Source: Phytophthora colocasiae
Lineage: Eukaryota > Oomycota > Peronosporomycetes > Peronosporales > Peronosporaceae
Reading direction: 5' to 3'
Length of the DNA: 64,000 nt
Assembly: GCA_018806915.1 (NCBI GenBank)
Contig: JAGKQI010000058.1
Span: forward strand, 248,001 to 312,000
This document shows, piece after piece, positions 1-64,000 of the stretch. Position 1 is the first letter of the stretch. Every line of letters begins with the position of its first letter. A program made the position numbers and the translations under genes. The notes below the pieces were generated by a model that did not search any database, was not told the origin of the DNA, and saw nothing but the letters and a program-made list of their open reading frames with translations.

Positions 1-3000
1 GCCCGTCCAGATACTGCTTTATCGATAAGGCAGCGTTCAGGTAAGCGGTATTCACGTCTCCTTGGTAGATCACTAGTCCAAGCCACACACACATCGCGAC
101 AAATAGTCTGAACGTGGCCATCCTCGCCACCGGTGAGAACGTTTCTTGGTAATCAATACCGCGTCGCTGCTTATCTCCACGAGCAACAATGCGAGTCTTA
201 AACCGAGTCACATAGCCAAGGTGATCCACTTTCAAAGCAAAGACCCACATCGTCTTAATTGTCTGTTGAGTCGCTGGCATATCTGATCTTGGTATCATAC
301 TCAGCACTTCTTTGTCCTTTAGAGCTTGAATCTCTTGATCCATAGCCTCTTTCCACTCCTTGGCATACTTCGATCTCATTGCCTCTCTGTATGTCCTTGG
401 GATTTTCACCTCACAAGCACGAATACCACCAGATCCTCGGCGGTTAGCATGCAGTGCCTTGAAACCCGAGCTCACTTCATAGTCCTCAAAGCGCTTTGGT
501 GGTCGTCTTTCATGTTTTTCGCGGAGACCTGGTCTGCGTGAAGTGTTCTCTGATTTGAATCGCTTCACGTCGACCTTAGTACGCTTCCTGTCTTGTGTGC
601 GTCGAACTTCAACCTCTCGAGGTCGTCTGTGACCGATGATGTGGTTTGTTGGTAGTGCAAGCTCTTGGCAGCCAATCGGGACTAATGCGTGTTCTCCACT
701 ATCAGCACCATCTTCATATTCATCACTTGGAACTAACGCCTGGTCATCACCCCAGTCAATGGCTTCAGCTTCATCACTTGGATCAAACAAATCATCATAA
801 TTCCCCTCAACACTACTTGCTTCTTCTTCAGCTATTTGTGTGAGGTTCGACACATGACTGGCAGATCCAGCCAATTCTTCATCATCAGTGTCTTCATCAA
901 GGTCACTATTGTCTCTTTCAATGTCTTCATCGACGCCCTGGTCTTCAAAACCATCAACACTTTCTGCGTCGACACTTCCAGCGTCTCTATCCAGAGTTTG
1001 GTCATTAACGCACCCAACAGCAACACTTCCAGCACTTTCGCCCTCCTGCGTCTCGGACGCATCTTCATAATCGGGCAGCTCAGTGTTCTGTAGCATCTCT
1101 TCCCACAAAGCCTGGTTTTCACTCGTCAAACTGTATGAGCTACTTGGAACTTTGTCACCACACGAGCCACAATCTCCTTCACCTAGTTTGTCCCACACAG
1201 TGCCGTTCTCAAGTGGTTGATCTTCGTCGTTTACTCCTTCACTGTTCGCGCTCTCCATGACAATGTCACTCATACTGTGTTCAGATTCGCCATCACACTC
1301 AGCCAACTGCGAGTCATTATCTTCTTCATCACCTGGCAGGTCATCAAATTCACCGTCCTCAAAGAACTCTTGGAATGTCCGTAGCCACTTGTCGACCTTG
1401 ACCTTGAACCCGCTCTCGTAGCGGTCCTTATATTTGATGCTCTCATTCACCTTGACATCAGAGACGAATCCAGTCTTGTGTTCCGTCGGGAAATACACGT
1501 TGCAGCCAACCACGTCCTCTCGGTAGCCTAGCAGAAAGCCAACTCGACAGTTCATACTGAGTTTCTTTCGCTTTGATTTTGGTGTGTGGCAGTATGCAAG
1601 TGAACCGAAAGCTCGAATATGGTGAATATCTGGTTTTGATCCAAACATCAGTTCGTAGGGCGTCCGTCCAGCCCCCTTACAGAATACTCGATTCTTAACG
1701 TAGACTGCGTTCTCCAGTGCATGGATCCAAAACGATTTCGGCAAACCTGCCTGGTGCATCATCGTCTTGATCATTCCAACGATAGTTTGATGTGTGCGTT
1801 CCACGAGGTTCAACTGTGACGCATTTGGTCCGACTTTGGTATGCACGATGCCTTTCTTGCGGTACCATCGCTCAATCGTGCCGTTGCAGAACTCCTGCCC
1901 TTTGTCGGTAAGCAGTTGTCTGACTGGTTCAACTTCCAGCTCATCGTCGATATTCCACTGACGCGTTACCACCGTGTCCACGCGTCTTCCATGCTGTCGC
2001 TCTGCCCAAGCGATATACTCCATCATGTGCTCATTGACTTCACGCTCACCTTTAGTCTTCAGTAGGTAAGTCTTCACATAACGCGAGTATCCGTCCATAA
2101 TTACTAAGAAGGCGGTGTACCTCGAACCATTGTTCACGCCAGGAATCAACAAGTCTGCGAAGACCATGTCATTTACTCTCTCTATAGGTCGATCGAGAGC
2201 CTTCCGGAATGTCTTGCGTCGTTGTTTGCCAAAATGGCAATCGGAGCAGGCGATCTTGCCACGACGTTTCAACATGATGCCGCGAGCCATGCCTCGGTCC
2301 ACCATTAAACGTATGTACTCAGGACAAGTGTGTCCTAACCTCTCGTGCCATACATCAATGTCTTCAACTCCATCAGAAACTGCAAAATTCGCAAACACCT
2401 TGCCTTTGACGTGAGTCTTCTTCTTATCGATGTGTTTGGCCATGATGTTGTGAGTGGTAAAAGTCCACAGTCTGTTGTCGTACCCTGTGCGAATCACCTC
2501 CACAGTATCCTTCGTCATGCCAAATAACCGTGTACTGGAATCCCAACTCATTTCAAAACCTTGGTCTAATGCCAATCCAGGTGAAAACAAGTTGCATCCA
2601 GCCCCAGGAACGTAGAGCACATTCTCCACCAACAAAAACACCATTTGTTCATCAATCAGTGTCGATAAAATCACTGTACCAAAGCCCTCTGCCTTGGTAT
2701 CGACACCGTCGGCGAACCCAGAAATGCTTGGGTTCCATTCACTGTCATCCATGCCGTGGAGTGTAGTGAAATACTCCTTACAGGCGGTAATGTGTGCATT
2801 TGTACCCGTATCAAAATACCACAGACCCGGGTCATAGTCCTTTGCCATCTTGCGCACTACTTCACCAATGACCACCTCTCGTTTCTCGACATCTTCAGCG
2901 ACTTCACTTTCCGCTTGATGTGTTTCATCCTCAGCTGCTGCGACTTTGTCGCCTGATCGTGCGTATTTCGCTTGAGCCTTTGGTTTCTCTTCGTCTTCCA

Positions 3001-3829
3001 GTTTCGGACAATCACTTTTGTAGTGACCCATTTCACCACAGTTGAAGCACTTAATCTCGGTCTTACTGGTCTTCGACTTTGATTCGCTCTTCGAGCTCTG
3101 CTTCTTTGGTCCTTGCTGAGATGCGCTCTTTGAGTTCTGACTCTTCTTGCCAGACTTGTTTCCAAAGGCGTTTCCTTCCCAGTCTTTATTCCTTGCCTCA
3201 GCCGTCAAGATTAGCTCTCGAACCAGCTCCGGCGTGTATTTAGCCATGTTTGAACTAAATAGTACTTTTCTACGAAGCTCATCGTAACACGTCTGTGCTG
3301 GCAGGCTTCGCAGCATCTTGTCCACCATCTGCAAGTCATTCACGGGCGCTCCCAGGTCCGCAAGCTTGTTCTTTATGTCGAACAACTTGTACAGGTGACT
3401 GCGTAAGTCGTCCTTTCCGCGCAGATGAGTCTTGTGGAGCTCGCACTGCAGGCGATACACCTTCTGCGCAGTCATGGCGGGATTGGTCTTGCCTTCGTAG
3501 ATGTCGACGAGCTCAGCCCACATCTTCGTACCAGTCTCCTTCATCATGACTTGCTTGGCAAGCTTCATAGACAGTGATCCCTGGATCAAAATCTTGATCT
3601 TGGCTTGCTTTTTCTTGAATTCACCCTTCTTCTCGTCGTCCCAGTTCTCGTCCTTCACCTCCTTGCCGAGCACTATCTCGTCTAGAAGGCTCTTCTCGAA
3701 CGCATTCATCATAGCGTGCTTGTAGAACGTCCAATCTTCTCCATTCCAGCGCACAGGAGTCCCAGAAGATCCAATCTTGAAGGACTTGCGCTTGGACTTG
3801 CCGTCGTCTGAGTCGGAGGAAGATGACAT
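1..3829 (-). CDS. Ty1/copia Gag-Pol polyprotein, partial (continues past the left edge)
   Basis: One uninterrupted frame of about 1276 codons from ATG 3829 to the window edge, read leftward. Seen in order: Gag_UBN2-like N-terminus; CCHC knuckle (CFNCGEMGHYKSDC, residues 261-274, near 3049-3008); aspartic protease DTG (Asp340, codon 2812); GAG-pre-integrase HHCC start (WHERLGH, residue 494); integrase catalytic Asp559, Asp642 and Glu677; a long acidic Ser/Asp/Glu-rich linker (about 835-1020); then the start of copia-type RT with its first catalytic Asp in GDVNTAYLN (residue 1258). The order PR-IN-RT is diagnostic of Ty1/copia. The product makes virus-like particles and reverse-transcribes and integrates the element. 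All catalytic residues sit in one frame, so this copy looks young and possibly functional, but the rest of RT, RNase H and the 3' LTR lie outside the window. Confidence 0.93.
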   Translation of the reverse strand, partial: MSSSSDSDDGKSKRKSFKIGSSGTPVRWNGEDWTFYKHAMMNAFEKSLLDEIVLGKEVKDENWDDEKKGEFKKKQAKIKILIQGSLSMKLAKQVMMKETGTKMWAELVDIYEGKTNPAMTAQKVYRLQCELHKTHLRGKDDLRSHLYKLFDIKNKLADLGAPVNDLQMVDKMLRSLPAQTCYDELRRKVLFSSNMAKYTPELVRELILTAEARNKDWEGNAFGNKSGKKSQNSKSASQQGPKKQSSKSESKSKTSKTEIKCFNCGEMGHYKSDCPKLEDEEKPKAQAKYARSGDKVAAAEDETHQAESEVAEDVEKREVVIGEVVRKMAKDYDPGLWYFDTGTNAHITACKEYFTTLHGMDDSEWNPSISGFADGVDTKAEGFGTVILSTLIDEQMVFLLVENVLYVPGAGCNLFSPGLALDQGFEMSWDSSTRLFGMTKDTVEVIRTGYDNRLWTFTTHNIMAKHIDKKKTHVKGKVFANFAVSDGVEDIDVWHERLGHTCPEYIRLMVDRGMARGIMLKRRGKIACSDCHFGKQRRKTFRKALDRPIERVNDMVFADLLIPGVNNGSRYTAFLVIMDGYSRYVKTYLLKTKGEREVNEHMMEYIAWAERQHGRRVDTVVTRQWNIDDELEVEPVRQLLTDKGQEFCNGTIERWYRKKGIVHTKVGPNASQLNLVERTHQTIVGMIKTMMHQAGLPKSFWIHALENAVYVKNRVFCKGAGRTPYELMFGSKPDIHHIRAFGSLAYCHTPKSKRKKLSMNCRVGFLLGYREDVVGCNVYFPTEHKTGFVSDVKVNESIKYKDRYESGFKVKVDKWLRTFQEFFEDGEFDDLPGDEEDNDSQLAECDGESEHSMSDIVMESANSEGVNDEDQPLENGTVWDKLGEGDCGSCGDKVPSSSYSLTSENQALWEEMLQNTELPDYEDASETQEGESAGSVAVGCVNDQTLDRDAGSVDAESVDGFEDQGVDEDIERDNSDLDEDTDDEELAGSASHVSNLTQIAEEEASSVEGNYDDLFDPSDEAEAIDWGDDQALVPSDEYEDGADSGEHALVPIGCQELALPTNHIIGHRRPREVEVRRTQDRKRTKVDVKRFKSENTSRRPGLREKHERRPPKRFEDYEVSSGFKALHANRRGSGGIRACEVKIPRTYREAMRSKYAKEWKEAMDQEIQALKDKEVLSMIPRSDMPATQQTIKTMWVFALKVDHLGYVTRFKTRIVARGDKQRRGIDYQETFSPVARMATFRLFVAMCVWLGLVIYQGDVNTAYLNAALSIKQYLDG

Positions 3830-3875
3830 CGCTACTGCTCTTGATTCTCTTACGATCGTGTTCTCTTGGACGCAA

Positions 3876-3896
3876 CGTGGTTTGGGCTCATAACCC
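3876..3896 (-). other. Putative primer-binding site: internal (half-tRNA) iMet type
   Basis: On the minus strand, about 47 nt before the copia start codon, the sequence GGGTTATGAGCCCAAACC is complementary to a tRNA anticodon stem-loop containing GGGCTCATAACCC, the form of an initiator Met tRNA. Drosophila copia is known to be primed by a 5' half of tRNA-iMet at just such an internal site. The role here is inferred from position and complementarity. Confidence 0.5.
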
Positions 3897-4293
3897 TAAC
3901 GGAGTGAGCACTGGGAGATGTCTTAATGCAAAGACGTCAACTTGTTAGATAGAAGGTAAATCTGAGACTGAACTAAGTGCCGCGGGACGCGGACTTTCTA
4001 CCATCACTCTTGCAACGGCAACTTCAACTTCTGTAGCAAAAGTGGGTACACTTTCCAACAGTGTAGAAGAGTAGCGCATATTACTTGTTCAGCTGTATTC
4101 TTAACAACAAAATGTTAGTCGAGTGTTGTGCACAGTGAAGTTGAATAGATGCTTTACTTACCAAATCAGTGCAGTGCGGAGAATTAACGAGACGTGAACC
4201 CGCGACAACCCTGCTCCCATAATGGGCCCTCAATAAGCTCGCCGCCTACATGTACCTGGTAGGCGACTGATCTGTCATCGCCTGGAGCCATGA
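3897..4293 (-). repeat. Putative copia 5' LTR and leader
   Basis: Non-coding stretch between the putative primer-binding site and a TGTCATGG at 4293 (minus strand), which I take as the LTR start. Only one LTR is present in the window, so the ends cannot be checked by comparison. The expected CA at the LTR 3' end is not evident (it reads GTTA). The boundary is a guess, and a shorter LTR with a spacer is possible. Confidence 0.35.
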
Positions 4294-4477
4294 CACCTCG
4301 CGCCAAATTTACAAATCTAATTTTTGAAGGTATTCGTATTTAGCCAATTAAGTACTTGCACTGTGAACTACTTCATGTGATTGGCAGTTAAAATACGGCC
4401 TTAAAATGGCTGATGGCTCTAATTTACCTTACCGTAAGATCTCCTGCAATATTTGTTGAAAATACACAAAATCTGTA

Positions 4478-4495
4478 GCGTCTTAGAGAGCCACC
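4478..4495 (+). repeat. MULE1 left TIR
   Basis: 18-bp perfect inverted copy of 6029-6046; marks the left end of the element. Confidence 0.75.
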
Positions 4496-4519
4496 TGATA
4501 TATTCGAGTTTGACGGGGT

Positions 4520-5552
4520 TTGCAATCTCATAGGATTTTCAAAAAGAGAGTGAGTGCTGCGCCCAACTGGGTTAGTTTAAATTTGAATCATATTTTAACC
4601 TACCCCGTCAGCTGGATATATAAATATCCGTCCTCAGTTGATGTATACGATTTAGTATACCCGAGCCAGCACCACTCATTTGAAGAAAATAAAGCAAGGG
4701 GGCAGAATGGCACGAGTGACGAGGAATGGGTGGACTCTGCCAGTGAGACGGCGAGCAGTGCGAGTACCAACACATCGCAGTCGAAGCAGGGTCGTTCAGA
4801 AGGATCCACGCATCCTCGCCTTGTGCTGAGCGACGCTGATGAAGACCAAGACGACGAATTGCACACTGCCCTGCTGTACAGGTGGGAGTTCGAGTCCTGG
4901 GACGACCTTGACACCAAGTATATGACACCGAGTATATGCGGCGCACTTACCAGGTATGATGATGGTGTGAAGTGCCCGTGTCTGCCGTCTATATGATGCT
5001 GATCTCTTTTATTTACGGTTTGTATGACAACAATGCTTTGGGGTACGGACAAACTGCCAGGAACGCCAAGATACGTGCGACTTCTCTCTCGAAGCCTTTA
5101 CTCCCACTGGAGTGGAAGAATTATGGGAAGACGTTTGCTTGCACGCACTCGGGAAAGTACAAGGCACGTGGCAAGGGCAAGAGAAAACGGATTCAGTCGA
5201 GGGCTATGGTATGCAAGGCACAGGTATGTGTGGTTGGGTTGGGTGCAGTTGGGGTGTAGTTGGGTATGAGTTGGGCCTCTGTTGGGCTTAGTTGGGCTTC
5301 AAGTGTACTCTTGGGATACTTGTGCTAATTGGGTGCATGTCGTTACCGTAGATCAATGCTTGCGTCCAAGTAAAGGATGCCTCCGTTCCTAGGAAGATTA
5401 TCACGGCTAGGTTTGCCCACAACGACTCGCTGAACAAGTACACCTTTAACCAGTACCCACACAACCGAACGGCGCTCGATCCTGATGTTATATGTGCACG
5501 GAAGATTGAGCTAGCTTTCGAAATACAAATAACACCAAATACATGTTCATGA
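4520..5552 (+). pseudogene. MULE1 transposase N-terminal region (two exons, frameshifted)
   Basis: A frame starting near 4520 carries an acidic Ser/Glu-rich stretch and WEFESWDDLDT, then shifts frame near 4925. The second frame gives EWKNYGKTFACTHSGKYK and a Lys/Arg-rich RGKGKRKR run, typical of the FAR1-like Cys/His DNA-binding part of oomycete MULE proteins. The frame meets a donor CAG|GTATGT (intron 5224-5351, phase 0, acceptor GTAG). It resumes at 5352 with INACVQVKDAS, then FAHNDSLNKYTFNQYP and NRTALDP, matching the family, and stops at 5552. No DDE core follows. Family assignment is from recognition of these motifs; the frameshift and missing core make it a pseudogene. Confidence 0.65.
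5224..5351 (+). other. Predicted spliceosomal intron in MULE1, rich in TTGGG
   Basis: Donor GTATGT and acceptor GTAG are in phase 0 between two blocks of MULE-like coding sequence. The 5' half holds about nine TTGGG-type units, with four G-runs close together at about 5233-5270. That meets the usual G-quadruplex pattern on the sense strand. Confidence 0.55.
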
Positions 5553-6028
5553 TCAACTTTTCTTCTCCACAACAAATAACTCACACTTGCGATTGTAGAA
5601 GGCGCCTGTGGTAGAGGGCGAGCAAAGCCACTTTGAAATACCGGACAGATCGTTCACACACGAAACGCATTTGGTATCCGACTATACGTAGAACATCTCG
5701 AACTGGCTTTCAACTGGCTTTCTCAGCTGTAGCTCATTTGGGAGCATTTGGGAGGTGGCTGGGATCCGGATGGGCTCACTTGGGGGTTGGTTGGGCGCAG
5801 GTGGGTGCATTAGCCTCGTCACATTTTATTTAGTTGGGCGCAGCAACGAATGCCTTTCAAAAAATGTTCGCACAGCTGGACACTTGCATTGCTGATCGAG
5901 TGTGGTCTTCCCGCCTCTTTTTGAATTCGAATTTACTGGACTTTTGAATGGGTTAGTCGCGCCACGTCGCAGGTTCGCACCGTCACGTCGCGTTTCTAAA
6001 ATATGGATTTGCAGGTAATAATGAGTAT
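5553..6028 (+). other. MULE1 interior without coding signal; second G-run cluster
   Basis: No continuous frame or recognisable domain. At about 5740-5815 there is another cluster of GGG runs separated by short spacers, similar in style to the intron repeat. Confidence 0.4.
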
Positions 6029-6046
6029 GGTGGCTCTCTAAGACGC
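6029..6046 (+). repeat. MULE1 right TIR
   Basis: 18-bp perfect inverted copy of 4478-4495. The candidate TSD follows at 6047-6057. Confidence 0.75.
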
Positions 6047-6190
6047 CACAGTCTGTACACGTACCGACGCATCTCTACCACATATTATTTAAACAAAACA
6101 ATTTAGTTATCAAGTTCTTCTTCGGGAACTAGGAGGTTTTCTATGTCGTGACGCGTATCCACAGCATGGCGCACTACGGGTACTTCTTCC

Positions 6191-7261
6191 ATGCATCACG
6201 CTGAAGATTCCTCTGCTCAACTGTCGACGTGGATCTCAGATCGGCGGGTGTCCCGAGCCGCCAAAAGATCACGAAGTGCCTCGGGTTCCCCCGCTGTCCC
6301 TCTTCATATGCGCAAACGTCCGGCTCGGAGTCAATCGGTTCCCCGTGCCCCAGCTCCGTCTGCCAGCGGTGCCGCGGGATCAGCCAAGTCCGTCCCGGTC
6401 GCGACCCCGGTCCCCGGAGCGTCAGCAGCAAGCTCTCTGGCATTGTTGGCGGAGCAGGCCTCCGGGCAAACTAAAGGTCCGACACCCGGCCCCAGATCAG
6501 ATCCTAGTGCCAGAGGGCCAGCCAGGATCCGATCAACCCGGCGGGTATCCACTCGCCGAGGAGCAAGAGGAGTCCGACGGCAGGAGCCCACCCGCCGAGG
6601 AGCAAGAGGGTCTGACGACGACCCCTCCACTTGTTCGAGCTGCCGTCCGAGGACGAAGAAGGTCCCGAGCCTGACTGTGATGCCAATCCCGAGTCTGGGC
6701 ATTCCGGTGAGGAAGCGGAATCGGGGGACGACGATGCAATGCGCATGGCCAGGCAACGGTCCATCTCGTCCACTCGACGCGAATCCGGTCAGGTTCCTCG
6801 AGGTAGACCATCTGGTGACAGTGGATCTCAGGGATCCCCGGTAGACGAATCTCCCGATGAATCGGGTTCGGCGTCGTCGGGTCCTCTCACGGCTTGCCTC
6901 CGCCATCACCTTCCCCTGGCGATTCTCCGCCCCATGGGCCGGAATCGTGGTCTCTCGCCGGAACATAAGTTCCCCGCCGACTTCCAATTCAGGATCGTCA
7001 GTTAGGCCTGCCCCGTGTTTCATTTACGGTCAGCTCGACCCGGGGTCGGTCCGGAAAATTCCGCACCAGCTTCAGCTTCGAGACATGAACTATCGGGAAT
7101 ATGTGATTCCCGGATCCCGCAATTTCCAGATTGATCGCGAGCTCATTGATCTTATCTGCTACTCGGAACGGACCGTCCGACCTTGTTCAGGCTGCTTGCG
7201 TGGTCACTGCGGATACCCGTACCACCCGATCTTCGACCTTGGGGATCGGGTTCTCGTCTAG
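6191..7261 (+). pseudogene. Decayed plus-strand ORF in the 3' part of GypF (possible antisense ORF)
   Basis: Overlapping plus-strand frames (6191-6844, 6631-7005, 6857-7261) share features of one broken protein: an Arg/Ser/Ala/Pro-rich start, an acidic part containing SEDEEGPEPD, then an ordered-looking part containing NFQIDRELIDL. GypF is read on the minus strand, so this lies antisense and 3' of its pol, the same place where GypE and GypA carry antisense ORFs. I see no clear sequence similarity to either. Integrase is missing between the RNase H remnant and this block. The opposite-strand frame 6331-7023 is low-complexity and looks like a shadow. Bases 6058-6190 hold nothing I recognise. 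Confidence 0.3.
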
Positions 7262-7802
7262 TCGTTTTAGGGTGACCAGATCCTGCTGATCCGCCTCGCC
7301 GCAAGCCTCAATCACCTTGGCGTTGCAGAGCGGCACTTGCCAGGCTGTCGGCACTTCCGTTCCAGTCCCTCTTAACATGAACCAACTCGTGATCACCCCA
7401 TTCCCTCAGGCGATCGAGTACTTTTCTCTTCAGTAGCGTCAATCCTGGTGCTTTGCAGTCGATTTCGCCGCGAACTTGGCGGATCACGAGGTTTGAGTCA
7501 CCACAGATCACCAGACGGTGGCGATCCCGACCCGCGAGCATATCGAGTCCTAAAAGCAGCCCATTAAATTCCGCCTCGTTGACCGTGAGACCTTCGGCAT
7601 AGCCTGATCTAGCCTCGGTCACCCTCCAACCAGGCAGACACCACACGATTGCGCTGAAAGCGCCCACCTCGCCTCACCCGAGCAGATCCGTCGAAGCTTA
7701 ACACCCATAGTTCCTCATCTTGGTATACGGTGGGTACCGGGGCTTGGATCAGACATTTGGCTTCCTTCCGGGATGCGATAGCGATCAGGGCTGCATCGAT
7801 CT
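7187..7802 (-). pseudogene. GypF pol: second RNase H (RVT_3-type), frameshifted
   Basis: Minus-strand fragment with the RNase H signatures FDGSA, NEAEFNGLLLGLD (catalytic Glu), CGDSNLVI (catalytic Asp) and HVKRDWNGSADSLAS (terminal His/Asp). It is closely parallel to the second RNase H of GypE at about 19020-19410. A small indel near 7665 breaks the frame and the sequence decays after VSAVTTQAA (7187). It is continuous in meaning with 8578-9423; the hAT-like element between them is a later insertion whose removal rejoins the frame at SITPRAEIDAAL. Confidence 0.8.
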
Positions 7803-7810
7803 CTGCTCTG
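7803..7810 (+). repeat. 8-bp TSD, left copy
   Basis: CTGCTCTG, identical to 8570-8577; flanks the hAT-like insertion. Confidence 0.8.
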
Positions 7811-8569
7811 TATGGAATGGTTTTTTATGCAAATTCGTTTTAAAAAAAAAATAAAAACGCTCAATTTTAAAAAATTGAGCGATTTTTTATTGACTCACCA
7901 GAAAAAGCTCAAGCTTCCTAGTCTTACGTCGCTGTAGGAATGGGCTTACTAAGGTGCGAAAGGTACTGTGTATTGTCTGACATGGAAATGGCTGGTTGGC
8001 AGGCCATCGAACCGCCAGGCGGCAGCAAAATCATTCCGGAATTTCAAGCATGGGGTGCAAGGTAGAACAGCAGGTGGCCGTAGCTCACAACGGGGCTGTA
8101 GCAGAGATGCGTTTACGTGACGAACGCCATCCGTTTGAAATCCACATACAGAAACACCCTCTAGGTACTCCTGAGCTACAAAGACCTGACGAAAACCAAG
8201 AGGTTACAGCGATGTTAGCTGCCAGCGGCGATAAAAACGAGCTTGAACCAGCCTTCGACGACGAATGTGACGAGATTCTGTCCGCCATGACGCAGAGAGG
8301 TAGCGGAGCAAGAAGCTCTCTCTACTGCGCTGTCACTGAGCAGTCTTTCTCAAATGCAGGACATCGTTTTGTTCCCTCCGAATGAAGAGTTTTAGGAGCT
8401 AGCTTCTTTAGCTTAGCACCGTCCATAATGCACTACCACATGAAGTTGAAACTGGACACTGGTTGTTAATTGCTCTAATGGTTTAAAATCAGGAATCGCC
8501 ATAAAAAACAAATAATAAACGATTTTTTTCATTTTGTTTTTTAGCCGATAAAAAAACGAACAATCTATA
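7811..8569 (+). mobile_element. hAT-like non-autonomous element (759 bp) inside GypF pol
   Basis: It is flanked by identical 8-bp direct repeats CTGCTCTG (7803-7810 and 8570-8577). Its ends are imperfect inverted repeats, TATGGAATG against TATAGATTG, both followed by T-runs. Taking out the element and one repeat restores the GypF reading frame, so the boundaries are firm. An 8-bp TSD is the rule for hAT (also seen in P elements). AT-rich ends and an internal 11-bp-stem hairpin (7858-7881) fit a MITE-like hAT. Assignment to hAT rests on TSD length and a weak protein hint. Confidence 0.75.
7996..8385 (+). pseudogene. Short ORF inside the hAT-like element
   Basis: A 129-codon frame. Its end, TEQSFSNAGHRFVPS, loosely resembles the ERxFSxAG stretch of the hAT C-terminal dimerisation domain; nothing else is recognisable. 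It may be the last remnant of a transposase or chance. I would not treat it as a functional gene. Confidence 0.2.
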
Positions 8570-8577
8570 CTGCTCTG

Positions 8578-9423
8578 GGCGTTATACTGGCTGCGATCGC
8601 CCCCAGTATGCTATCTTCTCCTTTCGTGCATTTCGTGATCTCGAGCGACCACGGAGATAGAAGCGTGGACCATTGACCCAGGCGCCCCTGGAGACCGGTC
8701 GATTTGAACAGCCAGGCGAGTGTAGAATGCCGGGTCAAGACTTTGATCTGGCGTCCCACCAACAGGGTATAGTACAGATCCAGGATCCGTAGCAGAGTCA
8801 GCACTTCCTTCTCGGCGACATTGTAGTTTAACTCGTTCGTCTTCAGGGTTCGGCTGGCAAACGCGACTGGATGATAGGTCAGGTCGTGTTCTTGCATCAG
8901 CGCCGCGGATATCGCCCACTCACTGGCGTATACGATCACCATGGACGATTTCGCCGTATCGAAGTGGCGGAGAACCGGAGTCGACGCGATCTTGGCCTTC
9001 AGGGCCGTGAACACCTGGTACGCTCTACTCCACCTCTCATCACCTGCCTTGAGCTTCCGGATGGCTTCGACTTCGCTCGGGTTGGATGAAGGCGTCGCCA
9101 CCAAGTCAGGATCAGGGGTGCCATCACTCTCCTGAACCAATACATCCCGCGATCCGACTCATGCGTGGCGGGATCGCGGGTGATTGGCTTCGCTCCGTCC
9201 ACTATTTCCCGCAGATATGGTCGCTTCCGTAGTTCTGCGAACTCCACTTCGCGAAGTTCATATAGAACCGATGCATAGATCGCGTAATCCTCAATGAACC
9301 GACTATAGTAGTTCCAGCTACCGAAGAACAACTGCATGGATCGGAGCGACCCTGGGACCGGTAGATCCGTCAGGGATTTCAGGTCCTTCGGGTTTGCCTC
9401 CAACCCGTCGATCGACACCTTAT
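8578..9423 (-). pseudogene. GypF pol: RT connection and first RNase H, truncated at 9423
   Basis: Read leftward from 9418: GLEANPKDLKSL, then GSWNYYSRFIEDYAIYAS (RT thumb/connection), a one-base frameshift near 9140, then a RT_RNaseH domain with TALKAKIASTPVLRHFD, YASEWAISAALMQEHD and NELNYNVAEKEVLTLL. The RT palm is missing because GypE inserted at 9423. The missing 5' part is at 29686-31310 and 36165-37791 on the other strand: those frames end at LGY and this one resumes KVSIDGLEA, joined through a shared TTAT/ATAA. Confidence 0.85.
9420..9423 (+). repeat. TSD of GypE (TTAT), left copy
   Basis: TTAT directly precedes the GypE 5' LTR. The other copy, ATAA as written, is at 37788-37791 (and in the duplicate at 31307-31310), just outside the far end of the GypE 3' LTR. 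Confidence 0.7.
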
Positions 9424-11306
9424 TGACACGTTGCTAATTACGATTTTTCGAGTGGATATGGACGTTTCGCTGTGATGTGATTGGACATATAATGGATTGT
9501 AGGAGAAAGGGAGATGTGGGACGAGGTTATGTCCCGTGCGACAATAATGGATCTGTGGAAGAAAACCGCTATATATATTAACCTTCACCTGTACTGCAAA
9601 GGGGCCCAAGAGATCAGAAGTGTTCCTCGGAAAAGTGCACAAACTCCGAGAGACAATAACACTCAGTCTGATCACCGGACTTTCCCCGACGATGAGTGCC
9701 TAAAGGTTGGCAGAAAGTCTCTCAGAAGAATGTATCTCTGAGAAGACCTCATCCCGTTGCCGTCCTGTGTGACGATGATGGTTCAAGGAATACAGTTATA
9801 CCCACAAGATACCAAGTATCGCGCACCGGACGTAGCGCACCCCGCGCATATCCCGATTGGACTTCGTGCGTTGTAGCATACGTGCTCCGCACCCTGAAAA
9901 CACTCATGGATTTCTGGTATCACGCATGGAAACTCTGATATCACACCATGAAGTCTGACGAACACGAGTCCGACGTACATGAAGTCTGACGAACATGATT
10001 CTGGTAACACAAGTCTGATGTGTCCGGCTTATACAAGCAATATTCCAGACATTTACCAGTTTCCGATGAACAGACTCCGACGTACAAGACTCCGAAGAAC
10101 AGACCCAAGTGTCACGACTCTGGTATTACGACTCTGATGTACATGATTCCGGAGTACATGGTTCTGATGAACATGTCTCCGACGTACATGATTCCAGACC
10201 CTGATGAACAGGATACCAAGACTCTGACACTCTGAAGTCCACCCCATACTGAAACCAAGTGTACCCAACACGACCTCACGCAATCAAGTGAAACGCAACC
10301 TGCTCATCCCTGTAATGACATCATTAAGTGTCGACTCGACAAGATCTGCAGCATCGACTACCATAGTGAGCCCAAGTGAAGATTCCTGAGTTATACTGAG
10401 ACCAAGTGCATACAGTATTTATACTGTATGAGAATATGGAAGACAGAAGACAGAGAGATACGAGATAGATAACCAGAGTTCAATTTTCCCTGTTGTAACG
10501 AGTTCGATTTGCTTTGTTATAACGAGGTCGTCTGCCTGCTGCTTCCCGTAAGTATTAGGCCACGACAAAGCTTTGAGTCGTGTGATCTCTCACCTATCAA
10601 GCCCCTTTAGGTGGAGATCAGCGTAACGTAGAGACCTGAGAGGACCAACCTATTCCATTTACTAGTTGGGTCGTTTGTCTTGTCTCTAGCGGTAGCCCAT
10701 TTCATATTGTACGTTTGGACAGGTTTTGGGAGCTAGACAGTCGCTCTCAAGACGCTCGGTAGACTGTTATATAACTGATAGTGTATTGGTTTATTTTCCC
10801 TCTATATATTAGAGGGTGGTGCGCGAAAGTTACGGGAATACCAGACAGACCAGGTGTCTGGTGAACATTTCCCTAGTTGACCTGGAGAACTAGCCCACTG
10901 CTCAAGGGCCAGGAAAGAATAAGAGCAGCTACATATTTGTATATCGGAACTCTATATTGCGGTTATCTCGGAAGTCTAATTACTGGACTTCCCATTGTAT
11001 TAATTTCTCTTTTGCTTTCAGAAATCTCTGGTGTACACAAGTGTTCACCGGAAAACGTTCGACTCTCAAGCGCTCCTGTGAGGACCAGAAGGACATCCGA
11101 CGGCCCACGCAAGGAACCCTCACTCTCATCAACACTCTCACGACCCCGGCGAGCGTCTCATTACCAAGACAACGAACCTACGAGGACAGCACAAGGTAAC
11201 ACACGCCCACCTTGCTGTGCGACTCTGGTATCACTACCGGTAGTCACACTTCCAGGTTCACTGTACGCCCCTGCACCGCGGTAAAAGTTGCACCGACTTC
11301 GCGACA
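9424..11306 (+). repeat. GypE 5' LTR (1883 bp)
   Basis: Starts TGACACG and ends GCGACA. The ends are set by three comparisons: the 3' LTR start at 25073, and inverted LTR copies at 31311-33013 and 37792-39494 that stop exactly at the CA end. It contains a degenerate minisatellite (about 9935-10240), a TATA-like CTCTATATATTAGAG (about 10801-10815) that could serve the sense promoter, and several copies of the GypE 11-bp motif (10857, 11027, 11042). The primer-binding site follows directly. A diverged copy forms 57848-63344. Confidence 0.88.
9935..10240 (+). repeat. Degenerate 14-17 bp minisatellite in the GypE LTR
   Basis: Many imperfect units of the form TCTGACGTACATGA, TCTGATGAACATG or TCCGACGTACATGA in a row. 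The other LTR copies have different unit numbers (for example extra GACGTACATGA units near 32625-32675 and 39105-39160), so the array expands and contracts. It is related to the 11-bp motif scattered through the element. Confidence 0.7.
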
Positions 11307-11308
11307 AC

Positions 11309-11325
11309 TGGTGCGCGTACCCGGA
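11309..11325 (+). other. GypE primer-binding site
   Basis: TGGTGCGCGTACCCGGA begins two bases after the LTR. Its complement ends in CCA, as a tRNA 3' end must. I cannot name the tRNA with certainty. Confidence 0.65.
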
Positions 11326-11398
11326 TCTTGGTATCGTGATATCACCGGATCTAAGAGAGTTTGAGAAGAGGGTTTCCTGTCAAGCGTCTATATTCAAG

Positions 11399-12403
11399 AT
11401 GGCTTCACATGGAACTACGAGAGGAGGACGTCGGGGACGCGGTGGTCGCAGTGTGGCGACACGTCAGTCGAAGCGTCTTCAAGGTCTTCCGCCTGACGAA
11501 CAACCCGACTTGGATGCTGTTCAGAAGGCGGCACGCGAGAAGAGGAAGGCTGCACGTGAAAAGGAAGCAGTCGAGGAGGTGAACGTCCCGGAACCGACGG
11601 TCGAAGACCAGCCCGCTGCGGAACCTGAAGCCCAAGAGACACCCGACGTGTCTGGCGAACAAGGTTCTGAGGAAGGTCCGTCCGAAGCTGAAGCTTCTGG
11701 TGACGAGGTGGCCACTGCCCGTGAGGGTGGTGATGAGGCGTCTGAGGGAGGCGCCGACGTGGTTGAGCCCCCGGAGGTCATTGACTTGTGTTCTGAGTCG
11801 ACGGCTTCTGGGAAGTCCGTGGGGGAAGTGAAGACGGAACCCGGACTGGTTGATGAACGTGTCTCGAAGACTCCTAAGTCCGAAGACACTCCGATGTCTG
11901 ACGACATGCCGATGAAGTCCGAAGATTCTCTGAAGACACCGTCTGATGAGTCTGGGAGGGCCGATTCGCTGGATGGAGAACGTGCCCTGAAGTACGTACG
12001 CCGTGAGTTCCGCCGCTGGAGGGACATGGACGCTGGAAGAATTGTTCCGCCGAACGTCGAATACGCCTGGCGAACAGCGAAGCCTGACGCAAATGTCTTT
12101 CAGAAGGCTGCGGCAGCGACGGGCGACTACATCAAGTGGCGGTGTTCTTCAGTATTTCCGGAAGACATGTGGATATCGGAGTTCTGCTTGAGGCGCCATA
12201 GTTTTGGCCGAATCCAAGACTTGTCGTACGTCGAGATCTCGATGAATACCCTGACGGCACCTGAATGCGTCGCTGTCCTTCAGACGATACTGTATGAAGC
12301 AGGATTTGAGTTCCAGAACCTGCTACCGAGGTGGTCTCAGACCCAAGCGTCTGCTATCTTCGAACCTCAAGTGCGCAGTGTGGCGACGGAGCTTCAGAGC
12401 TGA
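11399..12403 (+). CDS. GypE Gag-like protein 1 (334 aa)
   Basis: ATG 11399 has a good context (A at -3, G at +4); the frame is open further upstream only through LTR sequence. The N-terminus is basic (GGRRGRGGRS). A long acidic, Ser/Glu/Pro-rich segment follows, with a SUMO-interaction-like VIDLCSE (about residue 127) and SUMO-consensus-like VKTE, then MKSE. A compact C-terminal part follows (KYVRREFRRWRDMD to FEPQVRSVATELQS), of unknown fold but typical of the first gag block in this lineage. The next frame is in phase after a single TGA at 12401-12403, so the two may form one readthrough protein. Structural role is inferred from position. Confidence 0.7.
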   Translation: MASHGTTRGGRRGRGGRSVATRQSKRLQGLPPDEQPDLDAVQKAAREKRKAAREKEAVEEVNVPEPTVEDQPAAEPEAQETPDVSGEQGSEEGPSEAEASGDEVATAREGGDEASEGGADVVEPPEVIDLCSESTASGKSVGEVKTEPGLVDERVSKTPKSEDTPMSDDMPMKSEDSLKTPSDESGRADSLDGERALKYVRREFRRWRDMDAGRIVPPNVEYAWRTAKPDANVFQKAAAATGDYIKWRCSSVFPEDMWISEFCLRRHSFGRIQDLSYVEISMNTLTAPECVAVLQTILYEAGFEFQNLLPRWSQTQASAIFEPQVRSVATELQS

Positions 12404-12433
12404 CTTGCTGAAGAACTGGTTGAGTGGGCCACC

Positions 12434-15400
12434 GTGACCGCCAGGTCACAGGTCAATCGACTCCCAGAAGACACAAAGGCAGGCAACGAAGCACGTCAAG
12501 GCGAAGCTGATGGTATATTACGCGATGAGAACGCTGACCTACAAGGACGACAGCTGATCATGAGACTCCGGGTGACCGGACTCAGAGTCACACATAGTTC
12601 TGACGGGTCCAGCAGTGGAGAACCGCCGCAGTCCAAGCGCCAGCATGGTCCGCCGCGCCCACAAGTCTCGTCGACACCATCTGCACTGTCGACGCCGTCG
12701 CTGAGTTCACTGCCGGTATACGAGAGTCACTCTGATAGCACTCGCTTGGAGTCTGGGGTGCCAATGTCTGAAGATCGAGGTAGCTCTCTGACGACTGATG
12801 CGCCTGTGCCGAGTGTCATTGGGACCTCGCGTACGTCTGATGAGCACTCGTCGGGACTCCAGATTTCTCGTGGAAGTTCCACAGACTCGTCGCTGATGTC
12901 CATGAGTCGAGGGGCGTCTACACATATGCCGTTGTCTGTCGGAGGTCTGGCGATGGTCGCCCAAGGTGCTGAAGCCGGAGGAATGCTCGCCGGAGAGTCT
13001 ATGGGGATCCACGTGACACGAACGCTGATGCCGGTGAAGTCGGAGCCTGAAGACTTCGAGATGTTGGAAGAGAAGCCGGAGTTTCCAGAAGTGAAGTCCG
13101 AGAGACAGTTGTCTACCAGAAATCCTGTACGAGATTCTGTTCACCGGACGCCAGAAGCTCTATCATCGTCCGCCTCGAGTCGTGGGAGAAGTCACCAGAG
13201 CAGGCATCAGAGTCTGAAGAGCGAGGATCGCCAGAAAGTGTCTTCCAGACGCTTGAGTTCCGTTGCATCAAGCCACACACAAAGTTCCCAGAGATCAGGC
13301 CCAGCGCAGATCGAACTGAACGCTATGCGGCAGCAACAGGAATGGCAGCGTCGAATGGAACAGGAGCAGAAGGAATTTCTGGCCAGAGAACGTCTGGAAT
13401 CCATGGAGCGTGAACGTCGACGTGAACAACGGGAACTTGACACGCGCCAGCAGATCCAGACACTTACCGACCGACTACTTGAGTCTGAGAGCGCCAGACT
13501 GGAAGCCCAGAGACGCGCGGATGACTTGGAAGAACGTCGGAGTCAAGCGTCAGAGTCCAAGCTCAAGTACCATTCGAAATCGTCTGAGAGACAGGTGTCT
13601 GACGAACAAGTTTCTGGTGAACAGTTTTCCGACGTACAGCGTCTGGAGACCGAGTTTGCAGATCGCTGGAAACAACGGGAAGCCGAGGCCGAAGCCGAAC
13701 GTGCGCGTTGGGCAGACGAGCTGAAACGTGACTGGATTTCGCAAATGGAGACCTTACGACAGCGGGTGCACGACGTGGAGTCAGAGCGCGACAGGGAGCG
13801 GGAAAGTTCCCAGAACATGCAGCGTTTCCAGGCCGCAGAATTGAGGAACCTTCGTGCAACATTGTCCCAAGTTCAAGGGGTCGCCCACCCTGAAGCAGCA
13901 ACTTCAAGTCGGATCTCCGGTGAACATGACCCTAAACCGGCAACCGGACTTCTGGTGAACAGTCGGGATACGGGAGATTGCACACCTGGGGTTAGGGGAT
14001 CAGAAGGAGTCGCCAGTAGGGGTAGGGTTACACCCATTAAAACGACGGAGGCCTTCCATGCGCCTCTTCCCCTACGGAGATCGACCGAAACCAAGCGCGC
14101 GAAGGCTGGAAGGCATGGCGCGGCCACCGCGGCCGCTACGACGACCCAGACGGCTCAAGCGGCTCCCCTGACCGAGGTCAAGACTGAAGGAAGGCGCCCA
14201 GCGACTCCCAGGCGCGATGGACACCGGAAACCGAGTGAAAGACGCTCCGAAGATGGTCGGGACGCTCCGCGAAGGCCTGGAAGACGCAGGAATGACCCAG
14301 ACCCGGGTGGAAGCTCCAGTGATTCAAGCTCGGACTCCAGCAACTCGTCTTCTGATGACTTGGATCCTCCGGAAGTTGTAAACCTGACTTCTGCGTCCCA
14401 TGGACAAGCTGGAGCGACTCTGCTGACTATGAGGCCTTTCATAAACTCAAGTATCATCGGAGAATTTGATCCCCGAGCGACATTACGAGAACGGGTTCAC
14501 TGGTGGGAGCGCTTCGTGAACATGGCATCTCAGGGAGCGTGGACGAATAAGACCCGCATACAGGAACTCAAGCTGAAGCTCCCGGTGTCTGCCAGAGATT
14601 GGTTTAACCAACTCCCGAAGTGTGTTTCCCGTGACTGGAAGGAGTTATCATCGGAGTTCCGCAGGCGTTATTGCAAGGCCCGGTCATCATACTCCGAGAG
14701 ATACTTCACGATGGAGATGAAGAGTTCCGAGACTCCGTTGGACTTCTTCTATCGCCTGAACTCGGCCGCCGGAAAAGCTGAGGTGGACTTCAGAAAGTCC
14801 TCCAGACGCCTGGAGAAACACGCTCTGAGGTACATCACCAAGCTGAAGGATGAGCGTCTGAAGATCGCGTTACAAGGCCGGAAGTTCAGGAGTATCTCGG
14901 ACTTGGAATATGCTCTGCAACAGGACGAAGATGTCTGGCGAACTGCTGATCAAGACACTACGACCACCAGACATCGGGATTTCCGAGCGGACAATCTCCC
15001 ACGCGGACAGTTTAAGCCAAAGCGTATGGGGAAGACTTACGTTGCCCGAGAAGCAGACCCGGATGCCTCTGACGGTGTCGACGCGGATACCAGAACTCAA
15101 GAAAAGGATACCAGAGCCTCGTCGTCAGAACATGATCGCGAGACGTCTGGTGTACAATCTTCGTCTGGTGTACAATCTGCCTCTCAGGCGCCTGGCGGTG
15201 CTGACTGGACTCAGCTGACAAACGAAGTCTACCGAGTCATGGATAACATGAGATGGCGACCGCCGCCCCAGTCTCCCCGAGGGTCATCAGGTCAAGATTT
15301 CCAGCATACACGTCGTGATAACCCGGACTACTGGAACAAGTTCTGCGAGAAGTGTCGTCGCTCAGGCCATTCAGAAGAAAACTGCTGGAGAGACATTGTC

Positions 15401-15619
15401 TGCGACAGATGTCAGGAGAAAGGTCACCCGAGCAGGATGCGCCGAGTACCGCCGTGTGAGGTTTGCGGAAAGGTGCACTCTGGGAGACCATGCGAAGACA
15501 TCAAGACTCTGGAATCCCTCAAGAAACTAGCCCGTCAAGGTACACTGAAGGACCTGCCGGATCACCTACTGGAGAGACTTCTGGGTGACGAGACTGACTC
15601 TGGGAAACAGTTAAACTAG
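12434..15619 (+). CDS. GypE Gag protein 2 (capsid and nucleocapsid, about 1061 aa)
   Basis: Same frame as Gag 1, open right after its TGA; the first ATG in this frame is near 12560. In order: Ser-rich disordered part with VKSE, LKSE and VKTE motifs; a long charged coiled coil (about residues 295-385, Glu/Arg/Gln-rich); a second disordered part; a SIM-like VVNL; a retrotransposon Gag/capsid domain (about 660-820, with FDPRATLRERVHWWERF and DWFNQLPK); and a zinc-knuckle cluster near the C-terminus, CEKCRRSGHSEENC, a second knuckle with altered spacing, and CEVCGKVHSGRPC. The product packages the RNA into particles. It ends at TAG 15617, followed by CAA. At over 1000 residues it is very long for a Gypsy Gag. 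Confidence 0.85.
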   Translation: MTARSQVNRLPEDTKAGNEARQGEADGILRDENADLQGRQLIMRLRVTGLRVTHSSDGSSSGEPPQSKRQHGPPRPQVSSTPSALSTPSLSSLPVYESHSDSTRLESGVPMSEDRGSSLTTDAPVPSVIGTSRTSDEHSSGLQISRGSSTDSSLMSMSRGASTHMPLSVGGLAMVAQGAEAGGMLAGESMGIHVTRTLMPVKSEPEDFEMLEEKPEFPEVKSERQLSTRNPVRDSVHRTPEALSSSASSRGRSHQSRHQSLKSEDRQKVSSRRLSSVASSHTQSSQRSGPAQIELNAMRQQQEWQRRMEQEQKEFLARERLESMERERRREQRELDTRQQIQTLTDRLLESESARLEAQRRADDLEERRSQASESKLKYHSKSSERQVSDEQVSGEQFSDVQRLETEFADRWKQREAEAEAERARWADELKRDWISQMETLRQRVHDVESERDRERESSQNMQRFQAAELRNLRATLSQVQGVAHPEAATSSRISGEHDPKPATGLLVNSRDTGDCTPGVRGSEGVASRGRVTPIKTTEAFHAPLPLRRSTETKRAKAGRHGAATAAATTTQTAQAAPLTEVKTEGRRPATPRRDGHRKPSERRSEDGRDAPRRPGRRRNDPDPGGSSSDSSSDSSNSSSDDLDPPEVVNLTSASHGQAGATLLTMRPFINSSIIGEFDPRATLRERVHWWERFVNMASQGAWTNKTRIQELKLKLPVSARDWFNQLPKCVSRDWKELSSEFRRRYCKARSSYSERYFTMEMKSSETPLDFFYRLNSAAGKAEVDFRKSSRRLEKHALRYITKLKDERLKIALQGRKFRSISDLEYALQQDEDVWRTADQDTTTTRHRDFRADNLPRGQFKPKRMGKTYVAREADPDASDGVDADTRTQEKDTRASSSEHDRETSGVQSSSGVQSASQAPGGADWTQLTNEVYRVMDNMRWRPPPQSPRGSSGQDFQHTRRDNPDYWNKFCEKCRRSGHSEENCWRDIVCDRCQEKGHPSRMRRVPPCEVCGKVHSGRPCEDIKTLESLKKLARQGTLKDLPDHLLERLLGDETDSGKQLN

Positions 15620-15684
15620 CAAGCCCGTCGGATGGGGATCCGAAACGCGCCGGGCAAGGCACACCCCCAGAGTTATGTGTTCTA

Positions 15685-16038
15685 GTGTACGTAGGACCGG
15701 AGCTGAAAACAACCCAACCTAAAAATCAACATTGCATGACCGCTTTAGCTCAAGAATCAGCCATGTCTTCAGAAATTCCGCGTCTGAGAGACAGTTCATC
15801 GGACTTTCCGAGAGACTGTTCACCGGACTTTCCGAGAGACAATGAACCGCCTCTGGACGACACAATCCAGTTTCGTCTGAAAGACGGGGAATGTTATGGC
15901 TGGTGGGAGGATCACTACCCTGATCCTGCAAAGCGTGATGTGGTTATGGTGCATGGCGCTGTCAATGATCATCGGACCAAGATTCTCCTGGACACCGGGT
16001 GCGACTATCAACATCCTGAGTTACGACTTTGCGCGTAA
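15685..16038 (+). pseudogene. GypE pol start: protease N-terminal part up to the DTG site
   Basis: Frame 1 segment with a Ser/Asp-rich leader containing a duplicated DFPRD unit, then WWEDHYPDPAKRD and the retropepsin active site KILLDTG. One extra T at 16000 throws the frame immediately after DTG, and the rest of the protease continues in the next frame from 16001. The start used in vivo is unclear. The frame is -1 relative to gag 2, from which it is separated by a stop and about 65 nt. Confidence 0.7.
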
Positions 16039-18763
16039 GCTCGGACTCAGGCTCAAGTCACACAAACAAACAAGAGTGTCTGGGATGGGAGGAGTTCCGA
16101 CGTACATTGGTGCCAGTGCTGAGATCAAGCTGACTCTCGGACCGAGAGTGGTTTACATTGTTGATGTCTGGGTTGCGAATATCGGCGAAGGTATAAACGT
16201 GCTATTGGGAATGGGATTCATGTTCGCTGCTGGTCTGAGGATCAGCGTCCGTGAGGGACTGGTATCTATGCCAGACGAAGTCGTGGTGATGATGTGCAGC
16301 TGGGAGCCCGGTGATCATATCGGCAGGAACAGGTCCATCAGACCAAGTGAAGCTGTACTTCTGAGACCTGGTGAAGAATTTGTTGTTCGCATTGATTATG
16401 GTCCGACGAACCCACAACGAGAAGTCGTGTGGGCGGGACGTGGAGACCGTTGGGTGACTCAGCTGATTTATGCAGCCCGGTCATGGCCTGTGGCGGTGCG
16501 CGTGGTGAACATTTCTGACAAGAATACTTGGGTGAATGAATTTTCTGACGTTGCAAGGATTGTGGAGTATGGATTTTTCCCACGACATGGTCGCTTTGTA
16601 CGGCCAGGCTCTGCAGCCTATCGTGACTGGGAAGTTTTGATTCTGGAGAACACTCCGTCACCAGAGACGAAGAAACGCCTGAAGGCCGAAGCTGACTTGG
16701 AGGATCTGATGCCTCAACCTCCGTGTATGGATCATCCGGTATACCCGTGGCCCACTAAGATCTTACAGCGCCCAAGGCTGGACAATGCTCGAGTACAGTT
16801 TGTGAGGCCTACTTCGGTCCCACGAACAAAACGAGTTCGTTTCGCTTTGGATGCGGCTACGCAGACAGATGACTGGGTGGATGCCGGAGAAGAGGAGACC
16901 CGAGATACCGCTGTGGACACCAGAGATCTGGGATTGTCATCAGAGCAAACGACTCCGAAAGACTCTGGAATCACATCTGGAATTTCGAGTAACATGGACG
17001 AGGATGAGATCACCCTGAGTGTTTCTGGTGAACTGTCCATGGGAGATGGGGATCCGACAGACTGTTCATGGGACATCCCAATCCAAAGTATGCCAGGTAC
17101 CCCTGTGGAAAAGCTCCGAGCCGAGTACGAGCGGTGCATGCGAGTCACGAATGAGGAATTGGATCTGGAACCCGGTGTCTACATACGGGAGGGAACGGAC
17201 CTACTCTCTCAATTACGTGACCAACTGGTTATGCTGCCTGAATTGGAAGATTTGACCCCCGAATGCGACATCGATAAGGCTGACGTCGGAGTACCCGGAA
17301 AAACGACGCCGGAGATGGAGCAGAAACTCAGGGACATCCTGAAGTATCATCGGAAAATCTTTCTGGGAGACGGCAATGCCGCACCTGCCCTGGCAAGGGG
17401 CGTGGTCTGTGACTTGGACGTGGGAGACGCTAAACCTGTTGCCCAGCGTCCGAGGTCCGTTGCCCCTCACCTGATGATCAAAGTGTACGAACTGCTGAAG
17501 AAGCTCCTGGAGACCGGACTCATTGAGTACTCGACTTCGCCTTGGGCATCACCAATAGTGATTGTTCTCAAGAAGAATGGTGTGGATATACGCATGTGCA
17601 TTGATTATCGCGTGGTGAATGGTTTTATCCAGTTGTCGCGTTATCCGTTGCCCCTGATAGACGATCTGTTGATTGGTTTTGAGGCAGCACTGTGGTTTAT
17701 GAGTCTGGATATGGCGAGTGGTTTTTGGGCTATTCGAATGACGGAGCGTGCAAGGCTGATCTCAGCGTTCATCTGCCCATTTGGACACTTCCAGTGGGTA
17801 AGAATGCCTTTTGGTCTGAAGAACGCCCCTCTGGTGTACCAGGCTATGCTGGACAACTGCCTGTGGGGGTTTGTGCGATTGTCACCTGAAGAAGAGGCCG
17901 ACGTTGATCCTGATGTGTTAGAATTCCTGAAGTTGGAACCCCAGAACTCTGACGTACATGGTCTGATGTCTGGTGAACAACTTCAGAACTCTGATGAACA
18001 CATGCCAGAGATTCCGGTGCTCACCGACCAAATGACTGTCTTTCAGAGGAACATCCCAGTCCCGTCCTTCATGGGACCGGTACTCGGTCGAAGTTCCTAC
18101 ATTGACGACATTGCACATGGGGCGCCCACCTGGGATCAACTTTGTGAAGACCTGAACGCCTTGCTCTTCAGACTCAGATACTGGAACATTTCTGTGAGCC
18201 TGCTAAAGAGCGAGTTCGGGAAGTTGACGATTCCTTATCTGTCGCATGAGATCAGTGCTGAAGGACTGAGAGCCACGCTGAAGATTGTCAAAGGAGTGGA
18301 AGAATTGCCGTTCCCGTCGACACTCAAGGGAGTACAGAGTTTCATGGGAAGTCTGAATTACTACAACAAGTTTATCGAAGACTTACCGGTGATCGCTGCT
18401 GTGCTCTACGAGTTGTCTGATGAACAGATTCGCGCTGGTCGAGATTTGGCTCGAGCTAAGGAAGCCTTTGAGATTCTGAAGCGCAAGATTGTCTCGGCAC
18501 CGCTTCTCAGACACCCAGATCGCACCAGACCTTTCGTTATTATACCTCATGCGAACCCATGGGCTGCTTCAGCCGTCTTGGGGCAGGAGTACGATGGAGT
18601 GATACACCCCGTACGGTTCACTGGACGTGTGCTGAATGAGGCAGAACTCCGGTATCACATCGCAGAGAAAGAGGTCATAGCGATCCTCAGGGTTCTGGAG
18701 AACTTTCGGGCTCTGGTAAACACGAGTCCCGTGTCACGGTGTACACCAGAAATTCGGTGTTGA
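16001..18763 (+). pseudogene. GypE pol: protease remainder, RT and first RNase H
   Basis: It resumes with ATINILSYDFARKLGL and NVLLGMGFM (protease C-terminal half), then a linker with acidic inserts. RT follows: VVCDLDVGDAKPVAQ, SPWASPIVIVLKKNG, MSLDMASGFW (first catalytic Asp), MPFGLKNAP and the catalytic YIDD at about 18100. About 45 residues just before YIDD are an insert containing two copies of the 11-bp motif. The thumb (MGSLNYYNKFIED) and an RNase H (PFVIIPHANPWAASAVLGQE, ELRYHIAEKEVIAILRV) follow. The frame is lost near 18725 by a likely one-base deletion and continues in the next frame. RT motifs are all intact, so the element failed recently. Confidence 0.9.
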
Positions 18764-21348
18764 AATGGCTCCTGTCATCCAGTTCGGCCGATGGTCGGAA
18801 CGTGAAGTGGGGATTGAAGTTGTCACATTGGAACTTGGAGATTCGCAGGATCCAGCGGGATGAAGATGGTCTCCCGGCTATTCTTGGAGCGGGCATCACA
18901 CCCCGTGAACACCTCGATGAGGTCTCTGAAAACCTCATCCCCGTCAAGGGGCGAGTCAAACCTCCAGCGCCCATCAGTGTGGAGATGCTAGAGGCCGACT
19001 ACCGAGGTTGTGTCCTGAGTTTTGATGGTGCCGCCAAGACATCCACTCGCCTGGGAAGCTGCGGATGTGTGCTCTGGGAGCTCCCGGGGTGGAACATCCT
19101 GGAGGCCCAAGGGTTCGCTCTGAAGGACGTCACTGTGAATGACTCAGAATACTGTGGTCTGATCAATGGATTAAAGTTGGCTCTGGAACGTGGTATCCGA
19201 GACTTGGTGGTTGTCAGAGACTCCCGTATTGCTATCCAGCAGGCCCAAGGTCTGATCAATTGTAATCAGCCGAACCTGCAGCGGAAATTGGCCGAGTTTG
19301 AGTCTCTGAAGATCAAGTTCCAGTCTCTGAAGCTAGTGCACGTGAAGCGTGAGTTCAATCAAGCAGCGGACTATTTGACGTCCAAGACTCTTGTTCTTGG
19401 CGAGTCCTGGCAGGTCCAAGACCCTGACGAACTGACTCATCTGAAACTGGTGTCCAAGATCCCAGAGAAGTTGATGAAGCCTCCCAAAGGAGTGTCTTCT
19501 GAAGTTTTGGACGATGTTCACCAGACCTCTGGTGAACACGATTGTACACCGGAGATGGATGACCCAGGGCCAGAGTCTGCGCCCCTGCCTCATGCGGCCA
19601 AGGTGCTTGTTGCCATCACTCGTGCACGCAATCAGGAAGAAGCAAACCTACCAGATGACGTGGAGGCTCGTGAACCTATGGGTCCACTGGAGTTTCAGGA
19701 AGAACGCTGGCGGCGGATTAAAGTTCACCAGACTCAAGATGTTCATCTGGCAGAACTCATCAAGTTCCTTAAGGGTGACGTGGGAGATCTACCACGACCC
19801 CGAGTAAGGAAGCTTGCCAGGATTGCCGATGATTTCATCTTGGATTCCAGAGACGTTTTGTACCGCCTCAGCCGTGCTACCAGAGAACGTCCGAGAGACA
19901 TGGTTGATGAACTCAGACTTGTGGTTCCCAGAGGCTTGCATGCTGATATGCTGCACTATGCTCATGGGGATTACCAGGGTGCTCACCAGGGAATCAAACG
20001 TACGTTCGAGAAACTGAGCTCCGAGTTTTACTGGATTGGTATGTACGCTGATGTGGAAAGGTTCGTTAAGGAGTGTATAGACTGTGCAAGTGGCAAGGGG
20101 CGTCCCCCGAATCCTGGACCGTCGCCCGGCAACATCGAGCCCAGTCGACCTTTTGAAGTAGTGTCCATGGATTTCGTGACGCACATGCCAAAGTCCGCCA
20201 GAGGCAACACGTTCCTGTTGTTGTTCCAAGACATGTTCTCAGGATATGTGATGTGCAAGCCTATGAGTATTACTACGGCTCAAGATGTCGCTGAGGCCTA
20301 CGAGGAACGTGTCTTCCGGAACTTCGGAGCTAGTTCCCTGATACGCCATGATCAGGACCCTCGGTTCATGAGTGAAGTGTTCAGGTGTTTCCGGGATCTC
20401 CTGGGAAGCAGACAGCGAGCGACTCTGGCGTACCGTCCCCAGGCGAACGGCCAACAAGAACGGTCTGTTCAGACGGTCGTGCGTGCCATCAAGGCCTACA
20501 TCGCTGAAGCTGATCAAAGTGACTGGGATGACCACGCCGAACGTCTGATGTTCGCGTTGAACACATCCTTTGATGCGACCCGTCTGGAAACACCTTTCTT
20601 TCTGGTGCATGGATGGGATGCTCATGGGACTGTGTCCGCGATGCTTGGTCCAAAGCCTTCTGGTGTACAAGAGCGCACTGCTTATGAGTGGCGTCGGAAG
20701 ATGCAGCGAGATTACAGCTACGCTCAAGCCTGTGCTGAAGAACTTCAGAAGAAGGCCAAGCGGGAGCGTTCTGAGGAACAGAATCGAAAGTGGAGGGAGT
20801 TGTCGGAACGTCTGAAGTCCGGATTTGCCGTCGGTGATGCCGTGTGGCTATACATCCCCAAGGTACAAACGGGGTTGAGTCGGAAGCTCGCACACATGTG
20901 GCATGGTCCTTTCCGGATTGAAGAGATGTTGGATGATTTTCGTGTGAAACTGAAGGTCGAGGACACCGGGTATCGGGTGAACCCTTGGGTGCACATAAGT
21001 CGCCTGAAACCGAGAGCCTTGTTTCCCAGAAGACCGACTGTGGAACTTGATGTCCATGAGGATGATGACTTTGATGCAGCACTGTTGCCAGAAGACAGTT
21101 GGGAGCCTGACACCGAGAATGATGAATACGAAGTGGAAAAGATACTAGACACTCGGTGGAACAAGCGTACCAGGACCTCCAAGAGACTTCGCGAATACCT
21201 GGTCAAGTGGAAGGGGTACGACGAGACAGAGTGGCTACCCTTGTCAAAGCTGAACTGTGGTGCTTTGTTATATGAGTTCAATCAGAGCGCACGAGCGCGA
21301 GCTCGTTTCCAGGCAATGCAAGCTGGAGACGATCACCCCAGAGTTTAA
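18739..21348 (+). CDS. GypE pol: second RNase H, integrase and chromodomain
   Basis: It starts inside the first RNase H (VYTRNSVLKWLL). A second RNase H follows (LSFDGAAK, NDSEYCGL, VRDSRIAI, HVKREFNQAADYL: Asp, Glu, Asp, His/Asp). Then comes integrase with an HHCC zinc part (AHGDYQGAHQG to CIDC), the catalytic triad SMDFV, RHDQDPRF and GQQERSVQ, a C-terminal GPF-like part (WHGPFRIEEML, NPWVHISRLKPR), and a chromodomain (YEVEKILDTRW to YLVKWKGYDETEWLPLSKL). Stop at 21348. Two RNase H domains recall the plant Tat/Ogre arrangement. The chromodomain likely guides integration to particular chromatin. The frame is intact but joined to the upstream part only through a frameshift. Confidence 0.92.
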   Translation: MYTRNSVLKWLLSSSSADGRNVKWGLKLSHWNLEIRRIQRDEDGLPAILGAGITPREHLDEVSENLIPVKGRVKPPAPISVEMLEADYRGCVLSFDGAAKTSTRLGSCGCVLWELPGWNILEAQGFALKDVTVNDSEYCGLINGLKLALERGIRDLVVVRDSRIAIQQAQGLINCNQPNLQRKLAEFESLKIKFQSLKLVHVKREFNQAADYLTSKTLVLGESWQVQDPDELTHLKLVSKIPEKLMKPPKGVSSEVLDDVHQTSGEHDCTPEMDDPGPESAPLPHAAKVLVAITRARNQEEANLPDDVEAREPMGPLEFQEERWRRIKVHQTQDVHLAELIKFLKGDVGDLPRPRVRKLARIADDFILDSRDVLYRLSRATRERPRDMVDELRLVVPRGLHADMLHYAHGDYQGAHQGIKRTFEKLSSEFYWIGMYADVERFVKECIDCASGKGRPPNPGPSPGNIEPSRPFEVVSMDFVTHMPKSARGNTFLLLFQDMFSGYVMCKPMSITTAQDVAEAYEERVFRNFGASSLIRHDQDPRFMSEVFRCFRDLLGSRQRATLAYRPQANGQQERSVQTVVRAIKAYIAEADQSDWDDHAERLMFALNTSFDATRLETPFFLVHGWDAHGTVSAMLGPKPSGVQERTAYEWRRKMQRDYSYAQACAEELQKKAKRERSEEQNRKWRELSERLKSGFAVGDAVWLYIPKVQTGLSRKLAHMWHGPFRIEEMLDDFRVKLKVEDTGYRVNPWVHISRLKPRALFPRRPTVELDVHEDDDFDAALLPEDSWEPDTENDEYEVEKILDTRWNKRTRTSKRLREYLVKWKGYDETEWLPLSKLNCGALLYEFNQSARARARFQAMQAGDDHPRV

Positions 21349-21732
21349 ACTCTAAAACCTATTCTGAAAACTCTGGTGAACAGTGATGTTCACCGGACGA
21401 TGTATTTCAGAGATGAGGTGTCTGAGAGACATGTCTTTCGGAAAATGATTTCGGGGATACGTGACTCCCAGAGATGGTGATTGTTATGTGAATTTGTATG
21501 GAGATGATTTTGTGGTTGTGTGTGTATGATGAAATTTTACGAAGTGGATTATGATGATGCTATGAGAAGAGGATTACTGAACGACATGTGAGGATGTTAA
21601 AGGAGAAGGTCGTCGGGGAACTATATTTGGAATTGTTACTACGCTACGATATGCAGACGACTAAGTTGTTCTGGAAGAAGAAGTGTAGTTCCCCGGAGAT
21701 GTTGTGAAGAGTACACCAGGCTTCTGGCGTAC
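21349..21732 (+). other. Spacer between the convergent GypE pol and antisense ORF
   Basis: No gene. It begins with an inverted pair of the 11-bp motif (21372-21382 and 21387-21397, 4-nt spacer) that could form a hairpin at the meeting point of two convergent reading frames, possibly aiding termination of one or both transcripts. The remainder is AT-richer with no recognised feature. Confidence 0.5.
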
Positions 21733-24700
21733 CTACTTCAGAGAGACAGGATTTTCGGCGCGTTCAGCGGGCGTCAGAGCTTGTTTCCGGAGATCGGATG
21801 GCACGAATTCCATCCAGTCCTTGTCGGAAGACGCTGTGGCCCACTGCGTGCGCGCTGGTTCAGCTGCGTCGATAGCCTCAAGCTGCTTGCGCAAGCTCAG
21901 GCACTTGGGACCTCCGATCTCCCGTGCACGTGGGTCTTGCCAGATCCACGGGCAATATTTGTCCGGGATCTTCCAGATGCCAGGCTCAAACATGAGCGTC
22001 TCCGGGAAATCCTTGTGCTTCAGAATCTTGGACACAGCCCCTCGGTATTGGCGCAGTAGAGATGCACGTCGGAGCCCACGTTCCTTATGCTGTTCACCGG
22101 ACAGCAAGTCATCATCGGGATCCATGATCACCCAGTGAGTACGTTCCCACAGCGCTTGAGCGTGCTTGCGCATGAGAGATGCGAGTTCTTCGATGTCCGC
22201 CTGAACCAAGGGACAGAGATCGTCACGCCGGTGAAAATATAGCTCGGTCCGGCGGTTCTGGTACATTACCTCCCAGGGAGCTGGCACTTCGTCCAGCAAA
22301 GCTTGGTACGTCTTGGAGTTCCAGCATTTCTTGAGGCGTGCCAGACTGTGTCTGTGGGGCTCGAGGTCTGGGAACCCTGGAGTCTGCCCGATGGACGTCT
22401 TGGTGTCACTGGTCGGCTGGACCGGGATACCGTAGTACAGCCACGACGAGCAATGTGTGTCCGGGGCCTCGATTGTCAGCAGCTCCTTCGGTGTCAGCGA
22501 CTTGTACGACTTGGACACCAGACTGGACTTCCGGAGTTTACCAGAAGGTCGCTTGCCCGAAGAGCTCTTAGGCGACTTGGGGTCTTGAGACTTCTTGTCC
22601 TTGGAACTTGACTTGGGCGAACCACCGGACGTCTTGCTCTTGGGACTAGACGTGGAGGTGCCACCGGACTTCTGACCGCTTGACTTGGACCTAGATGCCT
22701 CGTGTACACTATCCCGCTTGGACTTCTTGGTAGGGATTATTGGACCCGAGTCGTCTGAATCGCTGGACTCATAGTCCCGTGGACGCTTGTTGCCGGCATG
22801 CGAATGATCATCAGACTCATCGTCGTCAGAGTCATCGCTGTTGCTGCTCGACTTTTCATCGTCAGAGCCACTGTCGCTAGACGCAGATTCTTGTTCACCA
22901 GACTCCTTGAAGTCCGGGTCCTTCTGAGGGTCATCCTCTGTGGACTCAGGCTCACTGATAGGATATGGGACGTGAGCATCCAGCGTCTCCCAGACCGACG
23001 GCTCCACATCGTTCTTCTGAAGACGGCGCAGCTCCTCCTCAGCCATCTTGTAATACGTCTCTGGGACGTACGAAGTCCACGGGGTCTGATCCAGCTTGCG
23101 CCAGTACATCATGCTCACTAGCATTTGTACCAAGGGGCGCCCTGTGAACAGGCTGTGGGCAGGCTTGTCCGTGCGCAGCCACTTCATCGCTGTCTCGTAG
23201 GAAATGCCGGCGAGTAGAGCCAAGCGCAAGTCCGGACGAACTTCTTTCCAGACGACTCCAGCCGGTAACGTGGTATGAACCGCGTCCTTGGATACCGGAG
23301 ACTTAGCGTTCGCCGGACGCACTGAATCGATACCAGGCGTGTAGTTCTTGGGGCGGTCCTGAGGAACACAAGCCCGATGTTTCCCAGAAGGTCTGGTAGG
23401 CTTGGGTGGCGGAGAACCGGAAGATTTGGTCGACCTGGTGGGTGACCCATACTTGTTCACCGGGCCAGTGCCTGACTTCTTGGAGCTGCCGGTATGCTCA
23501 CCGGAGACCGTCACACCACTGCCCGCACCCGTCAGATCCAGCACTTTGGCCGATTTCTTGGCCGCTGCTGCTTGGTCGGACCGATGTTTAGCCAGACGCT
23601 TGGAGAAGTCAGGGATTTTCGCCTTGCGCTGATCCATCGCAGTCACGTTGATGATGGTGTCCCAGTCTCCAGGCGGCGCCGTGCCTTCTTGGAAGTTCCC
23701 CAGAAGCTCTCGTAGACGTACCCAGCTGCCGTTCAACTCCCCGTGTTCAAATAAGTACTCCAGAAAACCCCAGGAGTCTGTGGCTGTGGTCGTGGGGCGA
23801 GCCTTCAGCAACCGGACCTCCGCTTGAGAGTCCTCCAAGCGTTCTTCCAAGGCCGACTTCTCAGCTTCCAAGGCATCGATCTGGTCCTGATAGTGCGACG
23901 CGAGGTTCTTGGACTCCGCGTTCACACGATCTTCGGTCTCACCAGCAGTACGCCGGGCGTCCAGCACTTCATGGCGCCAATACTGGCAGTTGAAGACCCA
24001 CTGACGCTTGAGATCTTCGGACTCGTTCTGGATAGCGGCCGTGTCCACCAGAGATGCACCGCCCTGGGACTCTACTTGGAGTCGAAGCCGACGGTGAGCG
24101 CCAGCCATCTGCTTCAGGTAACCCGATGTCTTGTACACCCGCTCGGCGAGGCGCTGATGAGGGAGGTGCAGGAGGATTGCCGCCAATTCCCGGAGGACGT
24201 CAACGGATCCCATGTGTGCCTCAAGACTCATGCGGTTCCGACTGTCCACGTGGGGAACAAGCATCTGACTTTCAGTGAAGTTGGGGATGACACGCTCGAG
24301 CTCCGAAATGTCTGCCGGTGTGAAGCCTTCAAGGCCAACTAGTACACCAGGCCCACCATAGATATTCGCGATGTGGTTGCCCACACGGAAGTCCTCGGCG
24401 AGCGCCGGAACACCAACCAAGAATGCTTGCCCCTCAGGTCGTGGCTCAGGATCCACCCAGTTGGAAGGGACGTCGGGCTTCTCTTCGTCCAACGGTTGTT
24501 GCCCAGGCCCAAACAGATCGTCCACCTCGGTGGTGGAGAGAATGTGGGGGCCTCTGTGAAACGAAGGCAAGACGCCAGGAGGATTCGCAGAGGCAGAAGT
24601 TACAGACGTATCAGGCATGTTCACATGCTCATCGCCGTCAGCAGCATCAACGCCCTGCTTAGGAGCGGCGGACGCGCTCGACTGTGAGGCTGGGGCGCTT

Positions 24701-24816
24701 GAGCTGCCACCAGGTGATGCGGGAATACCGTCACCACCACCTCGCGATGCCGTAGATGCCGAAGCGGGCCCAGTGCCCGAGGCGTTGCCACTAGTAGGAG
24801 CCAATGGAGAACCCAT
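21733..24816 (-). CDS. GypE antisense ORF, 1027 aa, unknown function
   Basis: An open frame of more than 3 kb on the strand opposite gag-pol, between pol and the 3' LTR. The start context ACCATGG is optimal for eukaryotic initiation. Visible parts: Ser/Ala/Gly/Pro-rich N-terminus; a folded-looking block with WVDPEPRPEGQAFLVG; a coiled coil (about 286-346); SIM-like VLDLT (about 429); a second ordered block with VWKEVRPDLRLALLAG and WRKLDQTPWTSYVPE; an acidic Ser/Asp run (about 640-676); nuclear-localisation-like KRPRDYE and PTKKSKRD (about 695); a Ser/Lys-rich tract; and a C-terminal block rich in Trp. No signal peptide or membrane segment, so not envelope-like. A frame this long cannot be chance. 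Plausibly a nuclear factor transcribed from an antisense promoter in the 3' LTR. Confidence 0.82.
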   Translation of the reverse strand: MGSPLAPTSGNASGTGPASASTASRGGGDGIPASPGGSSSAPASQSSASAAPKQGVDAADGDEHVNMPDTSVTSASANPPGVLPSFHRGPHILSTTEVDDLFGPGQQPLDEEKPDVPSNWVDPEPRPEGQAFLVGVPALAEDFRVGNHIANIYGGPGVLVGLEGFTPADISELERVIPNFTESQMLVPHVDSRNRMSLEAHMGSVDVLRELAAILLHLPHQRLAERVYKTSGYLKQMAGAHRRLRLQVESQGGASLVDTAAIQNESEDLKRQWVFNCQYWRHEVLDARRTAGETEDRVNAESKNLASHYQDQIDALEAEKSALEERLEDSQAEVRLLKARPTTTATDSWGFLEYLFEHGELNGSWVRLRELLGNFQEGTAPPGDWDTIINVTAMDQRKAKIPDFSKRLAKHRSDQAAAAKKSAKVLDLTGAGSGVTVSGEHTGSSKKSGTGPVNKYGSPTRSTKSSGSPPPKPTRPSGKHRACVPQDRPKNYTPGIDSVRPANAKSPVSKDAVHTTLPAGVVWKEVRPDLRLALLAGISYETAMKWLRTDKPAHSLFTGRPLVQMLVSMMYWRKLDQTPWTSYVPETYYKMAEEELRRLQKNDVEPSVWETLDAHVPYPISEPESTEDDPQKDPDFKESGEQESASSDSGSDDEKSSSNSDDSDDDESDDHSHAGNKRPRDYESSDSDDSGPIIPTKKSKRDSVHEASRSKSSGQKSGGTSTSSPKSKTSGGSPKSSSKDKKSQDPKSPKSSSGKRPSGKLRKSSLVSKSYKSLTPKELLTIEAPDTHCSSWLYYGIPVQPTSDTKTSIGQTPGFPDLEPHRHSLARLKKCWNSKTYQALLDEVPAPWEVMYQNRRTELYFHRRDDLCPLVQADIEELASLMRKHAQALWERTHWVIMDPDDDLLSGEQHKERGLRRASLLRQYRGAVSKILKHKDFPETLMFEPGIWKIPDKYCPWIWQDPRAREIGGPKCLSLRKQLEAIDAAEPARTQWATASSDKDWMEFVPSDLRKQALTPAERAENPVSLK

Positions 24817-25072
24817 GGTTGCAGGATCTTCTTCTGACTTGTGTGTCAGAAAGGAAATCGGGATGTGGTCGTTTGTGGGATACGACAGTTGGCTATTTCT
24901 AAGTCTGATGGAATCAGACTGAGCGACAGGACACCAGAGATTCTAAAATCCCGGGGGTTTTGAGAGCGTCACAGCTACACTATGTTCACGGGACCTCTGA
25001 CGTACTGTCCTGGCCATGATGCTCAGTTTGGAGAAAGTTCCGCACTGACGAATTATGACCAGGAGGGGCGGT
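24817..25072 (+). other. GypE 3' untranslated region with polypurine tract
   Basis: No gene. It would contain the 5' leader of the antisense ORF. AGGAGGGGCGG (25061-25071) just before the 3' LTR is the likely plus-strand primer (polypurine tract). Confidence 0.6.
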
Positions 25073-25273
25073 TGACACGTTGCTAATTACGATTTTTCGA
25101 GTGGATATGGACGTTTCGCTGTGATGTGATTGGACATATAATGGATTGTGGGAGAAAGGGAGATGTGGGACGAGGTTATGTCCCGTGCGACAATAATGGA
25201 TCTGTAGAAGAAAACCGCTATATATATATATTAACCTTCACCTGTACTGCAAAGGGGCCCAAGAGATCAGAAG
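25073..25273 (+). repeat. GypE 3' LTR, first 201 bp
   Basis: Near-identical to 9424-9622 and ends at AGAAG, where A1 inserted. The rest of this LTR is the inverted copy 37792-39494, which starts at the same AGAAG. The two parts were separated first by the A1 insertion, then by the inversion. Confidence 0.85.
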
Positions 25274-25453
25274 TGTAATGGGTCTACCTAGACCTATTAG
25301 ATGGCGTACACGTGCGCTTACGTGTATGAGGAAGCGTGCAATTAGAATAGACTTAATTTAAGTATACTTATTTAAATAAGTATAATTAAATCAAATATAA
25401 CTAAATTAAACTGCAAAATACCGTAAAATGAGAACTGTTATTGAATTTTGGCA
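25274..25453 (-). repeat. 3' 180 bp of the A1 3' LTR (detached by inversion)
   Basis: Reverse-oriented last 180 bp of a GypA LTR, cut at a point where the other 281 bp end at 47549. It differs from the same part of the A1 5' LTR by two substitutions and one inserted base. Confidence 0.85.
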
Positions 25454-25454
25454 G
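25453..25454. other. Left breakpoint of a 22.1-kb inversion
   Basis: The LTR sequence stops and the A2 3' region starts here, with no shared bases. Its partner junction is 47549/47550. See findings. Confidence 0.8.
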
Positions 25455-26431
25455 ATGTGATCGGGTACACGGACGACCGTGTACCCCAGGAGATCACTTT
25501 CGGTAAGGCGTGTTGCCAAGGGTGGGCAACACGGACAGGGTGTGCCAAAGGGAACGGCACATGGGATCCCCGCTTCCATGGACTGATCATGGAGGCGTTC
25601 ACACTTACCACGTGTAGTGTAAGTGTAGTAGCGATCGCGAGCCGCAGCAACGCGATCGCGATATGCCTTCGGGTCTTTGTTGAAGTTATCAACAAAGGCG
25701 TTCCACGACTGACAAAGTGCCTGCCACTCGGGCACTTTACTCTTGCGCGAAGTCTTCTTCGCTGCATAGTATCGGAGCTCATGGAAGAGCCCGATATAGT
25801 AGTCGCGTCTTTGAGTCTCGGACTCAAAGACAACCTTAGCGGCGACGTCGTCGTCGTTGATACTGTTGCATGAGTACAACAGTATCGGGTTCGGTGGTGA
25901 ACTAGCACCGAACCGGTCATGGATTTCTGCCTCAGTAGGCATCCATGGCGTGCGCACTGGCGGATCAGTGCGCGGGGCAGTGAGCGCCCTCGACATGGGG
26001 GACGCTTCATCATCACTGCGCGGACGCTTCGAGCTTGAAGCGTCCGAGGCCTCATCACGAGGTCGTCGAGATCCCACGGGTGGGTCTGACGTGTCTTCGG
26101 ACGAAGGCACGGGAGCGGGAGCCTTGACATCAACCTCCCCCTCCTCGACATCCTCCTCGTAGTCGAGGATGTCTTCGTAGTCCTCTCCAAAGAGTTCTTT
26201 GAGAGGGACAGCAGGATTCTTAATCTCTGCTAGAGAAGAAGACTTCTTCTTCTTCTCGTGCTTCTCCTTATGGAGAGCATGGTACTTGGTGACAGAGAGT
26301 TTCTCTGTCGGACCGCTGGAAGCAGCAGTGCTAGTGGGCACTGCTGAGGTCGTTGTTCCTGCTGCAGAGGCAGCAGGAGAGGCTTGCGCGTCCGCAGTAG
26401 CGGACGGAGACGTGGGCGTTGGCGAGTCCAT
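25454..26431 (-). pseudogene. A2 antisense ORF, N-terminal 326 codons
   Basis: Starts at ATG 26431 and matches the A1 antisense ORF (47167-45620) nearly base for base up to VRVPDHI. There the inversion breakpoint cuts it, and the frame then runs into LTR sequence. The C-terminal part is at about 47571-48117 on the plus strand. The protein is of unknown function: Ser/Thr/Ala-rich start, Lys-rich patch, acidic ELFGEDYEDILDYEED, and a Cys cluster CPCC. Five substitutions against A1 in about 1.08 kb were seen. Confidence 0.8.
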
Positions 26432-26532
26432 TGCGAAATGAACTCGGATTTCTCTCGGGAACTTGACGGTCTTGTCCAGTTCTGTTGATTGACGTAACGA
26501 GACCGATACGTCGAATCTTAACGGGGGGATGG
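26432..26532 (+). other. A2 3' leader with polypurine tract
   Basis: Short non-coding piece ending in a G-rich AACGGGGGGATGG, just before a GypA LTR. It equals 47168-47268 of A1. Confidence 0.6.
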
Positions 26533-26992
26533 TGTAACGGGGTTACACGTACAAGTGGTTGTACCACTTGTAACTCTAACAGTTAGGATAACTGTTAGAG
26601 GTTGGAAATGGGCCTCAGACCTTGGTGTGCTGTACACACCAAAGGATACATGGGCGAACCACATTATTGGATGGTTCGTGTGCATTTGTGCATATTATTG
26701 GTAGAAAGTAACGGATTTCTACCAATCACTGAGCAGAGTTTCTGCCAACCACACGTTGGCAGACCCTTTAGAAATAGATAACAAACAGTTTTAGGAGGTC
26801 CATAATTGGCTTATGCCAAATTCAATAACAGTTCTCATTTTACGGTATTTTGCAGTTTAATTTAGTTATATTTGATTTAATTATACTTATTTAAATAAGT
26901 ATACTTAAATTAAGTCTAATCTACTTGCACGCTTCCTCATACACGTAAGCGCACGTGTACGCCACCTAATAGGTCTAGGTAGACCCATTACA
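26533..26992 (+). repeat. GypA LTR 1 (460 bp)
   Basis: Starts TGTAACGG and ends CCATTACA. It closes A2 on one side and opens the Adel derivative on the other, so it is shared by two element bodies. It is the first of three LTRs that bound the tandem units. Confidence 0.9.
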
Positions 26993-27070
26993 TACTCCGC
27001 TGAGCGACATCGGTCATCGACCGAGTGGATCGCTGAGTGTATCCGACAATGGGCCGGGTAAGGCTGAAAC

Positions 27071-29677
27071 TTGTGCTGCGGTACGTACTCTGTCGAGTGG
27101 ACGTTCATCGGCTAGGCGACGACGTCGTAAGGCCTTCTGGGCAAGACGCTCTGCGTCTGAGTCATCCGTGACGTCGAATGCCAACGCACAGGAGGGCTGC
27201 GGGCAGCTATACACTCTGGTTGATGGAATGGACGGCTGCACCGAAGGCAGCGTCCTGCTGGACGTCCTGCCAGCTCCTTGAGCTAGAGGAGATGTCGTTC
27301 ACCGACTTTTGTGATGCCTTGAAGGCTGGCGAATTCGCCGAGGTGGTCATCGTTCGACCTGTAGAGGAGTTACCCTCGTTGACGAGTCCGTCTTGGCCGA
27401 GGTCAAGAAGGTGTTGAACGCCAGGAGTGGATAAGAGATCCACAAGAATCCCTCGAATCCCTTCAACTCCTTGCTGAAGTAATATGGAGACATTGTCTCG
27501 AAGGAACCACCGAGTAGCCAGCCTCCTGACCGAGGCGTGTGTCATGAGATTGACCTAGTTCCCGGAACTAAATATTAAGTGACCCGGTAGTGGCCGCTTC
27601 CCATAGTCATTGACGCCTTCTTCCGTGCGAAGCACGCCGCGGGTCACGTGCGCGTGAGCAAGTCTCCGCACTCCGCACCAACGTTCTGTGTCAAAAAGCA
27701 GAATGGCAAGTGGCGTATCGTTCACCCTTTTTATAAGCTGAACGCTGCCACGATTCCGGCGCAGACGCCGATTCCTAGGAAGGATGTTCATCAGAACAAC
27801 ATAGCGGGTTGCACCGTGTATAGTGCGTTCGACTTAGTCGACGTCTACTATCAGTTGCTCATGCGAGACAGTGATATCCCGCTTACAGCGGTGAGCACAC
27901 CGAGCCGTTTGCTCTGGAAGTGGATCGTCATGCCACAGCGGCTTAAGAACGCCCCTGCGACGTTCAATAGATGCGTGACACATCTATTGCGCTCGGTGCG
28001 CGACTTCGCACCGAGCTACTTCGACGACGTGTTCGTCCACGGCAGTGCTGTGAACGGGAAGACGAAAATTGAGATGCACAAGGTGCATCTCCGGAAGCTG
28101 CTAGAGCTTATGAGGAAACATAAGCTCTATGCGAACCTGAAGAAGTGCAACTTCGGGGCGAGCGAGATACCCGTGCTGGGGTGTCTCATGGGGAAAGATG
28201 GTGTGCGCCCTGACCCCGAGAAGGTCGGAGTGATCAATGAATGGCCCACGCCATCCAATGTGAAGGAACTGAGGCAGTTCCTTGGGCTTGCCACGTACTT
28301 GTGCAAGTACGTGGAGAACTATCCGGGCAAGATTCGCCCGTTGTCACAGCTTCTTAAGAAAGAAACTGAGTGGATTCGGACGGAATGCGAGGAGGCATTC
28401 GGTGCAATCAAGCAGGGCTTGACTGAAGCGCCGATCTTGGCCGTGGCGGACCAAGATCGTCCATTCCACGTAGTGTGCGATGCATCCGACTTTGTGGTCG
28501 GATATGCATTGATGCAACACGATCACGAAGGGCGTGATCGTGTGGTCTACTATCAATCGCGTCAGCTGAAGCCAGCTGAGCGTAACTAACCCCGTACATG
28601 ACAAGGATCTGAAGTATGCACACGCAAAGTTCCGAGCGTACTTCTCTATCCGGCCAATTTATACGATATTGGTTTTTGTTTGTGCGGTACACAGGCCGGT
28701 ACTTTGATTTAATTGGTTTAAAATACCTAACAGCTAAATGACTACCAGCAGCCAGGAATTTGTGGATGACCGACGCTACCCTTGGCCCATTTGGCACACC
28801 TTCGCGGTGGAAAAGAATGGCAAGGACTCCATCGGCACATGACATTCCCCCGCACAAGCGTTTCGCAGTCAGTCTCTACCTCGGAATGCCTGCGTGAACG
28901 TATCATGCTGGCGTCAGCGCGTGGCACATCAAATCCTAAACCAACAATAAAATTTAGTCTAAAAAATAGGTTATTGTTCTGGCGCGTCTGGATTAGGTAA
29001 AAAGGATCCGGTTTAGGTAAAACGGACGAAAACTAATAGTAAAACCTCGTTTTAGTCAGCTCAATTCTGCGCTCGCTGTATTGTTTTCATAGGATGAGCT
29101 AGTGTCAGTGTGATTCGCAATGCGTCGACGGAGCTGCAGCAATTTTTTTGTTTAATATCGCTAACTTCTAGCCGAGTTACGAAAAAAAGGCTCTGCTGGC
29201 TATGAGATGTGGCATGAAGATGCCCGTTATTCGGCAACAAACTGCTGTTAAATGAAAGTAAAAATACAAAGAAGTCCGCTACGTTCTGTTCTTTCGTTTA
29301 TGGTACAGCTTTCGAGATATCCACGAAAAATGACAATCAAAGCCTCCAAAAACCACAATTCGTACAAATAGACCGGACAGATAAGTATCTAGTTGGGAGT
29401 AGACCGTTCGTGGTCTATACAGACCACGCATCATTGCGGACGGCGATTAGTCACTCCACATCTCGCAACGTATGGCGAGATGGTTGTCCTTCTTCGCGGA
29501 GTACAACTTCCGGGTGGAGTACAAACCCGGAAGGCTCAATGTAGTGGCCGACGCGTTATCGCGTCGACCTGACTATGCCGAGACGGTCGACGCCAACTGC
29601 GTTGGCGTCGTGAGGACAAGTGTGCTGTCATCAACTTTGTCTTCGGTCTTCCGCCTGACAGCAAGCGGAGGACGGGC
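27071..29677 (+). pseudogene. Adel pol, unit 1: deleted and chimeric GypA-type pol
   Basis: Begins after LTR 1 with a broken pre-RT part unlike A1 (MSFTDFCDALKAGEFAEVVIVRPVEEL) that belongs to a related Gypsy family. RT follows with a stop in the first block, YSAFDLVDVYYQ, the catalytic YFDD, and an RNase H start (VVCDASDFVVGYALMQ). RT and connection are nearly identical to A1 from about 27950. The mariner element splits RNase H; the rest (VVYTDHASLRTA) resumes at about 29390, then the integrase is mostly deleted, joining DALSRRPDYAETVDAN to a late integrase piece. No gag or complete integrase: non-functional. The first 400 bp (26993-27400) hold only fragments of the upstream pol linker. Confidence 0.85.
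28641..29385 (+). mobile_element. Tc1/mariner-like non-autonomous element in Adel (unit 1)
   Basis: Flanked by TA on both sides (28639-28640 and 29386-29387). The first and last ~37 bp are imperfect inverted repeats (CTTCTCTATCCGG against CTTATCTGTCCGG, continuing into a common GGTTTTT). Excision with one TA restores the RNase H frame exactly as in A1. A TA target and such TIRs fit Tc1/mariner. No transposase is recognisable in the 745 bp. Confidence 0.75.
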
Positions 29678-29685
29678 ATCTGTGG

Positions 29686-31310
29686 TGGAGCGGATCTGCC
29701 AGAATCCCGTTGAGGCAGGTCCCGATCGCCACTTGCGACCAGACAACAACTAACGGAGGGGGTCCCCCGATGACCCGTGATCTAGCTGTGTGTAGTTTCA
29801 CCTTGTGTACCCGTCGGTAGGCGGGTTACGCTCTCCCAGGCGACTTCTGAAGAGGTCTTGTAGGCGAGAAGAATGTCTTGTGGGACGCAGGGGTGTGAGG
29901 TAGCGTGGAAGTTCTTCACTCTACCTCGGGGTACTTGATCCCAGTCGTAGGCGGGTTCTCGAGCCTTGATCCGGGTGCCTGGTCCTGATCCAGGTCTTGA
30001 CTCTAGAAGATCGATCACCAACTCGACCAACTAATGCGACCGAAGTCAAGGTCGCGTTCCTCGAACCTAAACAAGATCTCATGACCACTCCACCGATCAC
30101 GATCAGTCCCGATAGGGCCCGAGTGGCGAATCTGGGGACGGTGAGACGAATGGGAGCTTGTCAGATCAGGCACCTGACCAGACACGTGAAGAGAAGATCG
30201 AGGCGAAAGCCGAAATTCCAGATTTTAAAATCGAGATCAAGCCCGTATCCAGTGCTGATGACGTCCCCACGGTGGGAGACACCTCGATTCTGACGCCTAA
30301 GGGCGACACTATCAACGAATGAACCAGATTCGACATCTCCTGAGAAGATCGGGAACGCCTATCAGAGCCACGTACATGAAGACGGTGGCTTCGCGGCTGA
30401 AGATTGGGCCGATAGCCTCGCATTAGTACCGGAATTCCAGATCTCCACCACTGAAGAGGTTAAGATCGAGGATCTACAAGTAGGGAAGTCGGGATCAGCC
30501 ACCCCGGATGAGATCGAGAAGCTTCGACAAATTATTTGGAAGAAGCGACATCCCCTGATCGGGAAAGGAAACGCACTTCCCTCGGCGGCCAGGGGTGTCA
30601 TATGTGATATCGATGTTGAAAACGCAAGACCGATCGCACAACCAGTCCGGAAGGTGGCACCACAGTTCCGCGAGAAGGTGTCGGACCTTATCAAGGGACT
30701 ATTATCTGCCAAGATTATCCGGCCATCGACGTCGCCGTGGGGCATCTCCAATCGTGGTGATCATCAAGAAGAACGGTATAGATATTCGGTTATGCATTGA
30801 TTACCAGCCTCACGAGGCTGATGATCTACCCGATGCCCTTGATCAATGACTTGCTCGAAGATCTCGACAAGGTTCTATGGTATTGTTCGATAGACATGGC
30901 CAGTGGATTTGGGTTGTATCAATGACCGATCGAGCTCGCGCGATCTCGGCTTTCATCACCCCGTTCGGCCTCTTCGAGTGGAATCGCATGCCCTTCGGAC
31001 TGAAGAACGCTCCTCAGATCTACCAACGTATTGTGGACAACGCGCTATATGGATTTCTGAAGATCTCCCAGTCGGGAGACACGGAAGGCTCTGCAGATGT
31101 GTTTGAATCGGGGACCCCATAAGATCCCGGGTGCCCGTCGGTATTAGGACGGAGTTTCTACATCGACGACACCCTGATTACGGCCGGATCATGGGATCAT
31201 ATGTTCAACCGGGTAGAAGGCCTGTTGGAGGCATGTGATAAGTGGAATCTCTCGGTCAGCGTGGCGAAGAGCTTCTGGGGCATGGATAAGGTGGAATAGC
31301 TGGGGTATAA
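29686..31310 (+). pseudogene. GypF 5' half, unit 1: linker and RT, truncated at 31310
   Basis: Plus-strand fragment: an acidic linker (EVKVAFLEPKQDL, KAEIPDFKIEIKP), then RT with ARGVICDIDVENARPIAQ, PFGLFEWNRMPFGLKNAP, YIDDTLITAGSWDH and FWGMDKVE, a stop, then LGY, where the GypE LTR begins. It has several frameshifts, including at the SPWASP block. It is the missing front of the minus-strand GypF remnant at 8578-9423. About 300 bp at its start (29690-29990) have no clear frame. Confidence 0.82.
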
Positions 31311-33013
31311 TGTCGCGAAGTCGGTGCAACTTTTACCGCGGTGCAGGGGCGTACAGTGAACCTGGAAGTGTGACTACCGGTAGTGATACCAGAGTCGCAC
31401 AGCAAGGTGGGCGTGTGTTACCTTGTGCTGTCCTCGTAGGTTCGTTGTCTTGGTAATGAGACGCTCGCCGGGGTCGTGAGAGTGTTGATGAGAGTGAGGG
31501 TTCCTTGCGTGGGCCGTCGGATGTCCTTCTGGTCCTCACAGGAGCGCTTGAGAGTCGAACGTTTTCCGGTGAACACTTGTGTACACCAGAGATTTCTGAA
31601 AGCAAAAGAGAAATTAATACAATGGGAAGTCCAGTAATTAGACTTCCGAGATAACCGCAATATAGAGTTCCGATATACAAATATGTAGCTGCTCTTATTC
31701 TTTCCTGGCCCTTGAGCAGTGGGCTAGTTCTCCAGGTCAACTAGGGAAATGTTCACCAGACACCTGGTCTGTCTGGTATTCCCGTAACTTTCGCGCACCA
31801 CCCTCTAATATATAGAGGGAAAATAAACCAATACACTATCAGTTATATAACAGTCTACCGAGCGTCTTGAGAGCGACTGTCTAGCTCCCAAAACCTGTCC
31901 AAACGTACAATATGAAATGGGCTACCGCTAGAGACAAGACAAACGACCCAACTAGTAAATGGAATAGGTGGGTCCTCTCAGGTCTCTACGTTACGCTGAT
32001 CTCCACCTAAAGGGGCTTGATAGGTGAGAGATCACACGACTCAAAGCTTTGTCGTGGCCTAATACTTACGGGAAGCAGCAGGCAGACGACCTCGTTATAA
32101 CAAAGCAAATCGAACTCATTACAACAGGGAAAATTGAACTCTGGTTATCTATCTCGTATCTCTCTGTCTTCTGTCTTCCATATTCTCATACAGTATAAAT
32201 ACTGTATACACTTGGTCTCAGTATAACTCAGGAATCTTCACTTGGGCTCACTATGGTAGTCGATGCTGCAGATCTTGTCGAGTCGACACTTAATGATGTC
32301 ATTACAGGGATGAGCAGGTTGCGTTTCACTTGATTGCGTGAGGTCGTGTTGGGTACACTTGGTTTCAGTATGGGGTGGACTTCAGAGTGTCAGAGTCTGG
32401 TATCCTGTTCATCAGGGTCTGGAATCATGTGCGTCGGAGACATGTTCATCGGAACCATGTACTCCGGAATCATGTACATCAGAGTCGTAATACCAGAGTC
32501 GTGACACTTGGGTCTGTTCTTCGAGTCTTGTACGTCGGAGTCTGTTCATCGGAAACTGGTAAATGTCTGGAATATTGCTTGTATAAGCCGGACACATCAG
32601 ACTTGTTTACCAGAATCATGTTCGTCAGACTCATGTACGTCAGACTTCATGTACGTCGGACTCATGTACGTCAGACTTCATGGTATGGTATCAGAGTTTC
32701 CATGCGTGATACCAGAAATCCATGAGTGTTTTCAGGGTGCGGAGCACGTATGCTACAACGCACGAAGTCCAATCGGGATATGCGCGGGGTGCGCTACGTC
32801 CGGTGCGCGATACTTGGTATCTTGTGGGTATAACTGTATTCCTTGAACCATCATCGTCACACAGGACGGCAACGGGATGAGGTCTTCTCAGAGATACATT
32901 CTTCTGAGAGACTTTCTGCCAACCTTTAGGCACTCATCGTCGGGGAAAGTCCGGTGATCAGACTGAGTGTTATTGTCTCTCGGAGTTTGTGCACTTTTCC
33001 GAGGAACACTTCT
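31311..33013 (-). repeat. GypE LTR copy in tandem unit 1
   Basis: Inverted copy of GypE LTR positions about 9618-11306, with no first ~200 bp. It is a duplicate of 37792-39494. Confidence 0.9.
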
Positions 33014-33473
33014 TGTAACGGGGTTACACGTACAAGTGGTTGTACCACTTGTAACTCTAACAGTTAGGATAACTGTTAGAGGTTGGAAATGGGCCTCAGA
33101 CCTTGGTGTGCTGTACACACCAAAGGATACATGGGCGAACCACATTATTGGATGGTTCGTGTGCATTTGTGCATATTATTGGTAGAAAGTAACGGATTTC
33201 TACCAATCACTGAGCAGAGTTTCTGCCAACCACACGTTGGCAGACCCTTTAGAAATAGATAACAAACAGTTTTAGGAGGTCCATAATTGGCTTATGCCAA
33301 ATTCAATAACAGTTCTCATTTTACGGTATTTTGCAGTTTAATTTAGTTATATTTGATTTAATTATACTTATTTAAATAAGTATACTTAAATTAAGTCTAA
33401 TCTACTTGCACGCTTCCTCATACACGTAAGCGCACGTGTACGCCACCTAATAGGTCTAGGTAGACCCATTACA
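33014..33473 (+). repeat. GypA LTR 2 (460 bp)
   Basis: Lies between the two tandem units; expected to be the recombinant LTR formed by the duplication event. Same ends as LTR 1. Confidence 0.9.
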
Positions 33474-33551
33474 TACTCCGCTGAGCGACATCGGTCATCG
33501 ACCGAGTGGATCGCTGAGTGTATCCGACAATGGGCCGGGTAAGGCTGAAAC

Positions 33552-36156
33552 TTGTGCTGCGGTACGTACTCTGTCGAGTGGACGTTCATCGGCTAGGCGA
33601 CGACGTCGTAAGGCCTTCTGGGCAAGACGCTCTGCGTCTGAGTCATCCGTGACGTCGAATGCCAACGCACAGGAGGGCTGCGGGCAGCTATACACTCTGG
33701 TTGATGGAATGGACGGCTGCACCGAAGGCAGCGTCCTGCTGGACGTCCTGCCAGCTCCTTGAGCTAGAGGAGATGTCGTTCACCGACTTTTGTGATGCCT
33801 TGAAGGCTGGCGAATTCGCCGAGGTGGTCATCGTTCGACCTGTAGAGGAGTTACCCTCGTTGACGAGTCCGTCTTGGCCGAGGTCAAGAAGGTGTTGAAC
33901 GCCAGGAGTGGATAAGAGATCCACAAGAATCCCTCGAATCCCTTCAACTCCTTGCTGAAGTAATATGGAGACATTGTCTCGAAGGAACCACCGAGTAGCC
34001 AGCCTCCTGACCGAGGCGTGTGTCATGAGATTGACCTAGTTCCCGGAACTAAATATTAAGTGACCCGGTAGTGGCCGCTTCCCATAGTCATTGACGCCTT
34101 CTTCCGTGCGAAGCACGCCGCGGGTCACGTGCGCGTGAGCAAGTCTCCGCACTCCGCACCAACGTTCTGTGTCAAAAAGCAGAATGGCAAGTGGCGTATC
34201 GTTCACCCTTTTTATAAGCTGAACGCTGCCACGATTCCGGCGCAGACGCCGATTCCTAGGAAGGATGTTCATCAGAACAACATAGCGGGTTGCACCGTGT
34301 ATAGTGCGTTCGACTTAGTCGACGTCTACTATCAGTTGCTCATGCGAGACAGTGATATCCCGCTTACAGCGGTGAGCACACCGAGCCGTTTGCTCTGGAA
34401 GTGGATCGTCATGCCACAGCGGCTTAAGAACGCCCCTGCGACGTTCAATAGATGCGTGACACATCTATTGCGCTCGGTGCGCGACTTCGCACCGAGCTAC
34501 TTCGACGACGTGTTCGTCCACGGCAGTGCTGTGAACGGGAAGACGAAAATTGAGATGCACAAGGTGCATCTCCGGAAGCTGCTAGAGCTTATGAGGAAAC
34601 ATAAGCTCTATGCGAACCTGAAGAAGTGCAACTTCGGGGCGAGCGAGATACCCGTGCTGGGGTGTCTCATGGGGAAAGATGGTGTGCGCCCTGACCCCGA
34701 GAAGGTCGGAGTGATCAATGAATGGCCCACGCCATCCAATGTGAAGGAACTGAGGCAGTTCTCATTTGCCACGTACTTGTGCAAGTACGTGGAGAACTAT
34801 CCGGGCAAGATTCGCCCGTTGTCACAGCTTCTTAAGAAAGAAACTGAGTGGATTCGGACGGAATGCGAGGAGGCATTCGGTGCAATCAAGCAGGGCTTGA
34901 CTGAAGCGCCGATCTTGGCCGTGGCGGACCAAGATCGTCCATTCCACGTAGTGTGCGATGCATCCGACTTTGTGGTCGGATATGCATTGATGCAACACGA
35001 TCACGAAGGGCGTGATCGTGTGGTCTACTATCAATCGCGTCAGCTGAAGCCAGCTGAGCGTAACTAACCCCGTACATGACAAGGATCTGAAGTATGCACA
35101 CGCAAAGTTCCGAGCGTACTTCTCTATCCGGCCAATTTATACGATATTGGTTTTTGTTTGTGCGGTACACAGGCCGGTACTTTGATTTAATTGGTTTAAA
35201 ATACCTAACAGCTAAATGACTACCAGCAGCCAGGAATTTGTGGATGACCGACGCTACCCTTGGCCCATTTGGCACACCTTCGCGGTGGAAAAGAATGGCA
35301 AGGACTCCATCGGCACATGACATTCCCCCGCACAAGCGTTTCGCAGTCAGTCTCTACCTCGGAATGCCTGCGTGAACGTATCATGCTGGCGTCAGCGCGT
35401 GGCACATCAAATCCTAAACCAACAATAAAATTTAGTCTAAAAAATAGGTTATTGTTCTGGCGCGTCTGGATTAGGTAAAAAGGATCCGGTTTAGGTAAAA
35501 CGGACGAAAACTAATAGTAAAACCTCGTTTTAGTCAGCTCAATTCTGCGCTCGCTGTATTGTTTTCATAGGATGAGCTAGTGTCAGTGTGATTCGCAATG
35601 CGTCGACGGAGCTGCAGCAATTTTTTTGTTTAATATCGCTAACTTCTAGCCGAGTTACGAAAAAAAGGCTCTGCTGGCTATGAGATGTGGCATGAAGATG
35701 CCCGTTATTCGGCAACAAACTGCTGTTAAATGAAAGTAAAAAATACAAAGAAGTCCGCTACGTTCTGTTCTTTCGTTTATGGTACAGCTTTCGAGATATC
35801 CACGAAAAATGACAATCAAAGCCTCCAAAAACCACAATTCGTACAAATAGACCGGACAGATAAGTATCTAGTTGGGAGTAGACCGTTCGTGGTCTATACA
35901 GACCACGCATCATTGCGGACGGCGATTAGTCACTCCACATCTCGCAACGTATGGCGAGATGGTTGTCCTTCTTCGCGGAGTACAACTTCCGGGTGGAGTA
36001 CAAACCCGGAAGGCTCAATGTAGTGGCCGACGCGTTATCGCGTCGACCTGACTATGCCGAGACGGTCGACGCCAACTGCGTTGGCGTCGTGAGGACAAGT
36101 GTGCTGTCATCAACTTTGTCTTCGGTCTTCCGCCTGACAGCAAGCGGAGGACGGGC
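33552..36156 (+). pseudogene. Adel pol, unit 2
   Basis: Duplicate of 27071-29677. The only notable change is at about 34760, where LRQFLGLATYL has become LRQFSFATYL through a complex 3-bp net deletion. Confidence 0.85.
35119..35864 (+). mobile_element. Tc1/mariner-like element in Adel (unit 2)
   Basis: Duplicate of 28641-29385, one base longer in an A-run; TA at 35117-35118 and 35865-35866. Confidence 0.75.
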
Positions 36157-36164
36157 ATCTGTGG

Positions 36165-37791
36165 TGGAGCGGATCTGCCAGAATCCCGTTGAGGCAGGTC
36201 CCGATCGCCACTTGCGACCAGACAACAACTAACGGAGGGGGTCCCCCGATGACCCGTGATCTAGCTGTGTGTAGTTTCACCTTGTGTACCCGTCGGTAGG
36301 CGGGTTACGCTCTCCCAGGCGACTTCTGAAGAGGTCTTGTAGGCGAGAAGAATGTCTTGTGGGACGCAGGGGTGTGAGGTAGCGTGGAAGTTCTTCACTC
36401 TACCTCGGGGTACTTGATCCCAGTCGTAGGCGGGTTCTCGAGCCTTGATCCGGGTGCCTGGTCCTTGATCCAGGTCTTGACTCTAGAAGATCGATCACCA
36501 ACTCGACCAACTAATGCGACCGAAGTCAAGGTCGCGTTCCTCGAACCTAAACAAGATCTCATGACCACTCCACCGATCACGATCAGTCCCGATAGGGCCC
36601 CGAGTGGCGAATCTGGGGACGGTGAGACGAATGGGAGCTTGTCAGATCAGGCACCTGACCAGACACGTGAAGAGAAGATCGAGGCGAAAGCCGAAATTCC
36701 AGATTTTAAAATCGAGATCAAGCCCGTATCCAGTGCTGATGACGTCCCCACGGTGGGAGACACCTCGATTCTGACGCCTAAGGGCGACACTATCAACGAA
36801 TGAACCAGATTCGACATCTCCTGAGAAGATCGGGAACGCCTATCAGAGCCACGTACATGAAGACGGTGGCTTCGCGGCTGAAGATTGGGCCGATAGCCTC
36901 GCATTAGTACCGGAATTCCAGATCTCCACCACTGAAGAGGTTAAGATCGAGGATCTACAAGTAGGGAAGTCGGGATCAGCCACCCCGGATGAGATCGAGA
37001 AGCTTCGACAAATTATTTGGAAGAAGCGACATCCCCTGATCGGGAAAGGAAACGCACTTCCCTCGGCGGCCAGGGGTGTCATATGTGATATCGATGTTGA
37101 AAACGCAAGACCGATCGCACAACCAGTCCGGAAGGTGGCACCACAGTTCCGCGAGAAGGTGTCGGACCTTATCAAGGGACTATTATCTGCCAAGATTATC
37201 CGGCCATCGACGTCGCCGTGGGGCATCTCCAATCGTGGTGATCATCAAGAAGAACGGTATAGATATTCGGTTATGCATTGATTACCAGCCTCACGAGGCT
37301 GATGATCTACCCGATGCCCTTGATCAATGACTTGCTCGAAGATCTCGACAAGGTTCTATGGTATTGTTCGATAGACATGGCCAGTGGATTTGGGTTGTAT
37401 CAATGACCGATCGAGCTCGCGCGATCTCGGCTTTCATCACCCCGTTCGGCCTCTTCGAGTGGAATCGCATGCCCTTCGGACTGAAGAACGCTCCTCAGAT
37501 CTACCAACGTATTGTGGACAACGCGCTATATGGATTTCTGAAGATCTCCCAGTCGGGAGACACGGAAGGCTCTGCAGATGTGTTTGAATCGGGGACCCCA
37601 TAAGATCCCGGGTGCCCGTCGGTATTAGGACGGAGTTCCTACATCGACGACACCCTGATTACGGCCGGATCATGGGATCATATGTTCAACCGGGTAGAAG
37701 GCCTGTTGGAGGCATGTGATAAGTGGAATCTCTCGGTCAGCGTGGCGAAGAGCTTCTGGGGCATGGATAAGGTGGAATAGCTGGGGTATAA
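36165..37791 (+). pseudogene. GypF 5' half, unit 2
   Basis: Duplicate of 29686-31310 with one-base differences that restore part of the linker frame (36384-36803 is open: 139 codons with EVKVAFLEPKQDL). The RT remains frameshifted. Confidence 0.82.
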
Positions 37792-39494
37792 TGTCGCGAA
37801 GTCGGTGCAACTTTTACCGCGGTGCAGGGGCGTACAGTGAACCTGGAAGTGTGACTACCGGTAGTGATACCAGAGTCGCACAGCAAGGTGGGCGTGTGTT
37901 ACCTTGTGCTGTCCTCGTAGGTTCGTTGTCTTGGTAATGAGACGCTCGCCGGGGTCGTGAGAGTGTTGATGAGAGTGAGGGTTCCTTGCGTGGGCCGTCG
38001 GATGTCCTTCTGGTCCTCACAGGAGCGCTTGAGAGTCGAACGTTTTCCGGTGAACACTTGTGTACACCAGAGATTTCTGAAAGCAAAGAGAAATTAATAC
38101 AATGGGAAGTCCAGTAATTAGACTTCCGAGATAACCGCAATATAGAGTTCCGATATACAAATATGTAGCTGCTCTTATTCTTTCCTGGCCCTTGAGCAGT
38201 GGGCTAGTTCTCCAGGTCAACTAGGGAAATGTTCACCAGACACCTGGTCTGTCTGGTATTCCCGTAACTTTCGCGCACCACCCTCTAATATATAGAGGGA
38301 AAATAAACCAATACACTATCAGTTATATAACAGTCTACCGAGCGTCTTGAGAGCGACTGTCTAGCTCCCAAAACCTGTCCAAACGTACAATATGAAATGG
38401 GCTACCGCTAGAGACAAGACAAACGACCCAACTAGTAAATGGAATAGGTGGGTCCTCTCAGGTCTCTACGTTACGCTGATCTCCACCTAAAGGGGCTTGA
38501 TAGGTGAGAGATCACACGACTCAAAGCTTTGTCGTGGCCTAATACTTACGGGAAGCAGCAGGCAGACGACCTCGTTATAACAAAGCAAATCGAACTCGTT
38601 ACAACAGGGAAAATTGAACTCTGGTTATCTATCTCGTATCTCTCTGTCTTCTGTCTTCCATATTCTCATACAGTATAAATACTGTATACACTTGGTCTCA
38701 GTATAACTCAGGAATCTTCACTTGGGCTCACTATGGTAGTCGATGCTGCAGATCTTGTCGAGTCGACACTTAATGATGTCATTACAGGGATGAGCAGGTT
38801 GCGTTTCACTTGATTGCGTGAGGTCGTGTTGGGTACACTTGGTTTCAGTATGGGGTGGACTTCACAGTGTCAGAGTCTTGGTATCCTGTTCGTCAGGGTC
38901 TGGAATCATGTGCGTCGGAGACATGTTCATCGGAACCATGTACTCCGGAATCATGTACATCAGAGTCGTAATACCAGAGTCGTGACACTTGGGTCTGTTC
39001 TTCGGAGTCTTGTACGTCGGAGTCTGTTCATCGGAAACTGGTAAATGTCTGGAATATTGCTTGTATAAGCCGGACACATCAGACTTGTTTACCAGAATCA
39101 TGTTCGTCAGACTCATGTACGTCAGACTTCATGTACGTCGGACTCATGTACGTCAGACTTCATGGTATGGTATCAGAGTTTCCATGCGTGATACCAGAAA
39201 TCCATGAGTGTTTTCAGGGTGCGGAGCACGTATGCTACAACGCACGAAGTCCAATCGGGATATGCGCGGGGTGCGCTACGTCCGGTGCGCGATACTTGGT
39301 ATCTTGTGGGTATAACTGTATTCCTTGAACCATCATCGTCACACAGGACGGCAACGGGATGAGGTCTTCTCAGAGATACATTCTTCTGAGAGACTTTCTG
39401 CCAACCTTTAGGCACTCATCGTCAGGAAAGTCCGGTGATCAGACTGAGTGTTATTGTCTCTCGGAGTTTGTGCACTTTTCCGAGGAACACTTCT
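37792..39494 (-). repeat. Detached remainder of the GypE 3' LTR
   Basis: Inverted LTR piece running from the CA end (37792, next to ATAA 37788-37791) to AGAAG (39490-39494 as CTTCT), immediately before A1. Together with 25073-25273 it makes a complete GypE LTR with one A1 insertion site. Confidence 0.85.
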
Positions 39495-39954
39495 TGTAAC
39501 GGGGTTACACGTACAAGTGGTTGTACCACTTGTAACTCTAACAGTTAGGATAACTGTTAGAGGTTGGAAATGGGCCTCAGACCTTGGTGTGCTGTACACA
39601 CCAAAGGATACATGGGCGAACCACATTATTGGATGGTTCGTGTGCATTTGTGCATATTATTGGTAGAAAGTAACGGATTTCTACCAATCACTGAGCAGAG
39701 TTTCTGCCAACCACACGTTGGCAGACCCTTTAGAAATAGATAACAAACAGTTTTAGGAGGTCCATAATTGGCTTATGCCAAATTCAATAACAGTTCTCAT
39801 TTTACGGTATTTTGCAGTTTAATTTAGTTATATTTGATTTAATTATACTTATTTAAATAAGTATACTTAAATTAAGTCTAATCTACTTGCACGCTTCCTC
39901 ATACACGTAAGCGCACGTGTACGCCATCTAATAGGTCTAGGTAGACCCATTACA
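39495..39954 (+). repeat. GypA LTR 3: 5' LTR of A1 (460 bp)
   Basis: TGTAACGG to CCATTACA. Built almost wholly of adjacent short inverted repeats, for example stems 39512-39520/39526-39534 and 39537-39547/39551-39561, and a 22-bp palindrome TATACTTATTTA plus its mirror near 39846-39867. The AT-rich palindrome area may include the core promoter. The primer-binding site follows. Confidence 0.92.
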
Positions 39955-39956
39955 CC

Positions 39957-39974
39957 TGGTAGCACTTTGTAGTC
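39957..39974 (+). other. A1 primer-binding site
   Basis: TGGTAGCACTTTGTAGTC begins two bases after the LTR. Its complement ends in CCA. The same site follows the A3 LTR at 55557. The tRNA is not identified. Confidence 0.6.
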
Positions 39975-40003
39975 CGTCCCACGACCGACTGCTGTTCGTT
40001 CGT

Positions 40004-40990
40004 ATGGAGTCATACGAACGCGGGGTAGAGAACTCCCCAATGGATGAGGGATCCACTGGGACCCCTCACATGTCCGTGACGCGCACGGACTGTGCCCACC
40101 TGTCAGATCCAGAGTGGGAAGCTCTCCAAAGACTTTCACAAGTCATTGGAGAGGCAGCGGTAGCGACGATGCTTCGTACGCTATCGCCGACAGAGCAACA
40201 CGGTGTTGCTCTGGGGTACATTGTTAAGGAGCAACGAGATGTTGCTGCCTCGGTGGCTTCCCCTAAGCCACGCGTGGAGTCGTTGAAACTCCACGTGAGT
40301 ACCTACACGGGGAAGGAGGACGAGACCCTCCTTCGTTGGCTTGTCGAACTTGACACAGCCGTTGCGGCTCGACGTATCGTCGATCCGATGTCGAAGGTCG
40401 CGTTCGCCATGTCATGTCTTGGCGGACGTGCGAGGAGTTGGGCCTATGGGCGCCGACTCTCGGATCCTACGTGCTTCGGCACGTACGAGGTGTTCAAAGA
40501 GGAGCTCAAGCTTGCGTTTGAGCCCCCGAAGAACGAGTTCAGATCGAGAGCGGAGTTTCTCGATCTGCAGCAGGGCAAGGATGATGTTCACACCTTTGCC
40601 CAGCGTGCTCGATACTTGGTATCGAACATAGTGGCCAACCCGATCGACGAGGCGACCAAGGTCGTCACGTTCATGAAGGGACTAAGAGATGGTCCCGTCA
40701 AAACATATCTCTTCCGAGAGTATCCGAATACTCTCGAAGAGGCGATCAGCCTTGCGATGCAAGAGGAGTTTAGCCGACATCAAGCTAAACTCCATGCGAA
40801 CGCGCCGAAGCCGGCGCGTCCTGTTGTGAAGACGGGAGGTCCGGAGCCTATGGACCTCTCGAGCGCTACGACTGCTGATCAACAGCAGCGTAGGAACAGC
40901 AAGGTTCGATGTTACAAGTGTAGTAACATCGGTCACTATGCACGCGAGTGCACAGCGGGCGGGCGTTCAAAAAACGCCAAGGACCAGTAG
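40004..40990 (+). CDS. A1 Gag (328 aa)
   Basis: ATG 40004 lies inside a 10-bp hairpin (39997-40020). The protein has a short acidic start, a retrotransposon Gag domain (about 100-230, including SKVAFAMSCLGGRARSWAYG and FKEELKLAFEPP), a basic Pro-rich linker, and one nucleocapsid knuckle CYKCSNIGHYAREC (about residue 303). Its length and layout are typical of chromovirus Gag. The final codons overlap a -1 frameshift signal leading into protease. The frame is intact, so this copy could make particles. Confidence 0.93.
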   Translation: MESYERGVENSPMDEGSTGTPHMSVTRTDCAHLSDPEWEALQRLSQVIGEAAVATMLRTLSPTEQHGVALGYIVKEQRDVAASVASPKPRVESLKLHVSTYTGKEDETLLRWLVELDTAVAARRIVDPMSKVAFAMSCLGGRARSWAYGRRLSDPTCFGTYEVFKEELKLAFEPPKNEFRSRAEFLDLQQGKDDVHTFAQRARYLVSNIVANPIDEATKVVTFMKGLRDGPVKTYLFREYPNTLEEAISLAMQEEFSRHQAKLHANAPKPARPVVKTGGPEPMDLSSATTADQQQRRNSKVRCYKCSNIGHYARECTAGGRSKNAKDQ

Positions 40991-42612
40991 GCGCGGGGCG
41001 TCCTACTGGTGATGCAGTCTCGCGTGTCGAGCTTGGACACGCGACGATGAGGACTGATGCCCCCAGCGAGAAAGTTTCTCGCTGTAAGCTGCAAGATGAC
41101 AAGCCAAACCTTGTCATCCTGAACGTGATGTCGAAGAGAGTTAACTCTCTTCGTGCCCTAGTGGACTCGGGCGCGTCGAACAACTTTGTTCGACAGGGAA
41201 GTCTTCGAAGACTTGACTTCGAAGAGGCTGACACGCCTCGCAGCGTGTTGGAGGTGCGGTTGGCAACGGGTGCCACCGTGAGGACTGAGAAGCGCGTAGT
41301 CCGTGTGCGCTTCTCTTACAAACGAAGGACGTTTGTAGAAGATCTTATCGTCTTGGATCTAGACGATAAGTTCGACTTGGTATTAGGCATGCCGTGGCTT
41401 GCACGGCATGACCCGGTGATCAACTGGGAGAAGCGTACACTCGTACGCTTCAACAACACATGCGCGACAGAGAGCGATGGCCCTGTCAGTGCTGCACATG
41501 CACCGGCCGGTGCATGTGGATCCCCAGTTGAGGCAGCAGCGGCCGCCGCTGCCTCCGATCGCCGCCGGCGACCATCAACGACTCCGGGAGTCGTTGTGAG
41601 AAAATGTGTGTCGACTCAGAAATCTGAGCCGAAGGGTCGCGGTCACATGAGTGATGGTCAGGTGAATCGCATTCACCTGAGAGAAGGTAAAATACCGGTA
41701 TTACCGGTATCCTTGGAGGTACTTCAAGCCCCCAAGGGTCGCGCCGACGACGTCGCGTCAACTCTGGGAGTTGACGAAGCAAATAATATTCGGGGAACCG
41801 AAAGACGTGCGTCAGCTCTGGGAGCTGACGCCACTGGCGCTTCGCTGCTAGTTCCGGGAACTAGCGATCGGTCATCAGCTCCGGGAGCTGATGAGACGTG
41901 TATAGGCGAACAGTCGCTGCTAGTTCCGGGAACTAGCGATCGTACATCCGCTCTGGGAACGGATGATATGTGTACAAGCGAACACTCACTAGCGCAGGAA
42001 GCTAGCGAGAGCACGTCGACTCCGGGAGTCGACGATGCGGTTGCTTCATCCGCTCCGGGAGCGGATGGAGGCGCAGCGGTTCAGGGAACCGACTGCGCGG
42101 CAGGAGGTGCTGGCGGTTGCAAACGCCCAGCACCCGAACAACCTGCGTGCTCACGTGCAGCAGCGCTGCACGCGATGAGCGGCACTCAAGCCGGGCTTGA
42201 TAGTGCGAGTCAGCGGAAGGAATCCGCTGACGATTGCGATAACGTCCCGTCCAAGGTGCGATGCCTTGGACGTGGAGCACCTGGAGCCGGGCTCCATGGT
42301 AGACCTTCGCGGCGCAAGCTCAGGGAGCTGCGCGAGTCTCAGTCCGGGTGTATCTGCAGTGCAGACACCGAGTGTCGAGACGTTGAACGTCTTGACACGT
42401 ACTGGTACTGCGTTACAGTACCAAAGGATGCGGTTGGAGAATCCGCCGACGTGTGCGTCGGCGTTGACCGCACTTCCAACGATGAGTTGGAAGCGCTTCG
42501 CGCGAGACTTGTACGATGGACGCATCGAACAAATTTGCATTCTCTCGGATATCGAGAGAGTGGATCGCGAAGCCGAAGAGCTGAAGCAGCTCGTCGTCGA
42601 TGGGATCACTGA
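40948..42612 (+). CDS. A1 protease and linker (-1 frame)
   Basis: Reached from gag by the frameshift at 40975; it likely has no start of its own. The retropepsin active site LVDSGASNNFV (about residue 70), SVLEVRLATGATV and DLVLGMPWLARH follow in order. A long low-complexity linker comes next, with repeated xPGxD/ALGAD-type units that coincide with perfect DNA hairpins. Near 42505-42515 homology moves to the next frame (ELEALRAR to DLYDGRIEQ), after which this frame is a shadow and stops at 42612. A2 shows the same frame relation, so the shift is shared. Confidence 0.85.
   Translation: MHSGRAFKKRQGPVGAGRPTGDAVSRVELGHATMRTDAPSEKVSRCKLQDDKPNLVILNVMSKRVNSLRALVDSGASNNFVRQGSLRRLDFEEADTPRSVLEVRLATGATVRTEKRVVRVRFSYKRRTFVEDLIVLDLDDKFDLVLGMPWLARHDPVINWEKRTLVRFNNTCATESDGPVSAAHAPAGACGSPVEAAAAAAASDRRRRPSTTPGVVVRKCVSTQKSEPKGRGHMSDGQVNRIHLREGKIPVLPVSLEVLQAPKGRADDVASTLGVDEANNIRGTERRASALGADATGASLLVPGTSDRSSAPGADETCIGEQSLLVPGTSDRTSALGTDDMCTSEHSLAQEASESTSTPGVDDAVASSAPGADGGAAVQGTDCAAGGAGGCKRPAPEQPACSRAAALHAMSGTQAGLDSASQRKESADDCDNVPSKVRCLGRGAPGAGLHGRPSRRKLRELRESQSGCICSADTECRDVERLDTYWYCVTVPKDAVGESADVCVGVDRTSNDELEALRARLVRWTHRTNLHSLGYRESGSRSRRAEAARRRWDH
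40969..41010 (+). promoter_or_regulatory. -1 programmed ribosomal frameshift signal, gag to pro
   Basis: A AAA AAC (40969-40975) is in the correct gag phase. A 7-nt spacer leads to a perfect 9-bp stem (40983-40991 with 41002-41010, 10-nt loop). Gag stop TAG is inside the stem (40988-40990). Slipping back one base enters the frame that encodes the protease. Site, spacing and stem match the established rules. Confidence 0.85.
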
Positions 42613-45265
42613 GGGTGATGACTCCCTCAGTGCGAAGACTAAGAAGCAGCGCTTCGAGGAGCAGAGCTGGGACTCGTTGAAGTCGAGTCCCTATTACGAG
42701 ATTCTGCGGGAGTACAAGGATGTACTCCCGGACGAGATTCCTTCGGAGCTTCCGAAGGATAAGGGCGTACAGCACGAGATTGATCTCGTGCCGGGCACGA
42801 AGTACTGTGTTACACGGCAGTGGCCACTGCCGCGTGAACAAGTGCAAGCGATCGACGACTTCTTTGAAAGTCGTCGTCTTGCAGGTCAAGTGCGGGAGTC
42901 AAAGTCCCCGCACAGTGCCCCAACGTTCTGTGTTAAGAAACCACAGGGCGGCTGGCGCATCGTTCATGCGTACAACAAGTTGAACGATGCGACGATACCG
43001 GCGCAGACGCCGATACCGCGAAAAGATGTTATCATCGATTCGATGGCCCTGAGCACTATCTTCAGTGCTCTAGATCTGCGTGATGGATTCTATCAGATCC
43101 TCATGCGTGAGAGGGACATCCCTCTCACTGCGGTAAGCACTCCAAGCGGTATGCTTTGGGAGTGGCTCGTCATGCCACAGGGGCTTAAGAACGCCCCTGC
43201 GACGTTCAATAGATGCGTGACACATCTATTGCGCTCGGTGCGCGACTTTGCACCGAGCTACTTCGACGACGTGTTCGTCCACAGCCGGGCTGTGAACGGG
43301 AAGACGGACATTGAGATGCACAAGGTGCATCTCCGGAAGCTGCTAGAGCTTATGAGGAAACATAAGCTCTATGCGAACCTGAAGAAGTGCATCTTCGGGG
43401 CGAGCGAGATACCCGTGCTGGGGTGTCTCGTGGGGAAAGACGGCGTGCGCCCTGACCCAGAGAAGGTCAGAGTGATCAATGAATGGCCCACGCCATCCAA
43501 TGTGAAGGAACTGAGGCAGTTCCTTGGGCTTGCCACGTACTTGTGCAAGTACGTGGAGAACTATCCGGGCAAGATTCGCCCGTTGTCACAGCTTCTTAAG
43601 AAAGAAACTGAGTGGATTCGGACGGAATGCGAGGAGGCATTCGGCGCAATCAAGCAGGGCTTGACTGAAGCGCCGATCTTGGCCGTGGCGGACCAAGATC
43701 GTCCATTCCACGTAGTGTGCGATGCATCCGACTTTGCAATCGGATGTGCATTGATGCAACACGATCACGAAGGGCGTGATCGTGTAGTCTATTATCAATC
43801 GCGTCAGCTGAAGCCACCTGAGCGTAATTATCCCGTACATGACAAGGAGCTCCTTGCCATGAAGTATGCACTCGCAAAGTTCCGAGTGTATCTACTTGGG
43901 AGTAGACCGTTCGTGGTCTATACAGACCACGCATCATTGCGTACGGCGATTAAGTCGCCGCACATCTCGCAACGTATGGCGAGATGGTTGTCCTTCTTCG
44001 CGGAGTACAACTTCCGGGTGGAGTACAAACCCGGAAGACTCAATGTAGTGGCCGACGCGTTATCGCGTCGACCTGACTATGCGGAGACGGTCGACGCCAA
44101 CGCTGTTGGCGTCGTGAGGACAAGTGTGCCGTCGTCAACGTTGATTGACGACGTGAAGAACGCGTTTGCAAGGGATGCAGACGTGAAGGGGCTGCTGGAG
44201 TTCCTCGCAGCACCTTCCGACGTGGCACGTCGGAAGCTAACCCCTCATCTTCGAGCTCGTGTACACCGCTATCGTGTACACGAAGGCCTACTGTTGTACA
44301 GTGCAGTAGACGACAATGCGGATCGCATTGTCGTTCCGAATGATCATGACCTCCGGTTGAGGATCATGTTCGAGTATCACGATGCCCCCACGGCAGGGCA
44401 TCCGGGTCGTGAGAAGACATACACTCTTCTCACGCGTGACTTCTACTGGCACCACCAGTACAAGTGGGTGCGCAAGTACGTACGTGCTTGCGAGGTTTGT
44501 CAACGCGTGAAGCCTGCGCAGTTCTCACAGGCTCCTCTTCAATCACTACCGACTCCGTCAGAGTGTTGGCAGTCCATGTCCATGGACTTTGTCTTCGGTC
44601 TTCCGCCTGACAGCAAGCGGAGGACGGGCATCGTTGTCTTTGTGGACAGATTCAGCAAGATGGTTCATCTTGCTGCCGTCCCGGCTACTGTTACAGCCGC
44701 GCAGACTGCGCGACTGTTTGTTGACATGGTGTTCAAACACCATGGCATGCCGCTCGACATTGTGTCGGACCGTGATCCACGCTTCACAGCGCGGTTCTGG
44801 CAAGAAGTGTTTACACTTCTTGGCTCACAATTGTCAATGTCGACTGCGGATCAGCCGCAGACGGACGGACAGACCGAACGTGTCAACCGTGTATTGGGTG
44901 ACACGTTGAAGAGCTACGCTCACTCGTTCCCGCATTGGAGCGAGTGCTTGCCGATGGCAGAGTTTGCCATCAACAACTCGGTGCATGCCTCGACAGGGCA
45001 TACACCGTTCTACGTGAACGCCATGAGGCATCCACGATTGCCGAGCATGCTCGGCGGGGTAGCTTCCTCCTTAAGTGGGGGAGGATCTACGGTTGCGTCC
45101 GAACAACCGCAGAATGCAACTGATAGCAGCACACTATCAGCTGCGGTGACGCGTGCGACGTCTCGTTCGAGCAGGAACGAGCGCGCTGATGTCTGTGCCG
45201 GGCACAGACGCGATGAGATGATAGCGAGCAGGCAGGGCCTGCTGCTGACAAGGGCGACAAGCTGA
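42197..45265 (+). CDS. A1 pol: RT, RNase H and integrase
   Basis: Coding sense begins near 42513. RT: HEIDLVPGTKYCVTRQWPL, SALDLRDGFYQ (catalytic Asp), MPQGLKNAPATFNR and YFDDVFVHS. RNase H: VVCDASDFAIGCALMQ, NYPVHDKELLAMKYAL and VYTDHASL, then DALSRRPDY. Integrase: zinc part HPGREKTYTL to CEVCQRVK, and triad MDFVF, SDRDPRF and DGQTERVN. All catalytic residues are present. The frame is lost near 45190 by two one-base insertions absent from A2, so the C-terminal part continues in another frame. Pol copies the RNA, degrades it, and inserts the DNA. Confidence 0.93.
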   Translation: MIVRVSGRNPLTIAITSRPRCDALDVEHLEPGSMVDLRGASSGSCASLSPGVSAVQTPSVETLNVLTRTGTALQYQRMRLENPPTCASALTALPTMSWKRFARDLYDGRIEQICILSDIERVDREAEELKQLVVDGITEGDDSLSAKTKKQRFEEQSWDSLKSSPYYEILREYKDVLPDEIPSELPKDKGVQHEIDLVPGTKYCVTRQWPLPREQVQAIDDFFESRRLAGQVRESKSPHSAPTFCVKKPQGGWRIVHAYNKLNDATIPAQTPIPRKDVIIDSMALSTIFSALDLRDGFYQILMRERDIPLTAVSTPSGMLWEWLVMPQGLKNAPATFNRCVTHLLRSVRDFAPSYFDDVFVHSRAVNGKTDIEMHKVHLRKLLELMRKHKLYANLKKCIFGASEIPVLGCLVGKDGVRPDPEKVRVINEWPTPSNVKELRQFLGLATYLCKYVENYPGKIRPLSQLLKKETEWIRTECEEAFGAIKQGLTEAPILAVADQDRPFHVVCDASDFAIGCALMQHDHEGRDRVVYYQSRQLKPPERNYPVHDKELLAMKYALAKFRVYLLGSRPFVVYTDHASLRTAIKSPHISQRMARWLSFFAEYNFRVEYKPGRLNVVADALSRRPDYAETVDANAVGVVRTSVPSSTLIDDVKNAFARDADVKGLLEFLAAPSDVARRKLTPHLRARVHRYRVHEGLLLYSAVDDNADRIVVPNDHDLRLRIMFEYHDAPTAGHPGREKTYTLLTRDFYWHHQYKWVRKYVRACEVCQRVKPAQFSQAPLQSLPTPSECWQSMSMDFVFGLPPDSKRRTGIVVFVDRFSKMVHLAAVPATVTAAQTARLFVDMVFKHHGMPLDIVSDRDPRFTARFWQEVFTLLGSQLSMSTADQPQTDGQTERVNRVLGDTLKSYAHSFPHWSECLPMAEFAINNSVHASTGHTPFYVNAMRHPRLPSMLGGVASSLSGGGSTVASEQPQNATDSSTLSAAVTRATSRSSRNERADVCAGHRRDEMIASRQGLLLTRATS

Positions 45266-45408
45266 AAGGATTCAGCTCGGGTGCGCTAGACTTTGTCCAG
45301 CGAAGACAAGCCGTCATACGGTTTGTCCAGGATGCTATCGCAGCTTCTGTCGATCGACAGAAGCTGAACGCTGATAATGTTGGTAGGGTCAACATAAATG
45401 AATTCAAA

Positions 45409-46113
45409 GTGGGTTCATTAGTTTGGTTAGCTACACAAAACCTACCTAGACATGCAGTGTCTGACTTTGGAGCAAGCAAGCTTGCTCCAAGATTCATTGG
45501 GCCGTTCAAAGTACTTGAACGGCATGGTAACGCGTACCGGCTGGACATACCGTCCAGCATGAGACTCCACCCGACCTTCTACGTCGGGCGGTTGAAGCCG
45601 TACGTGCAGCACGGACTACCTAGGGTTGGTAGTCCGACTGAGGAGTGCGAGAGGCCTGGAAGGCTTTCTCGAGACCGTCGACACGGTCGATCAACCGGTT
45701 CACTCTCGTCCCAAGACCGGACGAGAGGTTCGAGGCAGTCTGAGCTGCCTCGCAGACCTCAGCACGGAGGACACGAACCTCCTGCTTCAGAGCCGCTATC
45801 TCAGCGCTCTGTGTCTGCTCCAGCGCAGCAACTTGATCGTGCAGGGCACGATCGTCATGGTCATAGCGTTGACCATGCGGAGGGAGTGTTCCCACCCCCT
45901 CCGCCGCCGTTGCGCGCCGCGCGTGGAGCGATCCGCTGGATTGTGGAGCGGATCGTGGCTCATAAGAGAACGAACTCTCAAGGGGTTCGTTTTCGTATTC
46001 GTTGGAGAGGATTTCCTCCCAATCGAGATACATGGGAGCCGCGGAACGTCCTGATGGAGGACGTTCCGGAAATGGTGAGGGCGTACGAAGCCCACCATAA
46101 CTTGCAGGGTTAA
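45409..46113 (+). CDS. A1 pol C-terminus: integrase tail and chromodomain
   Basis: Continues pol after the frameshift (matching sequence begins near 45270). First an integrase C-terminal module with a GPFKVLERHGNAYRLDIP core and FYVGRLKPY. Then comes a low-complexity linker, and a chromodomain WIVERIVAHKRT with FRIRWRGFPPNRDTWEP (about 46 aa). Stop at 46113. The linker and chromodomain are also read on the other strand by the antisense ORF. The chromodomain presumably steers integration by binding modified histone H3, as in other chromoviruses. Confidence 0.88.
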   Translation: MGSLVWLATQNLPRHAVSDFGASKLAPRFIGPFKVLERHGNAYRLDIPSSMRLHPTFYVGRLKPYVQHGLPRVGSPTEECERPGRLSRDRRHGRSTGSLSSQDRTRGSRQSELPRRPQHGGHEPPASEPLSQRSVSAPAQQLDRAGHDRHGHSVDHAEGVFPPPPPPLRAARGAIRWIVERIVAHKRTNSQGVRFRIRWRGFPPNRDTWEPRNVLMEDVPEMVRAYEAHHNLQG

Positions 46114-47167
46114 ACCCTGCACGAGGAGTGCTGCGGTCAGCCACAGCACTCGGAGCTTCGCGTGGCACAATACGACCACGGAGTTCCTTGATGTGATCGG
46201 GTACACGGACGACCGTGTACCCCAGGAGATCACTTTCGGTAAGGCGTGTTGCCAAGGGTGGGCAACACGGACAGGGTGTGCCAAAGGGAACGGCACATGG
46301 GATCCCCGCTTCCATGGACTGATCATGGAGGCGTTCACACTTACCACGTGTAGTGTAAGTGTAGTAGCGATCGCGAGCCGCAGCAACGCGATCGCGATAT
46401 GCCTTCGGGTCTTTGTTGAAGTTATCAACAAAGGCGTTCCACGACTGACAAAGTGCCTGCCACTCGGGCACTTTACTCTTGCGCGAAGTCTTCTTCGCTG
46501 CATAGTATCGGAGCTCATGGAAGAGCCCGATATAGTAGTCGCGTCTTTGAGTCTCGGACTCAAAGACAACCTTAGCGGCGACGTCGTCGTCGTTGATACT
46601 GTTGCATGAGTACAACAGTATCGGGTTCGGTGGTGAACTAGCACCGAACCGGTCATGGATTTCTGCCTCAGTAGGCATCCATGGCGTGCGCACTGGCGGA
46701 TCAGTGCGCGGGGCAGTGAGCGCCCTCGACATGGAGGACGCTTCATCATCACTGCGCGGACGCTTCGAGCTTGAAGCGTCCGAGGCCTTATCACGAGGTC
46801 GTCGAGATACCACGGGTGGGTCTGACGTGTCTTCGGACGAAGGCACGGGAGCGGGAGCCTTGACATCAACCTCCCCCTCCTCGACATCCTCCTCGTAGTC
46901 GAGGATGTCTTCGTAGTCCTCTCCAAAGAGTTCTTTGAGAGGGACAGCAGGATTCTTAATCTCTGCTAGAGAAGAAGACTTCTTCTTCTTCTCGTGCTTC
47001 TCCTTATGGAGAGCATGGTACTTGGTGACAGAGAGTTTCTCTGTCGGACCGCTGGAAGCAGCAGTGCTAGTGGGCACTGCTGAGGTCGTTGTTCCTGCTG
47101 CAGAGGCAGCAGGAGAGGCTTGCGCGTCCGCAGTAGCGGACGGAGACGTGGGCGTTGGCGAGTCCAT
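45620..47167 (-). CDS. A1 antisense ORF, 515 aa, overlaps the sense chromodomain
   Basis: Full open frame on the opposite strand, from an ATG 102 bp inside the 3' LTR. Its last 494 bp overlap the sense pol linker and chromodomain. Parts: Ser/Thr/Ala-rich start; Lys-rich HKEKHEKKKK; acidic ELFGEDYEDILDYEED; a basic SKRPRSDDE; a folded-looking block (about 195-275, rich in Tyr and Arg); a Cys cluster near 291-302; and a C-terminal coiled coil (about 445-507, heptads EIAALKQEVRVLRAEV). No signal or membrane segment. The start context is good (G at -3 and +4). It is kept in A2 nearly unchanged. Function unknown; a structural or regulatory nuclear role is a guess. Confidence 0.8.
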   Translation of the reverse strand: MDSPTPTSPSATADAQASPAASAAGTTTSAVPTSTAASSGPTEKLSVTKYHALHKEKHEKKKKSSSLAEIKNPAVPLKELFGEDYEDILDYEEDVEEGEVDVKAPAPVPSSEDTSDPPVVSRRPRDKASDASSSKRPRSDDEASSMSRALTAPRTDPPVRTPWMPTEAEIHDRFGASSPPNPILLYSCNSINDDDVAAKVVFESETQRRDYYIGLFHELRYYAAKKTSRKSKVPEWQALCQSWNAFVDNFNKDPKAYRDRVAAARDRYYTYTTRGKCERLHDQSMEAGIPCAVPFGTPCPCCPPLATRLTESDLLGYTVVRVPDHIKELRGRIVPREAPSAVADRSTPRAGFNPASYGGLRTPSPFPERPPSGRSAAPMYLDWEEILSNEYENEPLESSFSYEPRSAPQSSGSLHARRATAAEGVGTLPPHGQRYDHDDRALHDQVAALEQTQSAEIAALKQEVRVLRAEVCEAAQTASNLSSGLGTRVNRLIDRVDGLEKAFQASRTPQSDYQP

Positions 47168-47253
47168 TGCGAAATGAACTCGGATTTCTCTCGGGAACTT
47201 GACGGTCTTGTCCAGTTCTGTTGATTGACGTATCGAGACCGATACGTCGAATC

Positions 47254-47268
47254 TTAACGGAGGGATGG
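47254..47268 (+). other. A1 polypurine tract
   Basis: Purine-rich AACGGAGGGATGG just before the 3' LTR; the likely plus-strand primer. Confidence 0.55.
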
Positions 47269-47549
47269 TGTAACGGGGTTACACGTACAAGTGGTTGTAC
47301 CACTTGTAACTCTAACAGTTAGGATAACTGTTAGAGGTTGGAAATGGGCCTCAGACCTTGGTGTGCTGTACACACCAAAGGATACATGGGCGAACCACAT
47401 TATTGGATGGTTCGTGTGCATTTGTGCATATTATTGGTAGAAAGTAACGGATTTCTACCAATCACTGAGCAGAGTTTCTGCCAACCACACGTTGGCAGAC
47501 CCTTTAGAAATAGATAACAAACAGTTTTAGGAGGTCCATAATTGGCTTA
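47269..47549 (+). repeat. A1 3' LTR, first 281 bp
   Basis: Matches 39495-39775 and stops at TTGGCTTA. The missing 179 bp are at 25274-25453 in the other orientation. The cut falls in a small hairpin (TTGGC-TTAT-GCCAA). Confidence 0.88.
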
Positions 47550-47550
47550 A
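47549..47550. other. Right breakpoint of the 22.1-kb inversion
   Basis: A1 LTR sequence changes to A2 internal sequence read backward. Partner of 25453/25454. Confidence 0.8.
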
Positions 47551-47570
47551 AGGAGCTTCGTGGTCGTATT

Positions 47571-48117
47571 GTGCCACGCGAAGCTCCGAGTGTTGTGGCT
47601 GACCGCAGCACTCCTCGTGCAGGGTTTAACCCTGCAAGTTATGGTGGGCTTCGTACGCCCTCACCATTTCCGGAACGTCCTCCATCAGGACGTTCCGCGG
47701 CTCCCATGTATCTCGATGGGGAGGAAATCCTCTCCAACGAATACGAAAACGAACCCCTTGAGAGTTCGTTCTCTTATGAGCCACGATCCGCTCCACAATC
47801 CAGCGGATCGCTCCACGCGCGTCGCGCAACGGCGGCGGAGGGGGTGGGAACACTTCTCCGCATGGTCAACGCTATGACCATGAAGATCGTGCCCCGCACG
47901 ATCGAGTTGCTGCGCTGGAGCAGACACAGAGCGCTGAGATAGCTGCTCTGAAGCAGGAGGTTCGTGTCCTCCGTGCTGAGGTCTGCGAGGCAGCTCAGAC
48001 TGCCTCGAACCTCTCGTCCGGTCTTGGGACGAGAGTGAATCGGTTGATCGACCGTGTCGACGGTCTCGAGAAGGCCTTCCAGGCCTCTCGCACTCCTCAG
48101 TCGGACTACCAACCCTA
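47571..48117 (+). pseudogene. A2 antisense ORF, C-terminal part (frameshifted)
   Basis: Same protein end as the A1 antisense ORF: PREAPS, MYLDGEEILSNEYENEPLES, then after a frameshift near 47855 the coiled coil EIAALKQEVRVLRAEV and final SRTPQSDYQP. The N-terminal part was carried to 25454-26431 by the inversion. Confidence 0.75.
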
Positions 48118-48447
48118 GGTAGTCCGTGCTGCACGTACGGTTTCAACCGCCCGACGTAGAAGGTCGGGTGGAGTCTCATGCTGGACGGTATGTCCAGCCG
48201 GTACGCAGTTACCATGCCGTTCAAGTACTTTGAACGGCCCATCGAATCTTGGAGCAAGCTTGCTTGCTCCAAAGTCAGACACTGCATGTTTAGGCAGGTT
48301 TTGTGTAGCTAACAAAACTAATGAACCCACTTTGAATTCATTTATGTTGACCCTACCAACATTATCAGCGTTCAGCTTCTGTCGATCGACAGAAGCTGCG
48401 ATAGCATCCTGGACAAAACCGTATGACGGCTTGTCTTCGCTGGACAA
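47626..48447 (-). pseudogene. A2 pol C-terminus: integrase tail and chromodomain
   Basis: Minus-strand counterpart of 45277-46113. The integrase tail (SKLAPRF, FYVGRLKPY) and chromodomain (WIVERIVAHKRT, RGFPPHRDTWEP; 47626-47853) are present, but small indels split them over three frames. The one-base insertions that break A1 near 45190 are absent here, while others have arisen. Confidence 0.8.
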
Positions 48448-49352
48448 AGTCTAGCGCACCCGAGCTGAATCCTTTCAGCTTGTCGCCCTTGTCAGCAGCA
48501 GGCCCTGCCTGCTCGCTATCATCTCTCGCGTCTGTGCCCGGCACAGACATCGCGCGCTCGTTCCTGCTCGAACGAGACGTCGCACGCGTCACCGCAGCTG
48601 ATAGTGTGCTGCTATCAGTTGCATTCTGCGGTTGTTCGGACGCAACCGTAGATCCTCCCCCACTTAAGGAGGAAGCTACCCCGCCGAGCATGCTCGGCAA
48701 TCGTGGATGCCTCATGGCGTTCACGTAGAACGGTGTATGCCCTGTCGAGGCATGCACCGAGTTGTTGATGGCAAACTCTGCCATCGGCAAGCACTCGCTC
48801 CAATGCGGGAACGAGTGAGCGTAGCTCTTCAACGTGTCACCCAATACACGGTTGACACGTTCGGTCTGTCCGTCCGTCTGCGGCTGATCCGCAGTCGACA
48901 TTGACAATTGTGAACCAAGAAGTGTAAACACTTCTTGCCAGAACCGCGCTGTGAAGCGTGGATCACGGTCCGACACAATGTCGAGCGGCATGCCATGGTG
49001 TTTGAACACCATGTCAACAAACAGTCGCGCAGTCTGCGAGGCTGTAACAGAAGTTGACGGCAGCAAGATGAACCATCTTGCTGAATCGGTCCACAAAGAC
49101 GACGATGCCCGTCCTCCGCTTGCTGTCAGGCGGAAGACCGAAGACAAAGTCCATGGACATGGACTGCCAACACTCCGACGGAGTCGGTAGTGATTGAAGA
49201 GGAGCCTGCGAGAACTGCGCAGGCTTCACGCGTTGACAAACCTCGCAAGCACGTACGTACTTGCGCACCCACTTGTACTGGTGGTGCCAGTAGAAGTCAC
49301 GCGTGAGAAGAGTGTATGTCTTCACGACCCGGATGCCCTGCCGTGGGGGCAT
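48365..49352 (-). pseudogene. A2 pol: integrase core (frameshifted)
   Basis: Contains the integrase zinc part (WVRKYVRACEVCQRVK), MDFVFGLPP, SDRDPRF and DGQTERVN in two overlapping frames, then a tail up to GALDFVQRRQAVIRF. A two-base deletion near 49325 and an indel near 49060 break the link with RT. Confidence 0.82.
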
Positions 49353-51540
49353 CGTGATACTCGAACATGATCCTCAACCGGAGGTCATGATCATTCGGAA
49401 CGACAATGCGATCCGCATTGTCGTCTACCGCACTGTACAACAGTAGGCCTTCGTGTACACGATAGCGGTGTACACGAGCTCGAAGATGAGGGGTTAGCTT
49501 CCGACGTGCCACGTCGGAAGGTGCTGCGAGGAACTCCAGCAGCCCCTTCACGTCTGCATCCCTTGCAAACGCGTTCTTCACGTCGTCAATCAACGTTGAC
49601 GACGGCACACTTGTCCTCACGACGCCAACAGCGTTGGCGTCGACCGTCTCCGCATAGTCAGGTCGACGCGATAACGCGTCGGCCACTACATTGAGTCTTC
49701 CGGGTTTGTACTCCACCCGGAAGTTGTACTCCGCGAAGAAGGACAACCATCTCGCCATACGTTGCGAGATGTGCGGCGACTTAATCGCCGTACGCAATGA
49801 TGCGTGGTCTGTATAGACCACGAACGGTCTACTCCCAAGTAGATACACTCGGAACTTTGCGAGTGCATACTTCATGGCAAGGAGCTCCTTGTCATGTACG
49901 GGGTAATTGCGCTCAGCTGGCTTCAGCTGACGCGATTGATAGTAGACTACACGATCACGCCCTTCGTGATCGTGCTGCATCAATGCACATCCGATTGCAA
50001 AGTCGGATGCATCACACACTACGTGGAATGGACGATCTTGGTCCGCCACGGCCAAGATCGGCGCTTCAGTCAAGCCCTGCTTGACTGCACTGAATGCATC
50101 GTCGCACTCGGTCGTCCGAATCCACTCAGTTTCTTTCTTAAGAAGCTGTGACAACGGGCGAATCTTGCCCGGATAGTTCTCCACGTACTTGCACAAGTAC
50201 GTGGCAAGCCCAAGGAACTGCCTCAGTTCCTTCACATTGGATGGCGTGGGCCATTCATTAATCACTCTGACCTTCTCTGGGTCAGGGCGCACGCCGTCTT
50301 TCCCCACGAGACACCCCAGCACGGGTATCTCGCTCGCCCCGAAGATACACTTCTTCAGGTTCGCATAGAGCTTATGTTTCCTCATAAGCTCTAGCAGCTT
50401 CCGGAGATGCACCTTGTGCATCTCAATGTCCGTCTTCCCGTTCACAGCCCGGCTGTGGACGAACACGTCGTCGAAGTAGCTCGGTGCGAAGTCGCGCACC
50501 GAGCGCAATAGATGTGTCACGCATCTATTGAACGTCGCAGGGGCGTTCTTAAGCCCCTGTGGCATGACGAGCCATTCCCAAAGCATACCGCTTGGAGTGC
50601 TTACCGCAGTGAGAGGGATGTCCCTCTCACGCATGAGGATCTGATAGAATCCATCACGCAGATCTAGAGCACTGAAGATAGTGCTCAGGGCCATCGAATC
50701 GATGATAACATCTTTTCGCGGTATCGGCGTCTGCGCCGGTATCGTCGCATCGTTCAACTTGTTGTACGCATGAACGATGCGCCAGCCGCCCTGTGGTTTC
50801 TTAACACAGAACGTTGGGGCACTGTGCGGGGACTTTGACTCCCGCACTTGACCTGCAAGACGACGACTTTCAAAGAAGTCGTCGATCGCTTGCACTTGTT
50901 CACGCGGCAGTGGCCACTGCCGTGTAACACAGTACTTCGTGCCCGGCACGAGATCAATCTCGTGCTGTACGCCCTTATCCTTCGGAAGCTCCGAAGGAAT
51001 CTCGTCCGGGAGTACATCCTTGTACTCCCGCAGAATCTCGTAATAGGGACTCGACTTCAACGAGTCCCAACTCTGCTCCTCGAAGCGCTGCTTCTTAGTC
51101 TTCGCACTGAGGGAGTCATCACCCTCAGTGATCCCATCGACGACGAGCTGCTTCAGCTCTTCGGCTTCGCGATCCACTCTCTCGATATCCGAGAGAATGC
51201 AAATTTGTTCGATGCGTCCATCGTACAAGTCCCGCGCGAAGCGCTTCCAACTCATCGTTGGAAGTGCGGTCAACGCCGACGCACACGTCGGCGGATTCTC
51301 CAACCGCATCCTCTGGTACTGTAACGCAGTACCAGTACGTGTCAAGACGTTCAATGTCTCGACACTCGGTGTCTGCACTGCAGATACACCCGGACTGAGA
51401 CTCGCGCAGCTCCCTGAGCTTGCGCCGCGAAGGTCTACCATGGAGCCCGGCTCCAGGTGCTCCACGTCCAAGGCATCGCACCTTGGACGGGACGTTATCG
51501 CAATCGTCAGCGGATTCCTTCCGCTGACTCGCACTATCAA
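49297..51540 (-). CDS. A2 pol: RT and RNase H (747 aa open frame)
   Basis: Nearly identical to A1 RT and RNase H, with SALDLRDGFYQ, YFDDVFVHS, CDASDFAIGCALMQ and DALSRRPDY intact. It stops at 49297 after a two-base deletion in the integrase zinc region. One stretch (TECDDAFSAVKQGL) differs from A1 and Adel (CEEAFGAIKQGL). It is a working-looking RT in a broken element that could act in trans. Confidence 0.9.
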   Translation of the reverse strand: MIVRVSGRNPLTIAITSRPRCDALDVEHLEPGSMVDLRGASSGSCASLSPGVSAVQTPSVETLNVLTRTGTALQYQRMRLENPPTCASALTALPTMSWKRFARDLYDGRIEQICILSDIERVDREAEELKQLVVDGITEGDDSLSAKTKKQRFEEQSWDSLKSSPYYEILREYKDVLPDEIPSELPKDKGVQHEIDLVPGTKYCVTRQWPLPREQVQAIDDFFESRRLAGQVRESKSPHSAPTFCVKKPQGGWRIVHAYNKLNDATIPAQTPIPRKDVIIDSMALSTIFSALDLRDGFYQILMRERDIPLTAVSTPSGMLWEWLVMPQGLKNAPATFNRCVTHLLRSVRDFAPSYFDDVFVHSRAVNGKTDIEMHKVHLRKLLELMRKHKLYANLKKCIFGASEIPVLGCLVGKDGVRPDPEKVRVINEWPTPSNVKELRQFLGLATYLCKYVENYPGKIRPLSQLLKKETEWIRTTECDDAFSAVKQGLTEAPILAVADQDRPFHVVCDASDFAIGCALMQHDHEGRDRVVYYQSRQLKPAERNYPVHDKELLAMKYALAKFRVYLLGSRPFVVYTDHASLRTAIKSPHISQRMARWLSFFAEYNFRVEYKPGRLNVVADALSRRPDYAETVDANAVGVVRTSVPSSTLIDDVKNAFARDADVKGLLEFLAAPSDVARRKLTPHLRARVHRYRVHEGLLLYSAVDDNADRIVVPNDHDLRLRIMFEYHDAPTAGHPGREDIHSSHA

Positions 51541-52633
51541 GCCCGGCTTGAGTGCCGCTCATCGCGTGCAGCGCTGCTGCACGTGAGCACGCAGGTTGTT
51601 CGGGTGCTGGGCGTTTGCAACCGCCAGCACCTCCTGCCGCGCAGTCGGTTCCCTGAACCGCTGCGCCTCCATCCGCTCCCGGAGCGGATGGAAGCAACCG
51701 CATCGTCGACGCCCGGAGTCGACGTGCTCACGCGAGCTTCCTGCGCTAGTGACTGTTCGCTTGTACACATATCCTCCGTTCCCAGAGCGGATGTACGATC
51801 GCGAGGTCCCGGACCTAGCAGCGACTGTTCGCCTATATCGTCTCATCAGCTCCCGGAGCTGATGACCGATCGCCAGTTCCCGGAACTAGCAGCGAAGCGC
51901 CAGTGGCGTCAGCTCCCAGAGCTGACGCACGTCTTTCGGTTCCCCGAATATTATTTGCTTCGTCAACTCCCAGAGTTGACGCGACGTCGTCGGCGCGACC
52001 CTTGGGGCTTGAAGTACCTCCAAGCGATACCGGTAATACCGGTATTTTACCTTCTCTCAGGTGAATGCGATTCACCTGACCATCACTCATGTGACAAACA
52101 TCATTCAGATGTTTACGCGTCAGGTGATTCACATTCACCTGACCATCACTCATGTGACCGCGACCCTTCGGCTCAAATTTCTGAGTCGACACATTTTCTC
52201 CCAACGACTCTGAGTCGCTGGCGGTCGCCGGCGGCGATCGGAGGCAGCGGCGGCCGCTGCTGCCTCAACTGGGGATCCATGCACCGGCCGGTGCATGTGC
52301 AGCACTGACAGGGCCATCGCTCTCTGTCGCGCATGTGTTGTTGAAGCGTACGAGTGTACGCTTCTCCCAGTTGATCACCGGGTCATGCCGTGCAAGCCAC
52401 GGCATGCCTAATACCAAGTCGAACTTATCGTCTAGATCCAAGACGATAAGATCTTCTACAAACGTCCTTCGTTTGTAAGAGAAGCGCACACGGACTACGC
52501 GCTTCTCAGTCCTCACGGTGGCACCCGTTGCCAACCGCACCTCCAACACGCTGCGAGGCGTGTCGGCCTCTTCGAAGTCAAGTCTTCGAAGACTTCCCTG
52601 TCGAACAAAGTTGTTCGACGCGCCCGAGTCCAC
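51125..52633 (-). pseudogene. A2 protease and linker
   Basis: The protease core MDSGASNNFV to DLVLGMPWLARH is open at 52633-52265. The linker continues in other frames (52204-51833, 51703-51125) because of several indels. Linker length differs from A1, and some hairpin-coded repeat units are lost or changed. Confidence 0.8.
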
Positions 52634-52779
52634 TAGGCACGAAGAGAGTTAACTCTCTTCGACATCACGTTCAGGATGACAAGGTTTGGCTTGTCATCTT
52701 GCAGCTTACAGCGAGAAACTTTCTCGCTGGGGCATCAGTCCTCATCGTCGCGTGTCCAAGCTCGACACGCGAGACTGCA

Positions 52780-53772
52780 TCACCAGTAGGACGCCCCGCG
52801 CCTACTGGTCCTTGGCGTTTTTGAACGCCCGCCCGCTGTGCACTCGCGTGCATAGTGACCGATGTTACTACACTTGTAACATCGAACCTTGCTGTTCCTA
52901 CGCTGCTGTTGATCAGCAGTCGTAGCGCTCGAGAGGTCCATAGGCTCCGGACCTCCCGTCTTCACAACAGGACGCGCCGGCTTCGGCGCGTTCGCATGGA
53001 GTTTAGCTTGATGTCGGCTAAACTCCTCTTGCATCGCAAGGCTGATCGCCTCTTCGAGAGTATTCGGATACTCTCGGAAGAGATATGTTTTGACGGGACC
53101 ATCTCTTAGTCCCTTCATGAACGTGACGACCTTGGTCGCCTCGTCGATCGGGTTGGCCACTATGTTCGATACCAAGTATCGAGCACGCTGGGCAAAGGTG
53201 TGAACATCATGATCGAGAAACTCCGCTCTCGATCTGAACTCGTTCTTCGGGGGCTCAAACGCAAGCTTGAGCTCCTCTTTGAACACCTCGTACGTGCCGA
53301 AGCACGTAGGATCCGAGAGTCGGCGCCCATAGGCCCAACTCCTCGCACGTCCGCCAAGACATGACATGGCGAACGCGACCTTCGACATCGGATCGACGAT
53401 ACGTCGAGCCGCAACGGCTGTGTCAAGTTCGACAAGCCAACGAAGGAGGGTCTCGTCCTCCTTCCCCGTGTAGGTACTCACGTGGAGTTTCAACGACTCC
53501 ACGCGTGGCTTAGGGAAGCCACCGAGGCAGCAACATCTCGTTGCTCTCATCACAATGTACCCCAGAGCAACACCGTGTTGCCCTGTCGGCGATAGCGTAT
53601 GAAACATCGTCGCTACCGCTGCCTCTCCAATGACTTGTGAAAGTCTTTGGAGAGCTTCCCACTCTGGATCTGACAGGTGGGCACAGTCCGTGCGCGTCAC
53701 GGACATGTGAGGGGTCCCAGTGGATCCCTCATCCATTGGGGAGTTCTCTACCCCGCGTTCGTATGACTCCAT
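52780..53772 (-). CDS. A2 Gag (330 aa open frame, damaged end)
   Basis: Same domains as A1 Gag, with a pair of compensating frameshifts (VMRATRCCCLGG) and a short in-frame deletion before DVHTFAQR. The knuckle CYKCSNIGHYAREC is intact. The slippery run has five A instead of six, so the gag frame runs past the normal stop in the wrong phase and the frameshift into protease is lost. Confidence 0.85.
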   Translation of the reverse strand: MESYERGVENSPMDEGSTGTPHMSVTRTDCAHLSDPEWEALQRLSQVIGEAAVATMFHTLSPTGQHGVALGYIVMRATRCCCLGGFPKPRVESLKLHVSTYTGKEDETLLRWLVELDTAVAARRIVDPMSKVAFAMSCLGGRARSWAYGRRLSDPTCFGTYEVFKEELKLAFEPPKNEFRSRAEFLDHDVHTFAQRARYLVSNIVANPIDEATKVVTFMKGLRDGPVKTYLFREYPNTLEEAISLAMQEEFSRHQAKLHANAPKPARPVVKTGGPEPMDLSSATTADQQQRRNSKVRCYKCSNIGHYARECTAGGRSKTPRTSRRGASYW

Positions 53773-53821
53773 ACGAACGAACAGCAGTCGGTCGTGGGAC
53801 GGACTACAAAGTGCTACCAGG

Positions 53822-54281
53822 TGTAATGGGTCTACCTAGACCTATTAGATGGCGTACACGTGCGCTTACGTGTATGAGGAAGCGTGCAATTAGAATAGAC
53901 TTAATTTAAGTATACTTATTTAAATAAGTATAATTAAATCAAATATAACTAAATTAAACTGCAAAATACCGTAAAATGAGAACTGTTATTGAATTTGGCA
54001 TAAGCCAATTATGGACCTCCTAAAACTGTTTGTTATCTATTTCTAAAGGGTCTGCCAACGTGTGGTTGGCAGAAACTCTGCTCAGTGATTGGTAGAAATC
54101 CGTTACTTTCTACCAATAATATGCACAAATGCACACGAACCATCCAATAATGTGGTTCGCCCATGTAACCTTTGGTGTGTACAGCACACCAAGGTTTGAG
54201 GCCCATTTCCAACCTCTAACAGTTATCCTAACTGTTAGAGTTACAAGTGGTACAACCACTTGTACGTGTAACCCCGTTACA
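53822..54281 (-). repeat. GypA LTR 4: 5' LTR of A2 (460 bp)
   Basis: Minus-oriented LTR from TGTAATGG (53822) to CCGTTACA (54281). It has a few substitutions against LTR 3, in an area where the A1 3' LTR piece 25274-25453 agrees with LTR 4. Confidence 0.9.
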
Positions 54282-54347
54282 GAGTATGTGCCGCTGCACA
54301 ATCAATGGCCGTAGCAGGTCCAATGTCAGAGACATTCAGCGATCTAC

Positions 54348-55082
54348 TTAATCCACGACCAGCATCGCTTGGCGAAGTACGTGCCGCCCCACAGTGCACG
54401 GCCTGGGAAGGTCCGATGCTATCAGCAGCCAGTGACGGTCCAGGACCGGCGTCACTCGGCGGGGTACTTGCCCCCCACAGGGATTACCTGGGCTTCGCCC
54501 ACTCGTTGACTCACTGTCAACCAGCGCAACGCGCTCAACAGGACCGCGGTCCTTGCGCTCGGTGGCGTCCGCTAACTCGGACACACCGACTTCCAGCATC
54601 ATAGCCGAATCGGCTCGATGCTCGCGCCAGTAGCGCTTCTGCTTCCTAGCAGAGGTGGGTTCATGACTTGCCAAAGCTCCACTAGGAGAGAAGTGCGTAG
54701 CACCTAAGGTCTTCGACCTCCAATCGATCCATGGCTCGTGGCGCTCCAGCCACGCCATACCAAGGATGAGGTCATACCTTAAATCCAGGTCCAGGACCAA
54801 GCAGCGTTCCACGCTATCGAAGTACAAGAACTTCAGCCGCAGGTCCATGGGGACCTTGGCTACCGTGACACGGACGTCCATCGCTAGACGGACAGCGACT
54901 GTATCACCTCTTCGCGCTCGAAGCGCCTCAGCATATTGCTGACTACCCTCAACGGTGGGGCGTCTGACATAGTTGCCAGACGCCCCCGAATCGATCAACA
55001 CGATCCATGTTTCAAAGCTCTTCACATCCACCTGGACGGCCAGCAAGCCCTGCTTGCTCACACGATCCGTGTTTAAGAGCAC
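54348..55082 (-). pseudogene. GypD: aspartic protease fragment of another Gypsy family
   Basis: Minus-strand 244-codon frame with LIDSGASGNYVRR (retropepsin site), VAVRLAMDVRVTV, LRYDLILGMAWLERHEPW and IDWRSKTL. The order equals that of GypA protease but the sequence is distant, so this is a separate family. Flanking gag and RT are absent; it is bounded by LTR 4 (54281) and LTR 6 (55099). The tail past 54600 is low complexity. It also holds several short inverted repeats of the GypA style. Confidence 0.8.
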
Positions 55083-55098
55083 GCTTCGGGGCTGACAG

Positions 55099-55554
55099 TG
55101 TAACGGAGTTACACGTACAAGTGGCTACACCACTTGTAACTCTAACAGTTGCGATAAATGTTAGAGGTTGGAACTGGGCCTCAGACCTTGGTGTGCTGTA
55201 CATCCCAATGGCTACGTGGGCGAACCACATCATCGGGTGGTTCGTGTGCACTTGTGCATGTTATTGGTAGAAAGCATGGATTTCTACCCCCTAGAATCCC
55301 AGAGCAGAGATTCTGCCAACCACACGTTGGTAGATCCTTTAGAAATAGATCAAAAACCGTTTTAGGAGGTTCCATAATTTGCCAAATTCAATAACAATTA
55401 TCATTTTACGGTATTTGCAGTTTAATTCGTTTATATTTGATTTAATTATACGTATTTAAAATACGTATAATTAAATTAAGTCTATTCTAATAGCATGCTC
55501 ATACACGTAAGCGCACGTGTACGCCACCTAATAGGTCTGAGTAGACCTATTACA
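55099..55554 (+). repeat. GypA LTR 6: 5' LTR of A3 (456 bp)
   Basis: TGTAACGG to TATTACA; more diverged than LTRs 1-5, with small indels. Followed by the same primer-binding site (55557) as A1. Confidence 0.88.
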
Positions 55555-55603
55555 CCTGGTAGCACTTTGTAGTCCGTCCCACGACCGACTGCTGTTCGTT
55601 CGT

Positions 55604-56660
55604 ATGGAGTCATACGAACGTGGGGTAGAGAATTCCCCCATGAATGAGGGATCCGCTGGGACCCCTCAAATGTCCGTGACGGGCACGGACGGCGCCCACC
55701 TGTCTGATTCAGAGTGGGAGGCTCTCCAAAGACTCTCGCGAGTCATTGGAGAGGCGGCGGTAGCGACGATGCTTCGTACGCTATCGCAGACAGGGCAACA
55801 CGGTGTTGCTCTGGGGTACATTGTTAAGGAGCAACGAGATGTTGCTGCCTCGGTGGCTTCCCCTAAGCCACGCGTGGAGTCGTTGAAACTCCACGTGAGT
55901 ACCTACACGGGGAAGGAGTTGAGCGCCGACTCTCGGATCCTACGTGCTTCAGCACGCACGAGGTGTTCAAGGAGGAACTCAAACTTGCGTTTGAGCCTCC
56001 GTAGAACAAGTTCAGATCGAGAGCGGAGTTTCTCGATCTGCAGCAGGGCAAGGATGATGTTTACACCTTTGCCCAGCGTGCTCGGTACTTGGTATCGAAC
56101 ATAGTGACGAACCCGATCGACGAGGCGACCAAGGTCGTCACGATCATGAAGGGACTAAGAGATGGTCCCGTCAAGACGTACCTCTTCCGAGAGTATCTAA
56201 ATACTCTCGAGGAGGCGATCAGCCTTGCGGTGCAAGAGGAGTTTAGCCGACATCAAGCTAAACTCCATGCGAACGCGCCGAAGCCGGCGCGTCCTGTTGT
56301 GAAGACGGGAGGTCCGGAACCTATGGACCTCTCGAGTGCTACGACTGCTGATCAACAGCAGCGTAGATGCTATTTTGTATAGGCGTATGCATATTTAGTT
56401 TGACTCCAGTGATGATTGGGGGAAATCCCCATTGTTCCTGCACGCGTGCAAGTGCGAATTCGACGGCGAGACTTGCTAGATATATACAAGACCAGCAGCG
56501 TAGATTTTGCAAGGTTCGGGGTTACAAGTGTAGTAACATCGGTCACTATGCACGCGAGTGCACAGCGGGCGGGCGTTCAAAAAACGCCAAGGACCAGTAT
56601 GCGCGGGGCGTCCTACTGGTGATGCAGTCTCGCGTGTCGAGCTTGGACACGCGGCGATGA
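55604..56660 (+). pseudogene. A3 gag, internally deleted and interrupted
   Basis: Starts like A1 Gag (MESYERGVENSPMNEG). It loses about 130 bp in the capsid region at about 55918, regains frame for VVTIMKGLRDGPVKTYLF, and is split by a filler insertion (about 56368-56505). The knuckle CSNIGHYAREC follows. The six-A slippery run is kept but the following stem has a mismatch. Confidence 0.82.
56368..56505 (+). other. ~137-bp filler insertion in A3 gag
   Basis: Foreign AT-richer sequence flanked by a direct repeat CAGCAGCGTAG that occurs once in A1 (near 40880-40892). No TIRs. It looks like templated filler at a repaired break, or a very small element with an 11-bp duplication. Confidence 0.5.
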
Positions 56661-57397
56661 GGACTGCTGCCCCCAGCAAGAAAGTTTCTCGCTGTAAGCT
56701 GCAAGATGCCAAGCCTGTCATCCTAACCGTGATGTCGAAGAGAGTTAACTCTCTCCTAGTGGACTCTGGCGCGTCGAACAACTTTTTTTGACAGGGAAGT
56801 CTTCGAAGACTTGACTTCGAAGAGGCCGACACGCCTCGCAGCGTGTTGGAGCTGCGGTTGACAAAAGGTGCCACCGCGGGGACTGAAAAGCGCGTGTGCG
56901 CTTCTCTTACAAACGAAGGACGTTTGTAGAAGATCTTGGATCTAGACGATAAGTTCGTACCGTGGCTTGCACGGATCAACTGGGAGAAGCGTACGCTCGT
57001 ACGCTTCAACAACACAAGTGCGCAGAGAGCGATGGCCCTGTCAGTGCTGCATATGCACCGGACGGTGCATGTGGATCGCCATTTGAGGCAGAAGCAGCCA
57101 CCTCTGCCTTCCGATCGCCGCCGGCGACCATCAACGACTCCGGGAGTCGTTGAGAGAACATGTGTGTCGACTCAGAAATCTGAGCCGAAGGGATGCGGCC
57201 ATGTGAATGATGGTCAAGTGAACGTAAATCACCTGACGCATAAACATCTGAATGATGTTTGTCACATGAGTGATGGTCAGGTGAATGCGATTCACCTGAG
57301 AGAAGGTAACAGACCGGCATTACCGGTATCGTTGGAGTACTTCAAGCCCCCACAGGTCGCGCCGACGACGTCGCTTCAACTCTGGAAGTTGCCGAAA
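56661..57397 (+). pseudogene. A3 protease and linker, decayed
   Basis: Contains LVDSGASNNF with a stop soon after, many small deletions, and linker pieces (KSEPKG, HMSDGQVN, HLREG). Homology to A1 ends near 57397; RT and beyond are absent. Confidence 0.78.
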
Positions 57398-57847
57398 TAA
57401 ATAAAAGGACGAGTCTACTGCCCAGGTATCCTGGATCAGATGTAAAAGGCTAGGTTTACTCAGATGCAGGTATCTCCCAGATCTCGACCAGTTTCCTTTC
57501 AGGTTTTCGATTATGGAAGAAATAAAATACCATCCAAATATTACACAGGTATCGGTAGCCGTGATACCTGGAATAGTCATGTGAACCCTTCACGAGCAAA
57601 AGTCGAAGTGATGAAAATAATGTTTGTCAGCCATCACAATCGCAACTGAACCAACCATTTCGGCTAGGTTTGGCAAATATGAACACGGGTATCGTCCGGG
57701 TAAATGCCATGTATTAACGATGGCGCTTCGAACCACATATACCTTGTCGTGACCTACACCTACCAGCGGCGCTTCAACTTCTAGCTTTCGTACAGCATTT
57801 TCCAACGTAGAATGGTGATGCGTCTGTTTGCGCATCGCTTGACACAG
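57398..57847. other. 450 bp without a recognised feature
   Basis: No convincing ORF, repeat or element end in either strand. It may be the original flank of A3 or of the GypE-type LTR. Confidence 0.5.
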
Positions 57848-58766
57848 TGCCATGTTGCTAATAACGATTTTCGAGTGGATATGGACGTTACGCTGTGATG
57901 TGATTGGATATACACTGGATTGTGGGAGAAAGGGAGATGTGGGACGAGGTTATGTCCCGTGCGACAATATGATGGATCTGTGGAAGAAAACTGCTGTATA
58001 TTATTAACCATCACCTGTACTGCAAAGGGGCTCAATAGATCAGAAGTGTTCCTCGGAAAAGTGCACAAACTCCGAGAGACAACAACACTCAGTCTGATCA
58101 CCGGACTTTCCCCGACGACGAATGCCTAAAGGTTGGCAGAAAGTCTCTCAGAAGAACGTATCTCTGAGAGACCTCATCCCGTTGCCGTCCTGTGTGACGA
58201 TGATGGTTCAAGGAATACAGTTATACCCACAAGATACCAAGTATCGCGCACCGGACGTAGCGCACCCCGCGCATACCCCAATTGGACTTCGTGCGTTGTA
58301 GCATACGTGCTCCGCACCCTGAAAACACTCATGGATATCTGATATCACGCATGGAAACTCTGATACCATACCATGAAGTCTGACGAACACGAGTCCGACG
58401 TACATGAAGTCTGACGAACATGATTCTGGTAACACAAGTCTGATGTGTCCGGCTTATACAAGCAATATTCCAGACATTACCAGTTTCCGATGGACAGACT
58501 CCGACGTACAAGACTCCGATGATCAGACCCAAGTGTCACGACTCTGGTATTACGACTCTGATGTACATGATTCCGGAGTACATGGTTCCGATGAACATGT
58601 CTCCGACGCACATGATTCCAGACCCTGACGAACAGGATACCAAGACTCTGACACTGTGAAGTCCACCCCATACTGAAACCAAGTGTACCCAACACGACCT
58701 CACGCAATCAAGTGAAACGCAACCCGCTCATCCCTGTAATGACATCATTAAGTGTCGACTCGACAA

Positions 58767-58775
58767 GATCTGCAG
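58767..58775 (+). repeat. MULE2 TSD (9 bp), left copy
   Basis: GATCTGCAG, identical to 62567-62575. Confidence 0.9.
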
Positions 58776-59020
58776 GGGCGATGCTAAGGAGGGCCATTCC
58801 AGGGAGGGCCATTCGTAAAGAAAAGACAATTAGACAGGCGGTAATGTTCACTGGAACCAGAAGGTTCGCACTACTAAAACCGAATTAAATAAAAGCGTGT
58901 CCGTCCCAAGGAACTGTGTCCGTTGCGCAAGCGAACTTAACCACAGGCTCTCGTTTCATACTGAAGTCAAGTGATAATCGAGCGTGTCCGTCCCATGAGA
59001 GCGTCCGTCCCTTATCGTAC
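58776..59020 (+). repeat. MULE2 left TIR (~245 bp)
   Basis: Starts GGGCGATGCTAAGG. Contains two AGGGCCATTC repeats near the tip and three copies of GCGTGTCCGTCCC or a one-off variant further in, likely transposase-binding sites. It probably includes the promoter of the oxygenase gene, whose ATG is 24 bp inside its inner end. Confidence 0.9.
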
Positions 59021-59043
59021 ATGTCTATTCTCTCATTGCCAAA

Positions 59044-59883
59044 ATGGCCCCCAAACCGACACAGTGTTTGCCCGACTGTGGATACATTCTTGTGTATCTC
59101 GGCCTCACCGCCGCCACCCTGTCTGTGCTTCTAACAGAAGCCAAGACTCGTACGTATTCGCCGGTTTTTGAGAAGGTTGGTGACGCAAACCACGACGCGT
59201 TCAGAGCACAAGCTCGTGTTGTCAAGCCCTCCGGTGCTGTTAGAGATTTAAAAGCTGCCTTAACTGCAATTACCGCCTGTCTCGACCCAAGATGGATCCC
59301 TTCAGTATTTTCGTTTATGCGCTCGAGGCCTGGGGGTAACGAACAGGAAAGTCACAAGGACTACCCGAACGACGTGATTAAGGCAGCTCAAGCAAAGGGC
59401 AAGATACCAGCAAGTATGATTTGTGCGTTGGAGCAAGGAACGCGACTCCGCGTTTACGACGGATGCACGGACACAAAAGATGATAGCAAGGCACGAATTC
59501 TGGAAATTCCGGTTGGTTTTTGTGTAATTTTTCGGGGTGATCTTATTCACAATGGAATGGCTTACGAAATGGAGAACCACAGAATTCACTGTTATCTCTC
59601 ATACCGAGATATCAAGTGGGAGCCTGATATTGTGAACGTTCTTCCGCGTCACTATACGTGTCAGTATTGTGGTCTTAAGTTGGAGGACTCTAACCCAATG
59701 CGACAGCATCGACGTTATTGCAAAAAGAACCCGGATTCCCAGAAAAACCAAGTAACAAGACGTGCGCTTCCAAAACAAACGTCTACGTGGGTTTGTGACG
59801 TGTGTGGAGTTGTGTATTCAAATGACAGCTCTTTTCGGTCTCATGTGCTCCGGGGGTATTCAAAGAAGCGTAAATCAGAATAA
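59044..59883 (+). CDS. MULE2 accessory protein: predicted 2OG/Fe(II) oxygenase with C-terminal zinc fingers (279 aa)
   Basis: ATG 59044 has a good context (AAAATGG). Metal and cosubstrate residues fit a 2-oxoglutarate/Fe(II) dioxygenase: HxD at His104-Asp106 (ESHKDYP), distal His169 (GDLIHNG), and Arg180 eleven residues later (NHRIHCYLSY). A likely double-stranded beta-helix lies between, with PVGFCVIFRGDLIH as a core strand pair. Then comes a zinc finger CQYCGLKLEDSNPMRQHRRYC (Cys206, Cys209, His222, Cys226) and a second (Cys251, Cys254, His267) lacking a fourth ligand. I cannot place it in a named oxygenase family; AlkB-, TET/JBP- or prolyl-hydroxylase-like are options. Location next to a transposase suggests an action on nucleic acid or chromatin, which is inference. 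Confidence 0.72.
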   Translation: MAPKPTQCLPDCGYILVYLGLTAATLSVLLTEAKTRTYSPVFEKVGDANHDAFRAQARVVKPSGAVRDLKAALTAITACLDPRWIPSVFSFMRSRPGGNEQESHKDYPNDVIKAAQAKGKIPASMICALEQGTRLRVYDGCTDTKDDSKARILEIPVGFCVIFRGDLIHNGMAYEMENHRIHCYLSYRDIKWEPDIVNVLPRHYTCQYCGLKLEDSNPMRQHRRYCKKNPDSQKNQVTRRALPKQTSTWVCDVCGVVYSNDSSFRSHVLRGYSKKRKSE

Positions 59884-59937
59884 ACAACTTAAAAAATAAA
59901 ATTCTTTTGTTTTTTAAAGAAAATTATAAATGACTAG

Positions 59938-62130
59938 TCAATTTAAATTGGCGTATCCCCAAAAGCGTGGAGGAACATGATGTTCATGGTAGGTGGTAGG
60001 ATCTGATAAAGTATTATCAAGCGAATTCGTTAGTGGAGGTAGTGAAATCACACTCGAATCATGAACTTGTGTGTCTTGAGACGGAACGAATGGTGGCGTT
60101 GCAGGGTGATTCAAATCTATACGTTCGAATAGACTTGGTTCTCGTCTGGAATTGTATGGCTGGCTCTGGATCCGGCGATCAATTCGTCTACGTCGTTGGA
60201 CCTGGGCTTGTGTTGTAAACATTGGCTCCTGAATCCGAACAGGTGGAGCTTGGGCTCGATCACGCTTTATCCACCAGTGTATATCAAAATCGAATGGAGA
60301 TAGGAGCTGTCTACCGTTCGACTCTGTGAGTTCGATAAGTTTGTGCACACAAGGCCGACCATGTACTGCCTTGAATGTTCCTGTACAAGGTTGACACTCG
60401 GCTCTAGTATAGACAATTCGTCTCGCTTCTTGCCACAACTTGTGAGTTTCGTTCAGTGCCCAAACTGAAATCACACGAAACACTCCAGCAAAATGATTCC
60501 CCTGTAGAAGATACGGCACACGTGTGGCATTTCGCTCGGCCAGAAGACTTATAGAGGACGCCGAAGTTTGCCACCAAGGGAGTAGCCTTAAATAAACAGT
60601 GTAGAGATCACCTCTGCAGCCCCGAAGCCATATTTTGCATTTAGCGTGGGTACCTTCAACAAAGGACGTGTCTCTGATGCCGAAATGGTTGTATCGATCT
60701 GTCCAAACTCGGACAATTCGAGTTTTGTATTTCCACCAGTGCTTGTCTAGATACAGTGAAAGTACCGGACTCAATTCACGAAGTCGTTGGCATCTTAATT
60801 CAAAATCTGATTCCGTTGTAGACTCCACTGTGTCGTAAACATTTGTCATGAACGCCTCAGTCTGCCAGGAATTTTCAAATTTAGCCTGACCCGGTGCGGG
60901 ATTAGGAATTGGAACTTGGCCCAACACTTGTCGCGTTTTACTCAAAACATTTTTGTTTATGTGCCATCTGCATAGAAGAGAGGGAATTCCTGGAAAAACT
61001 TTATCCACTGCGTTCATGGATGCCAGTTCTCTATCTGTAAGAGTCACACTTGGAAACGCCACATCCATTTCCTCCAAAAACGTACGTAGTGTGTTCATAG
61101 CCCAGGTGTAGTCCTCTTCCTTTTCCCTTGGGAGCCAGCACTGGGCAACAGGTAGTACAGTGTTAATCGCAGTCAACGCGATAATGTTCAGCAACGGCAA
61201 CTTATACTTGTTTGTCTTGTATGTGCAATCCATACCGATAATGTCAGGGTGTCTTCTGTACTGAGCCGTAGTCCGTGGATGGGCCCAAAACAAGTATAGT
61301 AGTTGCTGTGTAACAGGATCCGCTTCGAATCGGTAGTAAAATTCATCTTGATCCATCCGTTTGAATAAAGCTTCCATCACAGTTTGGGTTGCAATCTCAC
61401 GGCGACGTGCTGCGGTTCTCATGTTCGCAATATCTTGAGGAATTACACTCGAGTCAGGGTCAGCCTGAAGCAAAGTGGCGCACACAGACCCAGCAGTGAT
61501 CCCAACACCAGACTGGGCAATAACCACATCTTGCAGCGTTGCCATTGGCGCAACCTCCGCGGATTCAACTGCACGTTGGCGGTGACTAGGATGAACGCGA
61601 TGATCATCAGACGCGGGATGGTTGTGAATACGGCTTCCATTTCGAGTATGGACAATTCTCCAAGGGCCCCCAGGATTGTCTTTATCAACTGCAGCGACTA
61701 TTATCTTCATGGGGCAGCCGATACGCATCGAACCTCTCATTGGGCGTTGTCTTTGCGCATTAGTAAGATGTTGAGTGCACTTTGGTTTCCCTCCGCGATC
61801 ACAATCCAGTCCTCTTTTCCAAACTTGCTTGGGTTTGGCATCATTGTAAAATGCTCGTCTTTTAGTTATGTTGAACCCGTGATCTTTAGTCCATTGATGC
61901 AACGAAGCGAATGCATCCTTCTCTGACGGATAGGTTTGCTCTGGAGGCGGTTCAATTGTCACTGTCTCCCTCACAACTACTGGCACTGAATTCGCAACAG
62001 ACCCTTCATCCGGTTCCAAAACACTGTTATTCGGAAGAGCTGAAGAGCCAATTGGGGCTTCAGTCTGACGAGATAGACCCCCTGACGAAATGGGTGTCGA
62101 TTCGGTGGTAAGCAATGTTGTAAACTCCAT
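59938..62130 (-). CDS. MULE2 transposase (730 aa)
   Basis: FAR1/WRKY-GCM1-like DNA-binding part with zinc ligands near Cys110, Cys139 and the HNH at 169-171. A MULE DDE domain follows: Asp301 (IIGMDCTYKTNKYKLPLL), Asp366 (TLTDRELASMNAV), CRWH (387-390), Glu492 (SFVEGTHAKCKIWL). A SWIM-like zinc motif comes later (CQPCTG to GRPCVHK) with a basic, Gln/Arg-rich tail. The frame is intact with all catalytic residues. It should bind the TIRs and catalyse cut-and-paste with 9-bp duplications. The length is normal for the family. Confidence 0.92.
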   Translation of the reverse strand: MEFTTLLTTESTPISSGGLSRQTEAPIGSSALPNNSVLEPDEGSVANSVPVVVRETVTIEPPPEQTYPSEKDAFASLHQWTKDHGFNITKRRAFYNDAKPKQVWKRGLDCDRGGKPKCTQHLTNAQRQRPMRGSMRIGCPMKIIVAAVDKDNPGGPWRIVHTRNGSRIHNHPASDDHRVHPSHRQRAVESAEVAPMATLQDVVIAQSGVGITAGSVCATLLQADPDSSVIPQDIANMRTAARRREIATQTVMEALFKRMDQDEFYYRFEADPVTQQLLYLFWAHPRTTAQYRRHPDIIGMDCTYKTNKYKLPLLNIIALTAINTVLPVAQCWLPREKEEDYTWAMNTLRTFLEEMDVAFPSVTLTDRELASMNAVDKVFPGIPSLLCRWHINKNVLSKTRQVLGQVPIPNPAPGQAKFENSWQTEAFMTNVYDTVESTTESDFELRCQRLRELSPVLSLYLDKHWWKYKTRIVRVWTDRYNHFGIRDTSFVEGTHAKCKIWLRGCRGDLYTVYLRLLPWWQTSASSISLLAERNATRVPYLLQGNHFAGVFRVISVWALNETHKLWQEARRIVYTRAECQPCTGTFKAVHGRPCVHKLIELTESNGRQLLSPFDFDIHWWIKRDRAQAPPVRIQEPMFTTQAQVQRRRRIDRRIQSQPYNSRREPSLFERIDLNHPATPPFVPSQDTQVHDSSVISLPPLTNSLDNTLSDPTTYHEHHVPPRFWGYANLN

Positions 62131-62317
62131 TATGGGGGAAAATGCCTCGGAAAGGAAGAGTGCTTGAGCTGTTTAAGCGGTTTTGGAAAGTGAGCGAGTA
62201 GATATAGCGCAGTAGGCATCGTAGTGCTTCGTTAACTTATATGAGCTATCTTAGGCATGTCTAGAGAAAGTATTAGAAAAATGATGAGACAAAATTTTGT
62301 TTTTTTAATATCCTTCG

Positions 62318-62566
62318 GTAAGATAAGGGACGGACACGCTCTCATGGGACGGACACGCTCGATTATCACTTGACTTCAGTATGAAACGAGAGCCTGTGGT
62401 TAAGTTCGCTTGCGTAACGGACACAGTTCCTTGGGACGGACACGCTTTTATTTAATTTGGTTTTAGTATAGTGCGAACCTTCTGGTTCCAGTGAACATTA
62501 CCGCCTGTCTAATTGTCTTTTCTTTACGAATGGCCCTCCCTGGAATGGCCCTCCTTAGCATCGCCC
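62318..62566 (-). repeat. MULE2 right TIR (~249 bp)
   Basis: Inverted match to 58776-59020 with a handful of substitutions and small indels. The transposase start codon (62130) is 188 bp inside it, so it likely provides the transposase promoter. Confidence 0.9.
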
Positions 62567-63344
62567 GATCTGCAGCATCGACTACCATAGTGAACCCAAG
62601 TGAAGATTCCTGAGTTATACTGAGACCAAGTGTACATGAGAATATGGAAAACAGAAGACAGAAGAGAGAGAGAGAAGATACGAGATAGATAGCCAGAGAT
62701 CAATTTGCCTTGTTGTAAAGAGTTCAATTTTCGCTGTTGTAACGAGTTCGATTTGCTTTGTTATAACGAGGTCATCTGCCTGCTGCTTCTCGTAAGTATT
62801 GGGCCACGACAAAGCTTTGAGTCGTGTGATCTCTCACCTATCAAGCCCCGTTAGGTGGAGATCAGCGTAACGTAGAGACCTGAGAGGACCCACCTATTCC
62901 ATTTCCTAGTTGGGTCGTTTGCTTTGTCTCTAGCGGTAGCCCATTTCATATTGTACGTTTGGACAGGTTTTGGGAGCTAGACAGCCGCTCTCAAGACGCT
63001 CGGTAGACTGTTATATAACTGATAGTGTATCGGTTTATTTTCCCTCTATATATTAGAGGGTGGTGTGCGAAAGTTACAGGGATACCAGACAGACCAGGTG
63101 TCTGGTGAATATTCCCTAGTTGACCTGGAGAACTAGCCCACTGCTCAAGGGCCAGGAAAGAATAAGAGCAGCTACATATTTGTATATCGGAACTCTATAT
63201 TGCGGTTATCTCGGAAGTCTAGTGACAGGACTTTCCATTGTATTAATTTCTCTTTTGACTTCAGAAATCTCCGGCGTACACAAGTGTTCACCGGAAAACG
63301 TTCGACTCTCAAGCGCTCCTGTGAGGACCAAAAGGACATTCGAC

Positions 63345-63638
63345 GGTCTACTCACGCATGTTTCTTTCTGTTGAGTACGCAAAGAATGGCAAAAAAGCTT
63401 GACGTCATGGATCGCAAAGTTGGATCTGGAAGAGCGTAAGTGGTACGCTGAAGAGCGCGAGAGAGAACGACAACGCCAACTCGAAAGCGAACAGCGCGAG
63501 CGTGATGAGATGAACCGTCGGGGCAACCAACGTCACGAGATTATTTTGGCACTTGTTCAGCAAGGCAAGACACCATTCGAGATCGAGATGGTCCTCCAGT
63601 TTTATGGAAACGACTACGTCAGCTTCGACGTAAGCTGA
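63345..63638 (+). pseudogene. PIF/Harbinger accessory (Myb-like) protein, C-terminal remnant
   Basis: After the truncated LTR there is a Lys/Asp-rich piece, a likely one-base frameshift near 63418, then a charged coiled coil (ERKWYAEERERERQRQLE) and the end part IILALVQQGKTPFEIEMVL, a C-terminal pattern common in oomycete Myb/SANT-type transposon proteins. Stop at 63638. Convergent with the transposase fragment to the right, the usual Harbinger layout. The N-terminal part is missing. Confidence 0.5.
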
Positions 63639-63784
63639 ACAGCATACATGGATTTTGAGATCGATTACTGCATGTTAGTTGCGTAGTCAGGAAAGGAACA
63701 GAAAGCAACGAAGTGATCAACGCAAACATTTTTTAAATTCTGGATCGAGAGCTACGAGTTTTTCGGCAAATTACTAGTCTCGCA

Positions 63785-64000
63785 TCATTCGCCTATCGCC
63801 CATAACATGTGATCGCGCTGGCAGCCAACAGCCACAGTATGTTCCTTGAGACGTCGGCGGAATGGAAACGTTTCATCGTCAACACGTTCACCACTGGGCA
63901 GTTGATCGTCAACTTCTTTCTCGTCAGACCAACCATCTCCGAGCACATGCAGCATGTTGCGAAGCACTACGCACGCATTTATCCACTGCAGCAAGCGTTC
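63785..64000 (-). CDS. PIF/Harbinger transposase, C-terminal end (partial)
   Basis: Enters from the right edge: LLQWINACVVLRNMLHVLGDGW resembles the C-terminal helix of DDE_Tnp_4 transposases (WINACVVLHN type). It ends in an acidic then basic tail and stops at 63785. The catalytic residues lie outside the window. Identification rests on this one motif plus the convergent partner. Confidence 0.6.
   Translation of the reverse strand, partial: ERLLQWINACVVLRNMLHVLGDGWSDEKEVDDQLPSGERVDDETFPFRRRLKEHTVAVGCQRDHMLWAIGE

Follow-up and report, generated by a model that had tools for sequence, protein, structure and literature searches.

Organisation of the GypA element

The 64-kb window, by which we mean the whole stretch of DNA analysed here, contains several copies of an element, GypA, among them A1 (39495-47268, plus strand), the span used for hairpin counts. 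The 460-bp 5′ LTR of A1 (39495-39954, plus strand; TGTAA...TTACA) has five hairpins within its first 259 bases and is followed by a short leader (39955-40003, plus strand), where a hairpin at 39997-40020 overlaps the gag start codon. Pfam searches identified capsid-like domains and a CCHC knuckle in the gag ORF (40004-40990, plus strand), which carries 8 hairpins compared with 0.29 after codon permutation. The next ORF (40948-42612, plus strand) encodes a protease (RVP_2, 1.1e-8) and a hairpin-rich linker, with 29 hairpins in 40991-42612; the linker portion (41576-42067, plus strand) contains serial hairpins whose centres are related (CTCCGGGAG and similar) and whose arms vary in step. Reverse transcriptase (RT), RNase H and integrase (Pfam) are encoded by the pol ORF (42197-45265, plus strand), which has 36 hairpins in the pieces tested by codon permutation (pol N 12, RT 11, IN 13). 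Behind it, in a separate frame, lies an ORF (45409-46113, plus strand; 9 hairpins) with a Tf2-1-like SH3 domain and a chromodomain (PF00385, 3.8e-12; Pfam). An antisense ORF of 515 aa (45620-47167, minus strand), with 17 hairpins in 46114-47167, gave no match in a Pfam search. The 3′ LTR (47269-47549, plus strand) is cut at 281 bp, and those bases are identical to the 5′ LTR. By its gene order, chromodomain and direct LTRs, GypA is a Ty3-type LTR retrotransposon of the chromovirus branch.

Elsewhere in the window, the regions rich in hairpins (25-30 kb, 33-36 kb and 47.5-57.5 kb) contain GypA copies or fragments. A second, inverted copy, A2 (47550-54281, minus strand), has approximately 98% identity to A1 and is likewise hairpin-rich, while the pieces of the more diverged fragment A3 (55099-57404, plus strand) show 87-95% identity to A1. 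GypA LTR and pol pieces are found in another context at 26533-29680 (plus strand), with a near-identical unit at 33014-36159; the 460-bp LTR repeat recurs at 26533 and 33014 with 99.8% identity. An Rfam search gave no relative at gathering scores and a scan of IMG/VR found none.

Density and form of the hairpins

Hairpins were defined as perfect, non-overlapping inverted repeats with a stem of at least 8 bp and a loop of up to 12 nt. A1 contains 105 (median gap 32.5 bases, mean gap 50.8), or 110 with its 3′ LTR piece. All 13 hairpins listed in the initial annotation were recovered in place, several being 1 bp longer than given, and its description of dense perfect hairpins running through coding sequence and LTRs was borne out against both shuffles and codon permutations. 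Dinucleotide shuffling gave 0.03 hairpins in the leader (1 observed), 0.12 in the first 259 LTR bases (5), 0.20 in gag (8), 0.35 in the protease and linker (29), 0.62 in RT-IN (30), 0.17 in SH3-chromo (9) and 0.17 in the antisense-ORF region (17). The protein-preserving comparison that the annotation had proposed (300 permutations of each of seven pieces) placed the observed count far beyond the null range, with 77 hairpins against a mean of 3.25 and a maximum of 10; three control ORFs had 1, 1 and 0 hairpins against 0.42, 0.67 and 0.38. As the annotation had also held, GypE lacks the pattern (3 hairpins, 0.92 after dinucleotide shuffling), and the MULE has none (0.35 shuffled). GypA-related sequence (24,647 bases of the window) has 266 hairpins and the remaining 39,353 bases have 18; taken as a whole, the sequence outside GypA is at background level. 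Chance, base composition or the encoded protein as the source of the hairpins is thus already refuted and has a negligible probability, since the two kinds of randomisation yield only about 1-4% of the observed count. The statement that GypA is tiled "end to end" was slightly strong: hairpins occur all along A1, but spans with stems of at least 8 bp make up 32% of it. Spans with stems of at least 6 bp cover 49%, compared with 5.5% in shuffled sequence, and stretches of 205-230 bases in gag, in RT and at the end of the integrase core have no hairpin.

The hairpins have a fixed form, with a stem of about 9 bp, a loop of up to about 12 nt and a span of 16-30 bases, and 86 of the 105 spans are 26 or less. 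For loops of 0-10 nt, stems of 8, 9, 10, 11, 12 and 13 bp numbered 26, 43, 22, 13, 2 and 1, respectively, against 1.1, 0.45, 0.05, 0, 0 and 0 in shuffled sequence, giving a peak at 9 bp. Only six hairpins had loops of 13-40 nt (3.9 shuffled), and the excess is confined below a loop of 17. A/T-rich stems are longer, stem length falling as G+C rises (rho -0.28, p = 0.003), and permuting the lengths makes stacking energy less even across stems. Stems with loops of 0-2 have one or two extra pairs, and the formable stem is constant once a loop of at least 3 is required, which points to folding as a single strand. With this minimum the stem-loop correlation went from -0.30 to -0.03, and we rejected a stem/loop trade-off that would have implied a fixed span.

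Hairpin density is graded within a single Ty3/gypsy clade of the genome, from 9-14 per kb in GypA to 3-5 and approximately 1.3 per kb in sister families, and is 0.2-0.6 per kb elsewhere. For 25 of the 31 RT-IN hairpins of A1, the sister families all lack one at that site; with positions mostly differing between families, each family acquired its own set. Compensatory changes were found between L022, L023, L024 and L004. The hairpin-poor sister copies L025-L031 represent score classes that make up a large share of the 150 integrase matches listed, so hairpins are not required for success, which counts against a benefit from them. The tails of L067, L068 and L070 initially resembled unrelated hairpin-rich 3′ modules, an interpretation dropped after closer comparison: those of L067 and L068 consist of rearranged pieces of GypA and sister families, and that of L070 includes at least an inverted LTR piece. 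An apparent amino-acid cost of stems (identity to relatives 0.542 compared with 0.625 outside, p = 0.036) vanished when stems of at least 7 bp were used.

Variation among GypA copies

We scored 40 of 313 candidate GypA copies and aligned 23 rows over 40004-43900, the 5′ half of the element, in which 1004 of 3832 aligned sites, about a quarter, are stem sites. Variants present in a single copy were found at 101 of 1004 stem sites and 304 of 2595 sites outside (p = 0.18), whereas shared variants were found at 16 of 1004 and 138 of 2595, respectively (p = 1e-7), the 16 standing where approximately 53 were expected. The same held at third codon positions, with 6/334 in stems against 89/863 outside for shared variants (p = 7e-8) and 32/334 against 116/863 for single-copy ones (p = 0.08). 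In this region shared variants are therefore about 3-6 times rarer in stems but not in loops, where they occupy 19 of 233 sites. Defining stems by half of the copies leaves the depletion in place (20/1096 against 137/2562 for shared variants); the single-versus-shared contrast weakens when the linker is excluded (p = 0.04), and in the 3′ region, with 12 rows, the depletion is not significant (6/508 against 29/1189, p = 0.13). Mutational shielding of stems was rejected because single-copy variants are not significantly depleted there. A further contrast, between A1 and the derived unit at 27639 (5/176 stem sites changed against 100/821 outside), is confounded by the mosaic nature of that unit, whose first part (approximately 225 bases) is divergent, and was set aside. 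An even spread of single-copy variants together with a scarcity of shared ones in stems argues for purifying selection on pairing, and it is likely that selection rather than mutational drive caused this scarcity.

Such a drive, in which the nascent strand is folded back by RT and one arm serves as template for its partner, with no benefit needed, would account for pairing that is perfect beyond what energy explains, for the short loops and strand symmetry, and for a density that is clade-limited and graded with placement mostly not conserved. Two studies report template switching that makes and homogenises short hairpins elsewhere (PMC8794818, PMC8604942), and a linker site at 41945-41965 has paired changes in four copies. 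That site equals another linker repeat exactly, however, and we read it as repeat exchange. The initial annotation had suggested that RT template switching perfects near-palindromes, and had proposed testing aligned copies for paired changes in both arms; none of the 502 A1 stem pairs had a shared compensatory pair, and template switching is not supported as a maintaining force. Shared stem variants are lost, yet none of these pairs was forward-corrected in at least two copies, when about half of corrections should take that form. The arms have also diverged to the same degree (signed difference 0.040, null sd 0.035), at eight of the nine segregating sites where copies share a form without the hairpin a single stem base makes the difference, and loop inversion was seen in one of 80 loop-variant pairs, that one within a GAA/TTC repeat. 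The marks of template switching, namely joint compensatory pairs, multi-base arm conversion and loop inversion, are thus not those of GypA. Of ten apparent compensatory pairs, nine disappeared once L057 was removed (past 42400 this copy has no match to GypA and is hairpin-poor, with 0.7 per kb) and one remained, as a single-copy pair. We consider mutational drive improbable as an explanation of the pattern, and template switching a possible occasional source of new hairpins.

Which strand folds

Selection for a locally folded RNA genome had also been put forward in the initial annotation, and the shared-versus-single test supports selection on pairing but sense-RNA folding energy does not fit as its target. 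A sense RNA selected for packaging, translation control or stability would explain the mean folding z-score of -4.3 in 51 GypA windows (82% below -3), compared with -0.2 in 36 GypE windows. It would also suit the shared stem variants, among which G.U and A.C pairs number 11 and 2, compared with 38 and 41 for single-copy variants (p = 0.017), a lean that suggests the sense strand alone, contrary to the energy test. This ratio is 11:3 with stems of at least 7 bp (p = 0.08) and 12:5 with stems of at least 6 bp (p = 0.12), and fixed near-hairpins lean the opposite way (30 A.C, 14 G.U, p = 0.02; 15 and 8 under a stricter definition of the arms, p = 0.21). Against sense RNA, a null matched for its energy predicts 26 perfect and approximately 64 G.U-only stems out of 156, when 66 and 31 were seen (chi-square 80). 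These energy-matched nulls reject sense-RNA folding alone as the selected quantity. The minus strand folds as well, and the hairpins lie mostly at non-homologous sites between families. We consider this explanation unlikely. The difference in z-score between plus and minus strands (-4.3 and -5.3, p = 0.0004) was set aside as a strand signal, the absolute energies being nearly equal, and is probably due mainly to the base composition of the shuffles.

Single-stranded DNA energies fit the make-up of the stems better than sense-RNA energies. With null sequences for both strands drawn from plus-strand composition, perfect, G.T-bearing and mismatched stems numbered 104, 24 and 79 on the plus strand (87, 23 and 97 expected, p = 0.03) and 99, 47 and 64 on the minus strand (88, 23 and 98 expected). 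This fit, the greater number of G.T-bearing stems on the minus strand (47 against 24, p = 0.009), the minimum loop of 3 and the likeness of LTR and coding parts in their hairpins would all suit selection on the cDNA, in which minus-strand DNA, bare after RNase H, would fold into many small hairpins that protect it from nucleases or deaminases or stop copies annealing during reverse transcription. However, stems carry single-copy variants about as often as other sites and so are not shielded from mutation; the shared variants favour plus-strand G.U, and cDNA folding gives no reason for the sharp loop limit. We regard it as a candidate of fairly low probability.

A possible shield against small-RNA silencing

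We propose, with a probability of roughly 0.38, that the hairpins are kept by selection for pairing and that both strands, which are predicted to fold, thereby shield GypA from small-RNA silencing. Given selection, escape from silencing as the benefit would come close to an even chance. Self-folding of both strands of GypA nucleic acid would keep small-RNA guides and antisense RNA from pairing with the element; a stem of this size may have the length to out-compete a 21-26-nt guide while staying below what Dicer can cut. A need for both strands to fold would account for the restricted use of G.U pairs. In Phytophthora, 25/26-nt small RNAs from transposable elements and 21-nt small RNAs from inverted repeats are described in PMC3804510. 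Counting against a shield, hairpins of at least 8 bp span only a third of the element, and a span near 23 could match other machines too, such as the ribosome or reverse transcriptase. More tentatively, GypA may belong to a Phytophthora LTR clade with sequence-independent armour, in which micro-hairpins of about 23 bases are selected on both strands and in every part; element RNA, antisense RNA and the 25/26-nt guides made from them would then self-close, and silencing could not take hold.

If this is true, GypA is a retroelement in which about a quarter of sites, third codon positions included, lie in stems selected for local pairing, and synonymous sites in elements of this kind cannot serve as neutral clocks. 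The uniform form of the hairpins can be measured and dated. Sister families of high, middle and low density in one genome would provide a natural experiment on the spread of structure through a mobile element, and could show whether structure changes silencing, copy number or reverse transcription.

Comparison with known systems

A literature search of partial coverage found no description of such a hairpin-tiled element. GypA has the same order of gag, protease, RT, RNase H, integrase, SH3 and chromodomain as Phytophthora Ty3/gypsy chromoviruses, and its RT matches proteins named from P. cinnamomi, P. ramorum and P. sojae at approximately 90% identity; its dense perfect hairpins may set it apart from these relatives, which were compared as proteins. 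Genome-scale ordered RNA structure (GORS) of RNA viruses is an excess of folding throughout the genome, in coding and non-coding parts. As in GORS, folding energy in GypA is well below that of shuffled sequence along the element; unlike GORS, its stems are short, local and Watson-Crick-perfect, make no free use of G.U pairs and are unexplained by sense-RNA energy. Yeast Ty3, also a Ty3-type element with structured RNA, is described in the abstract of PMC11381356 as having a well-folded core and short palindromes at the 5′ end of its RNA genome for dimerisation; these 5′ sites differ from a tiling of perfect hairpins. The hairpins made by template switching at quasipalindromes (PMC8794818, PMC8604942) resemble those of GypA in being short perfect inverted repeats with small loops, but they are mutation events, whereas GypA maintains its pairing with no forward correction among 502 stem pairs.

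Hairpin excess and form

GypA, a Ty3/gypsy LTR retrotransposon that the initial annotation had described as tiled with short hairpins, does carry them at high density. Counting perfect inverted repeats with stems of 8 or more and loops of 12 or less, we found 105 non-overlapping hairpins in the copy A1 (39495-47268), and 110 when its 3′ LTR piece (to 47549) was added. In six of seven parts of A1, hairpins outnumbered those in dinucleotide shuffles approximately 40- to 100-fold, and the seventh, the leader, had 1 hairpin against 0.03; synonymous-codon permutation within seven coding pieces gave a mean of 3.25 and a maximum of 10 among 300 permutations, compared with 77 observed. Within the window the hairpins were concentrated in GypA-related DNA, with 266 hairpins in 24,647 bases versus 18 in 39,353 unrelated bases.

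Stems in A1 are in excess from lengths of 6-7 up to 13, with the maximum at 9, and loops range from 0 to approximately 12; by loop length the excess falls from 95-fold at 4-7 to 8-fold at 14-16, with none at 17-60. Hairpin spans are 16-30 (86 of 105 at 26 or less). A/T-rich stems are longer, and stacking energy is more even than when lengths are permuted. Palindromes with loops of 0-2 have one or two extra pairs, so that the stem formable around a loop of 3 or more stays the same. This suggests that a single strand folds, rather than that a protein recognises a palindromic site.

Probable selection on pairing

The two explanations first offered were selection for a folded RNA and template switching by reverse transcriptase. 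Selection on pairing was supported by an alignment of 23 rows over 40004-43900 (L050 and L057 dropped), in which variants common to two or more copies were scarce in stems (16/1004 sites versus 138/2595 outside, p 1e-7) and not depleted in loops (19/233), whereas single-copy variants were similar in both (101/1004 versus 304/2595, p 0.18). Protein constraint was ruled out as the cause by third codon positions, where shared variants were likewise depleted (6/334 versus 89/863; single-copy variants 32/334 versus 116/863, p 0.08). The depletion persisted when stems were defined as those in at least half of copies; the single versus shared contrast was weaker with the hairpin-rich linker excluded (p 0.04), and shared variants in the 3′ region gave a non-significant difference (6/508 versus 29/1189, p 0.13). 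Among the relatives L022, L023, L024 and L004, stems were less diverged than their surroundings in all 12 comparisons, which are non-independent (five at p <0.01), with 0-6 compensatory pairs each.

Template switching would instead correct copies and keep stems perfect, and predicts approximately half of some 37 missing stem variants as new pairs in both arms; across aligned copies, however, such pairs in two or more copies were found at 0 of 502 stem pairs, and hairpin arms were equally diverged from relatives. Thirty hairpins segregated, each with two or more copies that have it and two or more that lack it; nine had a hairpin-less form common to two or more copies (a tenth site, at a cut alignment edge, was left out), and eight of these nine forms differed by one stem base. 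Of 80 loop-variant pairs, one was a loop inversion, and it lay in a GAA/TTC repeat. Paired changes did occur in four copies at the ninth segregating form, 41945-41965 in the linker, but since another linker repeat has the same sequence we read them as exchange between repeats. Template switching may have made some hairpins; it does not explain their upkeep.

Part of the linker, at 41576-42067, is built of successive hairpins: their centres are related, and their arms differ in step. Its units look as if they exchange, four copies holding another unit's sequence at 41945-41965.

Which strand folds

Sense-RNA energy alone did not account for the stems: 156 were perfect, G.U-only or mismatched in the ratio 66/31/59, against 26/64/66 predicted. 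With each RNA strand judged singly and both strands' energy-matched nulls drawn from plus-strand composition, the minus strand as RNA also failed (70/46/34 versus 26/62/62). With DNA energies the fit was much better for the plus strand (104/24/79 versus 87/23/97, p 0.03); it was poorer for the minus strand (99/47/64 versus 88/23/98, again with the plus-strand null). The chief rival to escape from small RNAs, considered below, is that folding of single-stranded cDNA underlies the hairpins. Shared stem variants comprised 11 G.U to 2 A.C (p 0.017; 10 to 1 in the 5′ part, p 0.003), a lean that favours sense RNA and was not significant once stems of 6 or 7 were admitted. Fixed near-hairpins lean the other way, favouring the minus strand (30 A.C to 14 G.U, p 0.02; 15 to 8 with stricter arms, p 0.21), and the two signals conflict.

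Distribution among related elements

We surveyed 40 Ty3-type loci fetched from the genome (92.5 Mb, 105 contigs). Hairpin density was 8.7-14.3 per kb in four GypA copies, 3.4-5.0 in six relatives of approximately 61% DNA identity (L004, L020-L024), 1.15-1.60 in six further loci (L025-L029, L031), 1.68 in L007, which bears a GypA LTR piece, and 0.2-0.63 in the remaining 23, including clade member L030 (0.38). The hairpin-poorer loci L020-L023 share the loop range of A1, and their stems of 7-10 are in excess over five outgroup loci. With the GypA copy L019 left out, 25 of 31 RT-IN hairpins of A1 had no hairpin in any sister family and 6 had at least one. Taken with the graded densities, this sequence comparison indicates that the tendency to hairpins is inherited and individual hairpins mostly are not.

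Score classes of the copies fetched from the hairpin-poor sister family L025-L031 fill much of the 150 integrase zinc-binding matches listed, so this family seems abundant despite lacking the trait. In L057, a GypA copy is joined beyond base 2459 to sequence not matching GypA (0.7 hairpins per kb), and the tiling ends at the junction.

The element and its neighbours

GypA encodes, in order, gag with a CCHC knuckle, protease, RT, RNase H, integrase, SH3 and chromodomain, in parts that overlap or adjoin over several frames. The element belongs to an established family, and its RT part is approximately 90% identical to named proteins of Phytophthora cinnamomi, P. ramorum and P. sojae, which marks the host as a Phytophthora-like oomycete. 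Over the 281 bases that both ends retain, the A1 LTRs are identical, indicating a young insertion, and a 401-base GypA piece gave 40 scored matches of 313 candidates in the genome, all 40 at 98-100% identity. At 47549/47550 the A1 3′ LTR, cut at 281 bp, directly abuts the inverted copy A2. Two near-identical stretches (26533-30020 and 33014-36981; 99.8%), each opening with a GypA LTR, carry GypA pol pieces of approximately 88-95% identity to A1; as 32501-33473 also matches 38982-39954, a longer unit seems to be repeated in tandem. An antisense ORF (45620-47167, minus strand, 515 aa) with no Pfam match spans the 3′ part of GypA, and convergent transcription there could produce double-stranded RNA.

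Possible function

No description of such hairpin tiling was found in the literature listings searched, and as far as these go it is undescribed. In Phytophthora, PMC3804510 assigns 25/26-nt small RNAs to transposable elements and 21-nt small RNAs to inverted repeats. Folding of both strands, a stem of approximately 9 bp and spans of 16-30 would suit escape from the former class. Both GypA strands would need to fold, with an upper stem limit near 13; hairpins of this form may spare the element the 25/26-nt small RNAs made from transposable elements, and would stop short of inverted repeats of the type that yields 21-nt small RNAs.
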